The notes under the pieces are model-generated. The model saw nothing but the letters and a program-made list of their open reading frames with translations. It had not been told where the DNA came from and made no database searches. From assembly GCA_026129255.1 (NCBI GenBank), contig JAHCIJ010000001.1:124001-188000 (forward strand): a stretch of 64,000 nt of DNA. The letters run 5' to 3'. Position 1 is the first letter of the stretch, and each line of letters starts with the position of its first letter. This document shows, one piece after another, positions 1 through 64,000 of this stretch. The stretch is from Anaerolineales bacterium (GTDB lineage Bacteria; Chloroflexota; Anaerolineae; Anaerolineales; UBA11579). A program made the position numbers and the translations under genes.

Positions 1-79
1 TTGCGTTCTAGCAGAAAAGGCAGATTTTTAGCAAACTCTGTAGTAGACTACCTAGCAGTAAATAAGGAGAGGGAAACAA

Positions 80-2074
80 ATGAAGACCCGCCGTTCGATT
101 TTAATATTCCTAATAACGTTAGTTCTAGTATCCATTCCCACGTCAGCACTGTCTGCCAGTGGTGTTGCTGCCGTGGATATTAAGTCCCACGATGCCTCTA
201 ATTTCCCTGAAGTACAGCTCTTATTGCGTGTTACTGATGTAAATGGCCTCCCGGTAAGCGATTTGCGGGAAGATGAGATTACTGTCCAAGAAGACTCTAA
301 TCGAATATCGAACTATGTGTTAGCTCCTGTGCAAACAGGGTCTTACGTCTCTATTGTTATTGATGCTGGCTCTGGCATCAATGCCAATGGTGCAACCTTT
401 CAAAGCCGCCTCATAGAGATCAAGCAAGTCATTAACAACTATGTGCAGCGCATGAGCGCTAATGATTACGTGGAGATTTTGCTCTTGCGGCCCCGTGATC
501 AGATCACGGTTCTTCAAGAGTTTACAAATGAAAAGAGCCGAGTAACCGGTGCAATTGATAACTTGGTTTTGGAAGATGCTAACTCGCTCTCCTATGGTCT
601 TGAGGGTGTGAGCCGTGCTCTGGATGATTTGTCCGGTGTCGGAGACAAGAGTGGCTATCGAGCGGTGCTGCTTCTTTCTACATCTATTCAGGATCAAGGG
701 CGTCGCTACCTTACTATGCAAGAGCTAACCGCCAAGGCAAATGGTCTGTCGATCCCAGTCCACACCTTGCTTTTTAGGCACTCCGACCTCACGCCGCACC
801 AACTGGATAAGCTGGCTCAAGATACTTCTGGTCAGTATGCTTACTATTCACGCGCGCAAGTTGACTTTCCCATTCTTGATTTCATTCTGAATCAGGGCTT
901 GGAGTATGAGTTGACTTATCGAACCACCAACCCTGCCGCAACCAGAATCGTGACTGTTACCGTGTTGCCAGGAATCAATGGGCCAGTCTTTGATGATCTG
1001 AGGCTGACTTTGAACCCCGTCCCTGGGCCGGCTGAGGTCACCTCAATCACTATTAACAATGGTGACCCAATTATCCGCCAGCCGGATGACCGTGCCGGTG
1101 AGTATACGTATTGGCCCACTGAGGTGCCTGTAGAGTTCTCTGTGCGTTGGCCGGACGGCTATGGCACCAGGGCGTTTGAGTGGGCCGAATTGGTTGTGGA
1201 TGGCAATATTGTTGGTGGGCGCCTCACTGACCTGCCAGTTGGGGACCGGATTGCAACCACTTGGGATTTGCGCCCCTTTGCGGAGGCAGGTGAAGCCTCG
1301 CACACCATCCAGGTGCGCTTTGTTGACGCGCTTGGCTTTGAAGTAGTTTCTCCCGTCCATACTACTCCTCTCACAATTCGAGCCGGTTTGTGTGGCCAGT
1401 ATCAGGGAACAGCACAAATTCTGTGCACTTTTAGATCCGTAATAGCGCCAGCCCTCGGTGTTCTTTCTTTCCTCGTGGTGGTAGCCCTGGTGGCTTACTA
1501 TTATCTGCGCCCAGATGATTTCCGTGCTCGCGTGGGTGGAGTTCAAGCTAAGGTGCAGAAGTTTGCAGATGAAGTGACCCAGACGTTACGCATTCGCGGG
1601 CGTGGTGGCGAAAGCGGCGGGCAGTTGCCGATGGCTTATTTGCATGTTGTCAAAGGCACCTTGGGTATGCGCCCTCGCTATCCGCTTTATCAGCGAGTTA
1701 CCCAGATTGGCCGCGATGACCCTTCACTCAAGGTGGAGGACGGAGATATTGCCATCACGGATAAGGCTGTTTCCAGGCCGCACCTCAGCATCGCAATCCT
1801 GGGTGATGAGTTCACTGTCACCGATATGGGTAGCGCCAATGGAAGCTGGCTTAATGGAATTGAGCTGGAAGCCGAAGAAGAGCAAGCTTTATCAGAAGGT
1901 GATCTGATCGAGTTGGCCGAATATGAGCCAGGCGAAAGGCTGGTCGCCTTCAGTTTTAGCCTGTACGGAGAAACCCCTGACGCCTCTTTCTCTTCAGATG
2001 ATGATGAAGAGCCGTTGCAAGATGATATAACCACGCCTACACGCAGGAAAAAAGGCGGCGATTCTGCGCGCTAA
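80..2074 (+). CDS. VWA-domain membrane protein with cytoplasmic FHA domain
   Basis: A signal peptide or membrane anchor (residues 1-26) leads into a von Willebrand A-like domain (about 85-270) with a MIDAS-like VIDAGSG stretch. A beta-rich outer region follows, then a single membrane helix near 455-475. The C-terminal FHA domain (about 535-615) shows GRDD, SRPH and NGSWLNG, the residues that bind phosphothreonine in this family. VWA should lie outside and FHA inside. The start ATG has AAGGAG upstream. It opens a run of kinase and phosphatase genes, so I infer that its FHA domain reads phosphorylation by those kinases. Architecture is clear; the ligand and partner are unknown. Confidence 0.85.
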   Translation: MKTRRSILIFLITLVLVSIPTSALSASGVAAVDIKSHDASNFPEVQLLLRVTDVNGLPVSDLREDEITVQEDSNRISNYVLAPVQTGSYVSIVIDAGSGINANGATFQSRLIEIKQVINNYVQRMSANDYVEILLLRPRDQITVLQEFTNEKSRVTGAIDNLVLEDANSLSYGLEGVSRALDDLSGVGDKSGYRAVLLLSTSIQDQGRRYLTMQELTAKANGLSIPVHTLLFRHSDLTPHQLDKLAQDTSGQYAYYSRAQVDFPILDFILNQGLEYELTYRTTNPAATRIVTVTVLPGINGPVFDDLRLTLNPVPGPAEVTSITINNGDPIIRQPDDRAGEYTYWPTEVPVEFSVRWPDGYGTRAFEWAELVVDGNIVGGRLTDLPVGDRIATTWDLRPFAEAGEASHTIQVRFVDALGFEVVSPVHTTPLTIRAGLCGQYQGTAQILCTFRSVIAPALGVLSFLVVVALVAYYYLRPDDFRARVGGVQAKVQKFADEVTQTLRIRGRGGESGGQLPMAYLHVVKGTLGMRPRYPLYQRVTQIGRDDPSLKVEDGDIAITDKAVSRPHLSIAILGDEFTVTDMGSANGSWLNGIELEAEEEQALSEGDLIELAEYEPGERLVAFSFSLYGETPDASFSSDDDEEPLQDDITTPTRRKKGGDSAR

Positions 2075-2095
2075 AGTAAACATGGGTGGCATGTT

Positions 2096-3031
2096 ATGGC
2101 AGATATAAAGATTCGAAAGGGCATGCGTATAGGGCCACTGGTTGTTAGGCAGCTTATCCCCTCGTGGGAGAAGGGCGGCATGGCCTATGTTGTTTTGGTG
2201 TCTGCCGCGGATGATGAAAAGCTATACGCGCTCAAACTGGCAAAGCGGGACAAGGATGGGTTTAAACAGAACTTCAATGCCCTTCTACTTGAAGCCAATT
2301 TGCTGAAGAAGCTGGATCACCCTGGCATTGTTAAGCTGGCGCCCTTGCCACAGTCAGAAGCTGAGCGGGAAAGAAAAAAACCACGCAGGTTCACCGCGTA
2401 TGCTTCTGAGTTTCCTGATCAACCTCCCTACTTTTTGATGGATTTCCTGGCAGGGGGAACGCTAACCGACGTGCTTAATCAGACGTCAAATGAAGATATC
2501 AGTTTGCCGCAGGCGCTTCAGTTCGCGCACAAACTGGCTGAGACACTTGCCTATCTTCATGATCAAGGGTTCTTGCATAACGACCTCAAGCCCAATAACA
2601 TTATGTTCACCAGCGCGGCCAAAGCGCGTGCCTTGGACGAGCCTATCCTGATTGATTTTGGCATCTCGACAACAAAGGGAGCCCCTTACCTTGACGGGCT
2701 TACCGTACACTATGCTGCGCCTGAGAAATTGCTGCATGCCATTGATAGTTCTTACAAACCGCCCGCAAGCTCGGGCTGGGTTAAGGTGGATGTGTGGGGC
2801 TTAGGCGTGATCTTGTACCAGATGCTGACTAGAAAGTACCCGTACCACGGGGATGACCCTGATTCTTTGATTACTACGATACGTACGCGCCGGCCAGAAA
2901 GAATCTCAGAATTCCGAGGCAAGGTATCCAAGAAGGTGGAAGAGCTGATATTGGAAGGCTGCCTTAGCTCTGATGCCAAGAACAGACTTACATCATTGGA
3001 GTTGCGGAAGCAACTTGAGGGGATGTTGTAA
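2096..3031 (+). CDS. Ser/Thr protein kinase, soluble, non-RD type
   Basis: A 311-residue kinase domain with no membrane segment. Visible motifs are the VAIK-like lysine in YALKLAK, HNDLKPNNIM in the catalytic loop, IDFGIS (DFG) and YAAPEK (APE). The usual glycine-rich loop is poorly kept (SWEKGGMAYVV) and the HRD arginine is Asn, so it is a non-RD kinase that may not need activation-loop phosphorylation. It lies 21 nt after the VWA-FHA gene and its TAA overlaps the next ATG by one base (TAATG), which indicates an operon. Its substrates may be the neighbouring FHA proteins (inference). Confidence 0.88.
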   Translation: MADIKIRKGMRIGPLVVRQLIPSWEKGGMAYVVLVSAADDEKLYALKLAKRDKDGFKQNFNALLLEANLLKKLDHPGIVKLAPLPQSEAERERKKPRRFTAYASEFPDQPPYFLMDFLAGGTLTDVLNQTSNEDISLPQALQFAHKLAETLAYLHDQGFLHNDLKPNNIMFTSAAKARALDEPILIDFGISTTKGAPYLDGLTVHYAAPEKLLHAIDSSYKPPASSGWVKVDVWGLGVILYQMLTRKYPYHGDDPDSLITTIRTRRPERISEFRGKVSKKVEELILEGCLSSDAKNRLTSLELRKQLEGML

Positions 3032-5085
3032 TGACCATGCAGCTGCAGAGTGACGCTCAAGCTTTTATGGGCAAGCGCGATCTTCTTGAAGACCGCGCAA
3101 GCAGCCCCGTGATCAGTACCGCTTCTGGCCTTGAATTGACGCTGGCGATTGTGGCGGATGGCATGGGGGGCGAGGGCAAAGGCGAACGAGCTTCCACTTT
3201 AGCGATTGACGAATTTACAAAGTCACTGAAGCGGGCTACCCATACGCACGTACCCACGGTGTTGCAAGATGCCTTGCTTGCCGCAAATACGGCTGTGCTG
3301 CGGGAAGTGGATGCCACGCCAGGGCTAAATGGCATGGGCACTACCTTTGCGGTTGCTGCAGTGCATGACGGAAAGCTCTATATTGCCAATGCAGGCGACA
3401 GCAGGATCTATCTGGTGCGAAATGGCGAGCTCACTCAAATTTCTCGCGACCATACGCTTGAAACAAAAATGAGGCTCAAGGGCCGCGACGAGAGTTACAT
3501 TAGCGCCAATCGCAACCGCGCCAAGCTGACAAACCACATCGGTACGCCAGATAAATTTTACGTTGACCTTGGCTTGTATCTGGATCAAAACGCGGCGACT
3601 GAAAAAGCAGAACAGAATCAAGGGCTCGAGCTGAATGCTGGAGACAGCATTCTAGTATGCTCCGACGGTTTGCTCAAAGCCACGCGTGAACGAGAGCAGG
3701 CTGTTGCCAGCAAAGAGATTGTTGACTATATTCGGGCCTTCGCGCCGGCACAGGTCACTCAGAAACTTGGTGAATTGGCCGTTACCCGTGGGGCAAGTGA
3801 CAATGTGTCTCTTGCCGTCATTGACACCGGCGGCAAGAAAAAGCGTCTGCCGGTTGGTAAACCTAAACTTGGGAGCCTGGCGGCGGTGGGGGGCCTGGCC
3901 GCCCTGGTGTTGGCGGCTTTCTTCCTGTTTGGAGATAGGCAGCCTGCTGAAATTCCCCAGCTAGAAGATAATTTTGCTTTTGTTTCAGACTTGAGCGGGA
4001 ACGTTGAACTTGTTCCGACTGGGACGATCAATTCTCAACCCCTGCGTAGAAGCGACATCTTTCAAGCAGGTGAGGGCGCTACGGTCGAAGTTGTAGGTTC
4101 AGGCTATCTGCGCCTGGGTTTGGCGGATAACTCGATTATCTCGCTTGGCGATGACACCAAGATTGAATTGCGTCAGATTAGTTCTGGCACACAGGTGGAA
4201 ACGATCATTGTCCTGATCCGCGGTAAGTTGTTGGTGAATGCAAATATTCCCGATGACCGTGAATTTTGGGTGCGCTCTGCGAACGGTGCAGAAGCCAGAG
4301 TAGAGGGCACGATTATGGGTGTCTTTTACGACTTTGGCGGGCAGCACTTCCAGGTGGACTGTTTGGAAGGGCACTGTGTGGTTCAGGATGCTAACGGCAA
4401 TAGTGTGGATCTCTCCGTGGGCGAATATGCCGAGATTTTCGGCCTTGGGGATGTAAGCCAGATCCAGCCAGCACGGTACGAATTTTGGCAGGATATTGCA
4501 GACAGGGGGCTGGTGTACACGCCGACGCCCACGCCACGCGGGGCGCCTACGGCTACTCCGCAGCCCACGGCCACCACGCGCTCGAGCAATGCGACGGCCA
4601 CACCGATCCTGCTTGGCTGTACGGACCAAAAGGCGCAGAATTACAACGCTAATGCCAATACGGATGACGGCAGTTGCCGGGACCATGTGAACGGCTGTAT
4701 GGACCCGAATGCACAGAACTACAATCCCAACGCCACGCGCGGTACTAGCAGCGACTGCATACCGCACGTACTCGGCTGCACGGATGCGTCTGGGGCGCAG
4801 AACTACAACCCCAGTGCCACAAAAAATGACGGCAGCTGTATTGCCCACATACTGGGTTGTATGGACGCAAACGCGCAGAACTACAACCCGAGCGCGACGA
4901 AGGACAATGGCAGCTGTGTGCCACATGTGATGGGCTGCATGGACCCGAACGCGCAAAACTACGACCCGAGCGCCACGAAGGACAATGGCAGTTGTGTGCC
5001 GCATATTCTGGGCTGCATGAACCCGAGCGCAAATAATTTCAACCTGAGCGCCACGAAGGACGATGGCAGTTGCACCTTCGATTGA
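3031..5085 (+). CDS. PP2C-type Ser/Thr phosphatase with FecR-like and Cys-repeat outer domains
   Basis: The N-terminal PP2C domain (about 1-265) has the metal-binding motifs ADGMGG, NAGDSR, CSDGL and SDNVS, so it should be an active Mn/Mg-dependent phosphatase. A membrane helix follows near 280-300. Outside come a FecR-like beta domain (about 310-485), a Pro/Thr linker, and six repeats of about 26 residues of the form GCMDPNAQNYNPSATKDDGSC-like, each with two cysteines (see the repeat entry). The stop TGA overlaps the TTG start of the next kinase. That kinase has the same membrane-FecR-repeat arrangement, so the two enzymes probably sense the same cue and act in opposition (inference). Confidence 0.9.
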   Translation: MTMQLQSDAQAFMGKRDLLEDRASSPVISTASGLELTLAIVADGMGGEGKGERASTLAIDEFTKSLKRATHTHVPTVLQDALLAANTAVLREVDATPGLNGMGTTFAVAAVHDGKLYIANAGDSRIYLVRNGELTQISRDHTLETKMRLKGRDESYISANRNRAKLTNHIGTPDKFYVDLGLYLDQNAATEKAEQNQGLELNAGDSILVCSDGLLKATREREQAVASKEIVDYIRAFAPAQVTQKLGELAVTRGASDNVSLAVIDTGGKKKRLPVGKPKLGSLAAVGGLAALVLAAFFLFGDRQPAEIPQLEDNFAFVSDLSGNVELVPTGTINSQPLRRSDIFQAGEGATVEVVGSGYLRLGLADNSIISLGDDTKIELRQISSGTQVETIIVLIRGKLLVNANIPDDREFWVRSANGAEARVEGTIMGVFYDFGGQHFQVDCLEGHCVVQDANGNSVDLSVGEYAEIFGLGDVSQIQPARYEFWQDIADRGLVYTPTPTPRGAPTATPQPTATTRSSNATATPILLGCTDQKAQNYNANANTDDGSCRDHVNGCMDPNAQNYNPNATRGTSSDCIPHVLGCTDASGAQNYNPSATKNDGSCIAHILGCMDANAQNYNPSATKDNGSCVPHVMGCMDPNAQNYDPSATKDNGSCVPHILGCMNPSANNFNLSATKDDGSCTFD
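4612..5082 (+). repeat. Six coding Cys-bracketed repeats of about 78 bp (PP2C gene)
   Basis: In-frame tandem repeats encoding GCxDxxAQNYNPxAT, then DDGSC or DNGSC, spaced by a short hydrophobic link (xPHIL). Two cysteines per unit suggest disulfides and the Asp/Asn-rich loops suggest calcium binding; both are inference. The later units are nearly identical in DNA to those at 6741-7046, which points to recent tandem duplication or gene conversion between the two genes. Confidence 0.9.
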
Positions 5086-7049
5086 TCCAAAGGGAGATTG
5101 ACGGCTTCCGCATCGTCCAGAAGCTTGGTGAAGGGGGAATGGCTGAGGTCTACAAGGCCATTGATGTAAGGTTGGGGCGTGAAGTCGCCATCAAGTTTCT
5201 AAGTCCTACAGCAGAAGACGGTGACGTTAGCCGGCAGCGTTTCAAGCTGGAAGTAAGGTCTCTGGCTCGCTTGAGCCATCCTAATATCGTCTCAGTGCTG
5301 GGGTATGGCGAGTACGAAGGACGCCCTTACCTGGTCATGGAATATGTGCCTGGCGGCACGCTTAAGGATAAGCTGGGCAAGCCAATGCGCTGGGAGACGG
5401 CGCTGGCCTTATTGGCGCCTATCGCCCGTGCGCTGCATTATGCACACGGCAAGAAGATCGTCCACCGCGATGTAAAACCCTCCAACATCTTGATCACTGA
5501 AGATGGCCGCCCCATGCTTTCTGATTTTGGGGTGGCCAAATTGATCGGCTCGGAGAAAACCACTGCGCTCACGGCGACGGACATGGGCATCGGCACTCCG
5601 CATTACATGTCCCCGGAGCAGGGGCGCAATCAGGAGATTGGCCCCAAGAGCGATGTGTATTCGTTGGGGGTTGTGTTGTACGAAATGGTCACTGGCAAGA
5701 AGCCGTTTCAGGCAGATACCCCGATTGCCATCTTACTCAAGCATATTGAAGACCCCATTCCTAACCCGCGTCAAGTTGTAAAGGACCTGCCTGAGAAAAT
5801 TCGGCGGATCATATTGCGAGCGTTAGCAAAAGATCCCCGTGGCCGCTTTAGGGACATGGCGGAAATGGCTTCGGCGTTAGAGGGCAAGAGTTCGAAGCCT
5901 AGCGAGGCGAAACGCAATACGTCTTTGCTTTATGGGTTGCCCGCGTTAGGGGTAGGGCTGGTTTTGCTTTTCTATCTTGTGCCCCTAGTCCGCGGCGCTT
6001 TTGTTGCCACGCCAACCGAGACTACATTGCCGGACGGTTTTGCCCTTGTGACTGAGTTGCGCGGCGAGGTCGTGTATACACCGGCCGGCACAATCAACTG
6101 GCAGCCACTGAGCCCTGGTGACCATTTTGAAGCCGGGCAGGGGGCCACCGTCGAAGTTGTAGGCGAGGGGTATGTAGAGCTGAGCCTGACTGACGGCTCT
6201 GCACTAACACTGGGGGATGAGACTAAGATCGAACTGGCCCAAATAAGCTCTGATACTGATGCCGAGACCATTGTTACTTTGATTCGCGGGCAGTTGCTGG
6301 TTAATGCCAGTATCCCTGAGGACCGCGATCTATTGGTGCAGGCTACCAATGGTGCCATCGCCAGGGTTGAGGGTACGATTATGGGCGTCTTTTTTGGGGC
6401 GGGCGGCCAGCACTTTCAGGTGGATTGCCTGGAGGGCCACTGTGTAGTGCTGGACACAAATGGCAATGCCGTGAATTTAAGCGCCGGCCAGTATGCTGAG
6501 ATATTTGGTCTGGAAGATGTGAGCGACATCCAAACTGCGCGCTATGAATTTTGGCATGGGCTTGCCGATTTGGACCTGCTCTTTACGCCTACGGCTGTGC
6601 TGGCAGGCGTCAGCACAGAGACACCCGTATCCACGCCGACCTCGCGACCGGCGCAAGTGGCGCCGGCTTCCACCTTGCAGTCTGCTGGCGACCAGGGTCC
6701 GCCGGATTCGCCCACCAGCGTGCCCGTGTCTGCGATCTATGGTTGTACGGACGCGTCCGGAGCCCAGAACTACAATCCCAACGCTACCCACGACGATGGT
6801 AGCTGTGTGGCCCACATCCTGGGGTGCAGGGATGCGAATGCGCAGAACTACAACCCGAGCGCTACGAAGGACAATGGCAGCTGTGCGCCGCATATTCTGG
6901 GCTGCATGGACCCGAACGCGCAGAACTACAACCCGAGCGCTACGAAGGACAATGGCAGCTGTGTGCCGCATATTCTGGGCTGCATGGACCCGAACGCACA
7001 GAACTACAACCCGAGCGCCACGAAGGACGATGGCAGTTGCACCTACTAA
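5082..7049 (+). CDS. Transmembrane Ser/Thr kinase with FecR-like and Cys-repeat outer domains
   Basis: The start is taken as TTG at 5082. It lines up with the initiator Met of three paralogous kinases (MIxxEIxGF) and forms a TTGA overlap with the preceding phosphatase stop. No better ATG exists. The kinase domain (about 1-270) has GEGGMAEVYKA, VAIKFL, HRDVKPSNIL, SDFGVAKL and GTPHYMSPEQ, all intact. A membrane helix lies near 285-305. The outer part repeats the phosphatase layout: FecR-like domain (about 315-490), linker, and four Cys-bracketed repeats. The tight coupling suggests a matched kinase-phosphatase sensor pair. Confidence 0.9.
   Translation: MIQREIDGFRIVQKLGEGGMAEVYKAIDVRLGREVAIKFLSPTAEDGDVSRQRFKLEVRSLARLSHPNIVSVLGYGEYEGRPYLVMEYVPGGTLKDKLGKPMRWETALALLAPIARALHYAHGKKIVHRDVKPSNILITEDGRPMLSDFGVAKLIGSEKTTALTATDMGIGTPHYMSPEQGRNQEIGPKSDVYSLGVVLYEMVTGKKPFQADTPIAILLKHIEDPIPNPRQVVKDLPEKIRRIILRALAKDPRGRFRDMAEMASALEGKSSKPSEAKRNTSLLYGLPALGVGLVLLFYLVPLVRGAFVATPTETTLPDGFALVTELRGEVVYTPAGTINWQPLSPGDHFEAGQGATVEVVGEGYVELSLTDGSALTLGDETKIELAQISSDTDAETIVTLIRGQLLVNASIPEDRDLLVQATNGAIARVEGTIMGVFFGAGGQHFQVDCLEGHCVVLDTNGNAVNLSAGQYAEIFGLEDVSDIQTARYEFWHGLADLDLLFTPTAVLAGVSTETPVSTPTSRPAQVAPASTLQSAGDQGPPDSPTSVPVSAIYGCTDASGAQNYNPNATHDDGSCVAHILGCRDANAQNYNPSATKDNGSCAPHILGCMDPNAQNYNPSATKDNGSCVPHILGCMDPNAQNYNPSATKDDGSCTY
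6741..7046 (+). repeat. Four coding Cys-bracketed repeats of about 78 bp (kinase gene)
   Basis: Same unit as in the preceding phosphatase gene. Units 2-4 are almost identical to each other in DNA, including synonymous positions. Such identity suggests that copy number can change by recombination. Confidence 0.9.
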
Positions 7050-7085
7050 CCCTAAACTACGACTAGTCTAGAAAGGCACTAAATA

Positions 7086-8438
7086 ATGATCAGCAAAAAT
7101 TTCCACATTCAGCGCGGCGATGATATCGAAACGCTGCCCAAGAATGATGCATTCCAATCCTTTAACTTGCAGAGCAAATGGGGCGCGCTGGAAGCGCTGG
7201 TTTTGGTGGATGGAGAGAGCAGTGGCACGGCTAAAAACAAATTTACCGCAGTGGTGATACAGCAGTGCCTGACGGAGCTTCGCTCCCTGGCAAAAACTTC
7301 GGCAAAAGTTGAAACTGCGCTTGAAGACACGCTGCGTAACGTGCATGCACACCTGCGCAATATGCGGGCATTGGACTCCAGTTTGGATGCGCAGGATGTG
7401 GATGTTGCCATTGTCGCCATACTTAAGGATAAGGTGGCTGTTGCGCTCAGCGGCCGCCTGGCTGCCTTGCGTGTAAAGGCTGGCCAGGTCGACGTGCTGG
7501 CTGGCGGCCGGGGCGCGGCGGGCGTCTTTTCGCGTGCGGCAAGCTTTCAGCCCGAAGTGGCTGGCTCGGTAAGCTTGGGCAAGGGGGAGGATATTGTCAT
7601 TGCCAGCGATGGCATTCATGGCGGCGCTCCCTCCGCCTGGCGCACAATCCGCAAAGAAGAGCTAGTAGAGACCCTTAAGAATGAGCGTGATTTAAAGCGC
7701 GCGGCAAAACGCCTGGTGTCGTACCCGCTTGGCCGCAACGTGGCCGAAGATATTTCAGTGGTCATTTTGCGCCAGGCGCAGGCCGATAAGAAGAAGCCGG
7801 TTTGGCTTTTGCCCGCAGCCATTGGCTTAGCTATAGTGGCCTTTTTTGCCTATCGCTCACTCTCTCCCCAAGCTGCGCCAGACAACGGACGCGTCACTGT
7901 GTCTGAGGTGACCGGGCTCGTGTTCAAAGTTGACCCGGCCCAATCGTCCCACGAGAATATCTCTGGTTTTGATCAGATATCTGCGCTGTACACGGTTTCT
8001 ACAGGTTCTGCTTCCTCTGCTACTATGCTTGTTCGTTCGGCAGACCTCATGCTTGGGCCGGATAGCAAAGTTTATTTTGCACAAATAGAATCTGAGGCAC
8101 CTGAACGTGCTAACCAAGTAATCTTGGACGTGGAAACACAAAGCTGGTTGCTGCTGAAGGATGGTGATGGTGCTCTTACTGAGGGCTTTGTAATGCGCAA
8201 TGGCTCGAATTCTTTTGAGCTAGTAGGAGCGAGCATGCCTGGCCAGGTAGTACTTGTTTCCCGACTGGGCGGATTGGAATTTTATTGTTTCCTCGGCGTT
8301 TGTTCTGTTAATGGCGAAACTCTCTCCATTGGAGACAAGGCATCTGTAGATTCAGCCACATCCAATGTAAGTACTGCTGGCATCACGGAAGCAGACAAGC
8401 TTGAACTGGAGCAGAAGTGTAACTGTAGCTTGCCTTAG
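7086..8438 (+). CDS. Degenerate PP2C-like membrane protein
   Basis: The first 235 residues follow the PP2C fold pattern. VDGESSG aligns with ADGMGG and IASDGIHGG with the SDG motif. The GDSR metal motif has become LSGRLAAL and SDN has become AEDIS, so two of the metal-binding aspartates are missing or shifted. A membrane helix (about 240-260) and a beta-rich outer domain without Cys repeats follow. AAAGG lies upstream of the ATG. It may be a pseudophosphatase that binds phosphoproteins or regulates the active PP2C (inference). A terminator follows directly. Confidence 0.72.
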   Translation: MISKNFHIQRGDDIETLPKNDAFQSFNLQSKWGALEALVLVDGESSGTAKNKFTAVVIQQCLTELRSLAKTSAKVETALEDTLRNVHAHLRNMRALDSSLDAQDVDVAIVAILKDKVAVALSGRLAALRVKAGQVDVLAGGRGAAGVFSRAASFQPEVAGSVSLGKGEDIVIASDGIHGGAPSAWRTIRKEELVETLKNERDLKRAAKRLVSYPLGRNVAEDISVVILRQAQADKKKPVWLLPAAIGLAIVAFFAYRSLSPQAAPDNGRVTVSEVTGLVFKVDPAQSSHENISGFDQISALYTVSTGSASSATMLVRSADLMLGPDSKVYFAQIESEAPERANQVILDVETQSWLLLKDGDGALTEGFVMRNGSNSFELVGASMPGQVVLVSRLGGLEFYCFLGVCSVNGETLSIGDKASVDSATSNVSTAGITEADKLELEQKCNCSLP

Positions 8439-8453
8439 CTGACGACATAACAT

Positions 8454-8493
8454 TAGCCTCCAGCCTAATACTTTGGGCTGGAGGCTATTTTTT
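8454..8493 (+). terminator. Rho-independent terminator after the degenerate PP2C gene
   Basis: A perfect 12-bp stem (8454-8465 with 8476-8487) and 10-nt loop are followed by six T. The stop codon of the convergent EssC gene lies inside the right arm (8485-8487). Confidence 0.92.
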
Positions 8494-11400
8494 ATTAATC
8501 TGCTTCACCCAGGCTGCTTCTGCGGCCGCAATACTTTCGCCCTCATTCCAATAGGCAAAGGCATGCATGAGTTGTGCTTGATTGCGGTTCACGAGGAAGC
8601 CGCGCCCTGGCGGCAGGCCACTAACGTTGGGCTGCCCCTTGGGTTTCAAAGTCTGGTTGAACTCATCCAGGCCTTCCGTGCCGCCCAGTAGCACTCCCGT
8701 GCCGTGAGCGCGCACTGGTGCGCCAAAGGGATTGGCTTTTTCAGCCTCGTATCTTGGGAAGTCGTTGGTTCTTGCGCCAATCAAGAAGGATATACCCAGC
8801 TCCCTGGCGTTTTGGGAAAGCGCACCCAGGGTGGCTAGTTCGCCTGCATCAGCCGCTTTCATTAGCTTGCCAAAATCGTCAAGCACCACAAGGATGTGTG
8901 GCCATGATTGGGCAAGCTTGGCGCCGTCTGCTTTTGGATCCTTCTCGTACAGAGCATCCAGCTCCATCTGGCGTTCCTGGCGCACAGTTGTCAGGTTGGT
9001 CAGCACATCGGCAAATTGTTTGCCTACGGCCACATACGCGTCCGTGTGGGGAATCTCTGCCAGATTGGCGTATTCTCTTCTCCCGTGGAAGTCAATAAAA
9101 TTGATCCTAAGCTTTGCGGAAGAATAGAGCTTAGCCAGACTTAGCACCCAGCCTTTAATCAGCGATGTTTTACCTTGGGCATTGCTTTGGCTGGCTATCC
9201 AGAAGAACGGGCCATCTTCAGCCAGGGAGAAGCCTAGTTCTTTGAATGTGGAATATTCCCTGCCTAAAGGCGTGGATAGGTTTCCGAGCTCGGCTGATTT
9301 TTCAGACAGAGTATACGGAATCAACAAGGGCAGCTTGTCAATTTTTTGTGGCCGGTGGCCCTTCCAGGTTGCCATATTGCGCACAATGTCAGCGAACCTC
9401 TCCCCGCGCAATGTTTCGCCCTCATATAAGGGATGGGCTGCTTGAAATTCCAGAGGAGGCGTGGCTCTCAGGTATCCCCTTCCGGGTACTGGACCAAGGT
9501 TGATCTCTTCTTCCAGCTTGGATTTGGACGGGCGACCAATGATGTTGCTGTATTCGGCCTCGTCTACTTGATAGAGGGAAATCCGTTGGCTTATGTTGTC
9601 TGCAAACTTGGTGGGGCTTAAATCTGCCAACGTATTTGAAGAGGCGACCAAAAATATACCGATGGCCGTACTGCCGCTGAGGAGTGCATCCAGGCTGGAG
9701 ACAAGGTCGTCAGAATAGTTTTGTTCAAAAGCGGTTTTAAACTCTCTGAAATTATCTATAACAAGATAGATGACAGGCAGCTTGTCCTCTTCTGCTACTG
9801 CGCGATTGTACTCTCGCCAGTTGGCCTTCCTTTTTTCTGAGAGCAACTCGTTGCGCCTGTTTGTCTCTGCGTGTAGATACTGGATAATGCGTTCAGTCTT
9901 CTCACGTTCGTTTCGGGTGGCTACGGCGCCTACATGGGGCAGCTCTTGTAGATTGTTAAGGGAGGACTGGCCTCCGTAATCAATGATGTAAAAAGAAACC
10001 GCACTTGGCGCATTCAACAGGGCGCCTGAGATTACCAGTGTGCGCAACAGTGTGCTGCGACCAGTCCCCGCCGAGCCAAACACCAGGAGATGGTCGCCGC
10101 CCATCCCTTGATTTAGCTGATAGATGTACTGTTTTTGCTTCGCGGGTACATCGTACATGCCCAGAATAGGGGAAACAGGTACTTCGTGCTCTGCTTTTTT
10201 CTGTTCGAGGCGTACAGGCTGCCAGGTAGTGCCATCCCACCCGCCGACTAATGTCTTCTCTAAGATCTCGTCTAGCGAAATTTGATCATCCAGTGGTTCA
10301 GGCCACACTTTTGGCGGCGGTGCCAGATTCATCTCTATGGCCGTCTGAATGATCTTGTCTACAATGACTGTAGTCTGGGTTTGTCGAGTGGAGCGGTCTT
10401 CCTGAGGATTGACTTCAATCTGCACGACATCTTTGCGTCCATCGGGCCAAACGCGCACATATTCTTTGCCAGCTTGATTGTGGTTGGCTCCGTATTCAGC
10501 CCCCGCATAGGCAACCTGGAACTGCGTCCGGGTCTTGCCGAGGATGATTGCGCGGCCACGCGGCAAATTGACCGCATCGGGGACACCTACTAGCTGCATA
10601 CTATCCTGGGCTTCGCTGACGCGTAAACAAATCCTGAACGAGGAGTTTTGCAAAACCTCTGGGTCTACGGCGCTGGGGATGTTTTGTGTTGCCAGGATCA
10701 GGTGAATGCCAAGCGAGCGTCCTTTGCGGGCAATACTGATCAGGCGTTTGCTTTCGTCTGGATGCTTCTGCTTGAATTCGGCAAATTCGTCAAAGACAAT
10801 AATGAGCCGCGGCAAAGGCTTCTTGACACGCAGCAGACGGTAATCATCGATGTGGGCTCTGCGCAGCCCAAAAAGCTGCATTGCCTGGCCCAGAATTTTT
10901 TCACGGGTTTCAATCTCGCCGCTCAAAGCCAAGATGATGCGTTCTGCATAGCTGCTGTGGCTTTCAATATTTGTGATCACGCCCACAGTGTGCGGAAGCT
11001 TTTCGAGCTCGCTAAACGCAGACCCGCCTTTGAAGTCGATAAGAGCGAAATTCATGTCGTACGGATGATGCTTCACAGCCAGGGCCAGCAGGATAGTCTT
11101 CAGCACTTCACTTTTGCCGGAGCCGGTCATCCCGCCCAGTACGCCGTGGGGGCCGTAGGCTGAGTCCGAGTCATTGATATCGAAGACGAACGGAGACGTG
11201 GGAGACACTAACCCGATAGGTGTGCTGAGGTAGTCCTTCTTGGGGTTTTCCTCCCACCATTTCCTGACTGGCAGGTCTTCAATCTCTGGGGAGCCCAATA
11301 AATCCAGCAAGGTTATTAGCTCTGGCGGACTGGTGGAAAGATCATCCGGCCAGTTAATACGCTCTAAATAGGCAGATAGCCTTTGGGCATCCTCAAGCGC

Positions 11401-12552
11401 CATCTTCTCGACGACGCCCTTTTTTACAACGCCGCCGTGTCCGGTTAGCTTGAGCGTCAGATTGCTGCTCACTATTTCAACAACCGCGCCACACTTGCTA
11501 GGCACCTGCTTTGATGTTTCTGTAACAAAAAGGCCAATCACGCCAAGTTTCTTGCCTTTGTCTAGCAAGACACTAATCGCTGGGTGTTGTAGTTTGCCGT
11601 CGTATGCGTCCAACAAGACAATGACAATGGGGAGCGGCATGCTATTCTCTTCCCCATCCTTTTGCACGGCCCGGCGTGACTCCACTAAGTGATCACGGCT
11701 GTGCAGCAGGCTCTCCAGATTGTTCAAGTACTCGTTGACTGAACCGCCGCTAATCAGGTTGACGGCAGAATGCGGCGTATTGTCTACCCAGGCCCATTTG
11801 CTTGAGTTGCCCGCAATAGAAATCTGTACTTCTGTGGGCCAGTTGTGCACAAGCAAATTTGAAAGAAATGAACGCACAACAGGAGTTACATCCTGTGATC
11901 TGCCAGAAAAGCCTATAGAGCCTGTTTCGGCGAGGTTTACTGAAACGGCTACATTCTGCAGGGTTTGGTATGCAGCTGGCAGCCCTTTGGCGTGGCGTAT
12001 CTCTTCTGCCAGCTCTTCACTTTCCAAGTCCTCAGGTACGGGTTCGATTGTGTAGCTGGCTGCGCTGTTTCCTGCGCCCAGGCGCACACTGAGGAAATCC
12101 GCGTCATGCGGTCTGCGTTCACCCAGGCGGGTATCCTGGGTTTTGGCCCGCTCCACCAGGTGTAGGACGCTGGGGCTTTGGTCACGAAGAGTTTTTTCGT
12201 TCGCGTGTTTGAGCGTTTTTAGCTTTTCACCAACTTGCCGTAACTCGTGAGTGTAGCGTTCTTTAACTTCGGCGACCCTTTGGGTATAGGCTTTACGTTG
12301 GTTGCGTCCTGAGATGATTGTGACAGCATAGGAAGCCAGCATCAGTGGCAGGAATATCAAATAGGAGAGCGAGGCTCCTCCCCCGGATACCAGTATGATA
12401 ATCACCACGGAGATCAAGAGCATGCCGATAGGCAGCAGGGTTGTTAGCCAGCTCTGTTCCCCTGGCTTGCTGGGCATCCCGCGCGGCACCGGGATTTTCA
12501 CGGTTTCGCTGGGGAGTGCTTTTTGGATTCTAGGTGGGCGGTTGAAACTCAT
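8485..12552 (-). CDS. essC: EssC/EccC-type FtsK/SpoIIIE ATPase of a type VII-like secretion system
   Basis: This is the motor ATPase that recruits WXG100 substrates and drives export. Two membrane helices near residues 40-85 precede three FtsK-like ATPase domains. Domain 1 has an intact Walker A (GGMTGSGKSE, about 471-480) and Walker B (IIVFDEF, near 587). Domain 2 has GSAGTGRST (near 829), with Arg for the Walker A lysine, and VIDNF. Domain 3 has SNAQGKTS (near 1126) and VLDDF. Degenerate second and third domains are usual in the family. No FHA domain is seen at its N terminus, unlike Firmicute EssC. The start is set at MSFNRPP; the eleven upstream codons run into a hairpin. The three WXG100 genes lie directly upstream on the same strand. 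Confidence 0.93.
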   Translation of the reverse strand: MSFNRPPRIQKALPSETVKIPVPRGMPSKPGEQSWLTTLLPIGMLLISVVIIILVSGGGASLSYLIFLPLMLASYAVTIISGRNQRKAYTQRVAEVKERYTHELRQVGEKLKTLKHANEKTLRDQSPSVLHLVERAKTQDTRLGERRPHDADFLSVRLGAGNSAASYTIEPVPEDLESEELAEEIRHAKGLPAAYQTLQNVAVSVNLAETGSIGFSGRSQDVTPVVRSFLSNLLVHNWPTEVQISIAGNSSKWAWVDNTPHSAVNLISGGSVNEYLNNLESLLHSRDHLVESRRAVQKDGEENSMPLPIVIVLLDAYDGKLQHPAISVLLDKGKKLGVIGLFVTETSKQVPSKCGAVVEIVSSNLTLKLTGHGGVVKKGVVEKMALEDAQRLSAYLERINWPDDLSTSPPELITLLDLLGSPEIEDLPVRKWWEENPKKDYLSTPIGLVSPTSPFVFDINDSDSAYGPHGVLGGMTGSGKSEVLKTILLALAVKHHPYDMNFALIDFKGGSAFSELEKLPHTVGVITNIESHSSYAERIILALSGEIETREKILGQAMQLFGLRRAHIDDYRLLRVKKPLPRLIIVFDEFAEFKQKHPDESKRLISIARKGRSLGIHLILATQNIPSAVDPEVLQNSSFRICLRVSEAQDSMQLVGVPDAVNLPRGRAIILGKTRTQFQVAYAGAEYGANHNQAGKEYVRVWPDGRKDVVQIEVNPQEDRSTRQTQTTVIVDKIIQTAIEMNLAPPPKVWPEPLDDQISLDEILEKTLVGGWDGTTWQPVRLEQKKAEHEVPVSPILGMYDVPAKQKQYIYQLNQGMGGDHLLVFGSAGTGRSTLLRTLVISGALLNAPSAVSFYIIDYGGQSSLNNLQELPHVGAVATRNEREKTERIIQYLHAETNRRNELLSEKRKANWREYNRAVAEEDKLPVIYLVIDNFREFKTAFEQNYSDDLVSSLDALLSGSTAIGIFLVASSNTLADLSPTKFADNISQRISLYQVDEAEYSNIIGRPSKSKLEEEINLGPVPGRGYLRATPPLEFQAAHPLYEGETLRGERFADIVRNMATWKGHRPQKIDKLPLLIPYTLSEKSAELGNLSTPLGREYSTFKELGFSLAEDGPFFWIASQSNAQGKTSLIKGWVLSLAKLYSSAKLRINFIDFHGRREYANLAEIPHTDAYVAVGKQFADVLTNLTTVRQERQMELDALYEKDPKADGAKLAQSWPHILVVLDDFGKLMKAADAGELATLGALSQNARELGISFLIGARTNDFPRYEAEKANPFGAPVRAHGTGVLLGGTEGLDEFNQTLKPKGQPNVSGLPPGRGFLVNRNQAQLMHAFAYWNEGESIAAAEAAWVKQINKK

Positions 12553-12568
12553 CAGCTTTGAGTAAATG

Positions 12569-12599
12569 CAGTACCGGGCCAACATTTGGCCCGGTACTG
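12569..12599 (-). promoter_or_regulatory. Strong hairpin between the WXG100 genes and essC
   Basis: A perfect 14-bp inverted repeat (12569-12582 with 12586-12599, loop CAT) lies 21 nt after the last WXG100 stop and 16 nt before the essC start. There is no T run on the minus strand, so it does not look like a normal terminator. A 3' stabiliser or processing site giving more WXG100 than EssC is likely (inference). Confidence 0.75.
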
Positions 12600-12620
12600 T
12601 ATCCTACTGTTAGGGAGATG

Positions 12621-12896
12621 CTATCCCGCGTTATCGACACTCTCGAAGTCTGTCGCAGCGCGGTTGAGCAAGTTGCCGGCCTGTTCCAGATTTTGAATGG
12701 AGTTCCTCAGCGAGGGAACCATTCCCTGCCATTCTTGCTGAATTCTGGCGGCGCGTACACCTTTGAACTGGCTTTCCAACTGTTGCATTTGGGCAACAGC
12801 GCGGTTCACGAGCTCTTCGAGCTCCCCGCGCCTACGCAGGAATTCCGCTCCAGTAGAGCGGACTTGCTCAGTATTAACTAAAATAGTCTGTGACAT
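12621..12896 (-). CDS. WXG100 protein (WQG)
   Basis: A 91-residue helical protein with the WXG motif as EWQGM in the middle (near 55-59). Length and helix-turn-helix pattern match ESAT-6/CFP-10-like secreted proteins. It is the third gene of the minus-strand WXG100 group, 18 nt downstream of its neighbour and just before essC. It probably forms a dimer with one of the adjacent WXG100 proteins and serves as substrate or adaptor for EssC. Confidence 0.92.
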   Translation of the reverse strand: MSQTILVNTEQVRSTGAEFLRRRGELEELVNRAVAQMQQLESQFKGVRAARIQQEWQGMVPSLRNSIQNLEQAGNLLNRAATDFESVDNAG

Positions 12897-12914
12897 GTTT
12901 CCTCCAAAAGAATT

Positions 12915-13190
12915 TTAGAATTTATCTGTTTCTTCGAATCGCTCTGCGATTGACTTCATATCTTTTGCTATTTCTTCCATCAGAGCTAAAAGCCCCTGCA
13001 TATGCCCTTCAAGCAGTTTGTACGTTTGGAAGAAACCCTGTTTTTCTGCATTTGGCCAGGCAATAAGAACTTTCTTGACGGCCGCTTCCAACTCTTTGAT
13101 TTGCTTCTTATTCGCCTCCTTTGTTGCAAGAAAGACGTGTCCAGCTTCGTGTAATACTTCTGGGGAGATTTCTACGGGCTGTTCTGTCAT
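12915..13190 (-). CDS. WXG100-like protein (W-P-N variant)
   Basis: A 91-residue, highly charged helical protein in the middle of the WXG100 group. The turn reads IAWPNAEKQGF, so the Trp is kept but the Gly is Asn. Size, position and helical pattern support membership. The variant turn suggests it is the partner half of a heterodimer (inference). The start lies 6 nt after the preceding stop, implying coupling. Confidence 0.83.
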   Translation of the reverse strand: MTEQPVEISPEVLHEAGHVFLATKEANKKQIKELEAAVKKVLIAWPNAEKQGFFQTYKLLEGHMQGLLALMEEIAKDMKSIAERFEETDKF

Positions 13191-13196
13191 TATTAG

Positions 13197-13469
13197 TTAC
13201 CCGAGCTTCCATTGGGAAACACGCTTGTTGCGTATCTCATTGGCTTTGGTGGATAACCAATCTGCATAGCGAATCAGTTCCTTGATGCGGATATCAACTT
13301 CCTGTTGGAACTGGCTGCCTGAGTTGCCCCTCCAGTTGGCGCTCAAATGTGCCTTAATCTTTTGCAATTGCTGGACTTGCTGGCGCACAACATTGGCCTG
13401 CTGGTCAAATTGCGCAGCTATTTGAAATGCTTCTGGGGGAACTTCTTCAACCCGGACTCGGTTAATCAT
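13197..13469 (-). CDS. WXG100 protein (WRG), first gene of the essC operon
   Basis: A 90-residue helical protein with NWRGNSG at the central turn, a canonical WXG motif. The ATG has the strong ribosome site GGAGG just upstream. It heads the minus-strand operon of three WXG100 genes and essC, reading from a near-consensus promoter at 13488-13516. Confidence 0.92.
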   Translation of the reverse strand: MINRVRVEEVPPEAFQIAAQFDQQANVVRQQVQQLQKIKAHLSANWRGNSGSQFQQEVDIRIKELIRYADWLSTKANEIRNKRVSQWKLG

Positions 13470-13487
13470 CTGTCCTCCTAGGGACTA

Positions 13488-13516
13488 AGTATAAACGAAA
13501 ATGCAAACTCTGTTAA
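13488..13516 (-). promoter_or_regulatory. Promoter of the WXG100-essC operon
   Basis: On the minus strand the -35 is TTAACA (13511-13516) and the -10 is TATACT (13488-13493), with exactly 17 bp between and one mismatch to consensus in each. Transcription should start near 13481, about a dozen bases before the first ATG. It lies in the 87-bp divergent gap shared with the M23 effector gene. Confidence 0.78.
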
Positions 13517-13535
13517 TGGAATATGAGAGTTGATA

Positions 13536-13541
13536 TATAAT
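13536..13541 (+). promoter_or_regulatory. Possible -10 for the M23 effector gene
   Basis: A perfect TATAAT ends 15 nt before the ATG at 13557. No good -35 is seen (TTAATG at the right distance) and the start point would fall almost at the ribosome site, so it is tentative. It overlaps the divergent promoter, so the two units could compete. Confidence 0.4.
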
Positions 13542-13556
13542 GAGCCTAGGAGGAAA

Positions 13557-14642
13557 ATGACAAAGATATATGTAGTCCCACACTCCCTTCTGGCTTCCTC
13601 AAAAGATATGTTGGGTACCGGCGCCAACGTAGACGCCGCCGGCGACAGGCTGTTGGCCGTCGCCAAGGGGGCGCCTAGCTACGAGGGTCAGTTTGGCCCT
13701 TGGGTACAGGGCCTCGCTGCTGAAGCGCGCGGGAAATCCAAGCTATATTCAACCGAAGTCTCAGGTTTAGGCCTGCGTGTGGGACGCAAGGGCGAGCAGT
13801 TTGCTGCCGTAGATCAGGGTAGCGTGCTTGGCGCCTCGCATATTGCCTACGGTGTCGGGCCATTTCGCCAAGGCACCCTTTTGTGGTGGTTGGCTACTTT
13901 ACGCTACGGCACATTGTTTGAGGCGCTGCAGCGTCTGTACCCCTGGTTATTTATCCCGAGATTTTTGATTCCTGTAATTGCCATGCACCTTCACGGGTTT
14001 CGTCGGCATTCGAAAAATTTTAACCCTCAGGTGCAGGAGCCCTCTCCTAAAGATGTTGGCCAGATTGCGGGCGGAACAAGTGTCGCAGGATTTAATCCCG
14101 CATATCGAAATTGGAGACTTTCTGAAAAAGGTGGCGGCTTCGCAGATCCTAACTACAAACCCTTTGGCCATTACGCTTTACATAATGGTATGGATTTAAA
14201 ACCATCTGATGGAGATACGACAATTTACCCCATTGGCCCTGGAAAAGTTAGAGGAGTTTACCAAGATAAAGGCCTGGGGAATTATATAGTTGTTGAGCAT
14301 CAACTGAGTGACGGAACATTTATTGAGTCCACATACGGGCATATGGCCAACAAGCCTACCCTTAGCGAAGGCGACATTGTGACTTACGATACTAAGCTTG
14401 GCGATATGGGAAGCTCAGGTGCTGTTACCGGCGCCCACCTTCATTTAACAATCAACAAAAAAGGGCAACAAGGCCTGTGGACGTATCTACAGACTCTCGG
14501 AGATGCCAGACCAAGTGACCCTGTTCCTGGGATCAACCCACCCAAAACGTACGAGGCACAGATGAAAGAAGTATGGATTGACCCGACGCCGTATGTTAAT
14601 GGGAAGAGCAATTTTGAATTTCTAGAAACTGATAAGTGGTGA
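13557..14642 (+). CDS. Putative type VII effector: WXG-like N-terminal module plus M23 peptidase
   Basis: The start is the ATG at 13557, preceded by TAGGAGGA; the longer frame begins at an unsupported TTG. Residues 1-90 form a helix-turn-helix module shared with two other genes here, with the signature GAPSYEGQFGPWV at the turn. A hydrophobic stretch (about 105-150) follows. The C-terminal half is an M23/LytM metallopeptidase with HNGMD (H209, D213), STYGHM and GAHLHL (H294, H296), the zinc and catalytic residues. No Sec signal is present, which fits export by the neighbouring EssC. It should cleave peptide bonds in peptidoglycan. Whether it acts on self or rival walls cannot be told. Confidence 0.85.
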   Translation: MTKIYVVPHSLLASSKDMLGTGANVDAAGDRLLAVAKGAPSYEGQFGPWVQGLAAEARGKSKLYSTEVSGLGLRVGRKGEQFAAVDQGSVLGASHIAYGVGPFRQGTLLWWLATLRYGTLFEALQRLYPWLFIPRFLIPVIAMHLHGFRRHSKNFNPQVQEPSPKDVGQIAGGTSVAGFNPAYRNWRLSEKGGGFADPNYKPFGHYALHNGMDLKPSDGDTTIYPIGPGKVRGVYQDKGLGNYIVVEHQLSDGTFIESTYGHMANKPTLSEGDIVTYDTKLGDMGSSGAVTGAHLHLTINKKGQQGLWTYLQTLGDARPSDPVPGINPPKTYEAQMKEVWIDPTPYVNGKSNFEFLETDKW

Positions 14643-14694
14643 TGTTGACTGATCGGTCTTCTGTTCTTACATTTGTTGGTGATTTGTATATCCT

Positions 14695-15765
14695 ATGACA
14701 ATATTTGTAAACCTCCCCTCCCTGCGCTCTTCTTCCAAAGATATTGAAGCCAGTGCTACTAGCCTGGATAGCTCTGGAAACAGCCTGCTAGCAGCCGCTC
14801 GTGGGGCGCCGAGCTATGATGACCAGTTTGCCCCCTGGGTCCAAGGCATTGCTGCCGAGGCCAGAGGGAAATCCAAGCTGCATGCAGCAGATGTTTCAAA
14901 TTTGGGCAAGCGTGTAGGCCGCAAAGGAGAGGAATTTGCAGCAGCAGACCAGGCAGGCTCTGCACAGATACCACAAGCAAATAGCAGTATCTTAGGGTTA
15001 TATGGCTGGAATTGGTTGCACCCCTCAGGATTTTGGGACGTATTTTTTCTTCGGTTCAAGAAGCCTTGGTTTGTAATTCCTCAGCCAAGCGCACCCCCAA
15101 ATCAGGCTGAGCCATGGCCAAGAGCAACAAAGCTTGATGATTTTGACCCTGCAGCAGTTGCGTATGACGGAAGACTAACATTGGATGAGTGGGGGCCTGC
15201 AAAAAAAACCCTCGAAAAGAACTCGGACAAGGTAGCGTTGTATCCACGAGCGGCTAATAAAGAGGGATTTAAGAGTAATTGCACTTGGTATGTTGCGGCT
15301 GCAATTTATTCGGCAAAAGGAATCGCTCTAAATAAGGGTGAATATGGCACTAACGGTGGATTTGCTGGAAGTTTAGGTGGCGGTGGAAAATGGGGACCAC
15401 GTGCGCAGACTGCAAAAGATAACCCTGAAGATCAATATCACTCGTATATAGAAAGTGTTGATAAGAAACCAATGGCCGGTTCTGCTTTTGATATTGCTTT
15501 TACTCAAGGCGGCCATGTTATGTTTGTCCAAGAAACAAGAATAGTAGAAGGTCCAGATGGGAAGAAAATGTGGGAGTTAGTTGTAAGCGAGGAAAACTAC
15601 TATCTGCTAGGTGAGGACACTTACAAAAATTCATTTGACAAAGACGCGGAGCGAGTGCTTGTTGGTGATGATACTTCAGTGGTGAGGTGGGAGCGGACAT
15701 TCAGACTGCCGATGGACGAAGACGGCGATGCGGTGACTGATGGCTCTTTTATTCATTTTAAATAG
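14695..15765 (+). CDS. Putative type VII effector: WXG-like N-terminal module plus CHAP amidase
   Basis: Residues 1-90 match the module of the preceding gene (GAPSYDDQFAPWV, then AAEARGKSKL and GKRVGRKGEEFAA). A variable middle of about 100 residues leads to a CHAP domain with SNCTWYVA (C196), GGHVMFVQE (H274) and SEENYY. CHAP enzymes are peptidoglycan amidases or endopeptidases. The ribosome site is weak and the gene follows the M23 gene by 52 nt. No signal peptide is seen. Confidence 0.82.
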   Translation: MTIFVNLPSLRSSSKDIEASATSLDSSGNSLLAAARGAPSYDDQFAPWVQGIAAEARGKSKLHAADVSNLGKRVGRKGEEFAAADQAGSAQIPQANSSILGLYGWNWLHPSGFWDVFFLRFKKPWFVIPQPSAPPNQAEPWPRATKLDDFDPAAVAYDGRLTLDEWGPAKKTLEKNSDKVALYPRAANKEGFKSNCTWYVAAAIYSAKGIALNKGEYGTNGGFAGSLGGGGKWGPRAQTAKDNPEDQYHSYIESVDKKPMAGSAFDIAFTQGGHVMFVQETRIVEGPDGKKMWELVVSEENYYLLGEDTYKNSFDKDAERVLVGDDTSVVRWERTFRLPMDEDGDAVTDGSFIHFK

Positions 15766-15871
15766 CCTGAGGGCACATAAAAAGCAAAGAAGTATGGAAC
15801 GCTAAAGAAAATTCTAAATGGCGCGGCTAGTCTAACAAATTATGTAGAACCTATTCTAAAGGAGTAAAAGA

Positions 15872-16150
15872 ATGAGCGACGACCTTGTTGGTATAAGAAA
15901 GTCTGAAGCTGAAGCAGCAGTGCGCATGATCCAGCAGCAAAGCGAAGCGGTAAACCAGGCTATTGCCAGAGTACAGAGGGCCCCGACCGAACTGCCCTCC
16001 TGGCATGGCAGGCGCAAGCGCGAGTTTGAAGAAACTGTCCAAGTGGAAATGAGGAATCTTACGGCTTCGGCTAGAGCAATTGAGGAATCCGCCAAACGGG
16101 TCCGTGATGCTTTGGTGGCTTTGTTAAATGCCGATGGCGTCAGTGTATGA
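15872..16150 (+). CDS. WXG100 protein (WHG), plus-strand copy
   Basis: A 92-residue helical protein with SWHGRRKREF at the central turn. A good ribosome site (AAAGGAG) precedes the ATG. It overlaps the next gene by ATGA, so the two are translationally coupled. It may be the secretion partner or adaptor for the hydrolases just upstream (inference). Confidence 0.9.
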   Translation: MSDDLVGIRKSEAEAAVRMIQQQSEAVNQAIARVQRAPTELPSWHGRRKREFEETVQVEMRNLTASARAIEESAKRVRDALVALLNADGVSV

Positions 16151-16956
16151 CAGTTGCTAACATGACGGTGGCTACCTCAGCTCGCTTCAACGCACACGAG
16201 TTTTACTTGCTGCTCAGTCAGTTTGCTCCCGTGGCCGCGGTAGGCTGGGAGAACCCCTACACTGGCTGGCTGGCCGAAGAGATTGAGGTTGCACAAAAAG
16301 AGGCTTACGAGTCCCTGCTTAGCCGTGACGTTATCCGCATGGTTGACGGGGATGAAATTGCTATTGAACAAAGCCTCGTGAGCCTGCTCACTGCTTGCGC
16401 CCAGCCAGAATTTTCCCTCGTGCTCACGGCTGCCCAAGCCGGCAATACGCCCTTTCAATTCCTTGTGCATGCTAAGGACGACGCGTTTGTTAAACATGCT
16501 ATTCAGGGTGAGGAGCACACGTTAGAGGCTATCGCCGAAGAACAACTGGCCGCCCAGCATCTGCTGCCCCACCTGCTTTTTGTGCCCGCTAGCGGAAAAT
16601 CTGCTGGCCCCTTCCGGCTGTCAGAGGATACCCTGCTGGCTAGCGAAGCCCTCGTGCGGGATGGCCAGCTGGACGAGGCTGAGAAAAATCTCAAGCAGGA
16701 GATCACAGGTGAGCAGCAGGGTGACATTCTTGCTGCTTTTACCAAGCCCCTCTCTCGCTCTGCCGTTATCCTGATCGCTCGCACTGCTTCCGGAGCCCCG
16801 GCGGAGGCTGGCGTTGCGGTGTACCAGGGTGAGGCGCAGACCTGGCTCATGCGCCCTTCGGAGCAGGCAGGCGCCCGCGTCATTGAATTCATTCCCGCCA
16901 CTGAGGCATCTGTAGCTGCAGAGCTTTCGAAGATGCTGATGGTTGCCAAAGCCTAA
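16147..16956 (+). CDS. Possible EspG-like type VII secretion chaperone
   Basis: A 269-residue soluble acidic protein with no signal or membrane segment. I recognise no catalytic motif. Length, the mixed alpha/beta pattern, and ATGA coupling to a WXG100 gene resemble EspG, the ESX chaperone that binds PE/PPE-type substrates near their secretion signal. The match is by context more than sequence. It may present the N-terminal module of the three hydrolases to EssC (inference). Confidence 0.5.
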   Translation: MTVANMTVATSARFNAHEFYLLLSQFAPVAAVGWENPYTGWLAEEIEVAQKEAYESLLSRDVIRMVDGDEIAIEQSLVSLLTACAQPEFSLVLTAAQAGNTPFQFLVHAKDDAFVKHAIQGEEHTLEAIAEEQLAAQHLLPHLLFVPASGKSAGPFRLSEDTLLASEALVRDGQLDEAEKNLKQEITGEQQGDILAAFTKPLSRSAVILIARTASGAPAEAGVAVYQGEAQTWLMRPSEQAGARVIEFIPATEASVAAELSKMLMVAKA

Positions 16957-16958
16957 TT

Positions 16959-17729
16959 ATGCCTACCAGAAAACTGGTCACCTTCTCGACCGTCGAAAAT
17001 AATGAATTGGTGGATATTGAGCTCCCGGGCAATGTCCCTTTAAAAGAGCTGCTTCCTGAGCTATCTACCATCCTGTTTGACAACGCGCATACTATCGCGC
17101 TGGGCGACCTTTCCTTTTTTGATGAAGAAGGTAAGCGCATAAGTTTAACTAAAAGCCTGGATGCCCAGAAGATACTGAATTCTGAGAGACTGTGGATCCA
17201 ATTTGGCAATCAGGCTCAACCGCCTGAGCAATCGCCTCGGTACCGCGTCATACAGGTTCCTGGCAGCAGCCGCCGCAAACCGGCCACGGCTCAAAAGCTC
17301 AGCGGCCTTGGTGATGCGCTAAACGAAATAGCCAAAGATAGGCGCGGCAGTATCAAGACCGGTACTCCCCCGGAACTCAAGATTGACCAACCTTGTCTGT
17401 TATATGACGAAGGCCAGAGAGGCTATATCTTCTTTTTGGGGCCATCTTTGGTGAGCATTGGGCGCCCCAAGCAGGGATACAAGCCAGATATCGACCTAAG
17501 CGAGATTGATATCGCCAAGGTCTCTTCCAGACCGCATGCGGAAATCGAAAAGAAGGGCGCCAAGTATCTCTTGCGCACCTTAAAAGCCACAAATGGAATG
17601 TTTGTTAATGATGCTGAACTAAGCCAAAATGAAACTCGAACTCTGGAAGATGGTGATGTGTTGCAATTTGGCTTCCAGGGCGCAAAGCTTTCTTTTCGGC
17701 TGCCAGAGCCTAAGAAGAAAAAATCTTAA
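16959..17729 (+). CDS. EsaB/YukD-like ubiquitin-fold protein fused to an FHA domain
   Basis: Residues 1-85 look like the small ubiquitin-like type VII component (EsaB/YukD): short beta strands with DIELPGNVPLKELLPEL and a closing LWIQFG. After a basic linker (86-145) comes an FHA domain with SIGRP (G168, R169), SSRPHAE (S190, R191, H193) and TNGMFVN, the phosphothreonine-binding residues. The protein begins 2 nt after the EspG-like gene. The fusion ties the secretion apparatus directly to the adjacent Ser/Thr kinases. Confidence 0.8.
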   Translation: MPTRKLVTFSTVENNELVDIELPGNVPLKELLPELSTILFDNAHTIALGDLSFFDEEGKRISLTKSLDAQKILNSERLWIQFGNQAQPPEQSPRYRVIQVPGSSRRKPATAQKLSGLGDALNEIAKDRRGSIKTGTPPELKIDQPCLLYDEGQRGYIFFLGPSLVSIGRPKQGYKPDIDLSEIDIAKVSSRPHAEIEKKGAKYLLRTLKATNGMFVNDAELSQNETRTLEDGDVLQFGFQGAKLSFRLPEPKKKKS

Positions 17730-17777
17730 ATTATTTGATCCGCTAGGTCTTCTAAACTAGGGAAAGCGGCACCAACA

Positions 17778-20282
17778 ATGATTGGAAAAGAAATCAATGG
17801 GTTTCATGTTGTAAGCAAACTCGGCCAAGGGGGTATGGCCGAAGTTTACAAAGCAATAGACCTCAAGCTGGAGCGCGAGGTAGCTATCAAGTTCTTGCGC
17901 ACCAATGAAGATGAGGCAGAAATAGGGCGACAGCGCTTTGAACAGGAGGCCAAAGCCCTGGCTAAGCTGCGCCATCCCAATATTGTGTCTGTTCTGGGAT
18001 ATGGCGAGTATGAAGGGCGCCCCTACCTGATCATGGACTATGTGTCTGGCGGCACCTTAAAGGAAAAGATGGGGAAACCCATGCCTTGGGAGAAGGCAGC
18101 CGCTTTGCTGGCCCCGATTGCCAAGGCGCTGCACTATGCACATGGTAAGAAGATTGTGCACAGGGACGTGAAGCCCTCCAACATCTTGCTGGACGAGGAT
18201 GGCACACCGATGCTGTCTGACTTTGGCGTCGCCAAGCTCCTCGAGTCCGAGAAAAGTGAGTTGACGGGTACCAATGTGGGGGTTGGGACACCGCATTACA
18301 TGTCGCCTGAGCAAGGGCGAAGCCAAAAGGTGGGGCCAAAAAGCGATATTTATTCGCTGGGGGTTGTGCTCTACGAGATGGTCACCGGCCGCAAGCCGTA
18401 TGAAGCTGATACACCCCTTGCTGTGCTGCTGAAGCACATAGAGGAGCCGGTTCCTCAGCCCACCAAGGTAGCGCGCAATTTGGCCGAAGACTCTGAGTTG
18501 GTGATCCTGAAAGCGCTGTCCAAGGACCCCAAGAATCGCTATGCAGACATGGCCGAGATGGCTTTGGTGCTGGAGGGTGGGGCAGCGCAGCCTACGCCGG
18601 CTGGCAAACCGCTCCCCAAGTATGTGCTGCCACTGGGCGCTGCTGCGGTTTTGGTACTGGTAGTGCTGTATGCCCTACAAGGCCGGGCTCAGGAGGGCGG
18701 TCCCTCTGCAGTGGATACGGAGCAAGCCAACACCTCGGCTCCTGCTTCGGCTACTCTTCCGGCCAGTGCGGCTACTCCGTCGCCTGGCAACGTGCAGTGG
18801 CCAACTGACTTGAGCCAAATTGGTTTTATTGCCTCGAGAGGCCATGGGTACTCAGACTTAGATATTGTTTTTATAAGCGCCAACGGCTCTGAGTTCTATT
18901 CTCTGTTCGATGTGCCTGGGAAAAATCAAGTGCCCTCAATTTCCCAAGATGGAAAGAAAGTTGCTTTCATTTCTGACCGCGACGGCAGCAATGACATTTA
19001 TGTATTTGAGCTGCCCACTGGGACTGTCAAGAAGCTTGTAGACACGCCAACCACTGAATGGAATCCTGTTTGGTCTCCAGATGGCAGCAAGCTTGCTTTT
19101 GTTTCTGACTTTGCCGGAAGCTTTGATTTGTACACTGTCAATGCGGATGGAACAGGAATGCGCCAGTTGACCAATGATCCCCTATCGGACTGGGGCCCTG
19201 ATTGGTCGCCGGATGGCAGGCATATCGTTTTTCAACGTGAGGCCGATGGTGAAAGTGCCAACTTGTTCATTTTGACTGTAGATAGTGGGCAGGTGGTTGC
19301 TTTGACAGCCGACCCAGCCTCCGTCTTTAACAGCGACGCGGCTTGGTCTCCATTGGGAGACAAAATAGCCTTTGCCTCAGACATTAATGGGAACTACGAC
19401 ATATTTATGATTTCGCCAGATGGCACGGGGCGCGAAGCGATCAGTACGAATCCGAATAATGAGAATATGCCCGCCTGGTCGCCTGATGGCACGCAAATCG
19501 TCTTCAGCATGGCCGTAGGCAATAATCACGAGTTGTTTGTAATGAACCCAGATGGGAGCGGGCTTACTCGAATAACCAATACCTCGGAGATGGAAATCGA
19601 GCCTGTGTGGATGGTGCATGCTCAGCCTGCCACAGTGTCTCAAACGTTGGAAATTGGATCAGTCTACGATGACTTCAATAGCGGAACTGCGGCTCAGCCA
19701 TTTGACCCTGAGAAATGGAGATTCTGGACTGGCGCTGGATCAAGTTTAAGTCCGAATTGCGACATTGCTTGGGAGGACGGGTACCTGATCTTTACACACA
19801 AGCCTTCCTCGGAGATCCTCCCTGGGTGCGGCTTTCTGCCGGCAGAGTTTGGCCGTTCTGTTGGACGTCGCACAGAAGTTTTTGAGTCACTTATGTTCAT
19901 GGCAGATGACTTTGAAGGTGATTGTTGTGCGTTCTTTGGATTGAACGTGAATTTAGATTCGGGCAGCAGTTTCCCTGAAAGTGGTGGATGGGCAGAATGC
20001 CTTCTTTCAGCTGATCGCTTTGGCATACGAATGGGCTTTGGAGTAGGCGCCCAAAATGGCGATGGGTTGTTCAGCAAGGAAGCGCCAGCAGAATTCAACA
20101 CTTGGTATCGCATTAGGATAGAGATAAATCCAACTGATGGGAAGATGTCCTGTTATTTTGATGACCAACTCGTTGGAGAAGCTCCTATTCAGGCTTCAGT
20201 GGTCGGAGGTGGTGTATACATCAGTTGGCCACATAACGGTCATGCCACGTTCAAGCTGGATGCTGTTGGGTTTACTCCATAA
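17778..20282 (+). CDS. Transmembrane Ser/Thr kinase with beta-propeller and jelly-roll outer domains
   Basis: The kinase domain (about 1-270) is intact: GQGGMAEVYKA, VAIKFL, HRDVKPSNIL, SDFGVAKL, GTPHYMSPEQ. A membrane helix lies at about 277-297. Outside are at least five TolB/PD40 propeller units (WSPDGSKLAFVSD type, about 345-615), then a beta-rich module of about 200 residues with an FDDFN-type opening that also occurs in the next kinase. The propeller probably binds a protein or glycan. It starts 48 nt after the EsaB-FHA gene, with AGGGA upstream. Confidence 0.9.
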   Translation: MIGKEINGFHVVSKLGQGGMAEVYKAIDLKLEREVAIKFLRTNEDEAEIGRQRFEQEAKALAKLRHPNIVSVLGYGEYEGRPYLIMDYVSGGTLKEKMGKPMPWEKAAALLAPIAKALHYAHGKKIVHRDVKPSNILLDEDGTPMLSDFGVAKLLESEKSELTGTNVGVGTPHYMSPEQGRSQKVGPKSDIYSLGVVLYEMVTGRKPYEADTPLAVLLKHIEEPVPQPTKVARNLAEDSELVILKALSKDPKNRYADMAEMALVLEGGAAQPTPAGKPLPKYVLPLGAAAVLVLVVLYALQGRAQEGGPSAVDTEQANTSAPASATLPASAATPSPGNVQWPTDLSQIGFIASRGHGYSDLDIVFISANGSEFYSLFDVPGKNQVPSISQDGKKVAFISDRDGSNDIYVFELPTGTVKKLVDTPTTEWNPVWSPDGSKLAFVSDFAGSFDLYTVNADGTGMRQLTNDPLSDWGPDWSPDGRHIVFQREADGESANLFILTVDSGQVVALTADPASVFNSDAAWSPLGDKIAFASDINGNYDIFMISPDGTGREAISTNPNNENMPAWSPDGTQIVFSMAVGNNHELFVMNPDGSGLTRITNTSEMEIEPVWMVHAQPATVSQTLEIGSVYDDFNSGTAAQPFDPEKWRFWTGAGSSLSPNCDIAWEDGYLIFTHKPSSEILPGCGFLPAEFGRSVGRRTEVFESLMFMADDFEGDCCAFFGLNVNLDSGSSFPESGGWAECLLSADRFGIRMGFGVGAQNGDGLFSKEAPAEFNTWYRIRIEINPTDGKMSCYFDDQLVGEAPIQASVVGGGVYISWPHNGHATFKLDAVGFTP

Positions 20283-20290
20283 GGTTGACA

Positions 20291-22582
20291 ATGATCGGCA
20301 AAGAATTCAATGGGTTTCACATCCTAGCCAAACTCGGCGAAGGGGGTATGGCCGAGGTCTACAAAGCGCTTGACCTCAAACTGGAACGCGAGGTGGCCAT
20401 CAAGTTCCTGCGTGCCAGCTTGGGAGAAGACGAAGAAATAGGCCGCCAGCGGTTTGAATTTGAGGCTAAGGCTCTGGCCAAGCTCAACCACCCTAATATT
20501 GTTTCTGTACTTGGTTATGGCGAGTACGAAGGCAGACCCTACCTGGTGATGGACTATGTGCCAGGCGGTACGCTGAAGGATAAGCTTGGCAAACCGATGC
20601 AATGGGAAAAGGCTGCAGCCTTATTGGTGCCAATTGCCAATGCCTTGCACTACGCCCATGGCAGAAAAATCATCCATCGCGATGTAAAGCCATCCAACAT
20701 TTTGCTAAACGAGCATGGGCAGCCAATGCTCTCAGATTTTGGCGTAGCCAAAATGCTGGAGTCCGAAAAGACGATGGAGTTGACTGGGACCAATGTAGGC
20801 ATCGGTACGCCGCACTACATGTCTCCTGAGCAAGGGCGCAGTCAGAAGGTTGGCCCTAAGAGTGATATTTATTCGTTGGGCGTAGTGCTGTATGAAATGG
20901 TCACAGGGCGAAAGCCATTTGAGGCCGACACTCCGTTTGCCGTGTTACTGAAACATATAGAGGATCCCATCCCGCTGCCAACCAAACGCGTACGCACTCT
21001 GCCCGAAAATGCTGAGCGCGTGATCCTAAGGGCCTTAGCGAAGGATCCCAAAAGCCGCTACGCCGATATGAACGAGTTAGCCTTGGTGCTGGGGGGTGGG
21101 GCTGAGAAGCTTGCGCCTACTGGCAAGCCTCTGCCCAAGTATGCGTTGCCCCTGGGCGCTGTGGCAGTGTTGGCGCTGGTAGTGCTATTTGCCCTGCAAG
21201 GCCGGGCGCAAGAGGATAGCCCATCTGCTGCGGATACGGAGCAGGACACTACGCCTGTTCCTGCTTCGGCTACGCTCGCTGTGAGCGCGGCTACTCTGCC
21301 GCCTGACAATCTGCAGCAGGATTCCCTCAGCAGCGGCGGCAGTGGTCCGGTTCTTTTTAGCGACACTTTTGATGGTGCAAGGATAGATAATGCCGATTGG
21401 GTCGGTTATTCTCCTATCGATAGTTCTTACATAAACTTTACTCAAGCTGCTGGCAACTTAGAGGTGAGTGTGCAGCAATTTTCGGGCGATGAGGATGCCG
21501 GCTATATAAGCAGAAAAAGCTGGAGCCTGTCTGAGATCAGCTCTGTGGAGACAAGAATATTGTTCGAAGAGGCCGTAAATGCCCAATGGCTGGCGGCATC
21601 ATTTGGCCTGTATACGGCTACTGGGGCACAAATTACCTGCGATGCCAAGGTGCATTCGGGCGATAATTTCCTTGAGTGCTTCGCTTGGAGCTGGAACGAG
21701 AGTTTTCCCCGTCACGTTATTTTGCGCAATGTCCCCATTCGTCCTGGCGAGTGGATTGATGTGCGTATCGAGATTTCGCCAGATCAGTCGGCAGTCAGCA
21801 TCTATGTGAACGGCGTGCGGCGCAGTTCATCAACCCTGCCAGCCAGTTCGACAGCTCAGCTGCAGGCGCCTCTAGCTGCTTATATAAACATCGGCACTAC
21901 AAGGTTGCAGGATAACGCCACAATTAAATTTGACTACTTGACTGTTCGTGGTGTTGAAGAACAGCAACCCTCCTCAGATGCTGATTCGCTTTTTGATGAC
22001 TTTAGTGTTGGCTCTGCGGGACAACCGTTTGATGCGGCTCGTTGGAGATTGGCCAATGATCCGATAGGTTGCGGAGTGTCTTGGGATGCAGGTGAGCTTG
22101 CCCTTGTGCCTCAGGAGCAATTAGCTGAAGCGGGGTGCTACTTTGAACCAGCAGCGTTTGGAAGATCAGTTGGTGCCAGTACTGAATTGTTCGGAGCCAA
22201 AATCTTAGTCGCCGATGATTACCAAGGAAGTAATTGTTGCCCGTACTTCTCCTTGGATTTATATCTTGGCCAAAGCAACTCGCCAGAAAGTGGCGGATGG
22301 GTTGCTTGTGCCGTGCATGTAGGATCGGATTTTGTTGTTGGAGTTTTTGCAGTCAGCACAAGCAGGCAAGAGATATTCAGGCGTGATAAGAGGTTGACTT
22401 TTGGAACGGTGTACGACGTCCGCCTCGAGAATGACAACGGACTGGTTTCTTGTTACTTTGATGGGGTTCTGCTGGGCCAAGCTGATATTGTGGCGCCGAT
22501 CGTTGGAGGTGCAATTAGTGTGGGATGGGCGTCCAATGCTTCAGTAACCTTTCAACTAGATGATGTGAGACTTTATCCCTAA
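20291..22582 (+). CDS. Transmembrane Ser/Thr kinase with two beta-sandwich outer domains
   Basis: The start is the ATG at 20291, aligned with the paralogue starts MIGKEFNGF; an in-frame TTG lies two codons earlier. The kinase domain is intact and nearly identical to that of the next gene. A membrane helix lies near 280-300. The outer part has a LamG/concanavalin-like domain (about 350-560, opening LFSDTFDG) and a second module (about 575-763, opening LFDDFSVG) related to the end of the preceding kinase. Such domains often bind carbohydrate, so a wall-glycan sensor is likely (inference). Confidence 0.88.
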   Translation: MIGKEFNGFHILAKLGEGGMAEVYKALDLKLEREVAIKFLRASLGEDEEIGRQRFEFEAKALAKLNHPNIVSVLGYGEYEGRPYLVMDYVPGGTLKDKLGKPMQWEKAAALLVPIANALHYAHGRKIIHRDVKPSNILLNEHGQPMLSDFGVAKMLESEKTMELTGTNVGIGTPHYMSPEQGRSQKVGPKSDIYSLGVVLYEMVTGRKPFEADTPFAVLLKHIEDPIPLPTKRVRTLPENAERVILRALAKDPKSRYADMNELALVLGGGAEKLAPTGKPLPKYALPLGAVAVLALVVLFALQGRAQEDSPSAADTEQDTTPVPASATLAVSAATLPPDNLQQDSLSSGGSGPVLFSDTFDGARIDNADWVGYSPIDSSYINFTQAAGNLEVSVQQFSGDEDAGYISRKSWSLSEISSVETRILFEEAVNAQWLAASFGLYTATGAQITCDAKVHSGDNFLECFAWSWNESFPRHVILRNVPIRPGEWIDVRIEISPDQSAVSIYVNGVRRSSSTLPASSTAQLQAPLAAYINIGTTRLQDNATIKFDYLTVRGVEEQQPSSDADSLFDDFSVGSAGQPFDAARWRLANDPIGCGVSWDAGELALVPQEQLAEAGCYFEPAAFGRSVGASTELFGAKILVADDYQGSNCCPYFSLDLYLGQSNSPESGGWVACAVHVGSDFVVGVFAVSTSRQEIFRRDKRLTFGTVYDVRLENDNGLVSCYFDGVLLGQADIVAPIVGGAISVGWASNASVTFQLDDVRLYP

Positions 22583-22599
22583 TACAAGGTGTGTTTGGA

Positions 22600-24528
22600 A
22601 TGATCGGCAAAGAATTTAACGGATTTCACATTCTGGCGAAGCTCGGCGAGGGAGGCATGGCTGAGGTCTACAAAGCGCTTGACCTCAAGCTGGAGCGCGA
22701 GGTTGCCATCAAGTTCCTGCGCGCCAGCCTGGGCGAGGAGCAGGAAATTGGCCGTCAGCGGTTTGAGCTTGAAGCCAAAGCCCTCGCTAAACTGCGGCAT
22801 CCTAATATCGTGTCGGTGCTGGGCTACGGGGAGTATGAGGGGCGCCCCTACCTGGTGATGGACTATGTGCCCGGCGGTACGCTGAAGGATAAGTTGGGTA
22901 AGCCGATGCAGTGGGAAAAAGCAGCAGCCTTGCTTGCGCCTGTGGCCGAGGCTTTGCACTATGCCCACGAGAAGAAAATTGTCCATCGCGATGTGAAGCC
23001 ATCCAACATCTTGCTAAATGAGCACGGGCAGCCAATGCTCTCGGATTTTGGCGTAGCCAAAATGCTGGAGTCTGAGAAGACGATGGAGCTGACTGGGACC
23101 AATGTGGGCATCGGTACGCCGCATTACATGTCTCCAGAGCAAGGGCGCAACCAGAAGGTTGGCCCCAAGAGTGACATTTATTCGCTGGGGGTGGTGCTGT
23201 ATGAAATGGTCACAGGGCGAAAGCCATTTGAGGCCGACACCCCGTTTGCCGTATTACTGAAGCACATAGAAGATCCCATCCCGCTGCCGACTAAACGCGT
23301 GCGTACTCTGCCTGAAAATGCTGAGCGTGTAATCTTGAGAGCGTTGGCGAAGGATCCCAAGAGTCGCTATGCTGATATGACGGAGATGGTTTCTGCCTTG
23401 GGTGGCAACGAGAAGCTCCATGCCGAGAAATCTTTTACCCTGCCTAAATACCTCCTTCCGGTTGGCGCCGCTGTCGTATTGGTGTCATTGCTTGCATTTG
23501 CCTGGCCTCAGATAAGCACATGGCTGGGCCGGGGGCCGGCTGTGAAGGAGAGGGTTGGCGAGAGAATACTTGTGCGCTACAGTGAAGATGAGCCAGCCGT
23601 ACTCCAGTTTGCAGAAAATGCACCATTCCATATTGCACATGGCTGGAGCATAACTGAAGAAGACGTGTCTGAAGGGTACACCCTTAACAAGGACGAAGAA
23701 TTTGTCCGCGTGTATCTTGATGGCGAGTTGTTGGAGCCCGCATTTTTAGAAGAGGCCGAAACCAGTTTGACCTGGGTATACAACTTTCCGCGGGGGCTCA
23801 GCGGTACGCATACGTTTAGTATCGATTATTTCATTACCTGCGCCAGGTTGGAAGAAGACGCAGCCAACTGTGAGGATCCGCAGGCCTTGATCGAACCTGG
23901 CGGCTTTGAACGCACGGTTGAATTCGGGACGGCAGATTTGCAACAGCAAGCGGAAAGCTCCGCGACTCCTGCGCCCACGCCGTCGTCAATTGAAAAGAGG
24001 CAAGTCTATTTCGAGGATTTTGAGGACGACATCTTTCAATTTATTCATGTCACTGGAGACTGGGACATTGCACAAGAGGCTGATGGCAACCGGGGATACG
24101 AAATTGCTAACCAGAACGGCTCTGAGTTCCCAGCAGTAAACTTTGGCTCAACCAGTTGGACCGATTACGGCTTAGATTTTGATTTCAAAGTATTGGGAAA
24201 CACATATTGGGTGATTATTGAATTCCGCAGGAACGCCTCTGCGTCAGAAAAATATGTGGTTTCTTTTGATGATGATAATGTAAGCTTGCACTACACCACA
24301 CAGGGTTCAAATTGGCAGCATATCACGGGCCGGCAAGCTTCCTTTAGCCATAACGAATGGCACCACGCAAACATTGAAGTTCAGGGAACAACAATAAAGG
24401 TCTCAGTGGATGGGAGATTGCTTATAAGCACTAACCATTCCCGCATTTCCCGTGGGGCGGTTCTTTTTTCAGTGGGGCCGGGCAGCCATGTGATGTTTGA
24501 CAACATTGTAGTTTATGAGATCCGCTGA
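22600..24528 (+). CDS. Transmembrane Ser/Thr kinase with LamG/DUF1080-like outer domain
   Basis: The start is the ATG at 22600, by alignment with MIGKEFNGF of the neighbour; an in-frame GTG lies three codons upstream. The kinase domain is almost a copy of the preceding one, with all catalytic motifs, so the pair arose by recent duplication. A membrane helix lies near 280-300. The outer part differs: a unique region (about 310-445), then a beta-sandwich (about 465-642) like the DUF1080/LamG sugar-binding fold. This is a common input domain diversified at the ligand end. Confidence 0.88.
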   Translation: MIGKEFNGFHILAKLGEGGMAEVYKALDLKLEREVAIKFLRASLGEEQEIGRQRFELEAKALAKLRHPNIVSVLGYGEYEGRPYLVMDYVPGGTLKDKLGKPMQWEKAAALLAPVAEALHYAHEKKIVHRDVKPSNILLNEHGQPMLSDFGVAKMLESEKTMELTGTNVGIGTPHYMSPEQGRNQKVGPKSDIYSLGVVLYEMVTGRKPFEADTPFAVLLKHIEDPIPLPTKRVRTLPENAERVILRALAKDPKSRYADMTEMVSALGGNEKLHAEKSFTLPKYLLPVGAAVVLVSLLAFAWPQISTWLGRGPAVKERVGERILVRYSEDEPAVLQFAENAPFHIAHGWSITEEDVSEGYTLNKDEEFVRVYLDGELLEPAFLEEAETSLTWVYNFPRGLSGTHTFSIDYFITCARLEEDAANCEDPQALIEPGGFERTVEFGTADLQQQAESSATPAPTPSSIEKRQVYFEDFEDDIFQFIHVTGDWDIAQEADGNRGYEIANQNGSEFPAVNFGSTSWTDYGLDFDFKVLGNTYWVIIEFRRNASASEKYVVSFDDDNVSLHYTTQGSNWQHITGRQASFSHNEWHHANIEVQGTTIKVSVDGRLLISTNHSRISRGAVLFSVGPGSHVMFDNIVVYEIR

Positions 24529-24567
24529 GAGCTTGCACTTGCAGAATGAGCACATAGGGAGACTCCT

Positions 24568-25881
24568 ATGACAAATATATTCGTAAATCTGCAAGCTCTA
24601 TGGGGTTCCGCCAAGGATATTCAGCATGCGGGCAACGCCATCCAACAAGGCGGGGGCGCGTTGAATGCTGCTGGCTCGAGCGCGCCAAGCTACGACGGTC
24701 AGTTTGGGCCTTGGGTGCATGCAATCGCTGCGGAGGGCAACGCCCAGGCCAAGCATTTGGGGCTTGGCGTAACGGATGTAGGGTTCCGCGTCAAAAGACG
24801 CGCTGACGCTTTTTCAGCAGTGGACAAGGGAGCTGGCTTAGGGTCCAGCCGCCTGGCGAGCGACATTCTTTTTAGAATTCCTCGCTCCTTCTTCTTTGTC
24901 AATCTATTAATGGGGAGGACGGTCAGCAATGGCCTGTTCCCTTTGAGCTTGCGGCTTTTGATTTGGTTCTTTATCACTCGCCGGTTGTCGCCATTTATCT
25001 GGAATGGTCGCTTGTTTGTTGGCAGCGTGCTGGCTGCATCTGTATCTGACTTTCAGGCAAAGTTTAGCCTAATGACATGGTCTCAAAGGCTAAAAGAAAG
25101 AGACAGGCTAAGAGAAGAAACTGCAAAATTAGAAGCGGAAATTCCGGATCTGGATGTTCGTGAAAGTGAAATTGATGCCAAAATTTCTGAACTGGAGCGG
25201 CGTAGACGAGAAGCCAAAGAACAAGCCGATGAGTTTTGGAATCAGATTAAATTTGCGGACGGCAGAATTCAGAAGAATGATGGAGACGGTTGGCCGCTGT
25301 GGCGAACCGAAACCGATAATTATGAGGATCAAATCCAGCGTATCGATAACGAGCTTAATGAGTTGAGGCAGCAAAAGAGTGAGATCACCAACACCAGAAT
25401 GGAATTCGCTCGTCTCCAGGAGGAGCTTGATTTTGCTCAACAAAAGATTGATGACGGTATCCTCGCCAGCTCCACACCTGAAGACAAGACGGCTGGTTTT
25501 GGCGGCTGTACTCATTACGTTGCTGAAAGATTTGATGTGGGGCCGATCACTGGCAACGCAGCTATGTGGAATGACAATGCGCCTAGTGATTGGGTAGGCG
25601 AGACGCCAATTAAGGGCTCGGTGATGGTCTTCGAGCCTAAAGCCTTTGGTGCTCATGCTACCGCTGGGCATGTCGCTTTTGTGGAAAGCGTTGTGGAAAA
25701 TGAGAACAGCTACACTGTGCACATCAGCGAAGCGAATACCGTATACGATAAAGACGGTAACTGGGTTGCAGGAACGCACACAACACCAACAACTCGAACA
25801 ATAGAGATACAAAAAGATGGGCTAGGCAAAGATGGTGTCTCATTTATCTATGGCCCACGAGACAGAATGGTTGCTGACTAA
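24568..25881 (+). CDS. Putative type VII effector: WXG-like N-terminal module, coiled coil, CHAP amidase
   Basis: Residues 1-92 carry the same module as the two hydrolases at 13557 and 14695 (SSAPSYDGQFGPWV, then GFRVKRRADAFSAVD). A hydrophobic stretch (about 105-160) and a long charged coiled coil (about 170-300) follow. The C-terminal CHAP domain has FGGCTHYVAE (C314), AGHVAFVES (H368) and ISEAN, the expected catalytic set. AGGGAGA lies upstream of the ATG. It sits at the far end of the kinase group, about 9 kb from its two relatives. Confidence 0.83.
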   Translation: MTNIFVNLQALWGSAKDIQHAGNAIQQGGGALNAAGSSAPSYDGQFGPWVHAIAAEGNAQAKHLGLGVTDVGFRVKRRADAFSAVDKGAGLGSSRLASDILFRIPRSFFFVNLLMGRTVSNGLFPLSLRLLIWFFITRRLSPFIWNGRLFVGSVLAASVSDFQAKFSLMTWSQRLKERDRLREETAKLEAEIPDLDVRESEIDAKISELERRRREAKEQADEFWNQIKFADGRIQKNDGDGWPLWRTETDNYEDQIQRIDNELNELRQQKSEITNTRMEFARLQEELDFAQQKIDDGILASSTPEDKTAGFGGCTHYVAERFDVGPITGNAAMWNDNAPSDWVGETPIKGSVMVFEPKAFGAHATAGHVAFVESVVENENSYTVHISEANTVYDKDGNWVAGTHTTPTTRTIEIQKDGLGKDGVSFIYGPRDRMVAD

Positions 25882-26037
25882 TAAAAAGAAGCGCGAGTAG
25901 GCATTCTGGCGATAGAAGGTTATTGCCCTTTGTGAGTATGCGAGTGGCAGCCGCTGAGTGGCCTAGCATCTCGAAGTGCGAATGTTCCACCGCGCATTAA
26001 CACACTCTTGCTCAGCCGAAGCAATCTCAGCATTGTC

Positions 26038-26066
26038 TTGAATTCTGACCTGTAGCGCGATACTAT
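26038..26066 (+). promoter_or_regulatory. Promoter of the Ala/Gln-rich gene
   Basis: TTGAAT (26038-26043), a 17-bp spacer, then TACTAT (26061-26066). Transcription would begin just after, near the hairpin at 26070. The preceding 25882-26037 shows nothing I can name. Confidence 0.6.
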
Positions 26067-26069
26067 TCC

Positions 26070-26086
26070 CTCACTTTGTAAGTGAG
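26070..26086 (+). promoter_or_regulatory. 5' leader hairpin before the ribosome site
   Basis: CTCACT, five-base loop, AGTGAG: a small perfect hairpin at the predicted 5' end of the mRNA, followed directly by AGGA. A 5' hairpin here could stabilise the message, fitting the highly biased codon use of the gene. Confidence 0.5.
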
Positions 26087-26103
26087 AGGAAGATTGCACA
26101 AAA

Positions 26104-26742
26104 ATGTCCAACCAACAGATCGATCTCGGCCCCTTGTTTTCACAGGTGGTCAAAACACTCGCCCAACAGCAGACCCAGCTCAACAAAGCTGACACGCAGA
26201 ACCACGACCATGGCGACAACATGGTGCAGGTCTTCAAGCTGATCACCCAGGCTGTGGAACAGAAGCAGGGTAGCCCGCAGGCCAGCCAGCTGGACTATGC
26301 CGCCCAGCTGCTGGCGCAGCAGAACAGCGGCTCGGCCCAGCTGTACGCTAAGGGCCTGCAGCAGGCCGCCCAGCAGTTCCAGGGTGGCCAGATCGACGCC
26401 AATAACATCCTGCAGCTCATCCAGCTGCTCATGGGCGGCGGCCAGGCTGCGGCTCCGTCCGCTGCGCCTTCCGGCGCAGGCGCGCTCGGCAGCCTGCTGA
26501 CCCAGCTGGCCGGCGGCCAGGCCGCCTCCGCGGGCGCCGGTGATGACAAGATCAACATACAGGACCTGCTCAACGCTGGGCTCACCTATATGAACGCCAA
26601 GAACTCCGGCGCCAGTACCGGCGAGGCGCTCATCAAGGCCCTCGTCGCCGACAGCGCCATGGCGCCCACGCCGCACCGCGCCCAATCCAGCGAGCTGGTG
26701 CTCAAGACCCTGCTGGATGTTGTGGGCAACCTCAGCAAGTAG
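26104..26742 (+). CDS. Ala/Gln-rich soluble protein of unknown function
   Basis: 212 residues, no signal peptide or membrane helix. The N terminus has HDHGDNMVQVFKLI, a faint echo of the DAK2/DhaL motif that is too short to rely on. A helical Gln-rich middle, a Gly/Ala/Pro linker (about 112-150) and a helical C-terminal part follow. Codon use is extreme (CTG, CAG, GGC, GCC almost only), unlike the secretion genes upstream, which suggests high expression and marks the end of the low-GC island. A strong terminator follows. Confidence 0.7.
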   Translation: MSNQQIDLGPLFSQVVKTLAQQQTQLNKADTQNHDHGDNMVQVFKLITQAVEQKQGSPQASQLDYAAQLLAQQNSGSAQLYAKGLQQAAQQFQGGQIDANNILQLIQLLMGGGQAAAPSAAPSGAGALGSLLTQLAGGQAASAGAGDDKINIQDLLNAGLTYMNAKNSGASTGEALIKALVADSAMAPTPHRAQSSELVLKTLLDVVGNLSK

Positions 26743-26768
26743 CATCTAGCTTCCAGTACTCAGAATCA

Positions 26769-26798
26769 AAAAGCGCAGCGGGTTCCCGCTGCGCTTTT
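26769..26798. terminator. Bidirectional terminator
   Basis: A 14-bp perfect inverted repeat (26769-26782 with 26785-26798) has A-rich left and T-rich right ends, so it can end transcription both ways. It serves the plus gene ending at 26742. Judging by the displaced tail at 26826-26954, it was once the terminator of the mutase gene. Confidence 0.88.
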
Positions 26799-26825
26799 AA
26801 TATCCGCGTTCATCAGCGGTTAAAT

Positions 26826-26954
26826 CTAAATCTCCGTGCTCTCCTCGTACACGCCGAACTCCACTTTCATCAAGCTCATGATCTCGCCCAGGGTGGCGTA
26901 GGCGCGTACCGCGTCCAACAAAAAGGGCATGGTGTTCTCGGTGCCCTGGCAGGC
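26826..26954 (-). pseudogene. Displaced original 3' end of the acyl-CoA mutase gene
   Basis: Read on the minus strand this encodes 42 residues ending in a stop. They match the C terminus of the mutase (27020-28699) at 41 of 42 positions, the one change being Glu for Gln. The DNA differs at most synonymous sites. This copy has the GC-rich codons of the mutase body, whereas the present gene end is AT-rich. No start codon or ribosome site precedes it, so it is a remnant. Confidence 0.9.
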
Positions 26955-26956
26955 TT

Positions 26957-27013
26957 GCGTGGCTGCGCCACGCGTTGGAGTTTCTAGCGTGCTACGCCCG
27001 CTAACGAAACTCC
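26957..27013. repeat. Tandem-hairpin element, copy 1 (in the mutase tail)
   Basis: Hairpin A is GCGTGGC-TGC-GCCACGC (26957-26973). Three bases later hairpin B opens with GGAGTTTC (26977) and closes with GAAACTCC (27006-27013), with an inner TAGCG/CGCTA pairing and an unpaired AC. The same plan recurs three times around the tRNA at 29680. Confidence 0.85.
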
Positions 27014-27019
27014 GGTGAG

Positions 27020-28699
<1,680 letters not shown>

Positions 28700-28729
28700 T
28701 CCAGCAGCCTCCTAAGGCACAGTAGGGAA

Positions 28730-28735
28730 ATTATA
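28730..28735 (-). promoter_or_regulatory. -10 element of the mutase gene
   Basis: TATAAT on the minus strand, giving a leader of about 25 nt before the ATG (28697-28699), with AGGAGG at 28708-28713. No -35 is recognisable, as at several other promoters here. Confidence 0.6.
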
Positions 28736-28775
28736 GCGTACCCCTCCGCATGGCCCCGCGGCGGTAAGATTAGGC

Positions 28776-29567
28776 ATGACCCTCTTTTGGAGCACTTTTC
28801 TGGCTATCGGCGCCAGCCTGTTGGCGATCGTTACCCTGTGGTGGCTGCTCAGCCTGCGCCTCAAAGATGCCAGCATCGTCGATATTTTCTGGGGCAGCGG
28901 CTTTGTCACCGCCGCCTGGCTGTATGTTGCCCTCACGCCTGGCGAAGGGTTGCCCGCTCGCCGTGCGCTGCTGCTGGCGCTGGTCACCGTGTGGGGTTTG
29001 CGGCTGACGCTGCACATCGCCCGCCGCAACGCTGGTAAGGGCGAAGATTTCCGCTACCGCCAGATGCGCCAGCAAGCAGGCGGCAGCTGGTGGTGGCTGA
29101 GCTTCTTCAAGGTCTTCGTTTTGCAGGGCGCGCTCATGTGGCTCATCAGCCTGCCGCTGCTGGCCGCCGCGCTCGGCACGCGCCCGCTGGGCTGGTTGGA
29201 CGTGCTGGCCGCCGCGCTGTGGCTGCTCGGCTTCTACTTCGAAGCCATGGGCGACTGGCAGCTGGCGCGCTTCAAGGCAAACCCAGCCAACAAGGGCAAA
29301 GTGCTGGATATAGGTCTGTGGGCGTTGACGCGCCATCCCAACTATTTTGGTGATGCGGTGCAGTGGTGGGCGTTCTGGCTGCTGGCCGCAGCCGGCGGCC
29401 TGGCCTTTGGCCTGAGCTTGCTCAGCCCTTTAGTGATGACCTGGTTGCTGCGTTACGTCTCCGGCGTAGACCTGCTCGACAAAGCCCTCGCCGCCCGCAA
29501 GCCCGGCTACGCCGCCTACATGAAGCGCACTCCTGCCTTCATCCCCTGGCCGCGAAAGAAGCGGTAA
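28776..29567 (+). CDS. DUF1295 / steroid 5-alpha-reductase-like membrane protein
   Basis: 263 residues with about six membrane helices. The C-terminal block LWALTRHPNYFGDAVQWW followed by SGVDLLDKA is typical of DUF1295 proteins and the related isoprenylcysteine methyltransferase/reductase fold. The substrate is unknown; lipid or sterol reduction is a family-level guess. TAAGAT at 28765-28770 lies only 5 nt before the ATG and no ribosome site is seen, so the message may be leaderless. Confidence 0.82.
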   Translation: MTLFWSTFLAIGASLLAIVTLWWLLSLRLKDASIVDIFWGSGFVTAAWLYVALTPGEGLPARRALLLALVTVWGLRLTLHIARRNAGKGEDFRYRQMRQQAGGSWWWLSFFKVFVLQGALMWLISLPLLAAALGTRPLGWLDVLAAALWLLGFYFEAMGDWQLARFKANPANKGKVLDIGLWALTRHPNYFGDAVQWWAFWLLAAAGGLAFGLSLLSPLVMTWLLRYVSGVDLLDKALAARKPGYAAYMKRTPAFIPWPRKKR

Positions 29568-29600
29568 GTACTCACGCGATTGCTGGTAAAATTTTGTTTC

Positions 29601-29653
29601 GCTCCAAATAGGAGCGTGGAGTTTATAGCCGTGCGTAGCACGGCGGAAACTCC
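29601..29653. repeat. Tandem-hairpin element, copy 2
   Basis: Hairpin A is GCTCC-AAATA-GGAGC (29601-29615). Hairpin B runs from GGAGTTT (29618) to AAACTCC (29653) with an inner GCCGTGC-GTA-GCACGGC stem. It ends 26 bp upstream of tRNA-Glu. Confidence 0.82.
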
Positions 29654-29657
29654 AAGA

Positions 29658-29676
29658 GCAAGTGCGTAGCACTTGC
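29658..29676. repeat. Single hairpin upstream of tRNA-Glu
   Basis: GCAAGTGC-GTA-GCACTTGC, an 8-bp perfect stem with the same GTA loop as the inner hairpin of copy 2. It ends three bases before the tRNA and may affect its 5' processing. Confidence 0.75.
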
Positions 29677-29679
29677 GAC

Positions 29680-29752
29680 GCCCTCATCGTCTAGTGGCCT
29701 AGGACGTGGCCCTCTCAAGGCCAAAACCGGGGTTCGACTCCCCGTGGGGGCA
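29680..29752 (+). tRNA. tRNA-Glu (anticodon CTC)
   Basis: A 73-nt cloverleaf. The acceptor arm pairs GCCCTCA with TGGGGGC, with discriminator A. The anticodon stem TGGCC/GGCCA encloses loop CTCTCAA, so the anticodon is CTC (reads GAG). The T arm contains GGTTCGACTCC. The CCA end is not encoded. Hairpin repeats flank it on both sides. Confidence 0.95.
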
Positions 29753-29755
29753 TAC

Positions 29756-29817
29756 GTGGCGGCTGGCGCCGCCACTCTTAGGAGTTTCTACTCGGCTGCG
29801 CCGAGTAACGAAACTCC
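29756..29817. repeat. Tandem-hairpin element, copy 3
   Basis: Hairpin A is GTGGCGGC-TGGC-GCCGCCAC (29756-29775). After TCTTA, hairpin B is GGAGTTTC (29781) to GAAACTCC (29817) with an inner TACTCGGC-TGC-GCCGAGTA stem and an unpaired AC, the same AC as in copy 1. It begins 4 nt after the tRNA. Confidence 0.86.
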
Positions 29818-29857
29818 ACACGTTAGTTCGGTACAAGTACGCGAAGGGGTATATGTT

Positions 29858-29916
29858 GCGCCTGACGGCGCTACGCCTAGGAGTTGTTACCGAGCTTCGC
29901 TCGGTCACGCAACTCC
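29858..29916. repeat. Tandem-hairpin element, copy 4
   Basis: Hairpin A is GCGCC-TGAC-GGCGC (29858-29871). Hairpin B is GGAGTTG (29880) to CAACTCC (29916) with an inner ACCGAGC-TTC-GCTCGGT stem. The outer arm has changed on both sides (TTTC to TTG, GAAA to CAA), a compensatory change that supports selection for pairing. The T-rich stretch after it may help end the tRNA transcript. Confidence 0.82.
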
Positions 29917-29944
29917 TTTCTTTTTGTAGAGAACGTGCTTCCGG

Positions 29945-31057
29945 TTAGCGTTTGTCGGCCAGCATCGTGGTTGCCAGGCCGCGGCCCGCATCGGTGAGGT
30001 GCAGGCTGCCGTTTTCCAGGCGCACCAGGCCGCGCTCGTCGGCGCGCTGCACCACGCCGCGGGCGAAGGCAGGCTCCCAGCGCAAATGGTCGTGCAGGTG
30101 GTCGAGGCGGTTTTCCACCTCGGCCTCGGGCGTGCCTTCGTGATGCAGCAGGTGGATGGTGAGCATCGTCTGGGCAAACTCCCAGCGTTGGCGGGCGCGG
30201 CGGGCGGCGCTGGCCAGTAGACCGCGCTGTGGCGCAAAGAGCAGGCACAGCGCAAACAGCACGCCAATGATGGTGGCCATCGAGCCGGCGATGTTGGCGT
30301 CCATTAGGTGGGCCATCCAGTAGCCGCCCACGGCACCCAGCGCACCCAGACCTACAGCGTACAGCAGCATGCGCTCCAGCTTATCGGTGAGCAGGTAGGC
30401 GGCCGCGGCAGGCGCCACCATGAAAGCCACTACCAGAATGGAGCCTACCGCATCGAAGGCGCCTACGGCGGTGATGGAAACCAGCCCCATCAGCCCATAG
30501 TGGATCAGCGCAGGAGAGAAGCCCAGCGCCGCGGCCAAGCCAGCATCGAAGGTGGCCAGCTTGAGCTCTTTGTAGAAGGCCAGGATAAAAATCAGATTGA
30601 CTAAAGCGATAGCTCCCATCACCACCAGCGAACGTGGCAGCAGCGTGCCGAACAGCATCAGGCGATCAAAGGGCGCGAAGGCCAGCTCGCCCAATAGCAC
30701 GGCATCGGTGTCAAGGTGCACACCGCGGGCAAAGCGCGAGATCAGGATGACGGCAATACTGAACAGGGCCGGAAACACCAGGCCGATGGCAGCATCATGC
30801 TTGACCAGCTTGGTGCGGTTGAGTAACTCGGTGAGGCTCACGGTGATGAGCCCCATCGCCGCCGCGCCAAAGATCAGCCACGGCGATTCCAGATCACCGG
30901 TCGCCAGGAAGCCCAGCACAATGCCCAGCAGCACGGTGTGGCTGATGGCATCACTCATCATCGCCATGCCGCGTAGCACCAGGAACACGCCGGGCAGGGC
31001 GCAGGCCGCCGCCACCACGATACCGATAAGTTGAATTTCGATCTGGGCGCTACTCAT
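29945..31057 (-). CDS. Zn/Mn ABC transporter permease (ABC-3 family) with winged-helix-like tail
   Basis: The start is the ATG at 31057, inside the end of the upstream gene, with AAAGGA at a good distance. Eight or so membrane helices (residues 1-280) match ZnuB/MntB-type permeases, including AFDAVGSILVVAFMVAPAA. An extra cytoplasmic tail of about 85 residues (QTMLTIHLLHHEG to the end) looks like a winged-helix domain and ends in GLVRLENGSLHLTDAGRGLA. Such tails are absent from ordinary permeases. It is the last gene of the metal-uptake operon. Confidence 0.88.
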   Translation of the reverse strand: MSSAQIEIQLIGIVVAAACALPGVFLVLRGMAMMSDAISHTVLLGIVLGFLATGDLESPWLIFGAAAMGLITVSLTELLNRTKLVKHDAAIGLVFPALFSIAVILISRFARGVHLDTDAVLLGELAFAPFDRLMLFGTLLPRSLVVMGAIALVNLIFILAFYKELKLATFDAGLAAALGFSPALIHYGLMGLVSITAVGAFDAVGSILVVAFMVAPAAAAYLLTDKLERMLLYAVGLGALGAVGGYWMAHLMDANIAGSMATIIGVLFALCLLFAPQRGLLASAARRARQRWEFAQTMLTIHLLHHEGTPEAEVENRLDHLHDHLRWEPAFARGVVQRADERGLVRLENGSLHLTDAGRGLATTMLADKR

Positions 31058-32189
31058 GGTCAGCATCCTTTGCGGGTTGCAGGCGGGCTTGTGCGCTGCG
31101 CACACCCTCGGCGGTCAGGCTCCATTTTTTGTCGGAGTGCGGCACGGCCAGCCCGCGGCGTTGCAGCTCTTCGAGCGAGCGGCGCACGTTGCCGGCGCCG
31201 CTCACGGCTTCGAGCGCGGTTACGGCATGCGGGTGGGTGGGGTCAGCATGCTGCGAGCTCATCAGGTAGATGTTCTCCAGCACCGCCTCGGTGCGCAGGC
31301 GGCTGCGGTTGCGCCACTGGCGCAGCCAGTTCCACACCAGGCCGCGATTGGGCGCAAACAGCAGCGAGACCAGCACGATCAGGCTGATGCACAGCACGAT
31401 GACCGGCCCGGTGGAGAGACCGCTACCCAAGCTGCTCACCAGCGCGCCGGCCACACCGGCCAGCGCGCCAAACAGGGCGGAGAGCAGGGTCATGCGGCCC
31501 AGGTTGTCGGTCCATTGGCGCGCCGCGGCGCCGGGCGCTACCAGCATGGCGCTCATCAGCACCACGCCCACGGCTTGCAGGCCGATCACAACGGCTACCA
31601 CCAGCAGGGTGGTGAGTAAGATGTCGATGCCGCGCATGGGTAAGCCCAGGCTGGCACCAAACTCGCGGTCAAAGCTCAGTAGTTTGAATTCTTTCCAGAA
31701 GACCAGCACCAGCAGCAGCGCCAGGCCGCCAAAGACGGCCATGGTCTGCACATCGCGCGTGAGCAGCGTGGCGGCCTGGCCGAAGAGGAAGGTATTGAGG
31801 CCGGCTTGCCGCGCATCCGGGTTGCGCTGCAAAAATGTAAGCAGCAGCAGGCCAAATCCAAAGAACACCGAGAGTACGATGCCCAGTACGCTGTCTTCTT
31901 TCAAGCGCGTGCGTGAGGTCACGTTGAGCAGCACCAAAATTGCCAGCACGCCAGCAATGCCCGCGCCCAGCATCAGCACCGCTGGGGATTTGCTGCCGGT
32001 GAGCATATAGGCGATGGCTACACCGGGCAGCGCGGCGTGCGAGAGCGCATCGCCCAGCAGGCTTTGCTTGCGCAGCACGGCGAAGCTGCCCAGCACGCCA
32101 CTGACCACGCCCAGGATGGCGGTGCCGCTGGCTACCGTGCGGATGGTGTGGTCGGTTAGCAAACTGCTAAGGAGTTCAAGCAGGGTCAT
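31050..32189 (-). CDS. Zn/Mn ABC transporter permease (ABC-3 family) with winged-helix-like tail
   Basis: 379 residues. The membrane part (1-285) has the family blocks [13 protein letters not shown] and [16 protein letters not shown]. The tail (about 295-379) again resembles a winged helix: [34 protein letters not shown] and EGVRSAQ. It is paralogous to the next permease and probably pairs with it. It overlaps the ATPase gene by ATGA and its partner permease by 8 nt. Confidence 0.88.
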
Positions 32190-32929
32190 GGCTTCTTGTT
32201 GAGAAAGCCCACGCGGCCGCCATAGGCCGTGCGCAGGTTCTCATCCGTAAAGACTTCATCCACCGGCCCGCTGGCGATGCGGCGCACGTTCAGCAGCATC
32301 ACCCAGTCAAAGTACTCGGACACAGTTTGCAGGTCGTGATGCACGGCCAGCACGGTTTTGCCGTCGGCGCGCAAGTCTTTGAGGATGTCTACGATGGCGC
32401 GCTCTGTGGTGGCGTCCACGCCTTGGAACGGCTCATCCATAAAGTAGACCTGAGCATCCTGCATCAGGGCGCGCGCCAAAAAGGTGCGTTGCTGTTGCCC
32501 GCCGGAAAGCTGGCTGATCTGGCGGCCAGCGTAATCGGCCATGCCCACTTTTTCCAGGGCCAGCTCAGCAGCGCGGCGGTCGGCTGCGCCCGGCCGGCGC
32601 ACCCAACCCAGCTTGCCGTAGTTGCCCATCATGACCACATCCAACACGCTGGTGGGGAAGTCCCAATCCACACTGCCGCGTTGTGGCACGTAGCCCACCA
32701 GGCTGCGTTGCTCCTGATATGGCTTGTCAAAAATGGAGACATGGCCAGCGGCGGGAGTGAGCAGGCCGAGGATGGCTTTGAGCATCGTGGTCTTGCCGGC
32801 GCCGTTGGGGCCAACGATGGCCATGAGAACGCCCTGTGGGACGTCAAGATCGACGTCCCACAGAACCGGCTTCTCCTGGTAAGCGACGGTAAGGTCAGCT
32901 ACCTGAACAGCGAGTGTTTGTTTATCCAT
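32186..32929 (-). CDS. Zn/Mn ABC transporter ATP-binding protein
   Basis: 247 residues with Walker [10 protein letters not shown], signature LSGGQQQR, Walker B VYFMDEPF and the switch His in VLAVHHDL. Sequence and context match ZnuC/MntB-type ATPases. It begins 11 nt after the substrate-binding protein gene. Confidence 0.93.
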
Positions 32930-32940
32930 ATGCGCCTCAA

Positions 32941-33867
32941 TTACTCGCCGAGCAACGCGCCGACGATGGTATCGATATTATGGCGCACCATGCCGAGATA
33001 CGTACCCTCAGCAGTGGCCGGGTCGCCCATCGCATCCGAGAACAATTGCCCGCCGATGGCTACCTCGTGGCCTTGGGCGCGCACGGCTTCCTGCAGAGCT
33101 TCTACCGTGCGCACAGGCACGGAGGACTCGATGAATACCGCAGGGATCTGGCGCTCCACGATCGTGTTGGCCAACTGCTGCACGTCTGAGGTGCTGGCTT
33201 CGGATTGCGTGCTGATGCCTTGCAGGCCCATCACCTCAAAGCCATAGGCGCGGCCGAAGTAGTTGAAGGCGTCATGCGCAGTGATGAGCACGCGCTCTTC
33301 GGCGCTCAGGCGCTCAGCCTGGCTGCGTACATACGCATCCAGCGTGTCCAGCTCGGCCAAGTAGGCGGCGGCGTTGGCTTCAAAGGTGGCGGCGTTCTCA
33401 GGCTCAGCCGCCATCAGCGTATCGCGCACAGCTTCCACAACATAACGCCACAGTTGCACATCGAACCACACATGCGGGTCATGCTCATCCGGGTAGATGG
33501 GGGAGGCTAGCAGGCGGTCAGCCGGGATGCTTTCGGCCACGGGCACCACTGTTTTGTATTCGCTGATCTGCTCCAGGATGTTATCCATCTGCGCTTCGAG
33601 GAACAGGCCGTTGTAGAAAATGATGTCTGCATTTTGCAGGGTGGTCACATCCCCCTCCGAGGCCACGTAGAGGTGGGGGTCTACGCCTGGGCCCATCAGC
33701 GGGGTGACCTCGATCAGATCTCCGCCTATGATCCGAGCCGCATCGGCGATCTGGCCGATGGTGGTGACCACGCGCAGCTTGCCGGAATCTGGCGCCTGCG
33801 CGGCGCATGCACTCAGCGCCAAAGCGAGCACGCTGAGGAGAAGAATAGCTTGGGTAAAACGTTTCAT
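32941..33867 (-). CDS. Zn/Mn-binding lipoprotein of the ABC importer (cluster A-I SBP)
   Basis: A lipoprotein signal ending LSAC (Cys21) anchors it outside the membrane. Metal ligands expected for the ZnuA/TroA/PsaA family are His in DPHLY, His in DPHVW, His in TAHDAFNYF and Asp in FSDAMG. The third ligand is His, as in TroA and ZnuA, rather than Glu as in PsaA/MntC, which leans to zinc or mixed zinc/manganese. There is no His-rich loop of the classic ZnuA type. It is the first gene of the operon, behind a metal-repressor-like operator. Confidence 0.92.
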
Positions 33868-33885
33868 TGGTTGTAGCTCTCCGTT

Positions 33886-33929
33886 TTTAGGAATGCCTAA
33901 ATATAAGCGAGTAGATGGCTAAATGTCAA
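33886..33929 (-). promoter_or_regulatory. Metal-operon promoter with DtxR/MntR-like operator
   Basis: On the minus strand, -35 TTGACA (33924-33929) and -10 TATATT (33900-33905) are 18 bp apart. A 16-bp inverted repeat, TTTAGGAATGCCTAAA on the plus strand (33886-33901), touches the -10 and covers the start point. TTAGG/CCTAA half-sites resemble those of the DtxR/MntR/IdeR family, so metal-bound repression is likely (inference). Confidence 0.75.
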
Positions 33930-33953
33930 GAGGGGCTTTTTTGTTTTGCACTA

Positions 33954-33996
33954 TTGACATGTGGCGCAAAACCGCTTTAGAATGGGAACGCTCCCA
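33954..33996 (+). promoter_or_regulatory. Promoter and first operator of the lacI-family gene
   Basis: -35 TTGACA (33954-33959), 18-bp spacer, -10 TAGAAT (33978-33983). The palindrome TGGGAACGCTCCCA (33983-33996) covers the start point, as expected for LacI-family autorepression. Confidence 0.82.
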
Positions 33997-34046
33997 ATAT
34001 CTGACATAATTGAGTAGTTTTTCCCTGTGATTTTGGCTTGTGAAGT

Positions 34047-34060
34047 TGGGAACGCTCTCA
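34047..34060 (+). promoter_or_regulatory. Second LacI-type operator
   Basis: TGGGAACGCTCTCA differs from the first operator by one base. The centres are 64 bp apart, about six helical turns, so a tetramer could bridge them by looping. Confidence 0.75.
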
Positions 34061-34072
34061 GAAAGGCGCAGA

Positions 34073-35068
34073 TTGAGTACGATCGAGGAAATTGCCAAGC
34101 AGGCAGGGGTGTCACGTTCGACGGTTTCTCGAGTCATCAATGATGACCCGAACGTGAACGAGCAGACCCGCGAGCGCGTGTTGGAGGTGGTGTCCTCCAA
34201 CAACTATGTGCCGAATCGCGCCGCTCGCAAGCTGGCCGGCGGCCGCACAGGGGTGATCGGCTTGGTTATTCCTATTGGCGTTTCCCGCCTGTTCGTGGAG
34301 CCTTTCTTCCCCATCCTCATTCAAAGCGTCACCAATCGCTGTAATCATCTCAATCGTTCGGTCATGTTCTGGCTGGGCGAGCCGGAGTACGAGCGCAGAA
34401 GCATTACCCAGATTCTTAGCAATGACCTTCTTGACGGGGTCATTGTTTCGTCTCTGCAGGATAAAGATCCCATCGTCGAGGCCTTGCACTATTCGCAGAT
34501 CCCCTTTGTGCTCATCGGTCGCTACCGAGACAACCTACCCGTCAATTTTGTGGATATTGACAATGAGAAGTGCACCCAGGCGGCAGTCAACTATCTCATC
34601 CAGACCGGGCGCAAACGCATCGCCACCATCACTGGCGTCGCCGGTACCTTGGTGAGCCGCGAGCGCCTGGATGCCTATCGCAGCACCTTGGCCAAGGCTG
34701 GCATGCCTGTGGATGAGAAACTCATCGCCGAGGGTGGTTTTGTCGAAGAGGGCGGCTATGCTGCTATGGCCAATATCTTCCCTCACAAGCCAGACGCGGT
34801 CTTTGCCACCAACGACGCCATGGCCGTAGGCGCCATCCGTTACCTGCGTGAGCAGGGCATGCGCGTGCCGGAAGATGTGGCCGTGGTGGGCTTTGATGAT
34901 GCGCCCTTTGCTGCCAGCTATAAGCCCGCACTCACCACCATTTCACAGCCCATCGGGGAGCTCGGCCGCCAGGCGGTAGACATGCTGGTCAAGATTATTG
35001 ACCAGCAGCCAGAGGAGCTCATGACCCAGGTGTTGCCCTCAGACCTAATTATCCGGGAATCGGCCTAA
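34073..35068 (+). CDS. LacI-family transcriptional regulator
   Basis: The start is chosen as TTG at 34073, preceded by AAAGG at 6 nt and giving the usual STIEEIAKQAGVSRSTVSRV opening. The longer GTG start at 34040 would run through an operator. The helix-turn-helix (1-25), hinge NRAARKLA and a periplasmic-binding-like effector domain with FATNDAMAVGAIRYL and VVGFDDAPFA are clear. It probably represses itself and the sugar-uptake genes that follow until a sugar binds. Confidence 0.92.
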   Translation: MSTIEEIAKQAGVSRSTVSRVINDDPNVNEQTRERVLEVVSSNNYVPNRAARKLAGGRTGVIGLVIPIGVSRLFVEPFFPILIQSVTNRCNHLNRSVMFWLGEPEYERRSITQILSNDLLDGVIVSSLQDKDPIVEALHYSQIPFVLIGRYRDNLPVNFVDIDNEKCTQAAVNYLIQTGRKRIATITGVAGTLVSRERLDAYRSTLAKAGMPVDEKLIAEGGFVEEGGYAAMANIFPHKPDAVFATNDAMAVGAIRYLREQGMRVPEDVAVVGFDDAPFAASYKPALTTISQPIGELGRQAVDMLVKIIDQQPEELMTQVLPSDLIIRESA

Positions 35069-35092
35069 GCCATGCAGCAGCCGATTCTTTTT
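35057..35092 (+). terminator. Terminator of the lacI-family gene
   Basis: GAATCGGC (35057-35064) pairs with GCCGATTC (35080-35087) around a 15-nt loop, followed by TTTTT. The stem begins inside the last codons of the gene. Confidence 0.78.
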
Positions 35093-35176
35093 GTTTCCCT
35101 GTGTATTCACATAGCTCACGATGAAGGAGGTGGTTGCCCTATCTGGCGGAAGCCCTAAGTCCGTTTTTGTTTACAG

Positions 35177-35192
35177 TAGTTTATATAAACTA
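35177..35192 (+). promoter_or_regulatory. Perfect palindrome before the sugar-binding protein gene
   Basis: TAGTTTATATAAACTA is a 16-bp perfect palindrome ending just before the ribosome site GAGGAGA. AGTTT/AAACT half-sites recall ROK-family (XylR/NagC-like) operators. It could also contain the -10 (TATATA). It differs from the LacI operators, so a second regulator may act here. Confidence 0.5.
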
Positions 35193-35210
35193 TCAAGAGG
35201 AGAAGTGTAC

Positions 35211-36662
35211 ATGAAGAAGCATCTACTGATCTTGCTGTCACTGCTGGTAGTAGCCTCGTTTGTTCTGGCTGCTTGCGGTGGCGGCACTGCCGCCACTCCG
35301 GCTCCGGCTGACTCCGGGTCCGGCGCTGAAAGCGATGGCGGCGTTATGGTTGAGCCTGAAGTTGCTCAGGCTGACCGTGTTCAGATCTACTGGTACATCG
35401 GTTTGGGCGCTGGCGCTCAGCCGCAGCAGATCCCCCTGCAGCGCGATTTTGTGGAGAAGTTCAACGCCTCCCAGAACCGCGTTCAGCTGATCATGATCGT
35501 GGTGGACAACCAGTTCGCGCGTGACAACCTGACCGCTCAGATCGCGGCCGGTAACGCACCGGACATCGTTGGCCCCGTGGGTACTGAAGGCCGTGGTTTC
35601 TTCCCCGGCGCCTTCCTGGACCTGCAGCCCCTGGTTGACCAGTTCAACTACGACACCAGCGACATCGACCCGGCCTTCCTGGAGTTCTACAAGGACCAGG
35701 GCGAGCTGATCGGTCTGCCGTTCGCCATCTTCCCGTCCGCGGTGTTCTACAACCGCGCTCTGTTTGATGAGGCCGGCCTGGCCTATCCTCCGCATGAGGT
35801 GGGTGAGGCTTACGTCTTGGATGGTGAAGAGGTTGAGTGGAGCTTTGACACCTTGGCTGAAGTTGCCCGCCGTCTGACGGTGGACGCCAATGGTAACGAT
35901 GCCACCAGCGCCGCCTTCGACAGCAGCAACATCGTTCAGTACGGCTTTGACTTCCAGTGGACCAAGGACAGCCCGCGCTGGTTCAGCGCTTACTTTGAGC
36001 CCTACTACCCTGTAGCGGCTAACGGTACGGCGGATCTCTCCAGCGGCCAGGTGGATGCCATCAAGTGGTACTACGATGCCATGTGGGGCAGCCAGCCCTT
36101 CCTACCGACCCAGGCTGCTATGGACAGTGACCTGATCAGCGGTAACTCCTTCAGCTCTGGCAAGGTTGCCATGGGTCTGACCCACTTGTGGTACACCTGC
36201 TGTATCGACCAGACGGCCGTTCCGAACTGGGATGTGGCTGTGGTTCCGTCTTACAATGGCGTGACCACTGCCAAGATGCATGGCGACACCTTTGCCATCA
36301 TGAACACCACCCAGCACCCGGAAGCCGCCTTCGAAGTCTACAGCTACATGCTGGGCGAAGGTTCTGCCGAGCTGTATGCCATCTATGGTGGTCTGCCCGC
36401 TCGCACCTCGCAGCAACAGGCCTTCTTCGATGGTCTGTCTGACAACTTTGCCCCCAACCAAGTGGACTGGGATGTCTTCCTGAAGATGATCCCGTACCTC
36501 GAGGTACCCGGCCACGAGCTGGTGCTGCCCAACATTGCCAAGTCGCATGACGCGTTCCTGCAGTTTGGTAGTGACCTGCGCAGCAACCCCGGCCTGGACA
36601 TCGACGCCCGTATCAGTCAGTTCCTGACCGATCTGACGGCGATCTACCAGGAAGCCGAGTAA
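35211..36662 (+). CDS. Sugar ABC transporter substrate-binding lipoprotein
   Basis: The start is the ATG at 35211 after GAGGAGA; the in-frame upstream start has no lipoprotein signal. The signal ends VLAAC (Cys22), then a Gly/Ser/Ala linker. The body is a family-1 extracellular solute-binding protein with NAPDIVGPVGTEG and GLPFAIFPSAVFYNR. Codon use is strongly biased, fitting high expression. It delivers an oligosaccharide to the two permeases downstream. Confidence 0.93.
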   Translation: MKKHLLILLSLLVVASFVLAACGGGTAATPAPADSGSGAESDGGVMVEPEVAQADRVQIYWYIGLGAGAQPQQIPLQRDFVEKFNASQNRVQLIMIVVDNQFARDNLTAQIAAGNAPDIVGPVGTEGRGFFPGAFLDLQPLVDQFNYDTSDIDPAFLEFYKDQGELIGLPFAIFPSAVFYNRALFDEAGLAYPPHEVGEAYVLDGEEVEWSFDTLAEVARRLTVDANGNDATSAAFDSSNIVQYGFDFQWTKDSPRWFSAYFEPYYPVAANGTADLSSGQVDAIKWYYDAMWGSQPFLPTQAAMDSDLISGNSFSSGKVAMGLTHLWYTCCIDQTAVPNWDVAVVPSYNGVTTAKMHGDTFAIMNTTQHPEAAFEVYSYMLGEGSAELYAIYGGLPARTSQQQAFFDGLSDNFAPNQVDWDVFLKMIPYLEVPGHELVLPNIAKSHDAFLQFGSDLRSNPGLDIDARISQFLTDLTAIYQEAE

Positions 36663-36678
36663 CCGTCTTTTAGCTTAT

Positions 36679-36722
36679 GCTCTCTGGCGGGCGCAGCACG
36701 GCCCGCCAGAGAGCTGCTTTTT
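36679..36722 (+). terminator. Attenuating terminator after the binding-protein gene
   Basis: A 14-bp perfect stem (36679-36692 with 36701-36714, 8-nt loop) is followed by a T-rich tract (36718-36722). Partial readthrough would give much more binding protein than permease, a common arrangement. Confidence 0.85.
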
Positions 36723-36734
36723 CTGAGGTGTCCG

Positions 36735-37664
36735 ATGGCAGACAAGACCCAAAAAACATCTGGAAACAACATTCAAAAACGAGAAACGCGCTGGGGCTTG
36801 CTCTTCCTTAGTCCCTGGCTGCTCGGGTTTCTCATCTTTACCCTGCTGCCTACTTTGGCATCACTGGCCTTTTCATTCACCAATTACAATCCGCTTCACC
36901 CTGACCAGATCAGCTTTGCCGGCTTTTCAAACTACGCGCGTCTGTTCACTGACCCATTCTTCCGCCAAGCCATTGGCGTGACGTTGCGTTTTGTCCTTAT
37001 CTCAGTTCCATTTGCAATCATTATTCCGCTTGGCCTGGCCCTGCTGGTCAACTCAGAACACTTGCTGGGCAAGAATATCTATCGCACTTTGTTCTTCATG
37101 CCATCCATGATCCCCGTAGTAGTGAATGTGATGGTGTGGCGCGGCATCATGAACTCCGAAACCGGTTGGCTCAACCGTATGCTCAGCTTTGTATTCGGCA
37201 TTGATGGCCCCAATTGGTTCCAGGACGAGCGCTGGGTACTGCCAGCCCTCACCCTGATGGGTGTGTGGGGCGTAGGCAACGCCATGATCATTATGCTGGC
37301 CGGCCTGCAGAACGTGCCCACCGAGCTGTACGACGCCTCCAAGGTGGATGGCGCTACTGGTATCCAGCGCTTCCGCCATGTGACCTTGCCCATCATTTCG
37401 CCCATCATCTTCTATCAGTTGGTGCTGGCCCTCATCGGCTCCTTCCAATACTTCACACAGGCATACATCGTCAGTAATGGGCGTGGCGATCCAAATGGGT
37501 CCACCATGTTCTACAACTTGTATCTCTACCGTACTGCCTTTAACTTCCTGGATATGGGGTATGGCGCCACGCTGGCCTGGGTAATGTTTGTGGCCGTGCT
37601 GCTCATCACGATATTCCTTTTCCGCACGCAGCAACGCTGGGTGTACTACGCAGGAGGCGATTAA
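36735..37664 (+). CDS. Sugar ABC transporter permease, MalF/UgpA type
   Basis: 309 residues, six membrane helices, with the EAA loop LYDASKVDGATGIQRFRHVTLP that contacts the ATPase. GAGGTG lies before the ATG. It follows the binding-protein gene after a terminator hairpin and ends 2 nt before its partner permease. No ATPase gene is present in the cluster, so it probably uses a shared MsiK-like ATPase encoded elsewhere. Confidence 0.93.
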   Translation: MADKTQKTSGNNIQKRETRWGLLFLSPWLLGFLIFTLLPTLASLAFSFTNYNPLHPDQISFAGFSNYARLFTDPFFRQAIGVTLRFVLISVPFAIIIPLGLALLVNSEHLLGKNIYRTLFFMPSMIPVVVNVMVWRGIMNSETGWLNRMLSFVFGIDGPNWFQDERWVLPALTLMGVWGVGNAMIIMLAGLQNVPTELYDASKVDGATGIQRFRHVTLPIISPIIFYQLVLALIGSFQYFTQAYIVSNGRGDPNGSTMFYNLYLYRTAFNFLDMGYGATLAWVMFVAVLLITIFLFRTQQRWVYYAGGD

Positions 37665-37666
37665 AC

Positions 37667-38743
37667 ATGGCGAGCCAAACCCTGGGCGCACCCGCCAAAC
37701 CGCGTTTTCAAGCCAGGCTGCGCTTACGCAAGTTGCTGCCATACATTGGCATCTCGACCGTTGGCCTGGTGATCCTCTTGCTGTTCCTCGCTCCGCTGGG
37801 CTATATGAGCCTGACGGCTTTCAAAACCATCATCCAGGTGCGTGATCCCCATTCGCAGTGGCTGCCATCCAGCCCGGTGAACTACACCTATGAGGGCGCC
37901 GAGTACCCCTTACTGATGGTGCCGACGGATGACGATGTGCGCGAACTGGCGCTGGTCAAACCCGGCCGCGAGGAGAGCGACTATGTGGACCCGCAGAATC
38001 CTGAGCTGGGCGTGTTCACTGTGGTTGGCCGCTGGCGCACCTTTGACCCTGTGTATGAGCTTAACCCCACCACGGATAACTTCCCAACCTCGTGGGAGCA
38101 GGTCAACCTGGGGCGCTTGTTCCGCAACACTATCATCATCGCCACGTTGGGCACTATTGGTACGCTGCTCTCCTCTGTCCTGGTGGCGTATGGTTTTGCG
38201 CGTTTCCGCGTGCCGGGCATCAGCATTCTCTTTCTTCTGCTGATCTCCACCATCATCCTGCCGCGCCAGGTCACGCTCATCCCCACCTATATCTTCTTCC
38301 GCACCATCGGGTGGGGCGGCACCTGGCTGCCGCTCATCGTGCCGCATTTCTTTGCTAACGCCTACAACGTGTTCCTGCTGCGCCAGTATTTCCGCTCCAT
38401 CCCGCGCGATCTGGACGAAGCGGCTACCCTTGATGGCGCATCGCCCTGGCAGGTGCTTTGGCATGTGATCTTGCCGCAGTCCATTCCCGCCCTGATTGCT
38501 GTGGGTCTGTTCCATTTCTTCTTTGCCTGGAATGACTTCTTTGAGCCGCTGGTCTATCTGCAAGGCCGTGAAGACCTGTACACCATCTCCATCGGCATGA
38601 CCCAGTTCAATAATATCTTCAACACTCAACCGGGCTTGGCCATGGCTGCGTCTATGATGGCGATTGCCCTGCCGCTCATTATGTTCTTCCTTGCCCAGAA
38701 GGTGTTTGTGCAAGGCATCGTCGTCACCGGTGTGGAGAAATGA
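37667..38743 (+). CDS. Sugar ABC transporter permease, MalG/UgpE type, with enlarged first outer loop
   Basis: 358 residues, longer than the usual 270-300. Helix 1 (about 25-45) is followed by an extra hydrophilic segment of about 70 residues (55-130, GAEYPLLMVPTDDDVREL and onward) before the normal MetI-like core. The EAA loop LDEAATLDGASPWQVLWHVILP is intact. The extra loop would face the binding protein and may help dock it (inference). It overlaps the following glycosidase gene by ATGA. Confidence 0.92.
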   Translation: MASQTLGAPAKPRFQARLRLRKLLPYIGISTVGLVILLLFLAPLGYMSLTAFKTIIQVRDPHSQWLPSSPVNYTYEGAEYPLLMVPTDDDVRELALVKPGREESDYVDPQNPELGVFTVVGRWRTFDPVYELNPTTDNFPTSWEQVNLGRLFRNTIIIATLGTIGTLLSSVLVAYGFARFRVPGISILFLLLISTIILPRQVTLIPTYIFFRTIGWGGTWLPLIVPHFFANAYNVFLLRQYFRSIPRDLDEAATLDGASPWQVLWHVILPQSIPALIAVGLFHFFFAWNDFFEPLVYLQGREDLYTISIGMTQFNNIFNTQPGLAMAASMMAIALPLIMFFLAQKVFVQGIVVTGVEK

Positions 38744-40110
38744 GGCTGCTCGGCCCAGCCAGCGTACGCCTCAGCCTTGCCTGCGTTTGTGTAGCCCTGC
38801 TGCTGGCCGCTTGCAGCCCCGCGGCGGCCGCCGCGCCTGAGAGCGAGACGCCCGCCGGCCCACAACCGTTGCCTACCCTCACACCCACCAGCCCAGCCGC
38901 CACCGCGGGGCTGTTTGTGGATGCTGCTGTGGCCGCCGGCCCGGTGAGCCCACTGGTTTACGGTACCAACTACGGCCCGTGGCTGTTTGTGCCGCTGCAA
39001 ATGCAGCCGGCGGCCGCCGCCGCCAATCTGAGCGTCATCCGCTACCCCGGCGGCAACTGGGGTGACCGCAACGATATGGATGAATGGAACCTGGATCAGT
39101 ACATTATGCTGACCAGGCAGTTTGGCGCTGAGCCCTACATCCATGTGCGTTTGCTCAATGGCACGGCCGAGAAGGCCGCCGGAGTAGTGCACATGCTGAA
39201 CGTTGAAAAGGGTTACAACGTGCGCTTCTGGTCCATCGGCAATGAGCCCAATCTATTTGGCGATGGCTATGACACCGAGCAGTTTGTGCGTGAGTGGCGC
39301 GAGTGGGCCGAGGCCATGCGTGCCGTGGATCCCAGCATTATCCTCATCGGCCCTGAGATCAACCAGTTCTACGAATATCCCACCCAGCCGCACCAGCAGG
39401 AGCTGGAGCGCTGGATGATCGAGTTTCTGCAAGCCAATGGCGATATGGTGGATGTAGTCTCCGTCCATCGCTATCCCTTCCCGAGTTCGCAACTGGCTGG
39501 CCCGCCCACTCCGGATGAGCTGCGCCACGCCTCCGCAGAGTGGGACGTAAAGATTCCCTACTTGCGCAGCCTGGTGCGTGAATACACCGGGCGCGATATT
39601 CCTGTAGCGGTCACTGAAGCCAACTCCAGTTGGGCGGGCAGCAGTGGCGGCGATACCACCTTGGATTCACACCTGAGCGCCATCTGGTGGGGCGATTCGC
39701 TCGGCCGCATGATCCGCAATGGCGTGTACATGGTCAACCAGTTTGCCATCGCCGGCACCTTCGGCATGATGACGAACTATGAAGTCCGGCCCATCTACAA
39801 CGTGTACCTGATGTACAAGGAATTCGGGCAGGAGCTGGTCCACGCATCTTCGGGCGAGGAGTTGGTCTCTGTCTTTGCCTCATTGCGTGAGGATGGCAGC
39901 CTGGCGGTCATGGTGGTCAACCTGGCTGCTGAGACGCAGCGGGTTCCGCTCACTATTAGCGGCTGGAACCTACCGGCCGAAGCGCAGGTCTTGCTGTTTG
40001 ATAAGGACCATGCCGCCGAAGAGCAGCTTGCGCTGACCATCGGCCCGGACACCACACTTGAGCTCAGCCCAGAATCGATGCTGCTGCTGGTGCTTCCGGC
40101 AGGGGATTAG
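38740..40110 (+). CDS. Lipoprotein glycoside hydrolase, clan GH-A (GH39/GH51-like)
   Basis: A lipoprotein signal (LLAAC, Cys25) and a Pro/Thr linker place it on the outer face of the membrane. The barrel has SIGNEPNLFG, giving the acid/base Glu after Asn, and VAVTEANSSW, giving the likely nucleophile Glu. A small C-terminal beta domain follows (about 355-456). Families 39, 51 and 44 are all possible by motif. It is translationally coupled to the permease, so it probably trims the sugar that is imported. Confidence 0.82.
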   Translation: MRLLGPASVRLSLACVCVALLLAACSPAAAAAPESETPAGPQPLPTLTPTSPAATAGLFVDAAVAAGPVSPLVYGTNYGPWLFVPLQMQPAAAAANLSVIRYPGGNWGDRNDMDEWNLDQYIMLTRQFGAEPYIHVRLLNGTAEKAAGVVHMLNVEKGYNVRFWSIGNEPNLFGDGYDTEQFVREWREWAEAMRAVDPSIILIGPEINQFYEYPTQPHQQELERWMIEFLQANGDMVDVVSVHRYPFPSSQLAGPPTPDELRHASAEWDVKIPYLRSLVREYTGRDIPVAVTEANSSWAGSSGGDTTLDSHLSAIWWGDSLGRMIRNGVYMVNQFAIAGTFGMMTNYEVRPIYNVYLMYKEFGQELVHASSGEELVSVFASLREDGSLAVMVVNLAAETQRVPLTISGWNLPAEAQVLLFDKDHAAEEQLALTIGPDTTLELSPESMLLLVLPAGD

Positions 40111-40113
40111 CGC

Positions 40114-41355
40114 ATGAGCTCAACGGCACAGCCTTTCATTCTTGGCGCCAACTACTGGCCGCACCGCAAAGCCATGTATTGGTGGAGCCAGTTCGATGCT
40201 ACCGAGGTGCGCGAGGAGTTTGCCCTCATGCGTGAGATCGGGCTGGATGTGGCGCGCATCTTCCTGCTGTGGGATGACTTTCAGCCCCAGCCGGATAGCG
40301 TCTCCCCCCAGGCGCTGTCTGATCTTGAGACGGTGTGCAACATCGCCGCTGATAGCGGCCTCAAGCTGGATGTCACCTTCTTCACCGGCCACATGAGCGG
40401 CCCCAACTGGGCGCCGCGCTGGCTGCTGGGCGGCCCGCTGCCGCACCACACATGGATTCGCCAAGTGGTCAGCCAGGGTCAGGTGCAGAACAGCGGCTAC
40501 CGCAACTTCTTCAATGACCCGGTTGCCTTGCAGGCTGAACGCTTGCTCCTGCGCACCGTCGTAGAGCGCTTTAAGCAGCACCCGGCCATCTGGATGTGGA
40601 ACCTGGGCAACGAGCCAGACCTGTTCGCCTGGCCCGCTTCCAATGCGGAGGGGCGCGCCTGGACGCGAGAGATGACCCAGCTCATCAAAGAGATCGATCC
40701 CGCGCACCCGGTTACCTTGGGCTTGCACGGCGGCAGCCTGCATGAGCGCAACGGCCTGACCATCAGTGATGTCTACGCCGAAACTGATGTGGCGGTCATG
40801 CACTCCTACCCCATGTATGTGGATTGGTCGCGCCAGCCGCTCGATCCTGATTTTGTACCCTACACCTGCGCCATCACCGCCAGCATGGCTGGCAAGCCCG
40901 TCTTGATGGAAGAGTTTGGTGGCTGCACCGCCGCTCCCGGCCAACCCTCGTATGACTGGGAGTGGGATGCCCTCGGCCAGCACTACAAGCGCTTCATGGC
41001 CTCCGAAGAAGACCTGGCCGAATACTTCCGCCAGGTGCTGCCCAAACTGGTGCAGATCGGGACCACTGGCGCCATCACTTGGTGCTTCGCCGATTACGCC
41101 GAGGAGCTGTGGGACAAGCCCCCCTGCGATGCCAGCAAACACGAGCGTTTCTTTGGGCTGGTGCGCCCGGACGGTAGTCTGAAGCCGCATGCTGAAGTCA
41201 TTAAGCAGTTCGCCGCCACGCGCCCCACGGTGCAGCCGATCCCGCAATGGGCACAACTGCCCGTTGACGCTGCCGAGTTCAACGCAGACCCCAACACCCA
41301 GGTGCGCAAGCACTACCCTGACTATTTGAAGGCACTCGAAGCGGCCACACCGTAG
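40114..41355 (+). CDS. Cytoplasmic glycoside hydrolase, clan GH-A (GH5-like)
   Basis: 413 residues with no signal peptide. LGANYWPHR opens the barrel; WNLGNEPDLF carries the acid/base Glu and VLMEEFGG the nucleophile Glu. This resembles GH5 mannanase/glucanase-type enzymes; substrate is not decided by the motifs. It begins 3 nt after the lipoprotein hydrolase and probably acts on imported oligosaccharide. Confidence 0.82.
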   Translation: MSSTAQPFILGANYWPHRKAMYWWSQFDATEVREEFALMREIGLDVARIFLLWDDFQPQPDSVSPQALSDLETVCNIAADSGLKLDVTFFTGHMSGPNWAPRWLLGGPLPHHTWIRQVVSQGQVQNSGYRNFFNDPVALQAERLLLRTVVERFKQHPAIWMWNLGNEPDLFAWPASNAEGRAWTREMTQLIKEIDPAHPVTLGLHGGSLHERNGLTISDVYAETDVAVMHSYPMYVDWSRQPLDPDFVPYTCAITASMAGKPVLMEEFGGCTAAPGQPSYDWEWDALGQHYKRFMASEEDLAEYFRQVLPKLVQIGTTGAITWCFADYAEELWDKPPCDASKHERFFGLVRPDGSLKPHAEVIKQFAATRPTVQPIPQWAQLPVDAAEFNADPNTQVRKHYPDYLKALEAATP

Positions 41356-41392
41356 CGCCGTACGAATTCAACCAAGAGACTTTGAGGAGAGT

Positions 41393-43186
41393 ATGCAATC
41401 TGTAAATCAACAAACCGCTCACGCAGAGCGTGTGGCCGCCTTACTGCGTGAAATGACCCTGGCCGAAAAGATCGGCCAGATGACTTTGGTCGAGAAGAAC
41501 AGCATCACCCTGCATGATGTGGAGCGCTACTTCATCGGCGGTCTGCTCAGTGGGGGCGGGGGTTACCCCAGCCCCAACACGCCAGAGAACTGGGGCAAGA
41601 TGGTGGATGAATTCCAAAAGCATGCCCTCAACACCCGCCTGGCCATCCCCATGATCTACGGTGTGGATGCTGTGCACGGGCACAACAACGTCGTCGGCGC
41701 CACCATCTTCCCGCACAATATTGGGTTGGGCGCCACGCGCAACCCGCAGCTAGTGCGCCAGATCGCGCGCGCGACCGCTGTGGAGCTGGCTGCCACTGGC
41801 ATCTATTGGAACTATGCCCCGGCGCTCTCTGTCCCGCAGGACATTCGTTGGGGCCGCACCTTCGAAGGCTTTAGCGAGCGCACCGAGTTGGTGACCGAGC
41901 TCAGCGTGGCCTACCTGGAAGGTTTGCAGAACCCGCAGGGTGTGCTGGACCTGGATGCGCCCACCGCCGTGCTCGGCACGCCCAAGCATTTTGTGGGCGA
42001 TGGTGGTACCAGCTTCGGCTCCTCCACCACCTTCATTGCTGTGCAATACCTGCTGGATCAAGGCGTTACGGATGTGGATGAGGCCACCTTGCGCGAGCTG
42101 CACCTGGCACCCTATCTGCGGGCACTTGAAGCGGGGGCGCGTTGTGTGATGGCTTCGTTCTCCAGCTGGGGCGGCATGAAGATGCACGCCAACCGCTACC
42201 TGCTCACTGAGGTGCTCAAGAACGAGCTCGGTTTCTCCGGCTTCATTGTCACAGATTGGGAAGCGGTCAACCAGATCACACCTGATTATTACGAAGCCGT
42301 GGTGACTTCGATCAATGCTGGCATCGATATGAACATGGTGCCGTTTGACTACAAGAAATTCATTCACTGCCTCACCAAGGCAGTGAATGATGGCGATGTC
42401 AGCATGCAGCGCATTGATGATGCGGTCAGCCGTATCCTGCGCGTCAAGCTGGAGATGGGCTTGTTCGAGCGCCCGTACTCGCAGCCCAAGCTGCTGCCCG
42501 AAGTCGGCAGCGCCGCCCACCGCCAACTGGCGCGTGAAGCCGTGGCGCAGTCCGCCGTGCTGCTCAAGAACGAGGGCAACCTGCTGCCGCTGGCCAAAGA
42601 CACGCGCCTCATCTTCTTAGCCGGTGAAGCCAATGACCTGGGCCTGCAATCCGGCGGCTGGTCGATCGAATGGCAGGGCAAGAGTGGCCCCATTACCGAT
42701 GGCACCACGCTGCTGGCAGCCTTGGTGGACAGCGAGTCGACTGACAGCCAGGTGGTGTTTGACCGCTTCGGTAACTTTGATGACCAGGTGAACGCCAACG
42801 GCGAACCGCAACAAGCCGATGTAGCCGTAGTAGTGCTGGCCGAGCATCCCTACGCCGAGGGCAAGGGCGACCGTATCGACCTGGCCCTCAGCAAAGAAGA
42901 GCAGGAGCTGATCGCCCGCGTGCGTGCCCGCGCTGGCAAGCTAGTCATCATCCTCATGTCTGGGCGGCCGCTCATCATCACAGACGTGCTGGGGCAGGCA
43001 GATGCCTTCGTGGCCGCCTTCTGGCCGGGCAGCGAGGCCGCTGGCCTGGCGGACCTGCTGCTGGGCGACAAACCCTTCACGGGTAAGCTTTCCTATACTT
43101 GGCCGCGCAGCATGGAGCAGATTCCCCTCAACGGGAACACTGGCGGGGAGCCGCTGTTTCCCTTTGGCTTCGGGCTGAGCACATAG
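41393..43186 (+). CDS. Family 3 beta-glycosidase
   Basis: 597 residues, two-domain GH3 without the FnIII tail. The N-terminal barrel has GTPKHFVGDGGT and GFIVTDWEAV, whose Asp is the nucleophile. The C-terminal alpha/beta sandwich has AVLLKNEGNLLPL and AFWPGSEAAGLADLL. No signal peptide, so it is cytoplasmic. GAGGAGA precedes the ATG. It would release terminal beta-linked glucose or a similar sugar, completing the pathway of the cluster. Confidence 0.92.
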   Translation: MQSVNQQTAHAERVAALLREMTLAEKIGQMTLVEKNSITLHDVERYFIGGLLSGGGGYPSPNTPENWGKMVDEFQKHALNTRLAIPMIYGVDAVHGHNNVVGATIFPHNIGLGATRNPQLVRQIARATAVELAATGIYWNYAPALSVPQDIRWGRTFEGFSERTELVTELSVAYLEGLQNPQGVLDLDAPTAVLGTPKHFVGDGGTSFGSSTTFIAVQYLLDQGVTDVDEATLRELHLAPYLRALEAGARCVMASFSSWGGMKMHANRYLLTEVLKNELGFSGFIVTDWEAVNQITPDYYEAVVTSINAGIDMNMVPFDYKKFIHCLTKAVNDGDVSMQRIDDAVSRILRVKLEMGLFERPYSQPKLLPEVGSAAHRQLAREAVAQSAVLLKNEGNLLPLAKDTRLIFLAGEANDLGLQSGGWSIEWQGKSGPITDGTTLLAALVDSESTDSQVVFDRFGNFDDQVNANGEPQQADVAVVVLAEHPYAEGKGDRIDLALSKEEQELIARVRARAGKLVIILMSGRPLIITDVLGQADAFVAAFWPGSEAAGLADLLLGDKPFTGKLSYTWPRSMEQIPLNGNTGGEPLFPFGFGLST

Positions 43187-43188
43187 GC

Positions 43189-43244
43189 GGGCTAGTAGCC
43201 CAGGCATAGCTAGGCTATGCCTGGCATAGCCTAGGCATAGCCTA
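43189..43244. repeat. Palindromes and tandem 11-mer after the GH3 gene
   Basis: GGGCT-AGT-AGCCC (43189-43201) is followed by a 9-bp stem AGGCATAGC-TAG-GCTATGCCT (43202-43222), then two direct copies of GGCATAGCCTA (43223-43244), which are half-sites of the same palindrome. There is no T run, so it is not a standard terminator. Confidence 0.75.
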
Positions 43245-43264
43245 CGCTTCCTATTGAATTCCTT

Positions 43265-43305
43265 CGGGCGGGCGTGATAGACTGTGATTCTTATCCGCCC
43301 GCCCG
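43265..43305. repeat. GC-rich stem-loop before the SET-domain gene
   Basis: CGGGCGGGC (43265-43273) pairs with GCCCGCCCG (43297-43305) around a 23-nt AT-richer loop. It lies in the short leader or promoter region of the next gene; no ribosome site is seen there. Confidence 0.6.
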
Positions 43306-43321
43306 AGTGATTCCTGCACAC

Positions 43322-43852
43322 ATGACACAAACACAAGACTACAGCTTGCCGTATCCCAACTCATGGTTGTCTCCTGCGCTGGAGATCCGGCAGGAAGCTA
43401 CGGTGGAGGGCCGCGGCATGTTCGCCGTGCAGCCCATCCCGCGCGGCGCGGTCGTCGCCATCTGGGGCGGCGATGTGGTGCCCACCGCTGCGTTCAAAGA
43501 CCTGGCCGACTATCAAAAGAGCCAGAGCGCCCAGGTGGCGGATGGCTTTTACCTGGTGTCCAGCAAGCCTGGCCCGGGAGACTTCATCAATCACAGCTGC
43601 GATGCCAATGCAGGCTTGCAGGGCCAGATCGTCATCGTGGCCCTGCGCGATATCACCCCCGGTGAGGAAGTCTGCATTGACTACGCCATGTGTGACAGCA
43701 CGCCCGGCGAGGAGTTTGAGTGCGCCTGTGGCTCGGGCAATTGCCGCGGCACCATCACTGGCGAAGACTGGAAGCTGCCAGAGTTGCAACAGCGCTATGC
43801 CGGGCACTTCTCCACCTATCTGCAAAATAAGATCAACGCTCAAAAGGATTAA
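43322..43852 (+). CDS. SET-domain protein (lysine methyltransferase-like)
   Basis: The start is the ATG at 43322; the longer frame starts upstream inside a hairpin. 176 residues: GRGMFAVQPIPRGAVV begins the SET fold, NHSCDANAGL is the SAM/substrate-site motif, EEVCIDYAM gives the catalytic Tyr region, and a Cys-rich CACGSGNCRG is a post-SET zinc motif. SET enzymes methylate protein lysines; the bacterial target is unknown. It sits 2 nt before mscL. Confidence 0.85.
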   Translation: MTQTQDYSLPYPNSWLSPALEIRQEATVEGRGMFAVQPIPRGAVVAIWGGDVVPTAAFKDLADYQKSQSAQVADGFYLVSSKPGPGDFINHSCDANAGLQGQIVIVALRDITPGEEVCIDYAMCDSTPGEEFECACGSGNCRGTITGEDWKLPELQQRYAGHFSTYLQNKINAQKD

Positions 43853-43854
43853 CT

Positions 43855-44247
43855 ATGTTCAAAGAATTCAAGGAATTTGCAACGCGTGGCAATGCCATGG
43901 ATCTGGCGGTCGGCCTGATCCTGGGTACTGCCTTCACTGGCATCGTCAATACGCTGGTCAATGGCATCCTCATGCCTCCACTGGGCTTGCTGCTGGGCGG
44001 GGCAGACTTCAAGGATCTGTTCCTGCTGCTCCAATCCGGTGACCCTGCTGGCCCGTATGTTTCGCTGGAAGCTGCCCAGGCCGCCGGCGCCGTCACCCTC
44101 AACTATGGCGAATTTGTCAACGCCCTGATCCACTTTCTGATCGTGGCCGCGGCGCTGTTCTTCCTGGTGAGAGGCCTCAACCGTATGCGTGCGCTGGGGC
44201 AGCCAGCCGCCGCCAAGACCAAGAGCAAACCGGCCAAGAAGAAGTAG
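43855..44247 (+). CDS. mscL: Large-conductance mechanosensitive channel
   Basis: 130 residues. The N-terminal FKEFKEFATRGNAMDLAVG helix and first membrane segment, the periplasmic loop and the second segment HFLIVAAALFFLVRGLNR match MscL. The basic tail is AKTKSKPAKKK. It is a homopentameric emergency valve against osmotic downshock. It follows the SET gene directly, and both probably share one message. Confidence 0.95.
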   Translation: MFKEFKEFATRGNAMDLAVGLILGTAFTGIVNTLVNGILMPPLGLLLGGADFKDLFLLLQSGDPAGPYVSLEAAQAAGAVTLNYGEFVNALIHFLIVAAALFFLVRGLNRMRALGQPAAAKTKSKPAKKK

Positions 44248-44269
44248 CAGGGCCAGCGTATCGAATCGC

Positions 44270-44275
44270 TATAAT
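44270..44275 (+). promoter_or_regulatory. -10 element for a leaderless TadE-like message
   Basis: TATAAT ends 7 nt before the ATG at 44283, so the start point should be at or next to the A of ATG. No ribosome site is present. Confidence 0.6.
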
Positions 44276-44282
44276 TTTGCTT

Positions 44283-44819
44283 ATGTGGCAGCCACTTCGT
44301 ACTCGCGAAAGCGCCCGCAAGGGCCAGGGCATGGTGGAATTTGCGTTAGCTATTCCCATCCTGCTGCTGATCATTGTGGGCATCTTTGAGGCGGGGCGTG
44401 CCATCTATGTCTACCAATCCATCAGCAGCGCTGGCCGCGAGGCGGCTCGCCTCGGCTCCGGCGCAGGCGAAGCCAGCGGCACGCCGCAGTACCTCAACTG
44501 CACTGCCATCCGCAACCGGGCGATAGACATCGGCCGCCCTGGCAACGTCACCGCCGCCAATGTGCTCATCAGCTATGACCGTGGCCCGGGCACGCCCTCG
44601 TTGGGCAATTGCCCCGTCAATGTTGTAGACATCGCCCTGGGCGATCGCATCATTGTGCAGGTGACCGGCACCTTTACCCCCGGCGCGCCGATGCCGATCT
44701 TCCGCTTCCCTACGCTCACCTTCACCACAGTGACGCGCCGCACCATCCTCAAAGGGGTCGACCTGAGTTGGCTGCCGATGCTGGTCTCGTTGGATATTGA
44801 CTTTGCGGAGGCCGAGTAG
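44283..44819 (+). CDS. TadE-like pilus/secretion protein
   Basis: The start is the ATG at 44283 (the frame opens two codons earlier at TTG). KGQGMVEFALAIPILLLIIVGIFEAGRA is the TadE-type N-terminal signal: charged start, then a single hydrophobic helix with Glu near its head. About 140 outer residues include two Cys. TadE proteins are minor pilins of Flp/Tad systems, but no Tad ATPase or prepilin peptidase gene is nearby. Confidence 0.85.
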   Translation: MWQPLRTRESARKGQGMVEFALAIPILLLIIVGIFEAGRAIYVYQSISSAGREAARLGSGAGEASGTPQYLNCTAIRNRAIDIGRPGNVTAANVLISYDRGPGTPSLGNCPVNVVDIALGDRIIVQVTGTFTPGAPMPIFRFPTLTFTTVTRRTILKGVDLSWLPMLVSLDIDFAEAE

Positions 44820-44820
44820 C

Positions 44821-45267
44821 ATGCGCTCCCCGGGTCGCCGCGGCGAGCGCGGCCAAAGCCTCACTGAGATGGCCATCTCCTTTGTGGTGCTGGTGCTGGT
44901 GCTGGCGGTGGGCGTGGATGTAGGGCGTGCATACTTTGCCCTCATCTCCCTGCGTGAAGCCGCCGAGGAAGGCGCCATCTACGGCTCCTTCAACGTGTGC
45001 AGCACTGCAAACATTGAAGCACGCGTGCGTAGTAGCTCCACCACGCCGATAAACCTGGCCGATACGACCAATGTCACGGTGGCGGTCAGCCGGCCGTCCA
45101 GCTCGTGTGACGGCTCCCCGGTTACGTGTGCTGGCCAACCGCTCACTGTCACAGTGACGCATCAATTCACGCTGACTATGCCCTTTGTCGGCGCTATTCT
45201 CGGTACACAGACCTTTCCTTTATCTGTGTCTTCCAGCAGCACGATCCTAAGACCGCCCACCTGCTAG
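44821..45267 (+). CDS. TadE/TadG-like pseudopilin
   Basis: The start is the ATG at 44821, one base after the previous stop. RGERGQSLTEMAISFVVLVLVLAVGVDVGRAYF is the same type of N-terminal helix with the key Glu. The outer part of about 100 residues has four or more Cys. It pairs with the preceding gene. A bidirectional terminator follows. Confidence 0.83.
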   Translation: MRSPGRRGERGQSLTEMAISFVVLVLVLAVGVDVGRAYFALISLREAAEEGAIYGSFNVCSTANIEARVRSSSTTPINLADTTNVTVAVSRPSSSCDGSPVTCAGQPLTVTVTHQFTLTMPFVGAILGTQTFPLSVSSSSTILRPPTC

Positions 45268-45275
45268 CAATCAAT

Positions 45276-45306
45276 AAAAAAAGCCCGCCATTTGGCGGGC
45301 TTTTTT
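45276..45306. terminator. Bidirectional terminator between convergent genes
   Basis: GCCCGCC-ATTT-GGCGGGC (45283-45300) is flanked by seven A on the left and six T on the right. It ends both the TadE-like operon and pepF. Confidence 0.93.
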
Positions 45307-45323
45307 GTGGCATGCAGCAGGCT

Positions 45324-47312
45324 TTAGGCCTTGATGTTGACGTACTCTTCCACTTGCTGGCCGATGACAGCCAAGCTGTCTTGCCAGAACTTCTTCTCGC
45401 GGATGTTGATGCCAAAGCGCTGCGCCAGGGTGGCGGCATCGCCCAGGCCGGTGCTGGCCAGCAGCTCGCGGTAGTCCTTGGTGAACTCGGCGCCGCGCTG
45501 CTGGTAGATGGCATACAGACCCGTGCCAAACAGCAGGCCAAAGGCATACGGGTAGTTGTAGAACGAAAAACCGGCATAGTAGTAGTGCGGCTTCCAGGTC
45601 CACATGTACTTGTGCAGTTGCTTGGGGTCCAGCCCATCGCCGTAGGTCGCCAGTTGGGCGCGCTCCATGATCTCGCACAGCTCGTCGGCCGAGAGCTCGG
45701 CCTTGGCGCGGCGCTCGAATACTTCTTTCTCGAACAAATAGCGCGAGGTGATGTCTACGATCACCTGCGAAGCGTTGAGCAGCTGGTTCTCCAAAATGGC
45801 CAGCTTCTCGCCAGGGGTCTGTGCCAGCTTGATCGAGGCGTTGTTGATGATCGTCTCGCACATGATCGAGGCGGTTTCGGCCAGCGTCATCGGTGTGATC
45901 GCCTGCAGGAAGGTTTTGCCCACCAAGCATTCGTTGTGATAGGCGTGGCCCAGTTCGTGCGCCAGGGTGCTGAGTTGGTCCATCGAGCCGTCAAAGTTGG
46001 CCAGAATGCGAGACTCATCCACGCCGGGCACATCCATGCAGAACGCTCCGGCGCTTTTGCCCTCGCGCATCTCGGCATCGATCCAGTTGTTGTCAAAGGC
46101 ACGCTTGGCCAGTCCGCGCAGATCGTCTGAGAAGCCGCCAAACTGCTCGAGGATGAAGTCGCGCGCCTCCTCGTAGGTGTAGACGCGGTCCATGCTGCCC
46201 ATCGGCGCGTACAGGTCCCACCAGGCCAGCGACTGTTTGCCCAGGCGCTGTGCCTTGGACTTGAAGTAGCGCCGGAAGGTGGGGAAGCTCTCGTGCATGG
46301 CTTCCATCATTGCGTCCAGGGTTTGGCGGTCAATGCGCGAAGTGTCCACGGAGGAGTGCAGGGCGTCACTGCGGCCGCGGCGCTCGTTGAGCGTGTGCAC
46401 CTCGCCCTTCACGCCGTTCATGGCGGCGGCATACACTTCCTTCACGCCATCGAAGGCGGCCATCTCAGCTTCGTAGCCGCGGCGACGCACATTCGGGTCT
46501 GCATGGCTGCGCAGATTGATCAGCGCCGGCATAGGCAGCTTCTGCAGCTTGCCGTCCAGCTTGAATTCAACACTCAGCTGCGAATTGGTGGTGTTCTGCA
46601 ACTTGCCCCAGGCGTTGGAGCCACTCAGCGAGAGCTCGGCCGCCAGCGCCTCTTCGGCAGAGTCCATCAGATACTTGCTCTGCTGGTGCACTTCTTTCAG
46701 GAAGAAGGCGTGGTCGGCCAGCGTGCCCAAGCGGCGGGTGAGCTCATCCAGTTGGCTGGCGCTAAAGGTGCCGACCCAGCCGCTGATGGCGACATCGATC
46801 TTTTGCAGGTGCACGCCGTATTGCTCCACCTCAGATTCGGTGCGGCGGGCAGTCTGGTTGTAGGAGTCGGTAGTTGTGTATGAGGCGATGTAGGCATTGA
46901 GCGTGCCGTACAGACGCATGGCTTTGTTCAGCTTATCCAGCAGGCTGGAGAGCACGGTGGCCAGCTCATCGGTGCTGGTCTGCACCGGGCCTTCTGAGCG
47001 CTTTTCCACCTTCTGTTCGGCCAGGTAGGCGTCGATGGCTGCCAGCTGGCTTTCGAGGTCAGCTACGCCGGCTTTGAACTCGGCGCCTTCCAGGCTGGGG
47101 TATACGTTGCTCAGGTCCCAGCGGGGCACGTTGCCCAGGTTGGGCGCCTTGCTCTTGGGGGCTTTGGCTTTGCGTGCCACCGGCTTCTTGGCCGCCTTGC
47201 TGGCGGTCTTCTTTACCGGTTTCGCCTTGGCTTTAGTGACTTTGGCCTTGCTTTTGGCCTTGGTCACAGCTTTCTTGGCGGTTTTCTTTGCAGCTTTTTT
47301 CTTGGGGGCCAT
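45324..47312 (-). CDS. pepF: Oligoendopeptidase F (M3 family) with lysine/alanine-rich N-terminal tail
   Basis: The M3B catalytic core has LAHELGHAYHNE, the HExxH zinc motif, and the usual downstream Glu region (SIMCETIINN). The core of about 600 residues is of normal length. Before it lie about 57 residues made almost only of Lys, Ala, Pro and Thr (repeats such as AKKTAKKA, KAKAKPVKK), like bacterial histone H1/AlgP tails. The AAAGGA site just before this ATG supports the long start. No signal peptide. The tail may bind nucleic acid or polyanions (inference). Confidence 0.92.
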   Translation of the reverse strand: MAPKKKAAKKTAKKAVTKAKSKAKVTKAKAKPVKKTASKAAKKPVARKAKAPKSKAPNLGNVPRWDLSNVYPSLEGAEFKAGVADLESQLAAIDAYLAEQKVEKRSEGPVQTSTDELATVLSSLLDKLNKAMRLYGTLNAYIASYTTTDSYNQTARRTESEVEQYGVHLQKIDVAISGWVGTFSASQLDELTRRLGTLADHAFFLKEVHQQSKYLMDSAEEALAAELSLSGSNAWGKLQNTTNSQLSVEFKLDGKLQKLPMPALINLRSHADPNVRRRGYEAEMAAFDGVKEVYAAAMNGVKGEVHTLNERRGRSDALHSSVDTSRIDRQTLDAMMEAMHESFPTFRRYFKSKAQRLGKQSLAWWDLYAPMGSMDRVYTYEEARDFILEQFGGFSDDLRGLAKRAFDNNWIDAEMREGKSAGAFCMDVPGVDESRILANFDGSMDQLSTLAHELGHAYHNECLVGKTFLQAITPMTLAETASIMCETIINNASIKLAQTPGEKLAILENQLLNASQVIVDITSRYLFEKEVFERRAKAELSADELCEIMERAQLATYGDGLDPKQLHKYMWTWKPHYYYAGFSFYNYPYAFGLLFGTGLYAIYQQRGAEFTKDYRELLASTGLGDAATLAQRFGINIREKKFWQDSLAVIGQQVEEYVNIKA

Positions 47313-47370
47313 AGGGCATCCTTTTCACCAAAATATAGGGTAAAGACGAGTATCCCGATTGTAACAGAGC

Positions 47371-47400
47371 AAAAAACTCGCCCATGTGGGCGAGTTTTTT
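47371..47400. terminator. Bidirectional terminator upstream of pepF
   Basis: ACTCGCCC-ATGT-GGGCGAGT with an A tract on the left and T tract on the right. On the minus strand it ends the long operon finishing with the MscS-type gene and insulates pepF. Confidence 0.92.
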
Positions 47401-47436
47401 GTGATCCTAGGGGGAGCGAGCAGGGTGCTAGCCGGG

Positions 47437-48591
47437 TTAGCCAGTCACGTTGCTGCCAAAACTGGAGAAATCTGCACCGGTGGGGTTTTGGAAGACGCGC
47501 AGCCCGAACTCCGGCACGATGGCCAGCAAGTGGTCAAAAATGCTGGCCTGGATGGCCTCGTAGGCGGCCCACTCGGTTGTGGTGGTGAAGAGATACACCT
47601 CGATCGGCAAGCCGGTGGTGCCAGGGTCCAGTTGGCGCACGATAATGGTCTGATCCTTCTTCACATCCGGGCGCTGGCGCAGGTAGGCATCCACATAGGC
47701 CATGAAGACCGAAACGTTGGTGAGCTGGTTGGGCTTGTTCTCAAAGAAATCCTTCAGCAGCGGGCGCTGCTTGTGGTTGGCGAGCTCCTCAAGGGTGCAA
47801 AAACGCACGCTCTGAATATCCAGCGAGATGGAGCGTTTGACGCGGCGGCCACCGCTCTGGCTCATGCCGCGCCAGTTCTTGAAAGACACCTCCAGCAGCT
47901 TGTGCGTAGGGATCACAGTGAAGGTCATATCAAAGTTCTGGATCTTGATGGTATGCAATGACATGTTGGTGACATCGCCATCGGCAGCAAAGGCAGGCAC
48001 CTCGATCCAGTCGCCTTCCTTCACCAAGTCATTGGCCGTGATCTGTACACTGGCCACCAGCCCCAGAATGGTGTCCTGAAAGATCAGCAGCAGGATGGCG
48101 GTGAGCGCCCCGAGGCCGCCCAGCAGCAGCGGCGAGCGGCCAGTGAATACGGAGATACTGAGGATGATGCCCACGCCAATGATCAGGATCTTGCCCAGGT
48201 CCAAATAGCTTTGGATGGGCACGCCGGAGTAGGTGGGGCGGCTCTCGTAGATCACATTGGTTGCGCTGAGCATAGCGTTGAGCGTCAGCACCAGGATCCA
48301 CAGGATGAAGAACAGGCTGGCTGCTTGCAGGGTCTGGGTATATGCTGGCCACAGGTAGGCGAACACATACACCACGCCCAGTGGGGCTACCCAGGACAAA
48401 CGGTTGGGCTGCATGTGCTTGACGAGCACATCGTCCCACTCGTTCTTGGTGCTGCGCGTCAGCCACACCAGCCCGCGCCCCACAATGTAGCGCGCGAACA
48501 CAAAGCTCACGATGACTGCACCCAACACGGCCCACGGGGCCAGGTCTGGGTTGATGTCCATCCATATTCTGATACTGTCGATAAGGGTCAT
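47437..48591 (-). CDS. MscS-family mechanosensitive channel (YbdG-like)
   Basis: 384 residues with about five membrane helices. The pore helix region is LLLGGLGALTAILLLIFQDTILGLVASVQI, then the beta domain with VKEGDWIEV and the motif TFTVIPTHKLLEVSFKNWR. This fits the MscM/YbdG subgroup. Its ATG overlaps the preceding stop (ATGA). It is the last gene of the tyrosine-degradation transcript, so it may be co-transcribed by chance. Confidence 0.9.
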   Translation of the reverse strand: MTLIDSIRIWMDINPDLAPWAVLGAVIVSFVFARYIVGRGLVWLTRSTKNEWDDVLVKHMQPNRLSWVAPLGVVYVFAYLWPAYTQTLQAASLFFILWILVLTLNAMLSATNVIYESRPTYSGVPIQSYLDLGKILIIGVGIILSISVFTGRSPLLLGGLGALTAILLLIFQDTILGLVASVQITANDLVKEGDWIEVPAFAADGDVTNMSLHTIKIQNFDMTFTVIPTHKLLEVSFKNWRGMSQSGGRRVKRSISLDIQSVRFCTLEELANHKQRPLLKDFFENKPNQLTNVSVFMAYVDAYLRQRPDVKKDQTIIVRQLDPGTTGLPIEVYLFTTTTEWAAYEAIQASIFDHLLAIVPEFGLRVFQNPTGADFSSFGSNVTG

Positions 48592-49223
48592 GGTTTGCTC
48601 CCAAGTTGAGATGGGGGTCGTTTCATTTCAAAGGTATCTGCGGTGCGCGCGTAACCAAAGCCGGAGAGACGGCCAATGGCGCGCAGTTTCTGAGCGTCAA
48701 TGTAGAACTTTTCGTTGATGATCTCATCGGCAATGTGCATATGCACCACCTCGCCGAGGATGATCCACGAGGAACCCGGCGTGCCATCCCCAATGGGCAC
48801 CACTTGGCTCAGCACGCATTCAAAACTGGCCGGGCTCTCCGCTATGCGCGGGGCACGCACGCGCACACTCGGCGCAGGCGTGAGTCCCGCCAGCACGAAC
48901 TCGTCGCCATCCGGCGGCAGCTCAGTGGAGCTCAGGTTCATGGCCTCGGCCAGGTCTTCGGTCACAATGTTGATCACGTACTCCTTGGTCGCCAGGATGT
49001 TGTTATAGGTGTCCTTGACGCCGCCATCCGTGCCGCGCACCTCGGCGCAAAACAGCAGGGTGGGGGGGTTATGGGCAGCTACGTTGAAGAACGAAAAAGG
49101 CGCCAAATTGTGTACGCCCGCCGCATCCATACTGGAAACCCAGGCGATGGGGCGCGGCACAACGCAACCGTTGATGACTTTGCTAATGGCGCCCGCAGGG
49201 GCAGTCTTGGGATCGATCTGCAT
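48588..49223 (-). CDS. Flavin reductase-like FMN-binding protein (DIM6/NTAB family)
   Basis: The start is the ATG at 49223 (MQIDPKTA), 5 nt after the upstream stop. VPRPIAWVSSMDAAGVHNLAPFSFFN is the flavin-binding block of the family. Homologues supply reduced flavin or bind FMN in oxygenase systems. Its place after homogentisate dioxygenase suggests a role in aromatic breakdown, but the reaction is not known. Confidence 0.88.
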   Translation of the reverse strand: MQIDPKTAPAGAISKVINGCVVPRPIAWVSSMDAAGVHNLAPFSFFNVAAHNPPTLLFCAEVRGTDGGVKDTYNNILATKEYVINIVTEDLAEAMNLSSTELPPDGDEFVLAGLTPAPSVRVRAPRIAESPASFECVLSQVVPIGDGTPGSSWIILGEVVHMHIADEIINEKFYIDAQKLRAIGRLSGFGYARTADTFEMKRPPSQLGSKP

Positions 49224-49228
49224 GCAGG

Positions 49229-49873
49229 CTACTTCTTGGTGCGCTGGCTGAAGGTCCACGCCAGCATGAACAGGCCAAAGAGCATGAAGAAGAAGCGTGC
49301 CAGTTCAAACCACGGGCTGGGGAAGGCGTACACCAGGATGCCAGCGGGCACATAACCCAGCCACAAGCCCCAGCGTAGCACTCGCTCCCACACGGTCTTG
49401 TCCGGCAGCACAAAAGCAAACAGGAAGAAGCTCAGGTAGCTGCTCTGGAACTTGATTGAACTCCACAGCGCACGGGAATGGATCATCTCAGCACTGGGCT
49501 GTACCCCTTGCCCGGCCATGCGCAGAAATACCAGCAGCTCATTGTTCTCGTGAATATCCAGATAGCTGGTGATCAGCAACGCCACCAGCCCGGCGGCGAC
49601 CAGCCACACATTGTCTGCATTTTTTAGGGCGATCGCCAGCAGGATGAACAAGGCACTATAGAACAGCACAAAAAAGCTGTCGATGGCTACATAGGTGCGC
49701 ACGCTGGTTTCATTGGCCAGCAGCATGTCAGCGTATTGGGCGGGAGCCTGAAAGCCCTCGAACGATTGGTCCGCCGAGCCCTGCAGAATGCTGGCTACCA
49801 GCAGCGCCGCCAGTGCAAGCCCGGCGGCCAGCGCCAACCGCACAATGTTGCGAGTGAGTGTGGTGCCCTTCAT
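49229..49873 (-). CDS. Integral membrane protein, unknown
   Basis: 214 residues with about six hydrophobic segments, including one each near 10-30, 60-85, 90-110, 145-160, 165-185 and 188-208. The loop after the first segment is outside-like. I recognise no family. It abuts hmgA with no gap and precedes the flavin-binding protein gene, so it belongs to the operon. Confidence 0.75.
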   Translation of the reverse strand: MKGTTLTRNIVRLALAAGLALAALLVASILQGSADQSFEGFQAPAQYADMLLANETSVRTYVAIDSFFVLFYSALFILLAIALKNADNVWLVAAGLVALLITSYLDIHENNELLVFLRMAGQGVQPSAEMIHSRALWSSIKFQSSYLSFFLFAFVLPDKTVWERVLRWGLWLGYVPAGILVYAFPSPWFELARFFFMLFGLFMLAWTFSQRTKK

Positions 49874-51040
49874 TTACTCTCCGTCTCCGTCCATCCAACT
49901 GTCTTGGTACTCTGGCTTTTCCATCTCTAGCGCATCGGTGGTGAGGTGCAGCGGGTGGAAGGTATCCACCATCACGGCCAGCTCATCCGTGCGCTTCTTG
50001 CCGATCGAGGCCTCGGTAGCGCCAGGCTGCGGGCCGTGAGGCAGGCCGAAGGGGTGCATGGAAATATCGCAGCGGTCGATGCCCTTGCGAGACATGAACT
50101 CGCCCTCGGCGTAGTAGATCACTTCGTCTGACTGCACGTTGGAGTGGTTGTAGGGCGCCGGGATGGCATCTGGGTGGAAGTCGTACAGGCGCGGCACAAA
50201 GGAGCACACCACAAAATTGCGCCCCTGGAAGGTCTGGTGCGTGGGCGGCGGCAGGTGCAGCGCGCCGACATGCGGTTCGTAGTCGTTGATGTTGAAGATC
50301 CACGGGTACAAGTAGCCGTCCCAGCCCACAACATCATGCGGGTGATGGTCAAGCACGTGGCGGCTGATCGTATCACGCACTTTGACGCGCACTTCAAATT
50401 CGCCGCGGTCCGTGTGGGTATCAAGTTGAGTAGGAACGCGGATGTCGCGCTCGGTGTAGGGCGCGTGCTCCAGCAGCTGGCCGTACTCATTGCGGTAGCG
50501 GCGCGGCGGCTCGATGTGCGATGGTGTCTCGATGACGAAGAAGCGCGCCTCTGGGCCGGAGATCTCCAGCTTCCAGGTGGTGCCAAAGGGGATGACGACA
50601 TAATCGCCCGCCTTGAACTCTAGCACGCCGAACTGGCTGCGCAGCACGCCGCTGCCCTCGTGCACGAACCAGCACTCGTAGGCCTGCGCGTTGCGATAGA
50701 AGTAGTCCATGCTATTGGTGGGGCGGCTCAGGCTCATGGTGACGTCGTTGTTGCCCAGCACCACACGCCGCGCCGCCACCGGGTCGCCACCCGCAGGGAT
50801 GTCCGCAGTGCGGAAGGCGCGGTGGCGAATGGCGCCAAAGTCCACATATTCAGGTTTGGCGCTGCCGAGTAGCTCTACTTTTTTGATGCGTGGGGGAAGG
50901 AAGTGATGATACAGCAGGGATTGGATGCTGGAAAAGCCCTCCAAGCCCATCACTTCTTCACGATACAGGTTGCCATTGGGCTTGCGGAACTGCACATGGC
51001 GTTTTTGGGGGAATTCACCGAGGGAGTGGTAGAAGGGCAT
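49874..51040 (-). CDS. hmgA: Homogentisate 1,2-dioxygenase
   Basis: 388 residues, the shorter bacterial form. It opens the ring of homogentisate in tyrosine breakdown. Fe ligands are His in PYNHSN, an acidic residue in the following QSDEV and His in GLPHGPQPG; QAYECWFVHEG is also typical. In the long form Glu is six residues after the first His; here that position is Asp followed by Glu. Its ribosome site (AAAGGA) lies at the edge of the inverted repeat flanking the next upstream ORF. Confidence 0.92.
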   Translation of the reverse strand: MPFYHSLGEFPQKRHVQFRKPNGNLYREEVMGLEGFSSIQSLLYHHFLPPRIKKVELLGSAKPEYVDFGAIRHRAFRTADIPAGGDPVAARRVVLGNNDVTMSLSRPTNSMDYFYRNAQAYECWFVHEGSGVLRSQFGVLEFKAGDYVVIPFGTTWKLEISGPEARFFVIETPSHIEPPRRYRNEYGQLLEHAPYTERDIRVPTQLDTHTDRGEFEVRVKVRDTISRHVLDHHPHDVVGWDGYLYPWIFNINDYEPHVGALHLPPPTHQTFQGRNFVVCSFVPRLYDFHPDAIPAPYNHSNVQSDEVIYYAEGEFMSRKGIDRCDISMHPFGLPHGPQPGATEASIGKKRTDELAVMVDTFHPLHLTTDALEMEKPEYQDSWMDGDGE

Positions 51041-51052
51041 TTTTAAGTCCTT

Positions 51053-51080
51053 TCAGCGGTCAGCTGTCAGCCTTCAGCTT
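51053..51080. repeat. Left inverted repeat flanking the four-helix-bundle ORF
   Basis: Made of CAGC-type units (TCAGCGGTCAGCTGTCAGCC and onward). On the minus strand it encodes the last residues and stop of the ORF and runs up to the hmgA ribosome site. It is an inverted copy of 51431-51456. Confidence 0.8.
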
Positions 51081-51419
51081 GCGAATGAGCGAGCTAAGCA
51101 TCTTCTTGATTTCGGTTATGTCTTGATTGAGTTGAGCATATTGCTCACTAGTGAGGAATTTTAGCTCAAATGCAAGCAACAGCTGATACTCGGTCTCACT
51201 AGCTGATCCAAAAGCTATTTGTAGGAATCGGCGCATATCGGCATCACTACCGCGTCCAACCCCCTCAGCAATATTTGATGGAATAGACACAGCTGCGCGC
51301 CTAAGCTGGCTGGTAAGCCCATACAGCTCTGAGGTTGGGAATTGTGTGGTGGCCTTGTAGATTTGAAGCGCCAATAGGTGGGATTTCTCCCAAACTTGCA
51401 ATTTGCGAAAGTCTTTCAC
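51060..51419 (-). CDS. Four-helix-bundle protein (23S rRNA intervening-sequence type)
   Basis: 119 residues beginning FRKLQVWEKSHLLALQIYKAT, with LRRAAVSIPSNIAEGVGRGS, the signature of this widespread family. The fold resembles the Avd protein of diversity-generating retroelements; function is unknown. The start is GTG with GGAGGG upstream. Inverted CAGCTGA-type repeats lie at both ends, and it sits between two genes of one pathway, so it looks like an inserted cassette. Confidence 0.88.
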   Translation of the reverse strand: MKDFRKLQVWEKSHLLALQIYKATTQFPTSELYGLTSQLRRAAVSIPSNIAEGVGRGSDADMRRFLQIAFGSASETEYQLLLAFELKFLTSEQYAQLNQDITEIKKMLSSLIRKLKADS

Positions 51420-51430
51420 TCACCCTCCTG

Positions 51431-51456
51431 AAGCTGAAAGCTGACTGCTGATAGCT
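51431..51456. repeat. Right inverted repeat flanking the four-helix-bundle ORF
   Basis: AAGCTGAAAGCTGACTGCTG and onward; matches the reverse complement of 51053-51080 with few changes over about 21 bases. It lies between the GTG start and the upstream FAH-family gene. Confidence 0.8.
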
Positions 51457-51461
51457 TTAGG

Positions 51462-52370
51462 CTAAATCACTCGATTCGCTAATGTGCCTAAAGCCTCCAC
51501 TTCCAACTCAACAACATCGCCTATTTGGAGCCAAGGGCCCTCCGCCTTCGTGAGCTCCAGCAGGCAGCCTGTGCCCACCGTGCCCGAGCCGATCACATCG
51601 CCCGGCTGCAGGGTCACATCCTGCGAGGAGCGCGCAATAATCTCGCCGAAGGAGTAGTGAATATCGGCCCAGTTGCCGAGCGAAAGCTGCTTCCCGTTCA
51701 CGCGCGCTTTCATTTCGAGCGTGTATACGCCGGGGCGGCCGGCGCTGGCGCTTGCCAGCTCATCCGGCGTCACGATCACCGGCCCCAGGCTGGTGGCGAA
51801 GTCTTTACCCTTGGCTGGGCCGAGACCCACCTTCATTTCTTTGCGCTGCACATCACGCGCCGACCAATCGTTCATGATGGTGAAGCCAAAAATGTGCTCC
51901 ACAGCCTGCTCAGGCGCCAGGTCGCGCCCCGGCTTGCCAATGATTGCCGCCACTTCCAGCTCATAGTCCATCGCCTGGGTAAAACGCGGGATGCGGATCT
52001 CGTCACCTGGCCCGAACACCGTGGTGGGGTTGGTGAAGTAAAACACAGGGAACTCGTACCACTCCGTCGGCACCTCGCGCCCGCGGTTCTGGTTGGCGGT
52101 CTTGACGTGCGTCTCGAAGGCATAAGCGTCACGGATGCTGGGCGGGTTGCTCAGTGGGGGTAGCAAGCGCACATCGCTCAGCGGCCACACCGATTGCGTC
52201 TGGCGGGCGATCTGCGCCGCCAGCGCCCAGGTGTCCGCCCCGGCTCGGATGAAGCTCAACATGTCTTGCGGCAGGTCGCCACGCCCCAGGGAGACGACGC
52301 GGTCTTCTGCAATGAGCGCCCCCAATCGGGGGCGCTCATCACTGGGTGCTGTGAATGTCAGGTAGCGCAT
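51462..52370 (-). CDS. Fumarylacetoacetate hydrolase-family protein
   Basis: 302 residues. DYELEVAAIIGKPGRD carries metal ligands, FTIMNDWSARDVQRKE and GPAKGKDFATSLGP are core FAH motifs, and GDVIGSGTVGTGC closes the site. By context it cleaves fumarylacetoacetate (or the maleyl isomer) at the end of tyrosine breakdown. No maleylacetoacetate isomerase gene is seen here. It starts 4 nt after hppD. Confidence 0.9.
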   Translation of the reverse strand: MRYLTFTAPSDERPRLGALIAEDRVVSLGRGDLPQDMLSFIRAGADTWALAAQIARQTQSVWPLSDVRLLPPLSNPPSIRDAYAFETHVKTANQNRGREVPTEWYEFPVFYFTNPTTVFGPGDEIRIPRFTQAMDYELEVAAIIGKPGRDLAPEQAVEHIFGFTIMNDWSARDVQRKEMKVGLGPAKGKDFATSLGPVIVTPDELASASAGRPGVYTLEMKARVNGKQLSLGNWADIHYSFGEIIARSSQDVTLQPGDVIGSGTVGTGCLLELTKAEGPWLQIGDVVELEVEALGTLANRVI

Positions 52371-52374
52371 CGGC

Positions 52375-53511
52375 CTACAGGTTGCCGCGGCGGTCTTGCT
52401 CCGCCTCCAGCGCTTCGAACAGGGCCTTGAAGTTGCCCTTGCCGAAGCCGCGGCTGCCGCGGCGCTGGATCACTTCAATGAAGGAAGTAGGGCGGTCCTG
52501 AATGGGGCGCGAGAACACCTGCAGCAGATAGCCTTCGTCATCGTGATCCACCAAGATGCCGAGCTCGTTGATCTTGTCCAGTGGCTCCTTGACGATGTCG
52601 CCCACGCGCTCCGGCAATTGATCGTAGTATGCATCCGGCACACGCAGGAACTCAATGCCGTTCTCCTTGAGCTGCGTCATCGTCTCGATGATGTCGCCCG
52701 TTGAGAGCGCCAGGTGTTGCACACCCGGGCCGTAGTAGTAGTCCAAATATTCTTCGATCTGGCTGCGGCGCTTGCCGTCTGCCGGCTCATTGATGGGCAG
52801 CTTGATGCGCCCGTTGCCGTTCTCCATCACTTTGGACATCAAGGCCGAGTACTCGGTGCTGATGTCCTGGTCGTCAAAGTGTTGCAGCTGGCGGAAGCCC
52901 ATCACGCGGTGGTAGAAGTTCACCCAGTAGTTCATCTTGCCCAGCTGCACATTGCCCACAATATGGTCAACCGCCGCCAGGCCAGCGTTGTTGGCTTCTT
53001 TTTCCAGCGGTTGGTAGCCGGGGGCAAAGGGGCCTTTGTACTCGCTGCGATCTACGAACACGTGCAGCACCTCACCATAGGTGCGGATGGCGGAGGTGCG
53101 CAGGATGCCAAAATCATCCTTCTCTTCACGCGGCGCCCAGGCGCCCACGCCGCCGCGTGAGGTGGTCTCTTTGTAAGACTTCTCGACATCTTCCACCTGC
53201 AGGGCTACTACCTTGACGCCATCTCCGTGCGCCAACTGATGCCCGGCGATCTCGTGGCTGGGGCCGTATGCGGCCGAGACCACAACACGGATCTTGCCAG
53301 ACTCCAAAACGTAGGAGGCAAACTCGCGGTTGCCAGTCTCCAGGCCAGAATAGGCCACGGGCTTGAAGCCCAAGCCCTTCCACCAGTAATGCATTGCATG
53401 CTTGGCATTGCCTACGTAAAAATGTAGATGATCAATCCCCTGGATCGGCAGAAAATCACCTTCTTCGGTCATGGGGCGCGTTTCTGTTTGAGCTTCGTGC
53501 ACTGTAGCCAT
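52375..53511 (-). CDS. hpd: 4-hydroxyphenylpyruvate dioxygenase
   Basis: The start is the ATG at 53511 with AGGAG at 6 nt; the TTG two codons upstream is unlikely. It converts 4-hydroxyphenylpyruvate to homogentisate. Two VOC halves are visible; the Fe ligands in the second half are His in AAVDHIVGN, His in GVQHLALST and Glu in SFIEVIQR. GFGKGNFKALFEALE ends the protein, as usual. It heads a seven-gene minus-strand run. Confidence 0.95.
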   Translation of the reverse strand: MATVHEAQTETRPMTEEGDFLPIQGIDHLHFYVGNAKHAMHYWWKGLGFKPVAYSGLETGNREFASYVLESGKIRVVVSAAYGPSHEIAGHQLAHGDGVKVVALQVEDVEKSYKETTSRGGVGAWAPREEKDDFGILRTSAIRTYGEVLHVFVDRSEYKGPFAPGYQPLEKEANNAGLAAVDHIVGNVQLGKMNYWVNFYHRVMGFRQLQHFDDQDISTEYSALMSKVMENGNGRIKLPINEPADGKRRSQIEEYLDYYYGPGVQHLALSTGDIIETMTQLKENGIEFLRVPDAYYDQLPERVGDIVKEPLDKINELGILVDHDDEGYLLQVFSRPIQDRPTSFIEVIQRRGSRGFGKGNFKALFEALEAEQDRRGNL

Positions 53512-53541
53512 GCGCAACTCCTGTGGGTTGGGGTTTCTTTC

Positions 53542-53547
53542 ATTATA
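53542..53547 (-). promoter_or_regulatory. -10 element of the tyrosine-degradation operon
   Basis: TATAAT on the minus strand about 30 nt before the hpd ATG, in an AT-rich patch. No -35 match is found at the usual spacing. Confidence 0.6.
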
Positions 53548-53616
53548 TTACTTTCGCGCCCCTACCCTTGCAAAGGGCGAAAGTGCCGCATGCTAAAATC
53601 ATCAGACGTACTCATA

Positions 53617-55014
53617 ATGCACCGGCGCGTATCCATCTATTTGCTGCTTGCGGTGGGGCTGTTGGCAGCCTGCGTGCCCTCACGCGCCGAAATACAGGCC
53701 ACCCCCAGCCCCTATACGCTGGAGCCGGTATTTGAGGAGTTCTATCACTTCCTCGGCGGGCTGCCGCGGGCGGGCGCGGTGCTCTCCCCCGGTATTGTGG
53801 AAGGCAACATCCAGAAGCAGTACATCGAAGCCGGGCTCATGGTTTACGACCCGGCCTTGCCCCCCAGCGAGCGGGTCAGCCTGGCGCCACTGGGCCAGCA
53901 GCTGGGCCAGTGGGACGCCCCGCTGCCGGATGCCAATTTGCAGGGTGCGCTGTTTGTAGACGGCTACATCATCTACTCCGGCTTTGAGGAGCTCTATCGC
54001 CAACTTGGTGGGGCGCGCTATGTCGGCCGGCCGCTCACCGGCGTGCGTTATATCGAGGAGCGCGGCCGCGCCGAGCAGTACTTCGAGAACCTCGGCTTTT
54101 ACATGGATCTCAAAGAGTCCCCGCCCACGGCTCGCCTAATGGACTATGGCCGCCAGGTGTGCGGCCAAGACTGCGGCGTGGTTGCCAGCGGCCCGCCTGC
54201 CATCATCCAGGCTGAGCCCTATGGCGAGCCCTTTGTGAGCGCTGCGGCCGCCATCGACCCGGCTGTGTTGGGGCCGCGCCTGGCCGGCCCATACCAGCTG
54301 GCGGATGGCAGCCTGGAGGTCATCTACCAGAACCTGGTGCTGTACACTCCCGCCGGCCAGCAGACAGTGTTGCCGCGCCCGCTCACGGCGTTGCTCGGCA
54401 TCCTGCCCGAGCCGCGCACCACCCAGCTCAATAACCCCAATGTCACCTTCTACGCGCTGGACGGCGCGTTTGGCTACAACGTATTGACCCTGTTTGACGA
54501 ATACATTCGCCAGCACAGCAGCTATGAGCTGTTCGGTGCGCCGGTTCAGGAGCTGCAACCCACGGGCAGCGGCGCCAGCCAATGCTTTGTCAGTGCCTGC
54601 TTGCAGTATCAGGCCGGGCAGGTGAGCCTGCTGCCGTTAGGCGCCGAGTACAACACGCGCTTCTATGAACAGTCATCGCCGCTGGTGCAAGCTGCCTTTG
54701 AGCAAATTCGCATCGAAGTCTGGGAGGCGCGTGCGCAGGTCTCTTCCAGCGAGGGGCAGACCATCTATGCCAGCCTGCATGCCAACGGCGAGTTGTTGCA
54801 GGGCTTGCAGCCCTATTTGAAAGTAACTCCCCCCAACGGCGAGACGGTACAGTACACCTTCCCGCCTACAGATGTGAACGGCCAGACCTTGCTTAACATC
54901 CCCCCGGTGCAAGGGCAGAATCAGGAACTGGTGATCTACGAGGTGTGTTTGGATAGCCTGCACGGGGCAACGCGCTGCACCACCGACTCGTACCGCATTT
55001 TAGGAAACCCCTAG
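53617..55014 (+). CDS. Secreted lipoprotein of unknown function
   Basis: The start is taken as the ATG at 53617, giving a compact lipoprotein signal (LLAVGLLAAC, Cys19). An ATG at 53590 lies upstream of the likely -10 (TAAAAT, 53594-53599). The mature part of about 445 residues has repeated segments of the type FEEFYHFLGGLPRAGAVLSP and FDEYIRQHSSYELFGAPV, suggesting two or three copies of a cell-surface module. I do not recognise the family. Confidence 0.78.
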   Translation: MHRRVSIYLLLAVGLLAACVPSRAEIQATPSPYTLEPVFEEFYHFLGGLPRAGAVLSPGIVEGNIQKQYIEAGLMVYDPALPPSERVSLAPLGQQLGQWDAPLPDANLQGALFVDGYIIYSGFEELYRQLGGARYVGRPLTGVRYIEERGRAEQYFENLGFYMDLKESPPTARLMDYGRQVCGQDCGVVASGPPAIIQAEPYGEPFVSAAAAIDPAVLGPRLAGPYQLADGSLEVIYQNLVLYTPAGQQTVLPRPLTALLGILPEPRTTQLNNPNVTFYALDGAFGYNVLTLFDEYIRQHSSYELFGAPVQELQPTGSGASQCFVSACLQYQAGQVSLLPLGAEYNTRFYEQSSPLVQAAFEQIRIEVWEARAQVSSSEGQTIYASLHANGELLQGLQPYLKVTPPNGETVQYTFPPTDVNGQTLLNIPPVQGQNQELVIYEVCLDSLHGATRCTTDSYRILGNP

Positions 55015-55022
55015 GAGGAAGC

Positions 55023-55421
55023 ATGGAAAGCCAAGACATTGCAAGCCTGATGAACCGCTATCTGGAAGTCAAAGCGCAGACCGCCCAGCTTGAAACGGAA
55101 AAGCAAAAATTGATCCAGGAAGCCATGCCGCAAGAGGTGCGCCAGCGCGTAGAAGAGATCGAGACGGAGTTTGCCGGTAAAGGCCAGCAAGCAGAAGCCA
55201 CACTGGCCGAACTTGAAGAGCAGATCAAGGCTGCCGTGGTGGCGGCGCGTGCCAACCAGGCGGTGGAAGGCATGAAGGTCTCATACCATACCGGCCGTGT
55301 CACTTGGGATTCCAAAGGGCTGGAAGAAGCCATGGGCAGCGACCCACAAGTCGCCGCGGCGATCGCTCAGTACAAGAAGCAAGGCAAAGACTACGCCGCG
55401 CTCACTTTCCCTAAAGCCTGA
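55023..55421 (+). CDS. Small coiled-coil protein, phage host-nuclease-inhibitor-like
   Basis: 132 residues. A long helical N-terminal part (1-80, heptads rich in Gln, Glu and Leu) leads to VSYHTGRVTWDSKGLEEAM and a short end. The pairing of a coiled coil with a VTWDxKxL-like segment recalls Gam-like or siphovirus-type small proteins, but this is weak. GGAGGA lies just before the ATG. It follows the lipoprotein gene by 8 nt. Confidence 0.7.
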   Translation: MESQDIASLMNRYLEVKAQTAQLETEKQKLIQEAMPQEVRQRVEEIETEFAGKGQQAEATLAELEEQIKAAVVAARANQAVEGMKVSYHTGRVTWDSKGLEEAMGSDPQVAAAIAQYKKQGKDYAALTFPKA

Positions 55422-55424
55422 CTA

Positions 55425-56204
55425 TCAGGCTAGCACCTGATACAGCCAGATCCCCGCAGTCACCGCCAGGTTGAGCGAGGTCACCCGCCCGCGCATCGGC
55501 AGGCTGACCACCTGCGTGCAGGCAGCTAGCTGCTCGGCGCTCAGCCCCTCGCGCTCGCTGCCCAACAGCAGTGCTGCAGGCCGCTGGTAGGCTGCCTTGC
55601 GATAGTCCAGCTCGGCTTTGGCCGAGCTGCCATAGATGTGCACGCCCTCCGTGATAGCCCAGATAGCGAACTCAGCAAAGCTGGCTTGCACCACAGGTAC
55701 CGTGAAATGTGCCCCCATGCCCGCCCGCACTGCTTGCGGGTGCCAGGGGTCGGCGCCGCCATCCAACAGGATCAAGCCATCGCCGCCAGCTGCATCCAGC
55801 GTGCGCAGCAGGCTGCCCAGGTTGCCGGGGTCCTGCGGCGATACGGCGGCCAGCACCACGGTTGAAGGTCCAAGACTGAGCGCTGAAAGTTGCACGGCTT
55901 GCTGGCGGGCGACAGCCAGGATGCCTTGCGGGTTGTCCTTCTCGCTCAAGCTGGCCATCACCGCTGCGCTGACTTCCAGCGTTTCCACGCCGGCGTGCTG
56001 CAGCTGTTCTGGCAGCCCCTGGGCAAACTCGCCGCGCAGCAGGGCGGGGCAGTGCAGCGCAAACGCCAGCGCCGCGCCAGATTCCAACGCCGCCCCAATA
56101 TGAAACACACCTTCGATCAGATATAGGCCACTGTGCTGGCGCGCTTTGCGCTCGCGCAGACTGCGCGCCAACTTCACTTTGGAGTTACTGCGGCTGGTGA
56201 GCAT
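55425..56204 (-). CDS. RNA 2'-O-methyltransferase, TrmH/SpoU (SPOUT) family
   Basis: 259 residues. Motif 1 is PGNLGSLLRTLDA, motif 2 LLLGSEREGLS, and motif 3 LPMRGRVTSLNLAVTAGIWLY, the knotted SAM site. An N-terminal substrate-binding domain (1-100, NSKVKLARSLRERKAR) is of the rRNA 23S type. The exact nucleotide target is not determined. TATAAT at 56211-56216 lies 6 nt before the ATG and no ribosome site is seen, so the message may be leaderless. Confidence 0.92.
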   Translation of the reverse strand: MLTSRSNSKVKLARSLRERKARQHSGLYLIEGVFHIGAALESGAALAFALHCPALLRGEFAQGLPEQLQHAGVETLEVSAAVMASLSEKDNPQGILAVARQQAVQLSALSLGPSTVVLAAVSPQDPGNLGSLLRTLDAAGGDGLILLDGGADPWHPQAVRAGMGAHFTVPVVQASFAEFAIWAITEGVHIYGSSAKAELDYRKAAYQRPAALLLGSEREGLSAEQLAACTQVVSLPMRGRVTSLNLAVTAGIWLYQVLA

Positions 56205-56210
56205 GAGGGC

Positions 56211-56216
56211 ATTATA
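56211..56216 (-). promoter_or_regulatory. -10 element for a leaderless SPOUT-methyltransferase message
   Basis: TATAAT on the minus strand with six bases to the ATG. The start point should fall on or beside the start codon. Confidence 0.6.
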
Positions 56217-56230
56217 CGAGTGTAGGCAAA

Positions 56231-56263
56231 AACAAAAACGCTGGCCACCGGCCAGCGTTTTTT
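56231..56263. terminator. Terminator after the downstream lipoprotein gene
   Basis: ACGCTGGCC-ACC-GGCCAGCGT (56238-56258) with A-rich left and T-rich right flanks. On the minus strand it ends the gene at 56281-57222 and separates it from the methyltransferase. Confidence 0.88.
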
Positions 56264-56280
56264 GTTCGGCTTGTTGAGTC

Positions 56281-57222
56281 TTACATACCCAGGCAGTTGA
56301 ACGTACCTTCCACTATGAAGGTGCTGCCGTCTGGCCGCCGCGCTTCGCCGGTATAAGAGCCAGAAAGCGCATCTGAGTTGATATTGACGTAGAGCCAATT
56401 GGTTGTGTATTGCACTCCGCCTACGCGCCAGGAGATGCCGCCGCGCGCCGGCGTGCCGGAGGTTGCGCCTTCCTCTACAGTTAGTAGGACGGCATTCTCG
56501 CCGGGCCGGCCGCCGCTCACCACGATGGACGGCGCCGTTTCACAACGGGCGCCGGTCATATCCACCGGGTGCTCGCCGCCCACGCGCACCAATCCGGCCA
56601 CGCAGTTGAACACGCCGTTGACTGGAATGACCACTTGCACCGGCACGCCGGTGCTGCCGCGATGGGCCGTGCCCTCAAAGCGCCCGGAGAAGCCATCGCC
56701 ATTGAGCGTGATGACAAAGGTGTCCTGCGCGGAGACCACCGCGCCGTCTGTGTACGCCTCAGACGTAGCCCACACCATCTGGCCGCTGCGAACGAGACCC
56801 TCGCCGCCAAAAATGATCAGCGACGCATACGGCGGAGGTGCGCCAGCCGTGGGCGGGATGCTCAGATAGGTGTCGCCGTCCAACTGCTCGCACGTGCCGC
56901 CGGTGAGCATCAGGGGCAGCTCACCACCGATGGCGATCGTGCCTGTGCCCCCGGCGGCGCCACTGGGCGGGCCGCCGAGACTGCCCACGCTTGGCGGGCT
57001 AATATTGTTGGGGATAGTGCCGTGCGCGGGCTCGCCCAACCCGGTGGCCGCGTCCTGGCTGCCACCGGCATCGCCCGCTGGGGCCGAACTACCGCCAGTC
57101 TCGCCGCCGCCGCTGGGCAGGGTGGGGGTGCTGGTGGCAGCCGCGGGCATGGGGCTGCAGGCGGCCAGTGCCAATAAGAGCCATACTGCGATCAAAGTCG
57201 GATACGTACGCGAAGTGTGCAT
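56281..57222 (-). CDS. Secreted lipoprotein of unknown function
   Basis: The start is the ATG at 57222 with AGGAG at 5 nt. The signal ends LLALAAC (Cys22). A Gly/Ser/Pro-rich linker (about 25-95) leads to two similar beta-rich halves, each with a Cys pair and a final FNC (GVFNCV, GTFNCL), so the outer domain is probably an internal duplication of about 100 residues. Family unknown; a surface-binding role is a guess. Confidence 0.78.
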   Translation of the reverse strand: MHTSRTYPTLIAVWLLLALAACSPMPAAATSTPTLPSGGGETGGSSAPAGDAGGSQDAATGLGEPAHGTIPNNISPPSVGSLGGPPSGAAGGTGTIAIGGELPLMLTGGTCEQLDGDTYLSIPPTAGAPPPYASLIIFGGEGLVRSGQMVWATSEAYTDGAVVSAQDTFVITLNGDGFSGRFEGTAHRGSTGVPVQVVIPVNGVFNCVAGLVRVGGEHPVDMTGARCETAPSIVVSGGRPGENAVLLTVEEGATSGTPARGGISWRVGGVQYTTNWLYVNINSDALSGSYTGEARRPDGSTFIVEGTFNCLGM

Positions 57223-57342
57223 AGTGTCTCCTGGGTGCTGCATTTTCATTGAGAATCTGCTTTTTAGCCACACAGAACCGCCAGCAAACGTTCCATTTTC
57301 TTGATAGCTTTTGCAAGTAGACCAGCGTGTTAATTAAGGTGT

Positions 57343-58635
57343 ATGAATTCGCCCGCTGAAAGCACCTCTCGTATACCCGATTTTTACGACCTTTCAATAG
57401 AAGTGCGCCATCAACGCCTGCGTGAGCTAGGCGTTCTGAGCGATGAGCAATTGAGTGCGCTGGCAAACGGTGGCATTCAAGCCGAAGCGGCTGACCATAT
57501 GGTCGAGAATGCCATCGGCGTGCACAGCTTGCCCCTTGGCCTGGGTCTTAACTTTGTTGTCAACGGGCGCGAGGTGCTGGTGCCCATGGCGGTCGAGGAG
57601 CCATCGGTGGTGGCGGGCGCCTCGTTCATGGCTAAGTTGGCGCGTGCCGCGGGCGGCTTCCGTGCCAGCACAGACGCGCCGCTCATGATCGGCCAGATGC
57701 AGCTGCTGGATGTGAAGGATCTCGACGCAGCGGCAGCCGCCCTCGCAGCCGCCACGCCAGAGTTGCTGGCCGAGGCGGCCCAGATCGATCCGGTGCTCTT
57801 GAAGCTGGGCGGCGGCCCGCGTGAGCTGGTCGTGCGCCGTATAGACGATTCGCCGATTGGCCCCTTTTTGGTGCTGCACCTTATCTATGATGTGCGTGAT
57901 GCCATGGGCGCCAATGCCATCAACACCGCCTGCGAGCGCCTGGCGCCGCGCATTGAGGCGCTCACCGGTGGGCGCGTGCACCTGCGCATCCTGAGCAACC
58001 TGGCCGACCGCCGCCTGGCGCGCGCTGAATGCACCATCAAGCTCAGCGAGCTGGCCTTCGGCAATTTCTCCGCCGAACAGGTGCGTGACGGCATTGTGGA
58101 AGCCTGGGCCTTCGCCGCGGCGGACCCGTATCGGGCGGCCACGCATAACAAAGGCATCATGAACGGCATCGACGCCGTGGTGATCGCCACCGGTAACGAC
58201 TGGCGCGCCGTCGAAGCGGGGGCACATGCTTACGCCGCCCGCAGCGGGCGCTACACCTCGCTGAGCACTTGGGGCGTCTCGTCGGAGGGCGATCTGGTCG
58301 GCAGCCTGGAGCTACCGATGGCGGTCGGCATCGTGGGCGGCGCCACCAAAGTGCATCCTACCGCGCAGGCCGCGCTCAAACTCATGGGCGTCACCACCGC
58401 CGCTCAGCTGGCTGAGATCATTACGGCCGTCGGTCTGGCGCAGAATCTGGCCGCCTTGCGCGCCCTGGCCACCGAGGGCATCCAGCGCGGCCACATGAGC
58501 CTGCACGCCCGCCAGGTCGCCATCGCTGCCGGGGCGCAGGGCGAACAAGTGGAGAAGCTGGCCGCCCAGCTGGTTGCCGAGAAGACCGTGCGCGTAGACC
58601 GCGCCGAGCAATTATTGAAGGAATGGTCGCAATGA
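57343..58635 (+). CDS. mvaA: HMG-CoA reductase, class II
   Basis: 430 residues, the size of the Pseudomonas-type enzyme. Catalytic residues are the Glu in [11 protein letters not shown] (85/86), Lys in [11 protein letters not shown], Asp in the following IATGND block and His in [10 protein letters not shown]. It interconverts HMG-CoA and mevalonate; class II enzymes can run either way. Coupled to an HMG-CoA synthase gene by ATGA, it here most likely makes mevalonate for isoprenoids. AAGG precedes the ATG. Confidence 0.94.
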
Positions 58636-59717
58636 CAGAAATCCCGCACACCCACGAAACGGCTCGGCTGCTCAAGCCGGAGCATCCCGTTGGCATCGTT
58701 GGCTATGGCGCCTATGTGCCGCGCTACCGCCTGCCCGCCAAAGAAGTGGCACGCGTCTGGACGGATGGCACGGCGGGTTTGCCGATCGTTGAGAAGTCGG
58801 TGCCCGGGTTGGACGAAGACGTCATCACCATGTCCATTGAGGCTGCCCGCAACGCGGTCGCCCGCGCCGAAGTGCCCGTCACAGATCTGCGTGCTATCTG
58901 GGTTGGCTCCGAGTCTCACCCCTATGCCGTCAAGCCCAGCTCCACGCTGGTGGCCGAAGCCATCGGCGCCTCCACCAGTATCCAGGCTGCAGATTGGGAA
59001 TTTGCCTGCAAAGCAGGCACGGAGGCGATGGTGGCGGCGATGGGCTTCGTCGGCTCACGTATGGCGCAGTACGCCATGGCCATCGGCATGGATACCGCCC
59101 AGGGCCGCCCAGGTGATGCGCTGGAGTACACCGCCGGGGCAGGCGGGGCGGCCTTCATCATCGGCCCGGCCGAAGAGTCCGTGGCCGAGATCGAGTGCAC
59201 TTATTCCTTTGTCACCGACACGCCGGATTTTTGGCGTCGCCAGTACGCCAAGTACCCGGAGCACGGCCAGCGCTTCACTGGCGAGCCGGCCTATTTCAAG
59301 CACATCACCACCGCTGGCCAAGCCATGTTCGAGGCGACCGACACCAAGGCCGAAGATTACACCTTCGCCGTGTTCCACCAGCCCAACGCAAAATTCCCGC
59401 AGCGCGCCGGGCAGATGCTCGGCTTCACGCCGGAGCAAATTCAGACTGGCCTGCTGGTGCCGCGCATCGGCAACACCTATTCCGGCGCGGCCATCATTGG
59501 CCTGACTGCTATTTTGGATATTGCCAAGCCAGGTGACCGCATTATGCTCGTTTCCTTCGGCTCCGGCGCTGGCTCGGATGCCATGGTGCTGCGTGTGACC
59601 GACAAGATCGCCGGTAAGCCACAGCTGGCGCCTACTACTGAGCAGTACATCCAACGCCGCACTGAGATCGACTATGCCGCCTATGTGAGGATGCGTGGGA
59701 AGTTGGCAATGAAATGA
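58632..59717 (+). CDS. HMG-CoA synthase, archaeal type
   Basis: The start is the ATG at 58632 in the ATGA overlap; an ATG at 58623 is less likely. 361 residues. The fold and size match archaeal HMG-CoA synthase. The catalytic Cys is in [10 protein letters not shown] (C126), with [10 protein letters not shown] carrying the active-site His and GNTYSGA near the end. In archaea it works in a complex with a thiolase and a DUF35 protein. A thiolase homologue lies next door, but no DUF35 gene is seen. Confidence 0.92.
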
Positions 59718-59721
59718 CAGA

Positions 59722-59784
59722 TAGTTGACTGGTTGCTTGGTCGACTAGTCGACTAATGAACTAACCGACTGCTTTTGACTAAGG
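59722..59784. repeat. GACT-type short repeats between the synthase and thiolase-like genes
   Basis: The 70-nt gap is built of degenerate GACT units, including the 14-bp palindrome GTCGACTAGTCGAC, and ends with TTGACTAAGGA at the next ribosome site. It is unlike the flanking coding sequence. Confidence 0.7.
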
Positions 59785-59789
59785 AATTT

Positions 59790-60947
59790 ATGACAAACGT
59801 AATCATCGCCGGTATCGGGCTTACGCCCGTCAACGAACACTGGAACACCTCACTGCGTGAGCTGGCCTTCCACGCTATGGAAGCCGCTATGCAGGATGCA
59901 GGCGGCCTGCGCCCTACGGCGCTGTACGTGGGCAACATGCTGGCGGGCCAGCTATCCAAGCAGACCCAACTGGCGACGCTGCTGGCCGACTTTGCTGGCC
60001 TGACCGGTATCGAGGCCGCCACCATCGAGGCGGCCGGGGCCTCGGCCGCCATGGCGCTGCGCACCGGCATGCTGGCGGTCGCCAGCGGCCAGGTGGATGT
60101 CGCCATGGTGCTGGGCGTCGAGAAGCTCAGCGAGCAAGTGCCCGCCGAGGTGGAAGCTGCTCTCGCCATGAGCTCCGATACGGATTACGAAGCCGAGCAG
60201 GGGCTGACGCTGACCGCACAAGCCGCGCTGCTGGCCCAACGCTACATGCACGAGCACCAGGTGCCCGAGCACGCCCTGGCGGGCTTTGCGCTCACCGCCC
60301 ACGCTAACGGCGCGCACAACCCCAATGCCATGTTCCAAAAGGCGGTCAAGCCGGAGACCTATGCCAAGGCGGGCATGGTCAGCGCGCCACTCAACATGTT
60401 TGATGTCGCTCCCAATGCCGACGGTGCCGCGGCCCTAATCCTCACCCGCCGTGAGCTGCTGCCGCCTAAGTTCTCGCATCCGCTGGTCGAGATCATCGGC
60501 TCCAGTGCCGTTACCGACACCCTGGCGCTGCACGACCGGCCGGATCCGCTCACCTTCAACGCGGCGCGGCTCTCGATCGAGCGCGCCTGCGCCCAGGCGG
60601 GCATCCTGCCCAAGGATGCTGACCTGTTCGAGTTGTTCGATGCCTTCTCCATCTATAGCGCCCTCACGCTGGAAGCCGCTGGCCTGGCCGCCCGCGGCGA
60701 GGGCTGGAAGCTGGCCCAGAACGGCGCCATCTCGCTCACGGGCGAGATGCCCATCACCACCTTGGGCGGCCTGAAAGCACGCGGCTTCCCCGGCGGCGCC
60801 ACCGGCGCCTACCAGGCTGCCGAGGCTGCACTGCAACTGCGCGGTCAGGGCGGCGGAGCGCAGATCGCTGGCGCCAAGACTGCCTTGGTGCAGAGCTTGG
60901 GCGGCCCGGCTTCCACGGCGGTGACGCATGTGTTCAAAACGGTGTAA
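59790..60947 (+). CDS. Thiolase-fold protein lacking all catalytic residues
   Basis: The start is the ATG at 59790 after AAGGA. 385 residues align with SCP2/archaeal thiolases over the full length. The nucleophile motif EAACAS reads EAAGAS (Gly83, GGG codon), the HDAF motif reads FDAF (Phe283) and the final GHP motif reads GFP (Phe333). The Cys and both His are thus gone while the surrounding sequence is kept. It cannot be a normal thiolase. In archaea a thiolase scaffolds HMG-CoA synthase, so a structural role in such a complex is plausible (inference). Confidence 0.85.
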   Translation: MTNVIIAGIGLTPVNEHWNTSLRELAFHAMEAAMQDAGGLRPTALYVGNMLAGQLSKQTQLATLLADFAGLTGIEAATIEAAGASAAMALRTGMLAVASGQVDVAMVLGVEKLSEQVPAEVEAALAMSSDTDYEAEQGLTLTAQAALLAQRYMHEHQVPEHALAGFALTAHANGAHNPNAMFQKAVKPETYAKAGMVSAPLNMFDVAPNADGAAALILTRRELLPPKFSHPLVEIIGSSAVTDTLALHDRPDPLTFNAARLSIERACAQAGILPKDADLFELFDAFSIYSALTLEAAGLAARGEGWKLAQNGAISLTGEMPITTLGGLKARGFPGGATGAYQAAEAALQLRGQGGGAQIAGAKTALVQSLGGPASTAVTHVFKTV

Positions 60948-61729
60948 TGCGCGGCGAGTGGGCGCTCACGCTGTTTCTGGTTTCGTACGGTAATCACTAC
61001 CTGCGGCAGCCAGCTGGGCTTGACCCCAATGCTGACGCTGACAGGGTCTTGCAGTTTGTAGACAAGCTCTCCTTCTGGTTTTCAAAGCCAGAAGGGGAGC
61101 CTGTTCTTTTAACTGATAATGTAGCCGGCTGGTTTACTGCGCTGCAGGCACGTGGGGTCACACATCTCTCGATTGGTGTTCCGTCTGCACCGACTGACCC
61201 CAGTTTACTGGCCTTTGTCGGTAGCGCACCGCTGGAAGTTTGCTCGCACACGGTTCAAGGCAACCTGTATTGGATGTATCGTTGGGTCACCGGTGGCCAA
61301 GGCCGCCCATGGCGTGTGGAGTACCTCGGGCAGCCGCAAGCGCAATTCTCTGTATTTGACCAAGCCCATTCCATCTCTAAGGCCCGCGCCAACCTCTTGC
61401 AGGCTTTGCACGCCTGCCACCAGTTTGCCCGCCAGCACAGCTATATGCAGCACTGGGCAGCCACTTTTGATTCTGCCCAGGACAGCCTGCAGTCTCCCGA
61501 CCCACACATGCCCTACGAAGGTATCGTGAAGCCAGAGCACTTCCCGCTGGCCGAGCGCCAGTTGCTGGCCGCTGCGGCACGCGCTTACGTCTTCGGCGGC
61601 ATGGGCTCGTGGAATGACAATGGTTTTGACGGCGCGGCCCAGCAGGAATTTGCTACGATCACGCGCCAACTGTTTGAAGCCGTGCGCATGGCCTGCATTG
61701 TGGCCGCTAGCGCTACAGCACACACATAG
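60947..61729 (+). CDS. Protein of unknown function
   Basis: 260 residues, soluble, no signal peptide. Trp/Tyr/His-rich, with KARANLLQALHACHQFARQHS and a C-terminal AYVFGGMGSWNDNGFDGAAQQEF. I recognise no family. Its ATG overlaps the thiolase-like stop by one base (TAATG), so it is translated with it. It lies between the intact thiolase-like gene and a remnant of a second thiolase tail. Confidence 0.8.
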   Translation: MRGEWALTLFLVSYGNHYLRQPAGLDPNADADRVLQFVDKLSFWFSKPEGEPVLLTDNVAGWFTALQARGVTHLSIGVPSAPTDPSLLAFVGSAPLEVCSHTVQGNLYWMYRWVTGGQGRPWRVEYLGQPQAQFSVFDQAHSISKARANLLQALHACHQFARQHSYMQHWAATFDSAQDSLQSPDPHMPYEGIVKPEHFPLAERQLLAAAARAYVFGGMGSWNDNGFDGAAQQEFATITRQLFEAVRMACIVAASATAHT

Positions 61730-61787
61730 GAGACAGGTATGGAGTTGTTACAACAACGGCTGGCACAAGCCACCGAGCTCACCAATT

Positions 61788-61916
61788 CACCAGGCCGCCT
61801 TGGCCGCATCGCAGGCTGGTTTGCATGCGGCGCTGGCGGACGCCAAGACCGCTCTGGTGCAGAGCCTGGGTGGCCCGGTTTCCACAGCAGTAACGTATGT
61901 GTTCCGCACGGTGTAA
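61788..61916 (+). pseudogene. Remnant of a second thiolase-like gene (C terminus only)
   Basis: Forty-two codons ending in a stop that match the end of the gene at 59790-60947: AKTALVQSLGGPVSTAVTYV against AKTALVQSLGGPASTAVTHV, preceded by a weaker HQAALAA match to YQAAEAA. DNA identity over the best part is about three quarters. There is no start in this frame. An ATG at 61740 opens another frame with no family match. Confidence 0.78.
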
Positions 61917-61941
61917 TTTAGATCGATATAGAGTGGGGCGG

Positions 61942-63366
61942 TTAGTTACACTGGATCTTCCACAGTCCTACGTTTGTGGGCGAGAACCACTCTTCTAGCA
62001 ACTGGCAACCCGGATCGAGATCAGGCAGCCAGGGGCGGTCGGGGTGCTCGATCGAATTCGTAAACTCATGCGCTGGCATATACGGCCGGTACAGAATTAA
62101 CCAGCAGGCCTCCCGGCAGCCCGGCTCTGCGGCCTGGGGCTGCATCCCATAGTAAAACAACGGAGCAAGGTCAGGAGTGAGCAGCTTGGGCTCATCCTGT
62201 TCTTTCAGGTAAGCCACCAGGCTCCGCCAGTCTTCTTTTATATAGTGTGTCTGCGTGTGCACGCTGGAGCCGATCCACAAGCCCAGCGGCAGCGAAAACA
62301 CGAACAGCCACACGGCCAGTTGGCGAGAGGTATTGGGAGCCAGCCTGGCTTTGACCCATTGCCATAAGAAACCTGCGCCCCCGGCAACGATGAACAGTAA
62401 GAAGGGCAACAGAACAATAAAGTAACGATCCATGTACAGCGGTTTGCGCAGCGAGACGACTATCATCACTAACGTGGGCGCCATCACGGCCAGCACAAAC
62501 ACTGCCAGCAGCTCCCTGCGTTGTTTGGCAAACACCAAGGCGGCCAGGGTAAATGTGGCCAGCACCGTGCCCATAGCTAAAGATTGCCAACTGGTTTGGC
62601 CGCCAAAGCCACTGAGCAGATTCCACAGCGTGAGCAATGGGTCCTTCAAACTAGGCAGATCGATCCAGCCGTTGCCGAGCATCGGCTCCTCGAGTGCATA
62701 GAACCAGGCCACCCGCAACAGCAGCGGCACGATCGCCACCACAGTAAGTATTGTCCAGCCGCGGAAGAAGGCGGGCTCGCTGCGCAGTTGCCGGGCAGCA
62801 GAGAGCACCAGCAAGGCGGCCACGAAAAAGAAATAGTAGTGGCTCAGCAAACCAGCGACTAGCACCAAGCCAGCCGCCAGCCAGTGCCAGGTGCGCCGCT
62901 GGCGGCGCATGTGCAGGTGCAACGCCAGCAACAGCGCGGCCAGGCTGCTGGTGACCCCGTAGGTCTTGGCGTCCTGGGCGAAGAACACCAGCATCGGGTG
63001 CACGGCCCAGGCCCAGGCGGCCACCCAGCCGCCGGGCCGCCCGCCCGCTTCACGGCCGATCTTCCACGCAGCCGGTACCGCCAGCACCCCGAAAGCAGCT
63101 GAGACGAAGCGCAGCCAAAACTCGCTGGCCCCGAAGATATCGATCACTGGTTTGATGAGCAGGTATGAAGTAGGCAGGTTGGGGCTATTGCGCAGCATCT
63201 CCGGCACTGTGTCCCAGGGGACAATTACCCGCAGCCAGGTCATACTTTCGTCGTGCCACAGACTCTGCTCCCCCAGAGCGTAGAAGCGCAGCCCAGCCGC
63301 CAGGAGCACCAGCAACCCGAGTGCGACCCAGGTTGGCACGCGTCTGGGTTGGCTGGCGCCTGGCAT
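61942..63366 (-). CDS. Membrane glycosyltransferase, GT39/ArnT-like
   Basis: 474 residues with ten or more membrane helices. The first outer loop holds LGEQSLWHDESMTW, the acidic motif typical of GT-C enzymes such as protein mannosyltransferases and ArnT, which use polyprenyl-phosphate sugars. HPMLVFFAQDAKTYG and SHYYFFFVAALLVL are also family-like. A C-terminal outer domain of about 100 residues contains Cys. The acceptor is unknown. It starts one base after the stop of the next gene. Confidence 0.85.
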   Translation of the reverse strand: MPGASQPRRVPTWVALGLLVLLAAGLRFYALGEQSLWHDESMTWLRVIVPWDTVPEMLRNSPNLPTSYLLIKPVIDIFGASEFWLRFVSAAFGVLAVPAAWKIGREAGGRPGGWVAAWAWAVHPMLVFFAQDAKTYGVTSSLAALLLALHLHMRRQRRTWHWLAAGLVLVAGLLSHYYFFFVAALLVLSAARQLRSEPAFFRGWTILTVVAIVPLLLRVAWFYALEEPMLGNGWIDLPSLKDPLLTLWNLLSGFGGQTSWQSLAMGTVLATFTLAALVFAKQRRELLAVFVLAVMAPTLVMIVVSLRKPLYMDRYFIVLLPFLLFIVAGGAGFLWQWVKARLAPNTSRQLAVWLFVFSLPLGLWIGSSVHTQTHYIKEDWRSLVAYLKEQDEPKLLTPDLAPLFYYGMQPQAAEPGCREACWLILYRPYMPAHEFTNSIEHPDRPWLPDLDPGCQLLEEWFSPTNVGLWKIQCN

Positions 63367-63367
63367 G

Positions 63368-64000
63368 CTAGGCGCCCACCAGGGCGCGGTAGATCACCGC
63401 GGCCCACCAGCTCACGAACACCAGCACAGCTTGCCAATCCTTGAGGAAGGACAGGCCAGCCAACCACGGCCCCGCCAGGCTGGAAATCGCCGCATAGGGA
63501 AACAGGAACGGCGATGCCGAAAAGAAAAAGCGCGTGTCTTTGCGCTCCAGCCCCATGGCAAGCAGCGCGATCCCCAACGGCACTTGAAACGGCCACAGGC
63601 CCAGCCATAGATTGTGGGTCATGAACTGGAACGGCCGGGGCTGCGCCAGCAGTTCCAGCGGCCAAGGGCCAAACAGCAGCAAGCTGGCCAGCACCACCAC
63701 GCTGAACAGGATCGCGGCGTGCAACCACTGGCGGCGCGGTACGCCCAGCGCCAGACCCAGGGCGACCTGCGGCTTGGTGAGCGCCACCAGCGGCCACCAC
63801 TGGGCGGGCAGCAACGCGCCCGCTAGAATGAGTACATCAACCTGTCCGTGGATCAGGGTATAGATCACGGGCGGCGAGAGCAGGAAAAGTACCAGCTTCA
63901 ACTTTCCACTGGCGTAGCGGTGGATCAACCCTGTGGCGGCCAGCAGCGTAAGCCCAGCCAGCACGCCCCAGCCCCAGCGCAAGGGCAAATAGCTCAGTGG
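63368..64000 (-). CDS. Membrane glycosyltransferase, GT87/DUF2029-like (5' end outside window)
   Basis: The frame is open through the window edge, so only the C-terminal 210 or so residues are visible. Several membrane helices and the segment IHGQVDVLILAGALL are typical of GT87/DUF2029 mannosyltransferase-like proteins, followed by LTKPQVALGLAL. It is probably co-transcribed with the GT39-like gene. The true start lies beyond 64000. Confidence 0.75.
   Translation of the reverse strand, partial: PLSYLPLRWGWGVLAGLTLLAATGLIHRYASGKLKLVLFLLSPPVIYTLIHGQVDVLILAGALLPAQWWPLVALTKPQVALGLALGVPRRQWLHAAILFSVVVLASLLLFGPWPLELLAQPRPFQFMTHNLWLGLWPFQVPLGIALLAMGLERKDTRFFFSASPFLFPYAAISSLAGPWLAGLSFLKDWQAVLVFVSWWAAVIYRALVGA

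What the first reader, a model, noticed from the sequence alone, without database searches (positions are those of the whole stretch)
16959..17729. Fusion of the ubiquitin-like EsaB component to an FHA domain
EsaB/YukD is a regulatory part of type VII systems and FHA binds phosphothreonine. Joining them in one 256-residue protein gives a direct physical route from kinase signalling to the secretion motor.
Basis: partly seen in the sequence, partly recalled or inferred. Interest (0 to 1): 0.72.

Follow-up and report, generated by a model that had tools for sequence, protein, structure and literature searches.

The report
YukD-FHA fusion subunit in T7SS
In one group of Chloroflexota bacteria, a small ubiquitin-like part of a protein-export machine is joined in one protein to a domain that reads phosphate tags on threonine, and its gene sits beside the kinases and phosphatases that could write and erase such tags, so kinase control of this kind of export becomes testable.

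Summary
[quoted passage not shown] The predicted fold of 1-85 matches ubiquitin-type folds, EccD5's among them.

The fusion is not a one-off. Twenty-three proteins with the same two domains, the window's included (relatives 21-35% identical to it), turned up in 400 genomes of the order. Eighteen have a T7SS ATPase gene on the same contig stretch; contig ends limit most of the rest. The locus also has three WXG100 proteins, an EspG-fold chaperone, five kinases (four with all catalytic motifs), PP2C phosphatases and a membrane vWA-FHA protein. The ATPase has no FHA domain. The phosphothreonine-contact motifs are invariant in the family, apart from one asparagine in one member, unlike the EssC FHA domains of Bacillota.

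Most likely it is a T7SS subunit that docks at the ATPase or inner-membrane complex through the ubiquitin-like part and reads threonine phosphorylation through the FHA part. The docking site and the phospho-ligand are inferred, not shown. No held paper describes the fusion. Best filed as a new variant of a known kind, closest to T7SSc.

The parts
16959..17729 (+). YukD-FHA fusion protein, 256 aa: ubiquitin-like 1-85, linker 86-145, FHA about 148-250
16147..16956 (+). EspG-fold chaperone, 269 aa; stop codon 2 bases before the start of the fusion gene
   Evidence: AF2 model pLDDT 77; EspG3 4w4j Z 20.1 over 245 residues, next unrelated row Z 3.6; Foldseek E 2e-13
15872..16150 (+). divergent WXG100-like protein, 92 aa; overlaps the EspG-like gene by 4 bases
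   Evidence: no Pfam WXG100 match; assigned by position and by homologues at the same place in L064 and L065; it was part of the local profile's seed, so the profile match is not independent
8485..12585 (-). EssC/EccC-type FtsK ATPase, 1366 aa, no FHA domain, first TM window at residue 45
   Evidence: TIGR03928 702.6 bits, just under its cut-off of 778; Pfam FtsK_SpoIIIE, no FHA; N-terminus
12621..12896 (-). WXG100 protein, 91 aa
   Evidence: Pfam 45.9 bits, cut-off 27.3
12915..13190 (-). WXG100 protein, 91 aa
   Evidence: Pfam 34.1 bits
13197..13469 (-). WXG100 protein, 90 aa
   Evidence: Pfam 33.6 bits
17778..20282 (+). Hanks-type Ser/Thr kinase, one TM, PD40 beta-propeller repeats C-terminal; 48 bases after the fusion gene
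   Evidence: Pfam; VAIK, HRD, DFG and Thr-rich activation loop
20285..22582 (+). second TM Ser/Thr kinase
22591..24528 (+). third TM Ser/Thr kinase
80..2074 (+). vWA - TM - cytoplasmic FHA protein; vWA proteins of this kind recur beside YukD-FHA in L118, L120, L129 and L132
   Evidence: FHA 50.3 bits; vWA below cut-off; TM windows 5-9 and 447-459
2096..3031 (+). kinase without TM
   Evidence: Pfam Pkinase 126 bits; HND and DFG, no VAIK
3031..5085 (+). PP2C phosphatase with TM
5070..7049 (+). TM Ser/Thr kinase
7086..8438 (+). PP2C/SpoIIE-like phosphatase with TM, metal-binding motif looks incomplete
   Evidence: SpoIIE 27.3 bits; sequence

Best explanation
The protein is a subunit of a T7SS variant in Chloroflexota. 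Shown: a YukD/EsaB ubiquitin-like domain is joined to an FHA domain that keeps its phosphothreonine-contact motifs; the architecture is conserved across many genera of one order; it sits with the ATPase, WXG100 proteins, an EspG chaperone, kinases and phosphatases; and the ATPase itself has no FHA. Inferred: the ubiquitin-like part docks on the ATPase or inner-membrane complex, as EccD's does. The FHA part then binds a threonine phosphorylated by the neighbouring membrane kinases and cleared by PP2C. That would recruit a partner or gate assembly or activity of the secretion machine, so the FHA function that Bacillota carry on the ATPase's N-terminus is here carried by the ubiquitin-like subunit.
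For: Domains above Pfam cut-offs. Fold of 1-85 and of 148-250, EccD as best profile hit. Twenty-three proteins with this layout, 18 with a T7SS ATPase gene on the same stretch; a further one, with its ATPase, in G666. Fusion and ATPase co-occur: 18 of 23 fusion genomes against 38 of 377 others (related genomes are not independent, so the p-value is only a guide). FHA motifs: GR, SRxH, G213 and N217 in 23 of 23, N212 in 22 of 23. ATPases have only about 30-120 residues before the first TM window and no FHA match. EspG fold of the gene just upstream. Four kinases with VAIK/HRD/DFG and Thr-rich activation loops; three kinase genes follow in the same direction, 48, 2 and 8 bases apart.
Against: No binding, phosphorylation or secretion data exist for this system. 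YukD of B. subtilis did not bind the ATPase by two-hybrid (PMC9600267). FHA domains also bind without phosphate, as in EssC-EssB (PMC9600267, PMC9436818). A genus mate (G734) and other genomes in the phylum run a T7SS with a stand-alone YukD, so the FHA is not needed by all of these machines. No conserved phospho-acceptor in a partner was searched for or identified.
Confidence: 0.6

Rival explanations
1. The FHA domain is a phosphate-independent scaffold: it holds a kinase or pseudokinase domain in the complex, as the EssC FHA domains hold EssB in Bacillota, and no phosphorylation switch exists.
For: That is how FHA domains of T7SSb EssC work (PMC9436818, PMC9600267). Membrane kinases of the EssB topology lie next door. 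EssB itself is not found by Pfam in this genome, so a kinase could take its place.
Against: EssC FHA domains of T7SSb have lost the phosphate-binding residues (PMC11217815, PMC9600267), whereas here they are conserved throughout the family. Four neighbouring kinases keep all catalytic motifs and a PP2C is present.
Confidence: 0.22
2. The ubiquitin-like domain belongs to a bacterial ubiquitin-type conjugation or signalling pathway, not to the T7SS.
For: The same genome holds an apparent E1/E2/JAB operon with YukD-like domains and FHA and vWA neighbours (L067). YukD hits in the order include that operon type.
Against: That operon is on contig C2, away from this gene. In the fusion the ubiquitin-like domain is followed by a linker and an FHA rather than a free Gly-Gly end, and it lies beside the T7SS ATPase in 18 of 23 loci; no E1, E2 or JAB gene was seen in the window around it.
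Confidence: 0.04
3. The protein acts as a soluble phospho-switch like GarA/OdhI: its own linker is phosphorylated and folds back on the FHA, releasing the ubiquitin-like domain from the machine.
For: The long-linker subgroup (window, L119, L124, L126, L128) shares a K-D-R-R-G-[T/S] stretch in the linker.
Against: Most relatives have a much shorter linker without it.
Confidence: 0.1

Closest known systems
T7SSc of Bacillota (TscA-TscG; Garrett et al. 2024, PMC11217815)
   Same: WXG100, ubiquitin-like subunit, ATPase without FHA domains, TM Ser/Thr kinase, vWA protein, PPM phosphatase and EspG-like chaperone
   Different: TscB is reported as a small separate protein; here it carries an FHA. The vWA protein here is membrane-anchored with an FHA tail. 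Several kinases. A different phylum, and no shared ancestry was tested.
EsaB/YukD of T7SSb
   Same: YukD-type ubiquitin-like domain next to an FtsK ATPase and WXG100 genes
   Different: Stand-alone protein there; the FHA domains are on EssC and lack phosphothreonine-binding residues. EssB is not found here.
EccD of T7SSa (ESX)
   Same: Ubiquitin-like domain of the same kind fused to a larger protein; best solved-structure match by profile
   Different: EccD's partner domain is an 11-12 TM membrane domain; here it is a soluble FHA and there is no TM.
TsxJ (DUF6382-FHA) of T7SSe/f/j
   Same: Separate FHA-bearing component in a T7SS variant (PMC11217815)
   Different: N-terminal domain is DUF6382 in TseJ and TsfJ, and those systems keep a separate TsxB (PMC11217815).
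Fha of the type VI system (Agrobacterium)
   Same: FHA protein that activates a secretion system by binding a phosphothreonine on a membrane subunit (cited in PMC11217815 and PMC9436818)
   Different: Unrelated secretion machine; no ubiquitin-like domain known to me.

Membership tests
Type VII secretion system (general) | FtsK/SpoIIIE-type EssC/EccC ATPase | tested here: met
   TIGR03928 702.6 bits over residues 13-1294, below its curated cut-off of 778, and Pfam FtsK_SpoIIIE 199 bits
Type VII secretion system (general) | WXG100 proteins encoded beside the ATPase | tested here: met
   three above the Pfam cut-off, all at this locus and the only ones over the cut-off in the genome
Type VII secretion system (general) | secretion of WXG100 proteins shown | not testable with these tools
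   needs a culture or a surrogate host
YukD/EsaB (TsxB) family | YukD-type ubiquitin-like domain | tested here: met
YukD/EsaB (TsxB) family | no C-terminal Gly-Gly | tested here: met
   domain is followed by a linker and an FHA domain
Phosphothreonine-binding FHA | G-R, S-R-x-H and N-G motif residues | tested here: met
   present in this protein and invariant in the family except N212 in one member
Phosphothreonine-binding FHA | measured binding to a phosphothreonine peptide | not testable with these tools
   needs a binding assay
T7SSb | EssB/YukC present | tested here: not met
   no PF10140 match in the genome, while B. subtilis rings; the assembly is 92% complete
T7SSb | FHA domains at the EssC N-terminus | tested here: not met
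T7SSb | EsaA present | tested here: inconclusive
   only a 26.8-bit partial match against a cut-off of 122
T7SSa (ESX) | EccB present | tested here: inconclusive
   no match, but the search rang in no control genome
T7SSa (ESX) | ubiquitin-like domain fused to a polytopic membrane domain (EccD) | tested here: not met
   the window's protein has no TM
T7SSc | EspG-like TsxG | tested here: met
   Z 20.1 to EspG3
T7SSc | ATPase without FHA, TM kinase, PPM phosphatase, vWA protein | tested here: met
   the vWA match is below its Pfam cut-off
T7SSc | stand-alone TscB | tested here: not met
   TsxB-type domain is fused to FHA
T7SSc | ATPase clusters with TscC in a phylogeny | not tested
   no Bacillota reference ATPases were fetched; the tree holds Chloroflexota only

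The most novel reading that the evidence does not exclude
A phospho-switched T7SS class in Chloroflexota in which the phosphothreonine reader has moved from the ATPase to the ubiquitin-like subunit, so that secretion is switched on and off by membrane kinases reading the cell surface. YukD would then serve as a general adaptor that different lineages join to different modules (FHA, double FHA, ParA-like, membrane domain, and perhaps a propeller).
Probability: 0.35. Interest if true: 0.75.

Novelty: new variant of a known kind. Interest (0 to 1): 0.56.

Why it matters
EsaB is essential for T7SSb secretion, yet its precise role is unclear (PMC11217815). A natural fusion to a phosphothreonine reader suggests that this subunit sits where a phospho-signal has to be read, and gives a concrete pair of surfaces to test. 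It also extends kinase-linked T7SS variants, described so far in Bacillota and Actinomycetota, to Chloroflexota with a different wiring.

Tried and rejected
A single-sequence scan of genome contigs with the window protein found nothing; a profile was needed. An N-terminal single-sequence search of 298 class genomes found only the window, because relatives are only 14-28% identical there. Searches for the fusion in the open-licence literature gave no mention, and passages read in the closest papers gave none either; subscription papers are not held. Artefact or misjoined ORF: rejected by recurrence in diverged genomes. FHA on the ATPase: rejected. Single origin of the fusion along the ATPase tree: the label needs at least 4 changes over well supported branches, so gains and losses or swaps occurred, but the tree is unrooted and several rows are unassigned. 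Spread beyond Chloroflexota could not be sampled properly: three genomes reached through loci of other phyla gave no match that covers the YukD part, which says little.

Full report
The observation. Window 16959-17729 (+) is one uninterrupted ORF of 256 codons. Pfam places YukD at residues 13-80 and FHA at 165-238, both above the curated cut-offs. NCBIfam adds a weak match of the N-terminus to EccD. The YukD score is only one bit above its cut-off, so I looked for independent support.

Relatives. A YukD family search of 400 genomes of the phylum and an FHA-driven search pointed to the same ORFs in two genomes of the order (L005 and L015). A profile from these three found further full-length relatives among 400 genomes of the order. 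After reading the loci I hold 23 proteins with the same two-domain layout, the window's included. Pfam finds YukD in 22 and FHA in 23. The others are 21-35% identical to the window's protein, so this is an old architecture, not a misread gene. A further one was met later in G666; its YukD part is supported by the local family profile but not by Pfam. A second, more divergent set has a ubiquitin-like N-terminus followed by one or two FHA domains just after a roughly 1500-residue ATPase (L192, L195, L199), and a similar one follows a 2911-residue ATPase in L194; Pfam's YukD scores there are below cut-off or absent. A scan of named genomes places the close relatives in MAGs labelled Anaerolineae, Anaerolineales or Chloroflexi.

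Fold. A profile of the N-termini has EccD1 of Mycobacterium as its best solved match (E 2.6e-5) and aligns to stand-alone Chloroflexota YukD at 98.9% probability. The AlphaFold model shows strand-strand-helix-strands for 1-85. Structural comparison gives EccD5's ubiquitin-like domain at Z 10.4 next to SUMO, ubiquitin and ISG15 at similar Z, and FHA domains such as FhaA, EmbR and GarA for 148-250. These Z values show the fold only; the sequence profiles are what single out YukD/EccD. The linker (84-144) has very low confidence and is probably flexible.

The locus. Upstream lies a 269-residue protein without any Pfam or NCBIfam match. Its model (pLDDT 77) matches EspG chaperones of mycobacterial ESX systems at Z 16.5-20.1, and nothing unrelated exceeds Z 3.6. 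Its gene overlaps a small WXG100-like gene and ends 2 bases before the fusion gene. The T7SS ATPase (8485-12585) and three WXG100 genes lie just upstream on the other strand. Three TM kinases follow the fusion gene in the same direction, the first after 48 bases. At the start of the window are a vWA-TM-FHA protein, two further kinases and two PP2C-type proteins. The set recurs: in L118, L120, L129, L132 and L197 the ATPase lies close to genes for a vWA protein (often with FHA), a kinase and a PP2C, and the fusion gene is part of the cluster in the first four.

Link to the T7SS. In 18 of the 23 loci, the window included, the ATPase is on the same stretch. The other five (L119, L126, L128, L130, L131) lie on contigs of 5-30 kb, most of them near a contig end. 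In the same 400 genomes, 18 of 23 fusion genomes have a T7SS-type ATPase match against 38 of 377 others. Shared ancestry inflates that p-value.

Where the FHA sits. In T7SSb the ATPase carries two N-terminal FHA domains that lack phosphothreonine-binding residues and bind the EssB pseudokinase (PMC9436818, PMC9600267, PMC11217815). Here the ATPases have only about 30-120 residues before the first membrane window and no FHA match, and no EssB is found. In the fusion family the phosphate-contact motifs are invariant (GR, SRxH, G213, N217), with one exception at N212.

How it probably works. [quoted passage not shown] aureus (PMC9436818); B. subtilis YukD, however, bound YueC and not the ATPase by two-hybrid (PMC9600267). 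I therefore infer, without a test, that the ubiquitin-like part docks at the ATPase or inner-membrane complex and the FHA part reads a threonine phosphorylated by the neighbouring kinases. The ligand is unknown. A scaffold role without phosphate remains the chief rival.

Evolution. A tree of 29 ATPases puts the window's ATPase with those of L121, L124 and L197, and the genus mate G734, whose cluster has a stand-alone YukD of 146 residues, as their sister. The YukD-FHA label needs at least four changes, so the FHA was gained or lost more than once, or cassettes were exchanged. Only 2 of 11 genomes in the genus have such an ATPase, so the locus is patchy there.

Known or new. The closest described system is T7SSc (PMC11217815): same parts list, but TscB is separate there. 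No held paper that I found reports a YukD-FHA fusion. I file it as a new variant of a known kind. The search libraries do not let me exclude fusions in other phyla, or mentions in subscription papers or database architecture lists.

Noticed in passing
G000:C2:578000-597999 (locus L067), 6685-13198: A separate operon that looks like a bacterial ubiquitin-type conjugation system: E1-like protein, YukD-like domain joined to an E2-like domain, stand-alone YukD-like protein, JAB-like peptidase, TM-FHA and vWA proteins. Similar YukD pairs with FHA or vWA neighbours in L066, L068, L070 and L081.
   Followed up: partly
window 13530-14642, 14695-15765, 24568-25881: Three proteins share an N-terminal stretch (APSYDxQFxPWVxxIAAE) and end in M23 or CHAP domains; possible T7SS substrates that act on cell walls. 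L197:10026-10670 starts with a similar stretch.
   Followed up: no
L195:12076-13152, L199:12217-13287: Proteins with a ubiquitin-like N-terminus and two FHA domains directly after a roughly 1500-residue ATPase.
   Followed up: partly
L039, L046, L050, L051, L057, L059: YukD-like domain joined to a ParA/MinD-like ATPase in other Chloroflexota, judged from the sequence only.
   Followed up: no
L188:6689-7882: 397-residue protein just before a T7SS ATPase with a possibly ubiquitin-like N-terminus and what may be a beta-propeller; judged by eye.
   Followed up: no
L194:4343-13078: 2911-residue ATPase gene with several successive EssC-like matches, beside a divergent ubiquitin-like-FHA protein.
   Followed up: no
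window 3031-5085 and 5070-7049, C-terminal ends: Tandem repeats of about 20 residues (GCxDPNAQNYNPSATKDNGSC) at the likely outer ends of a phosphatase and a kinase.
   Followed up: no
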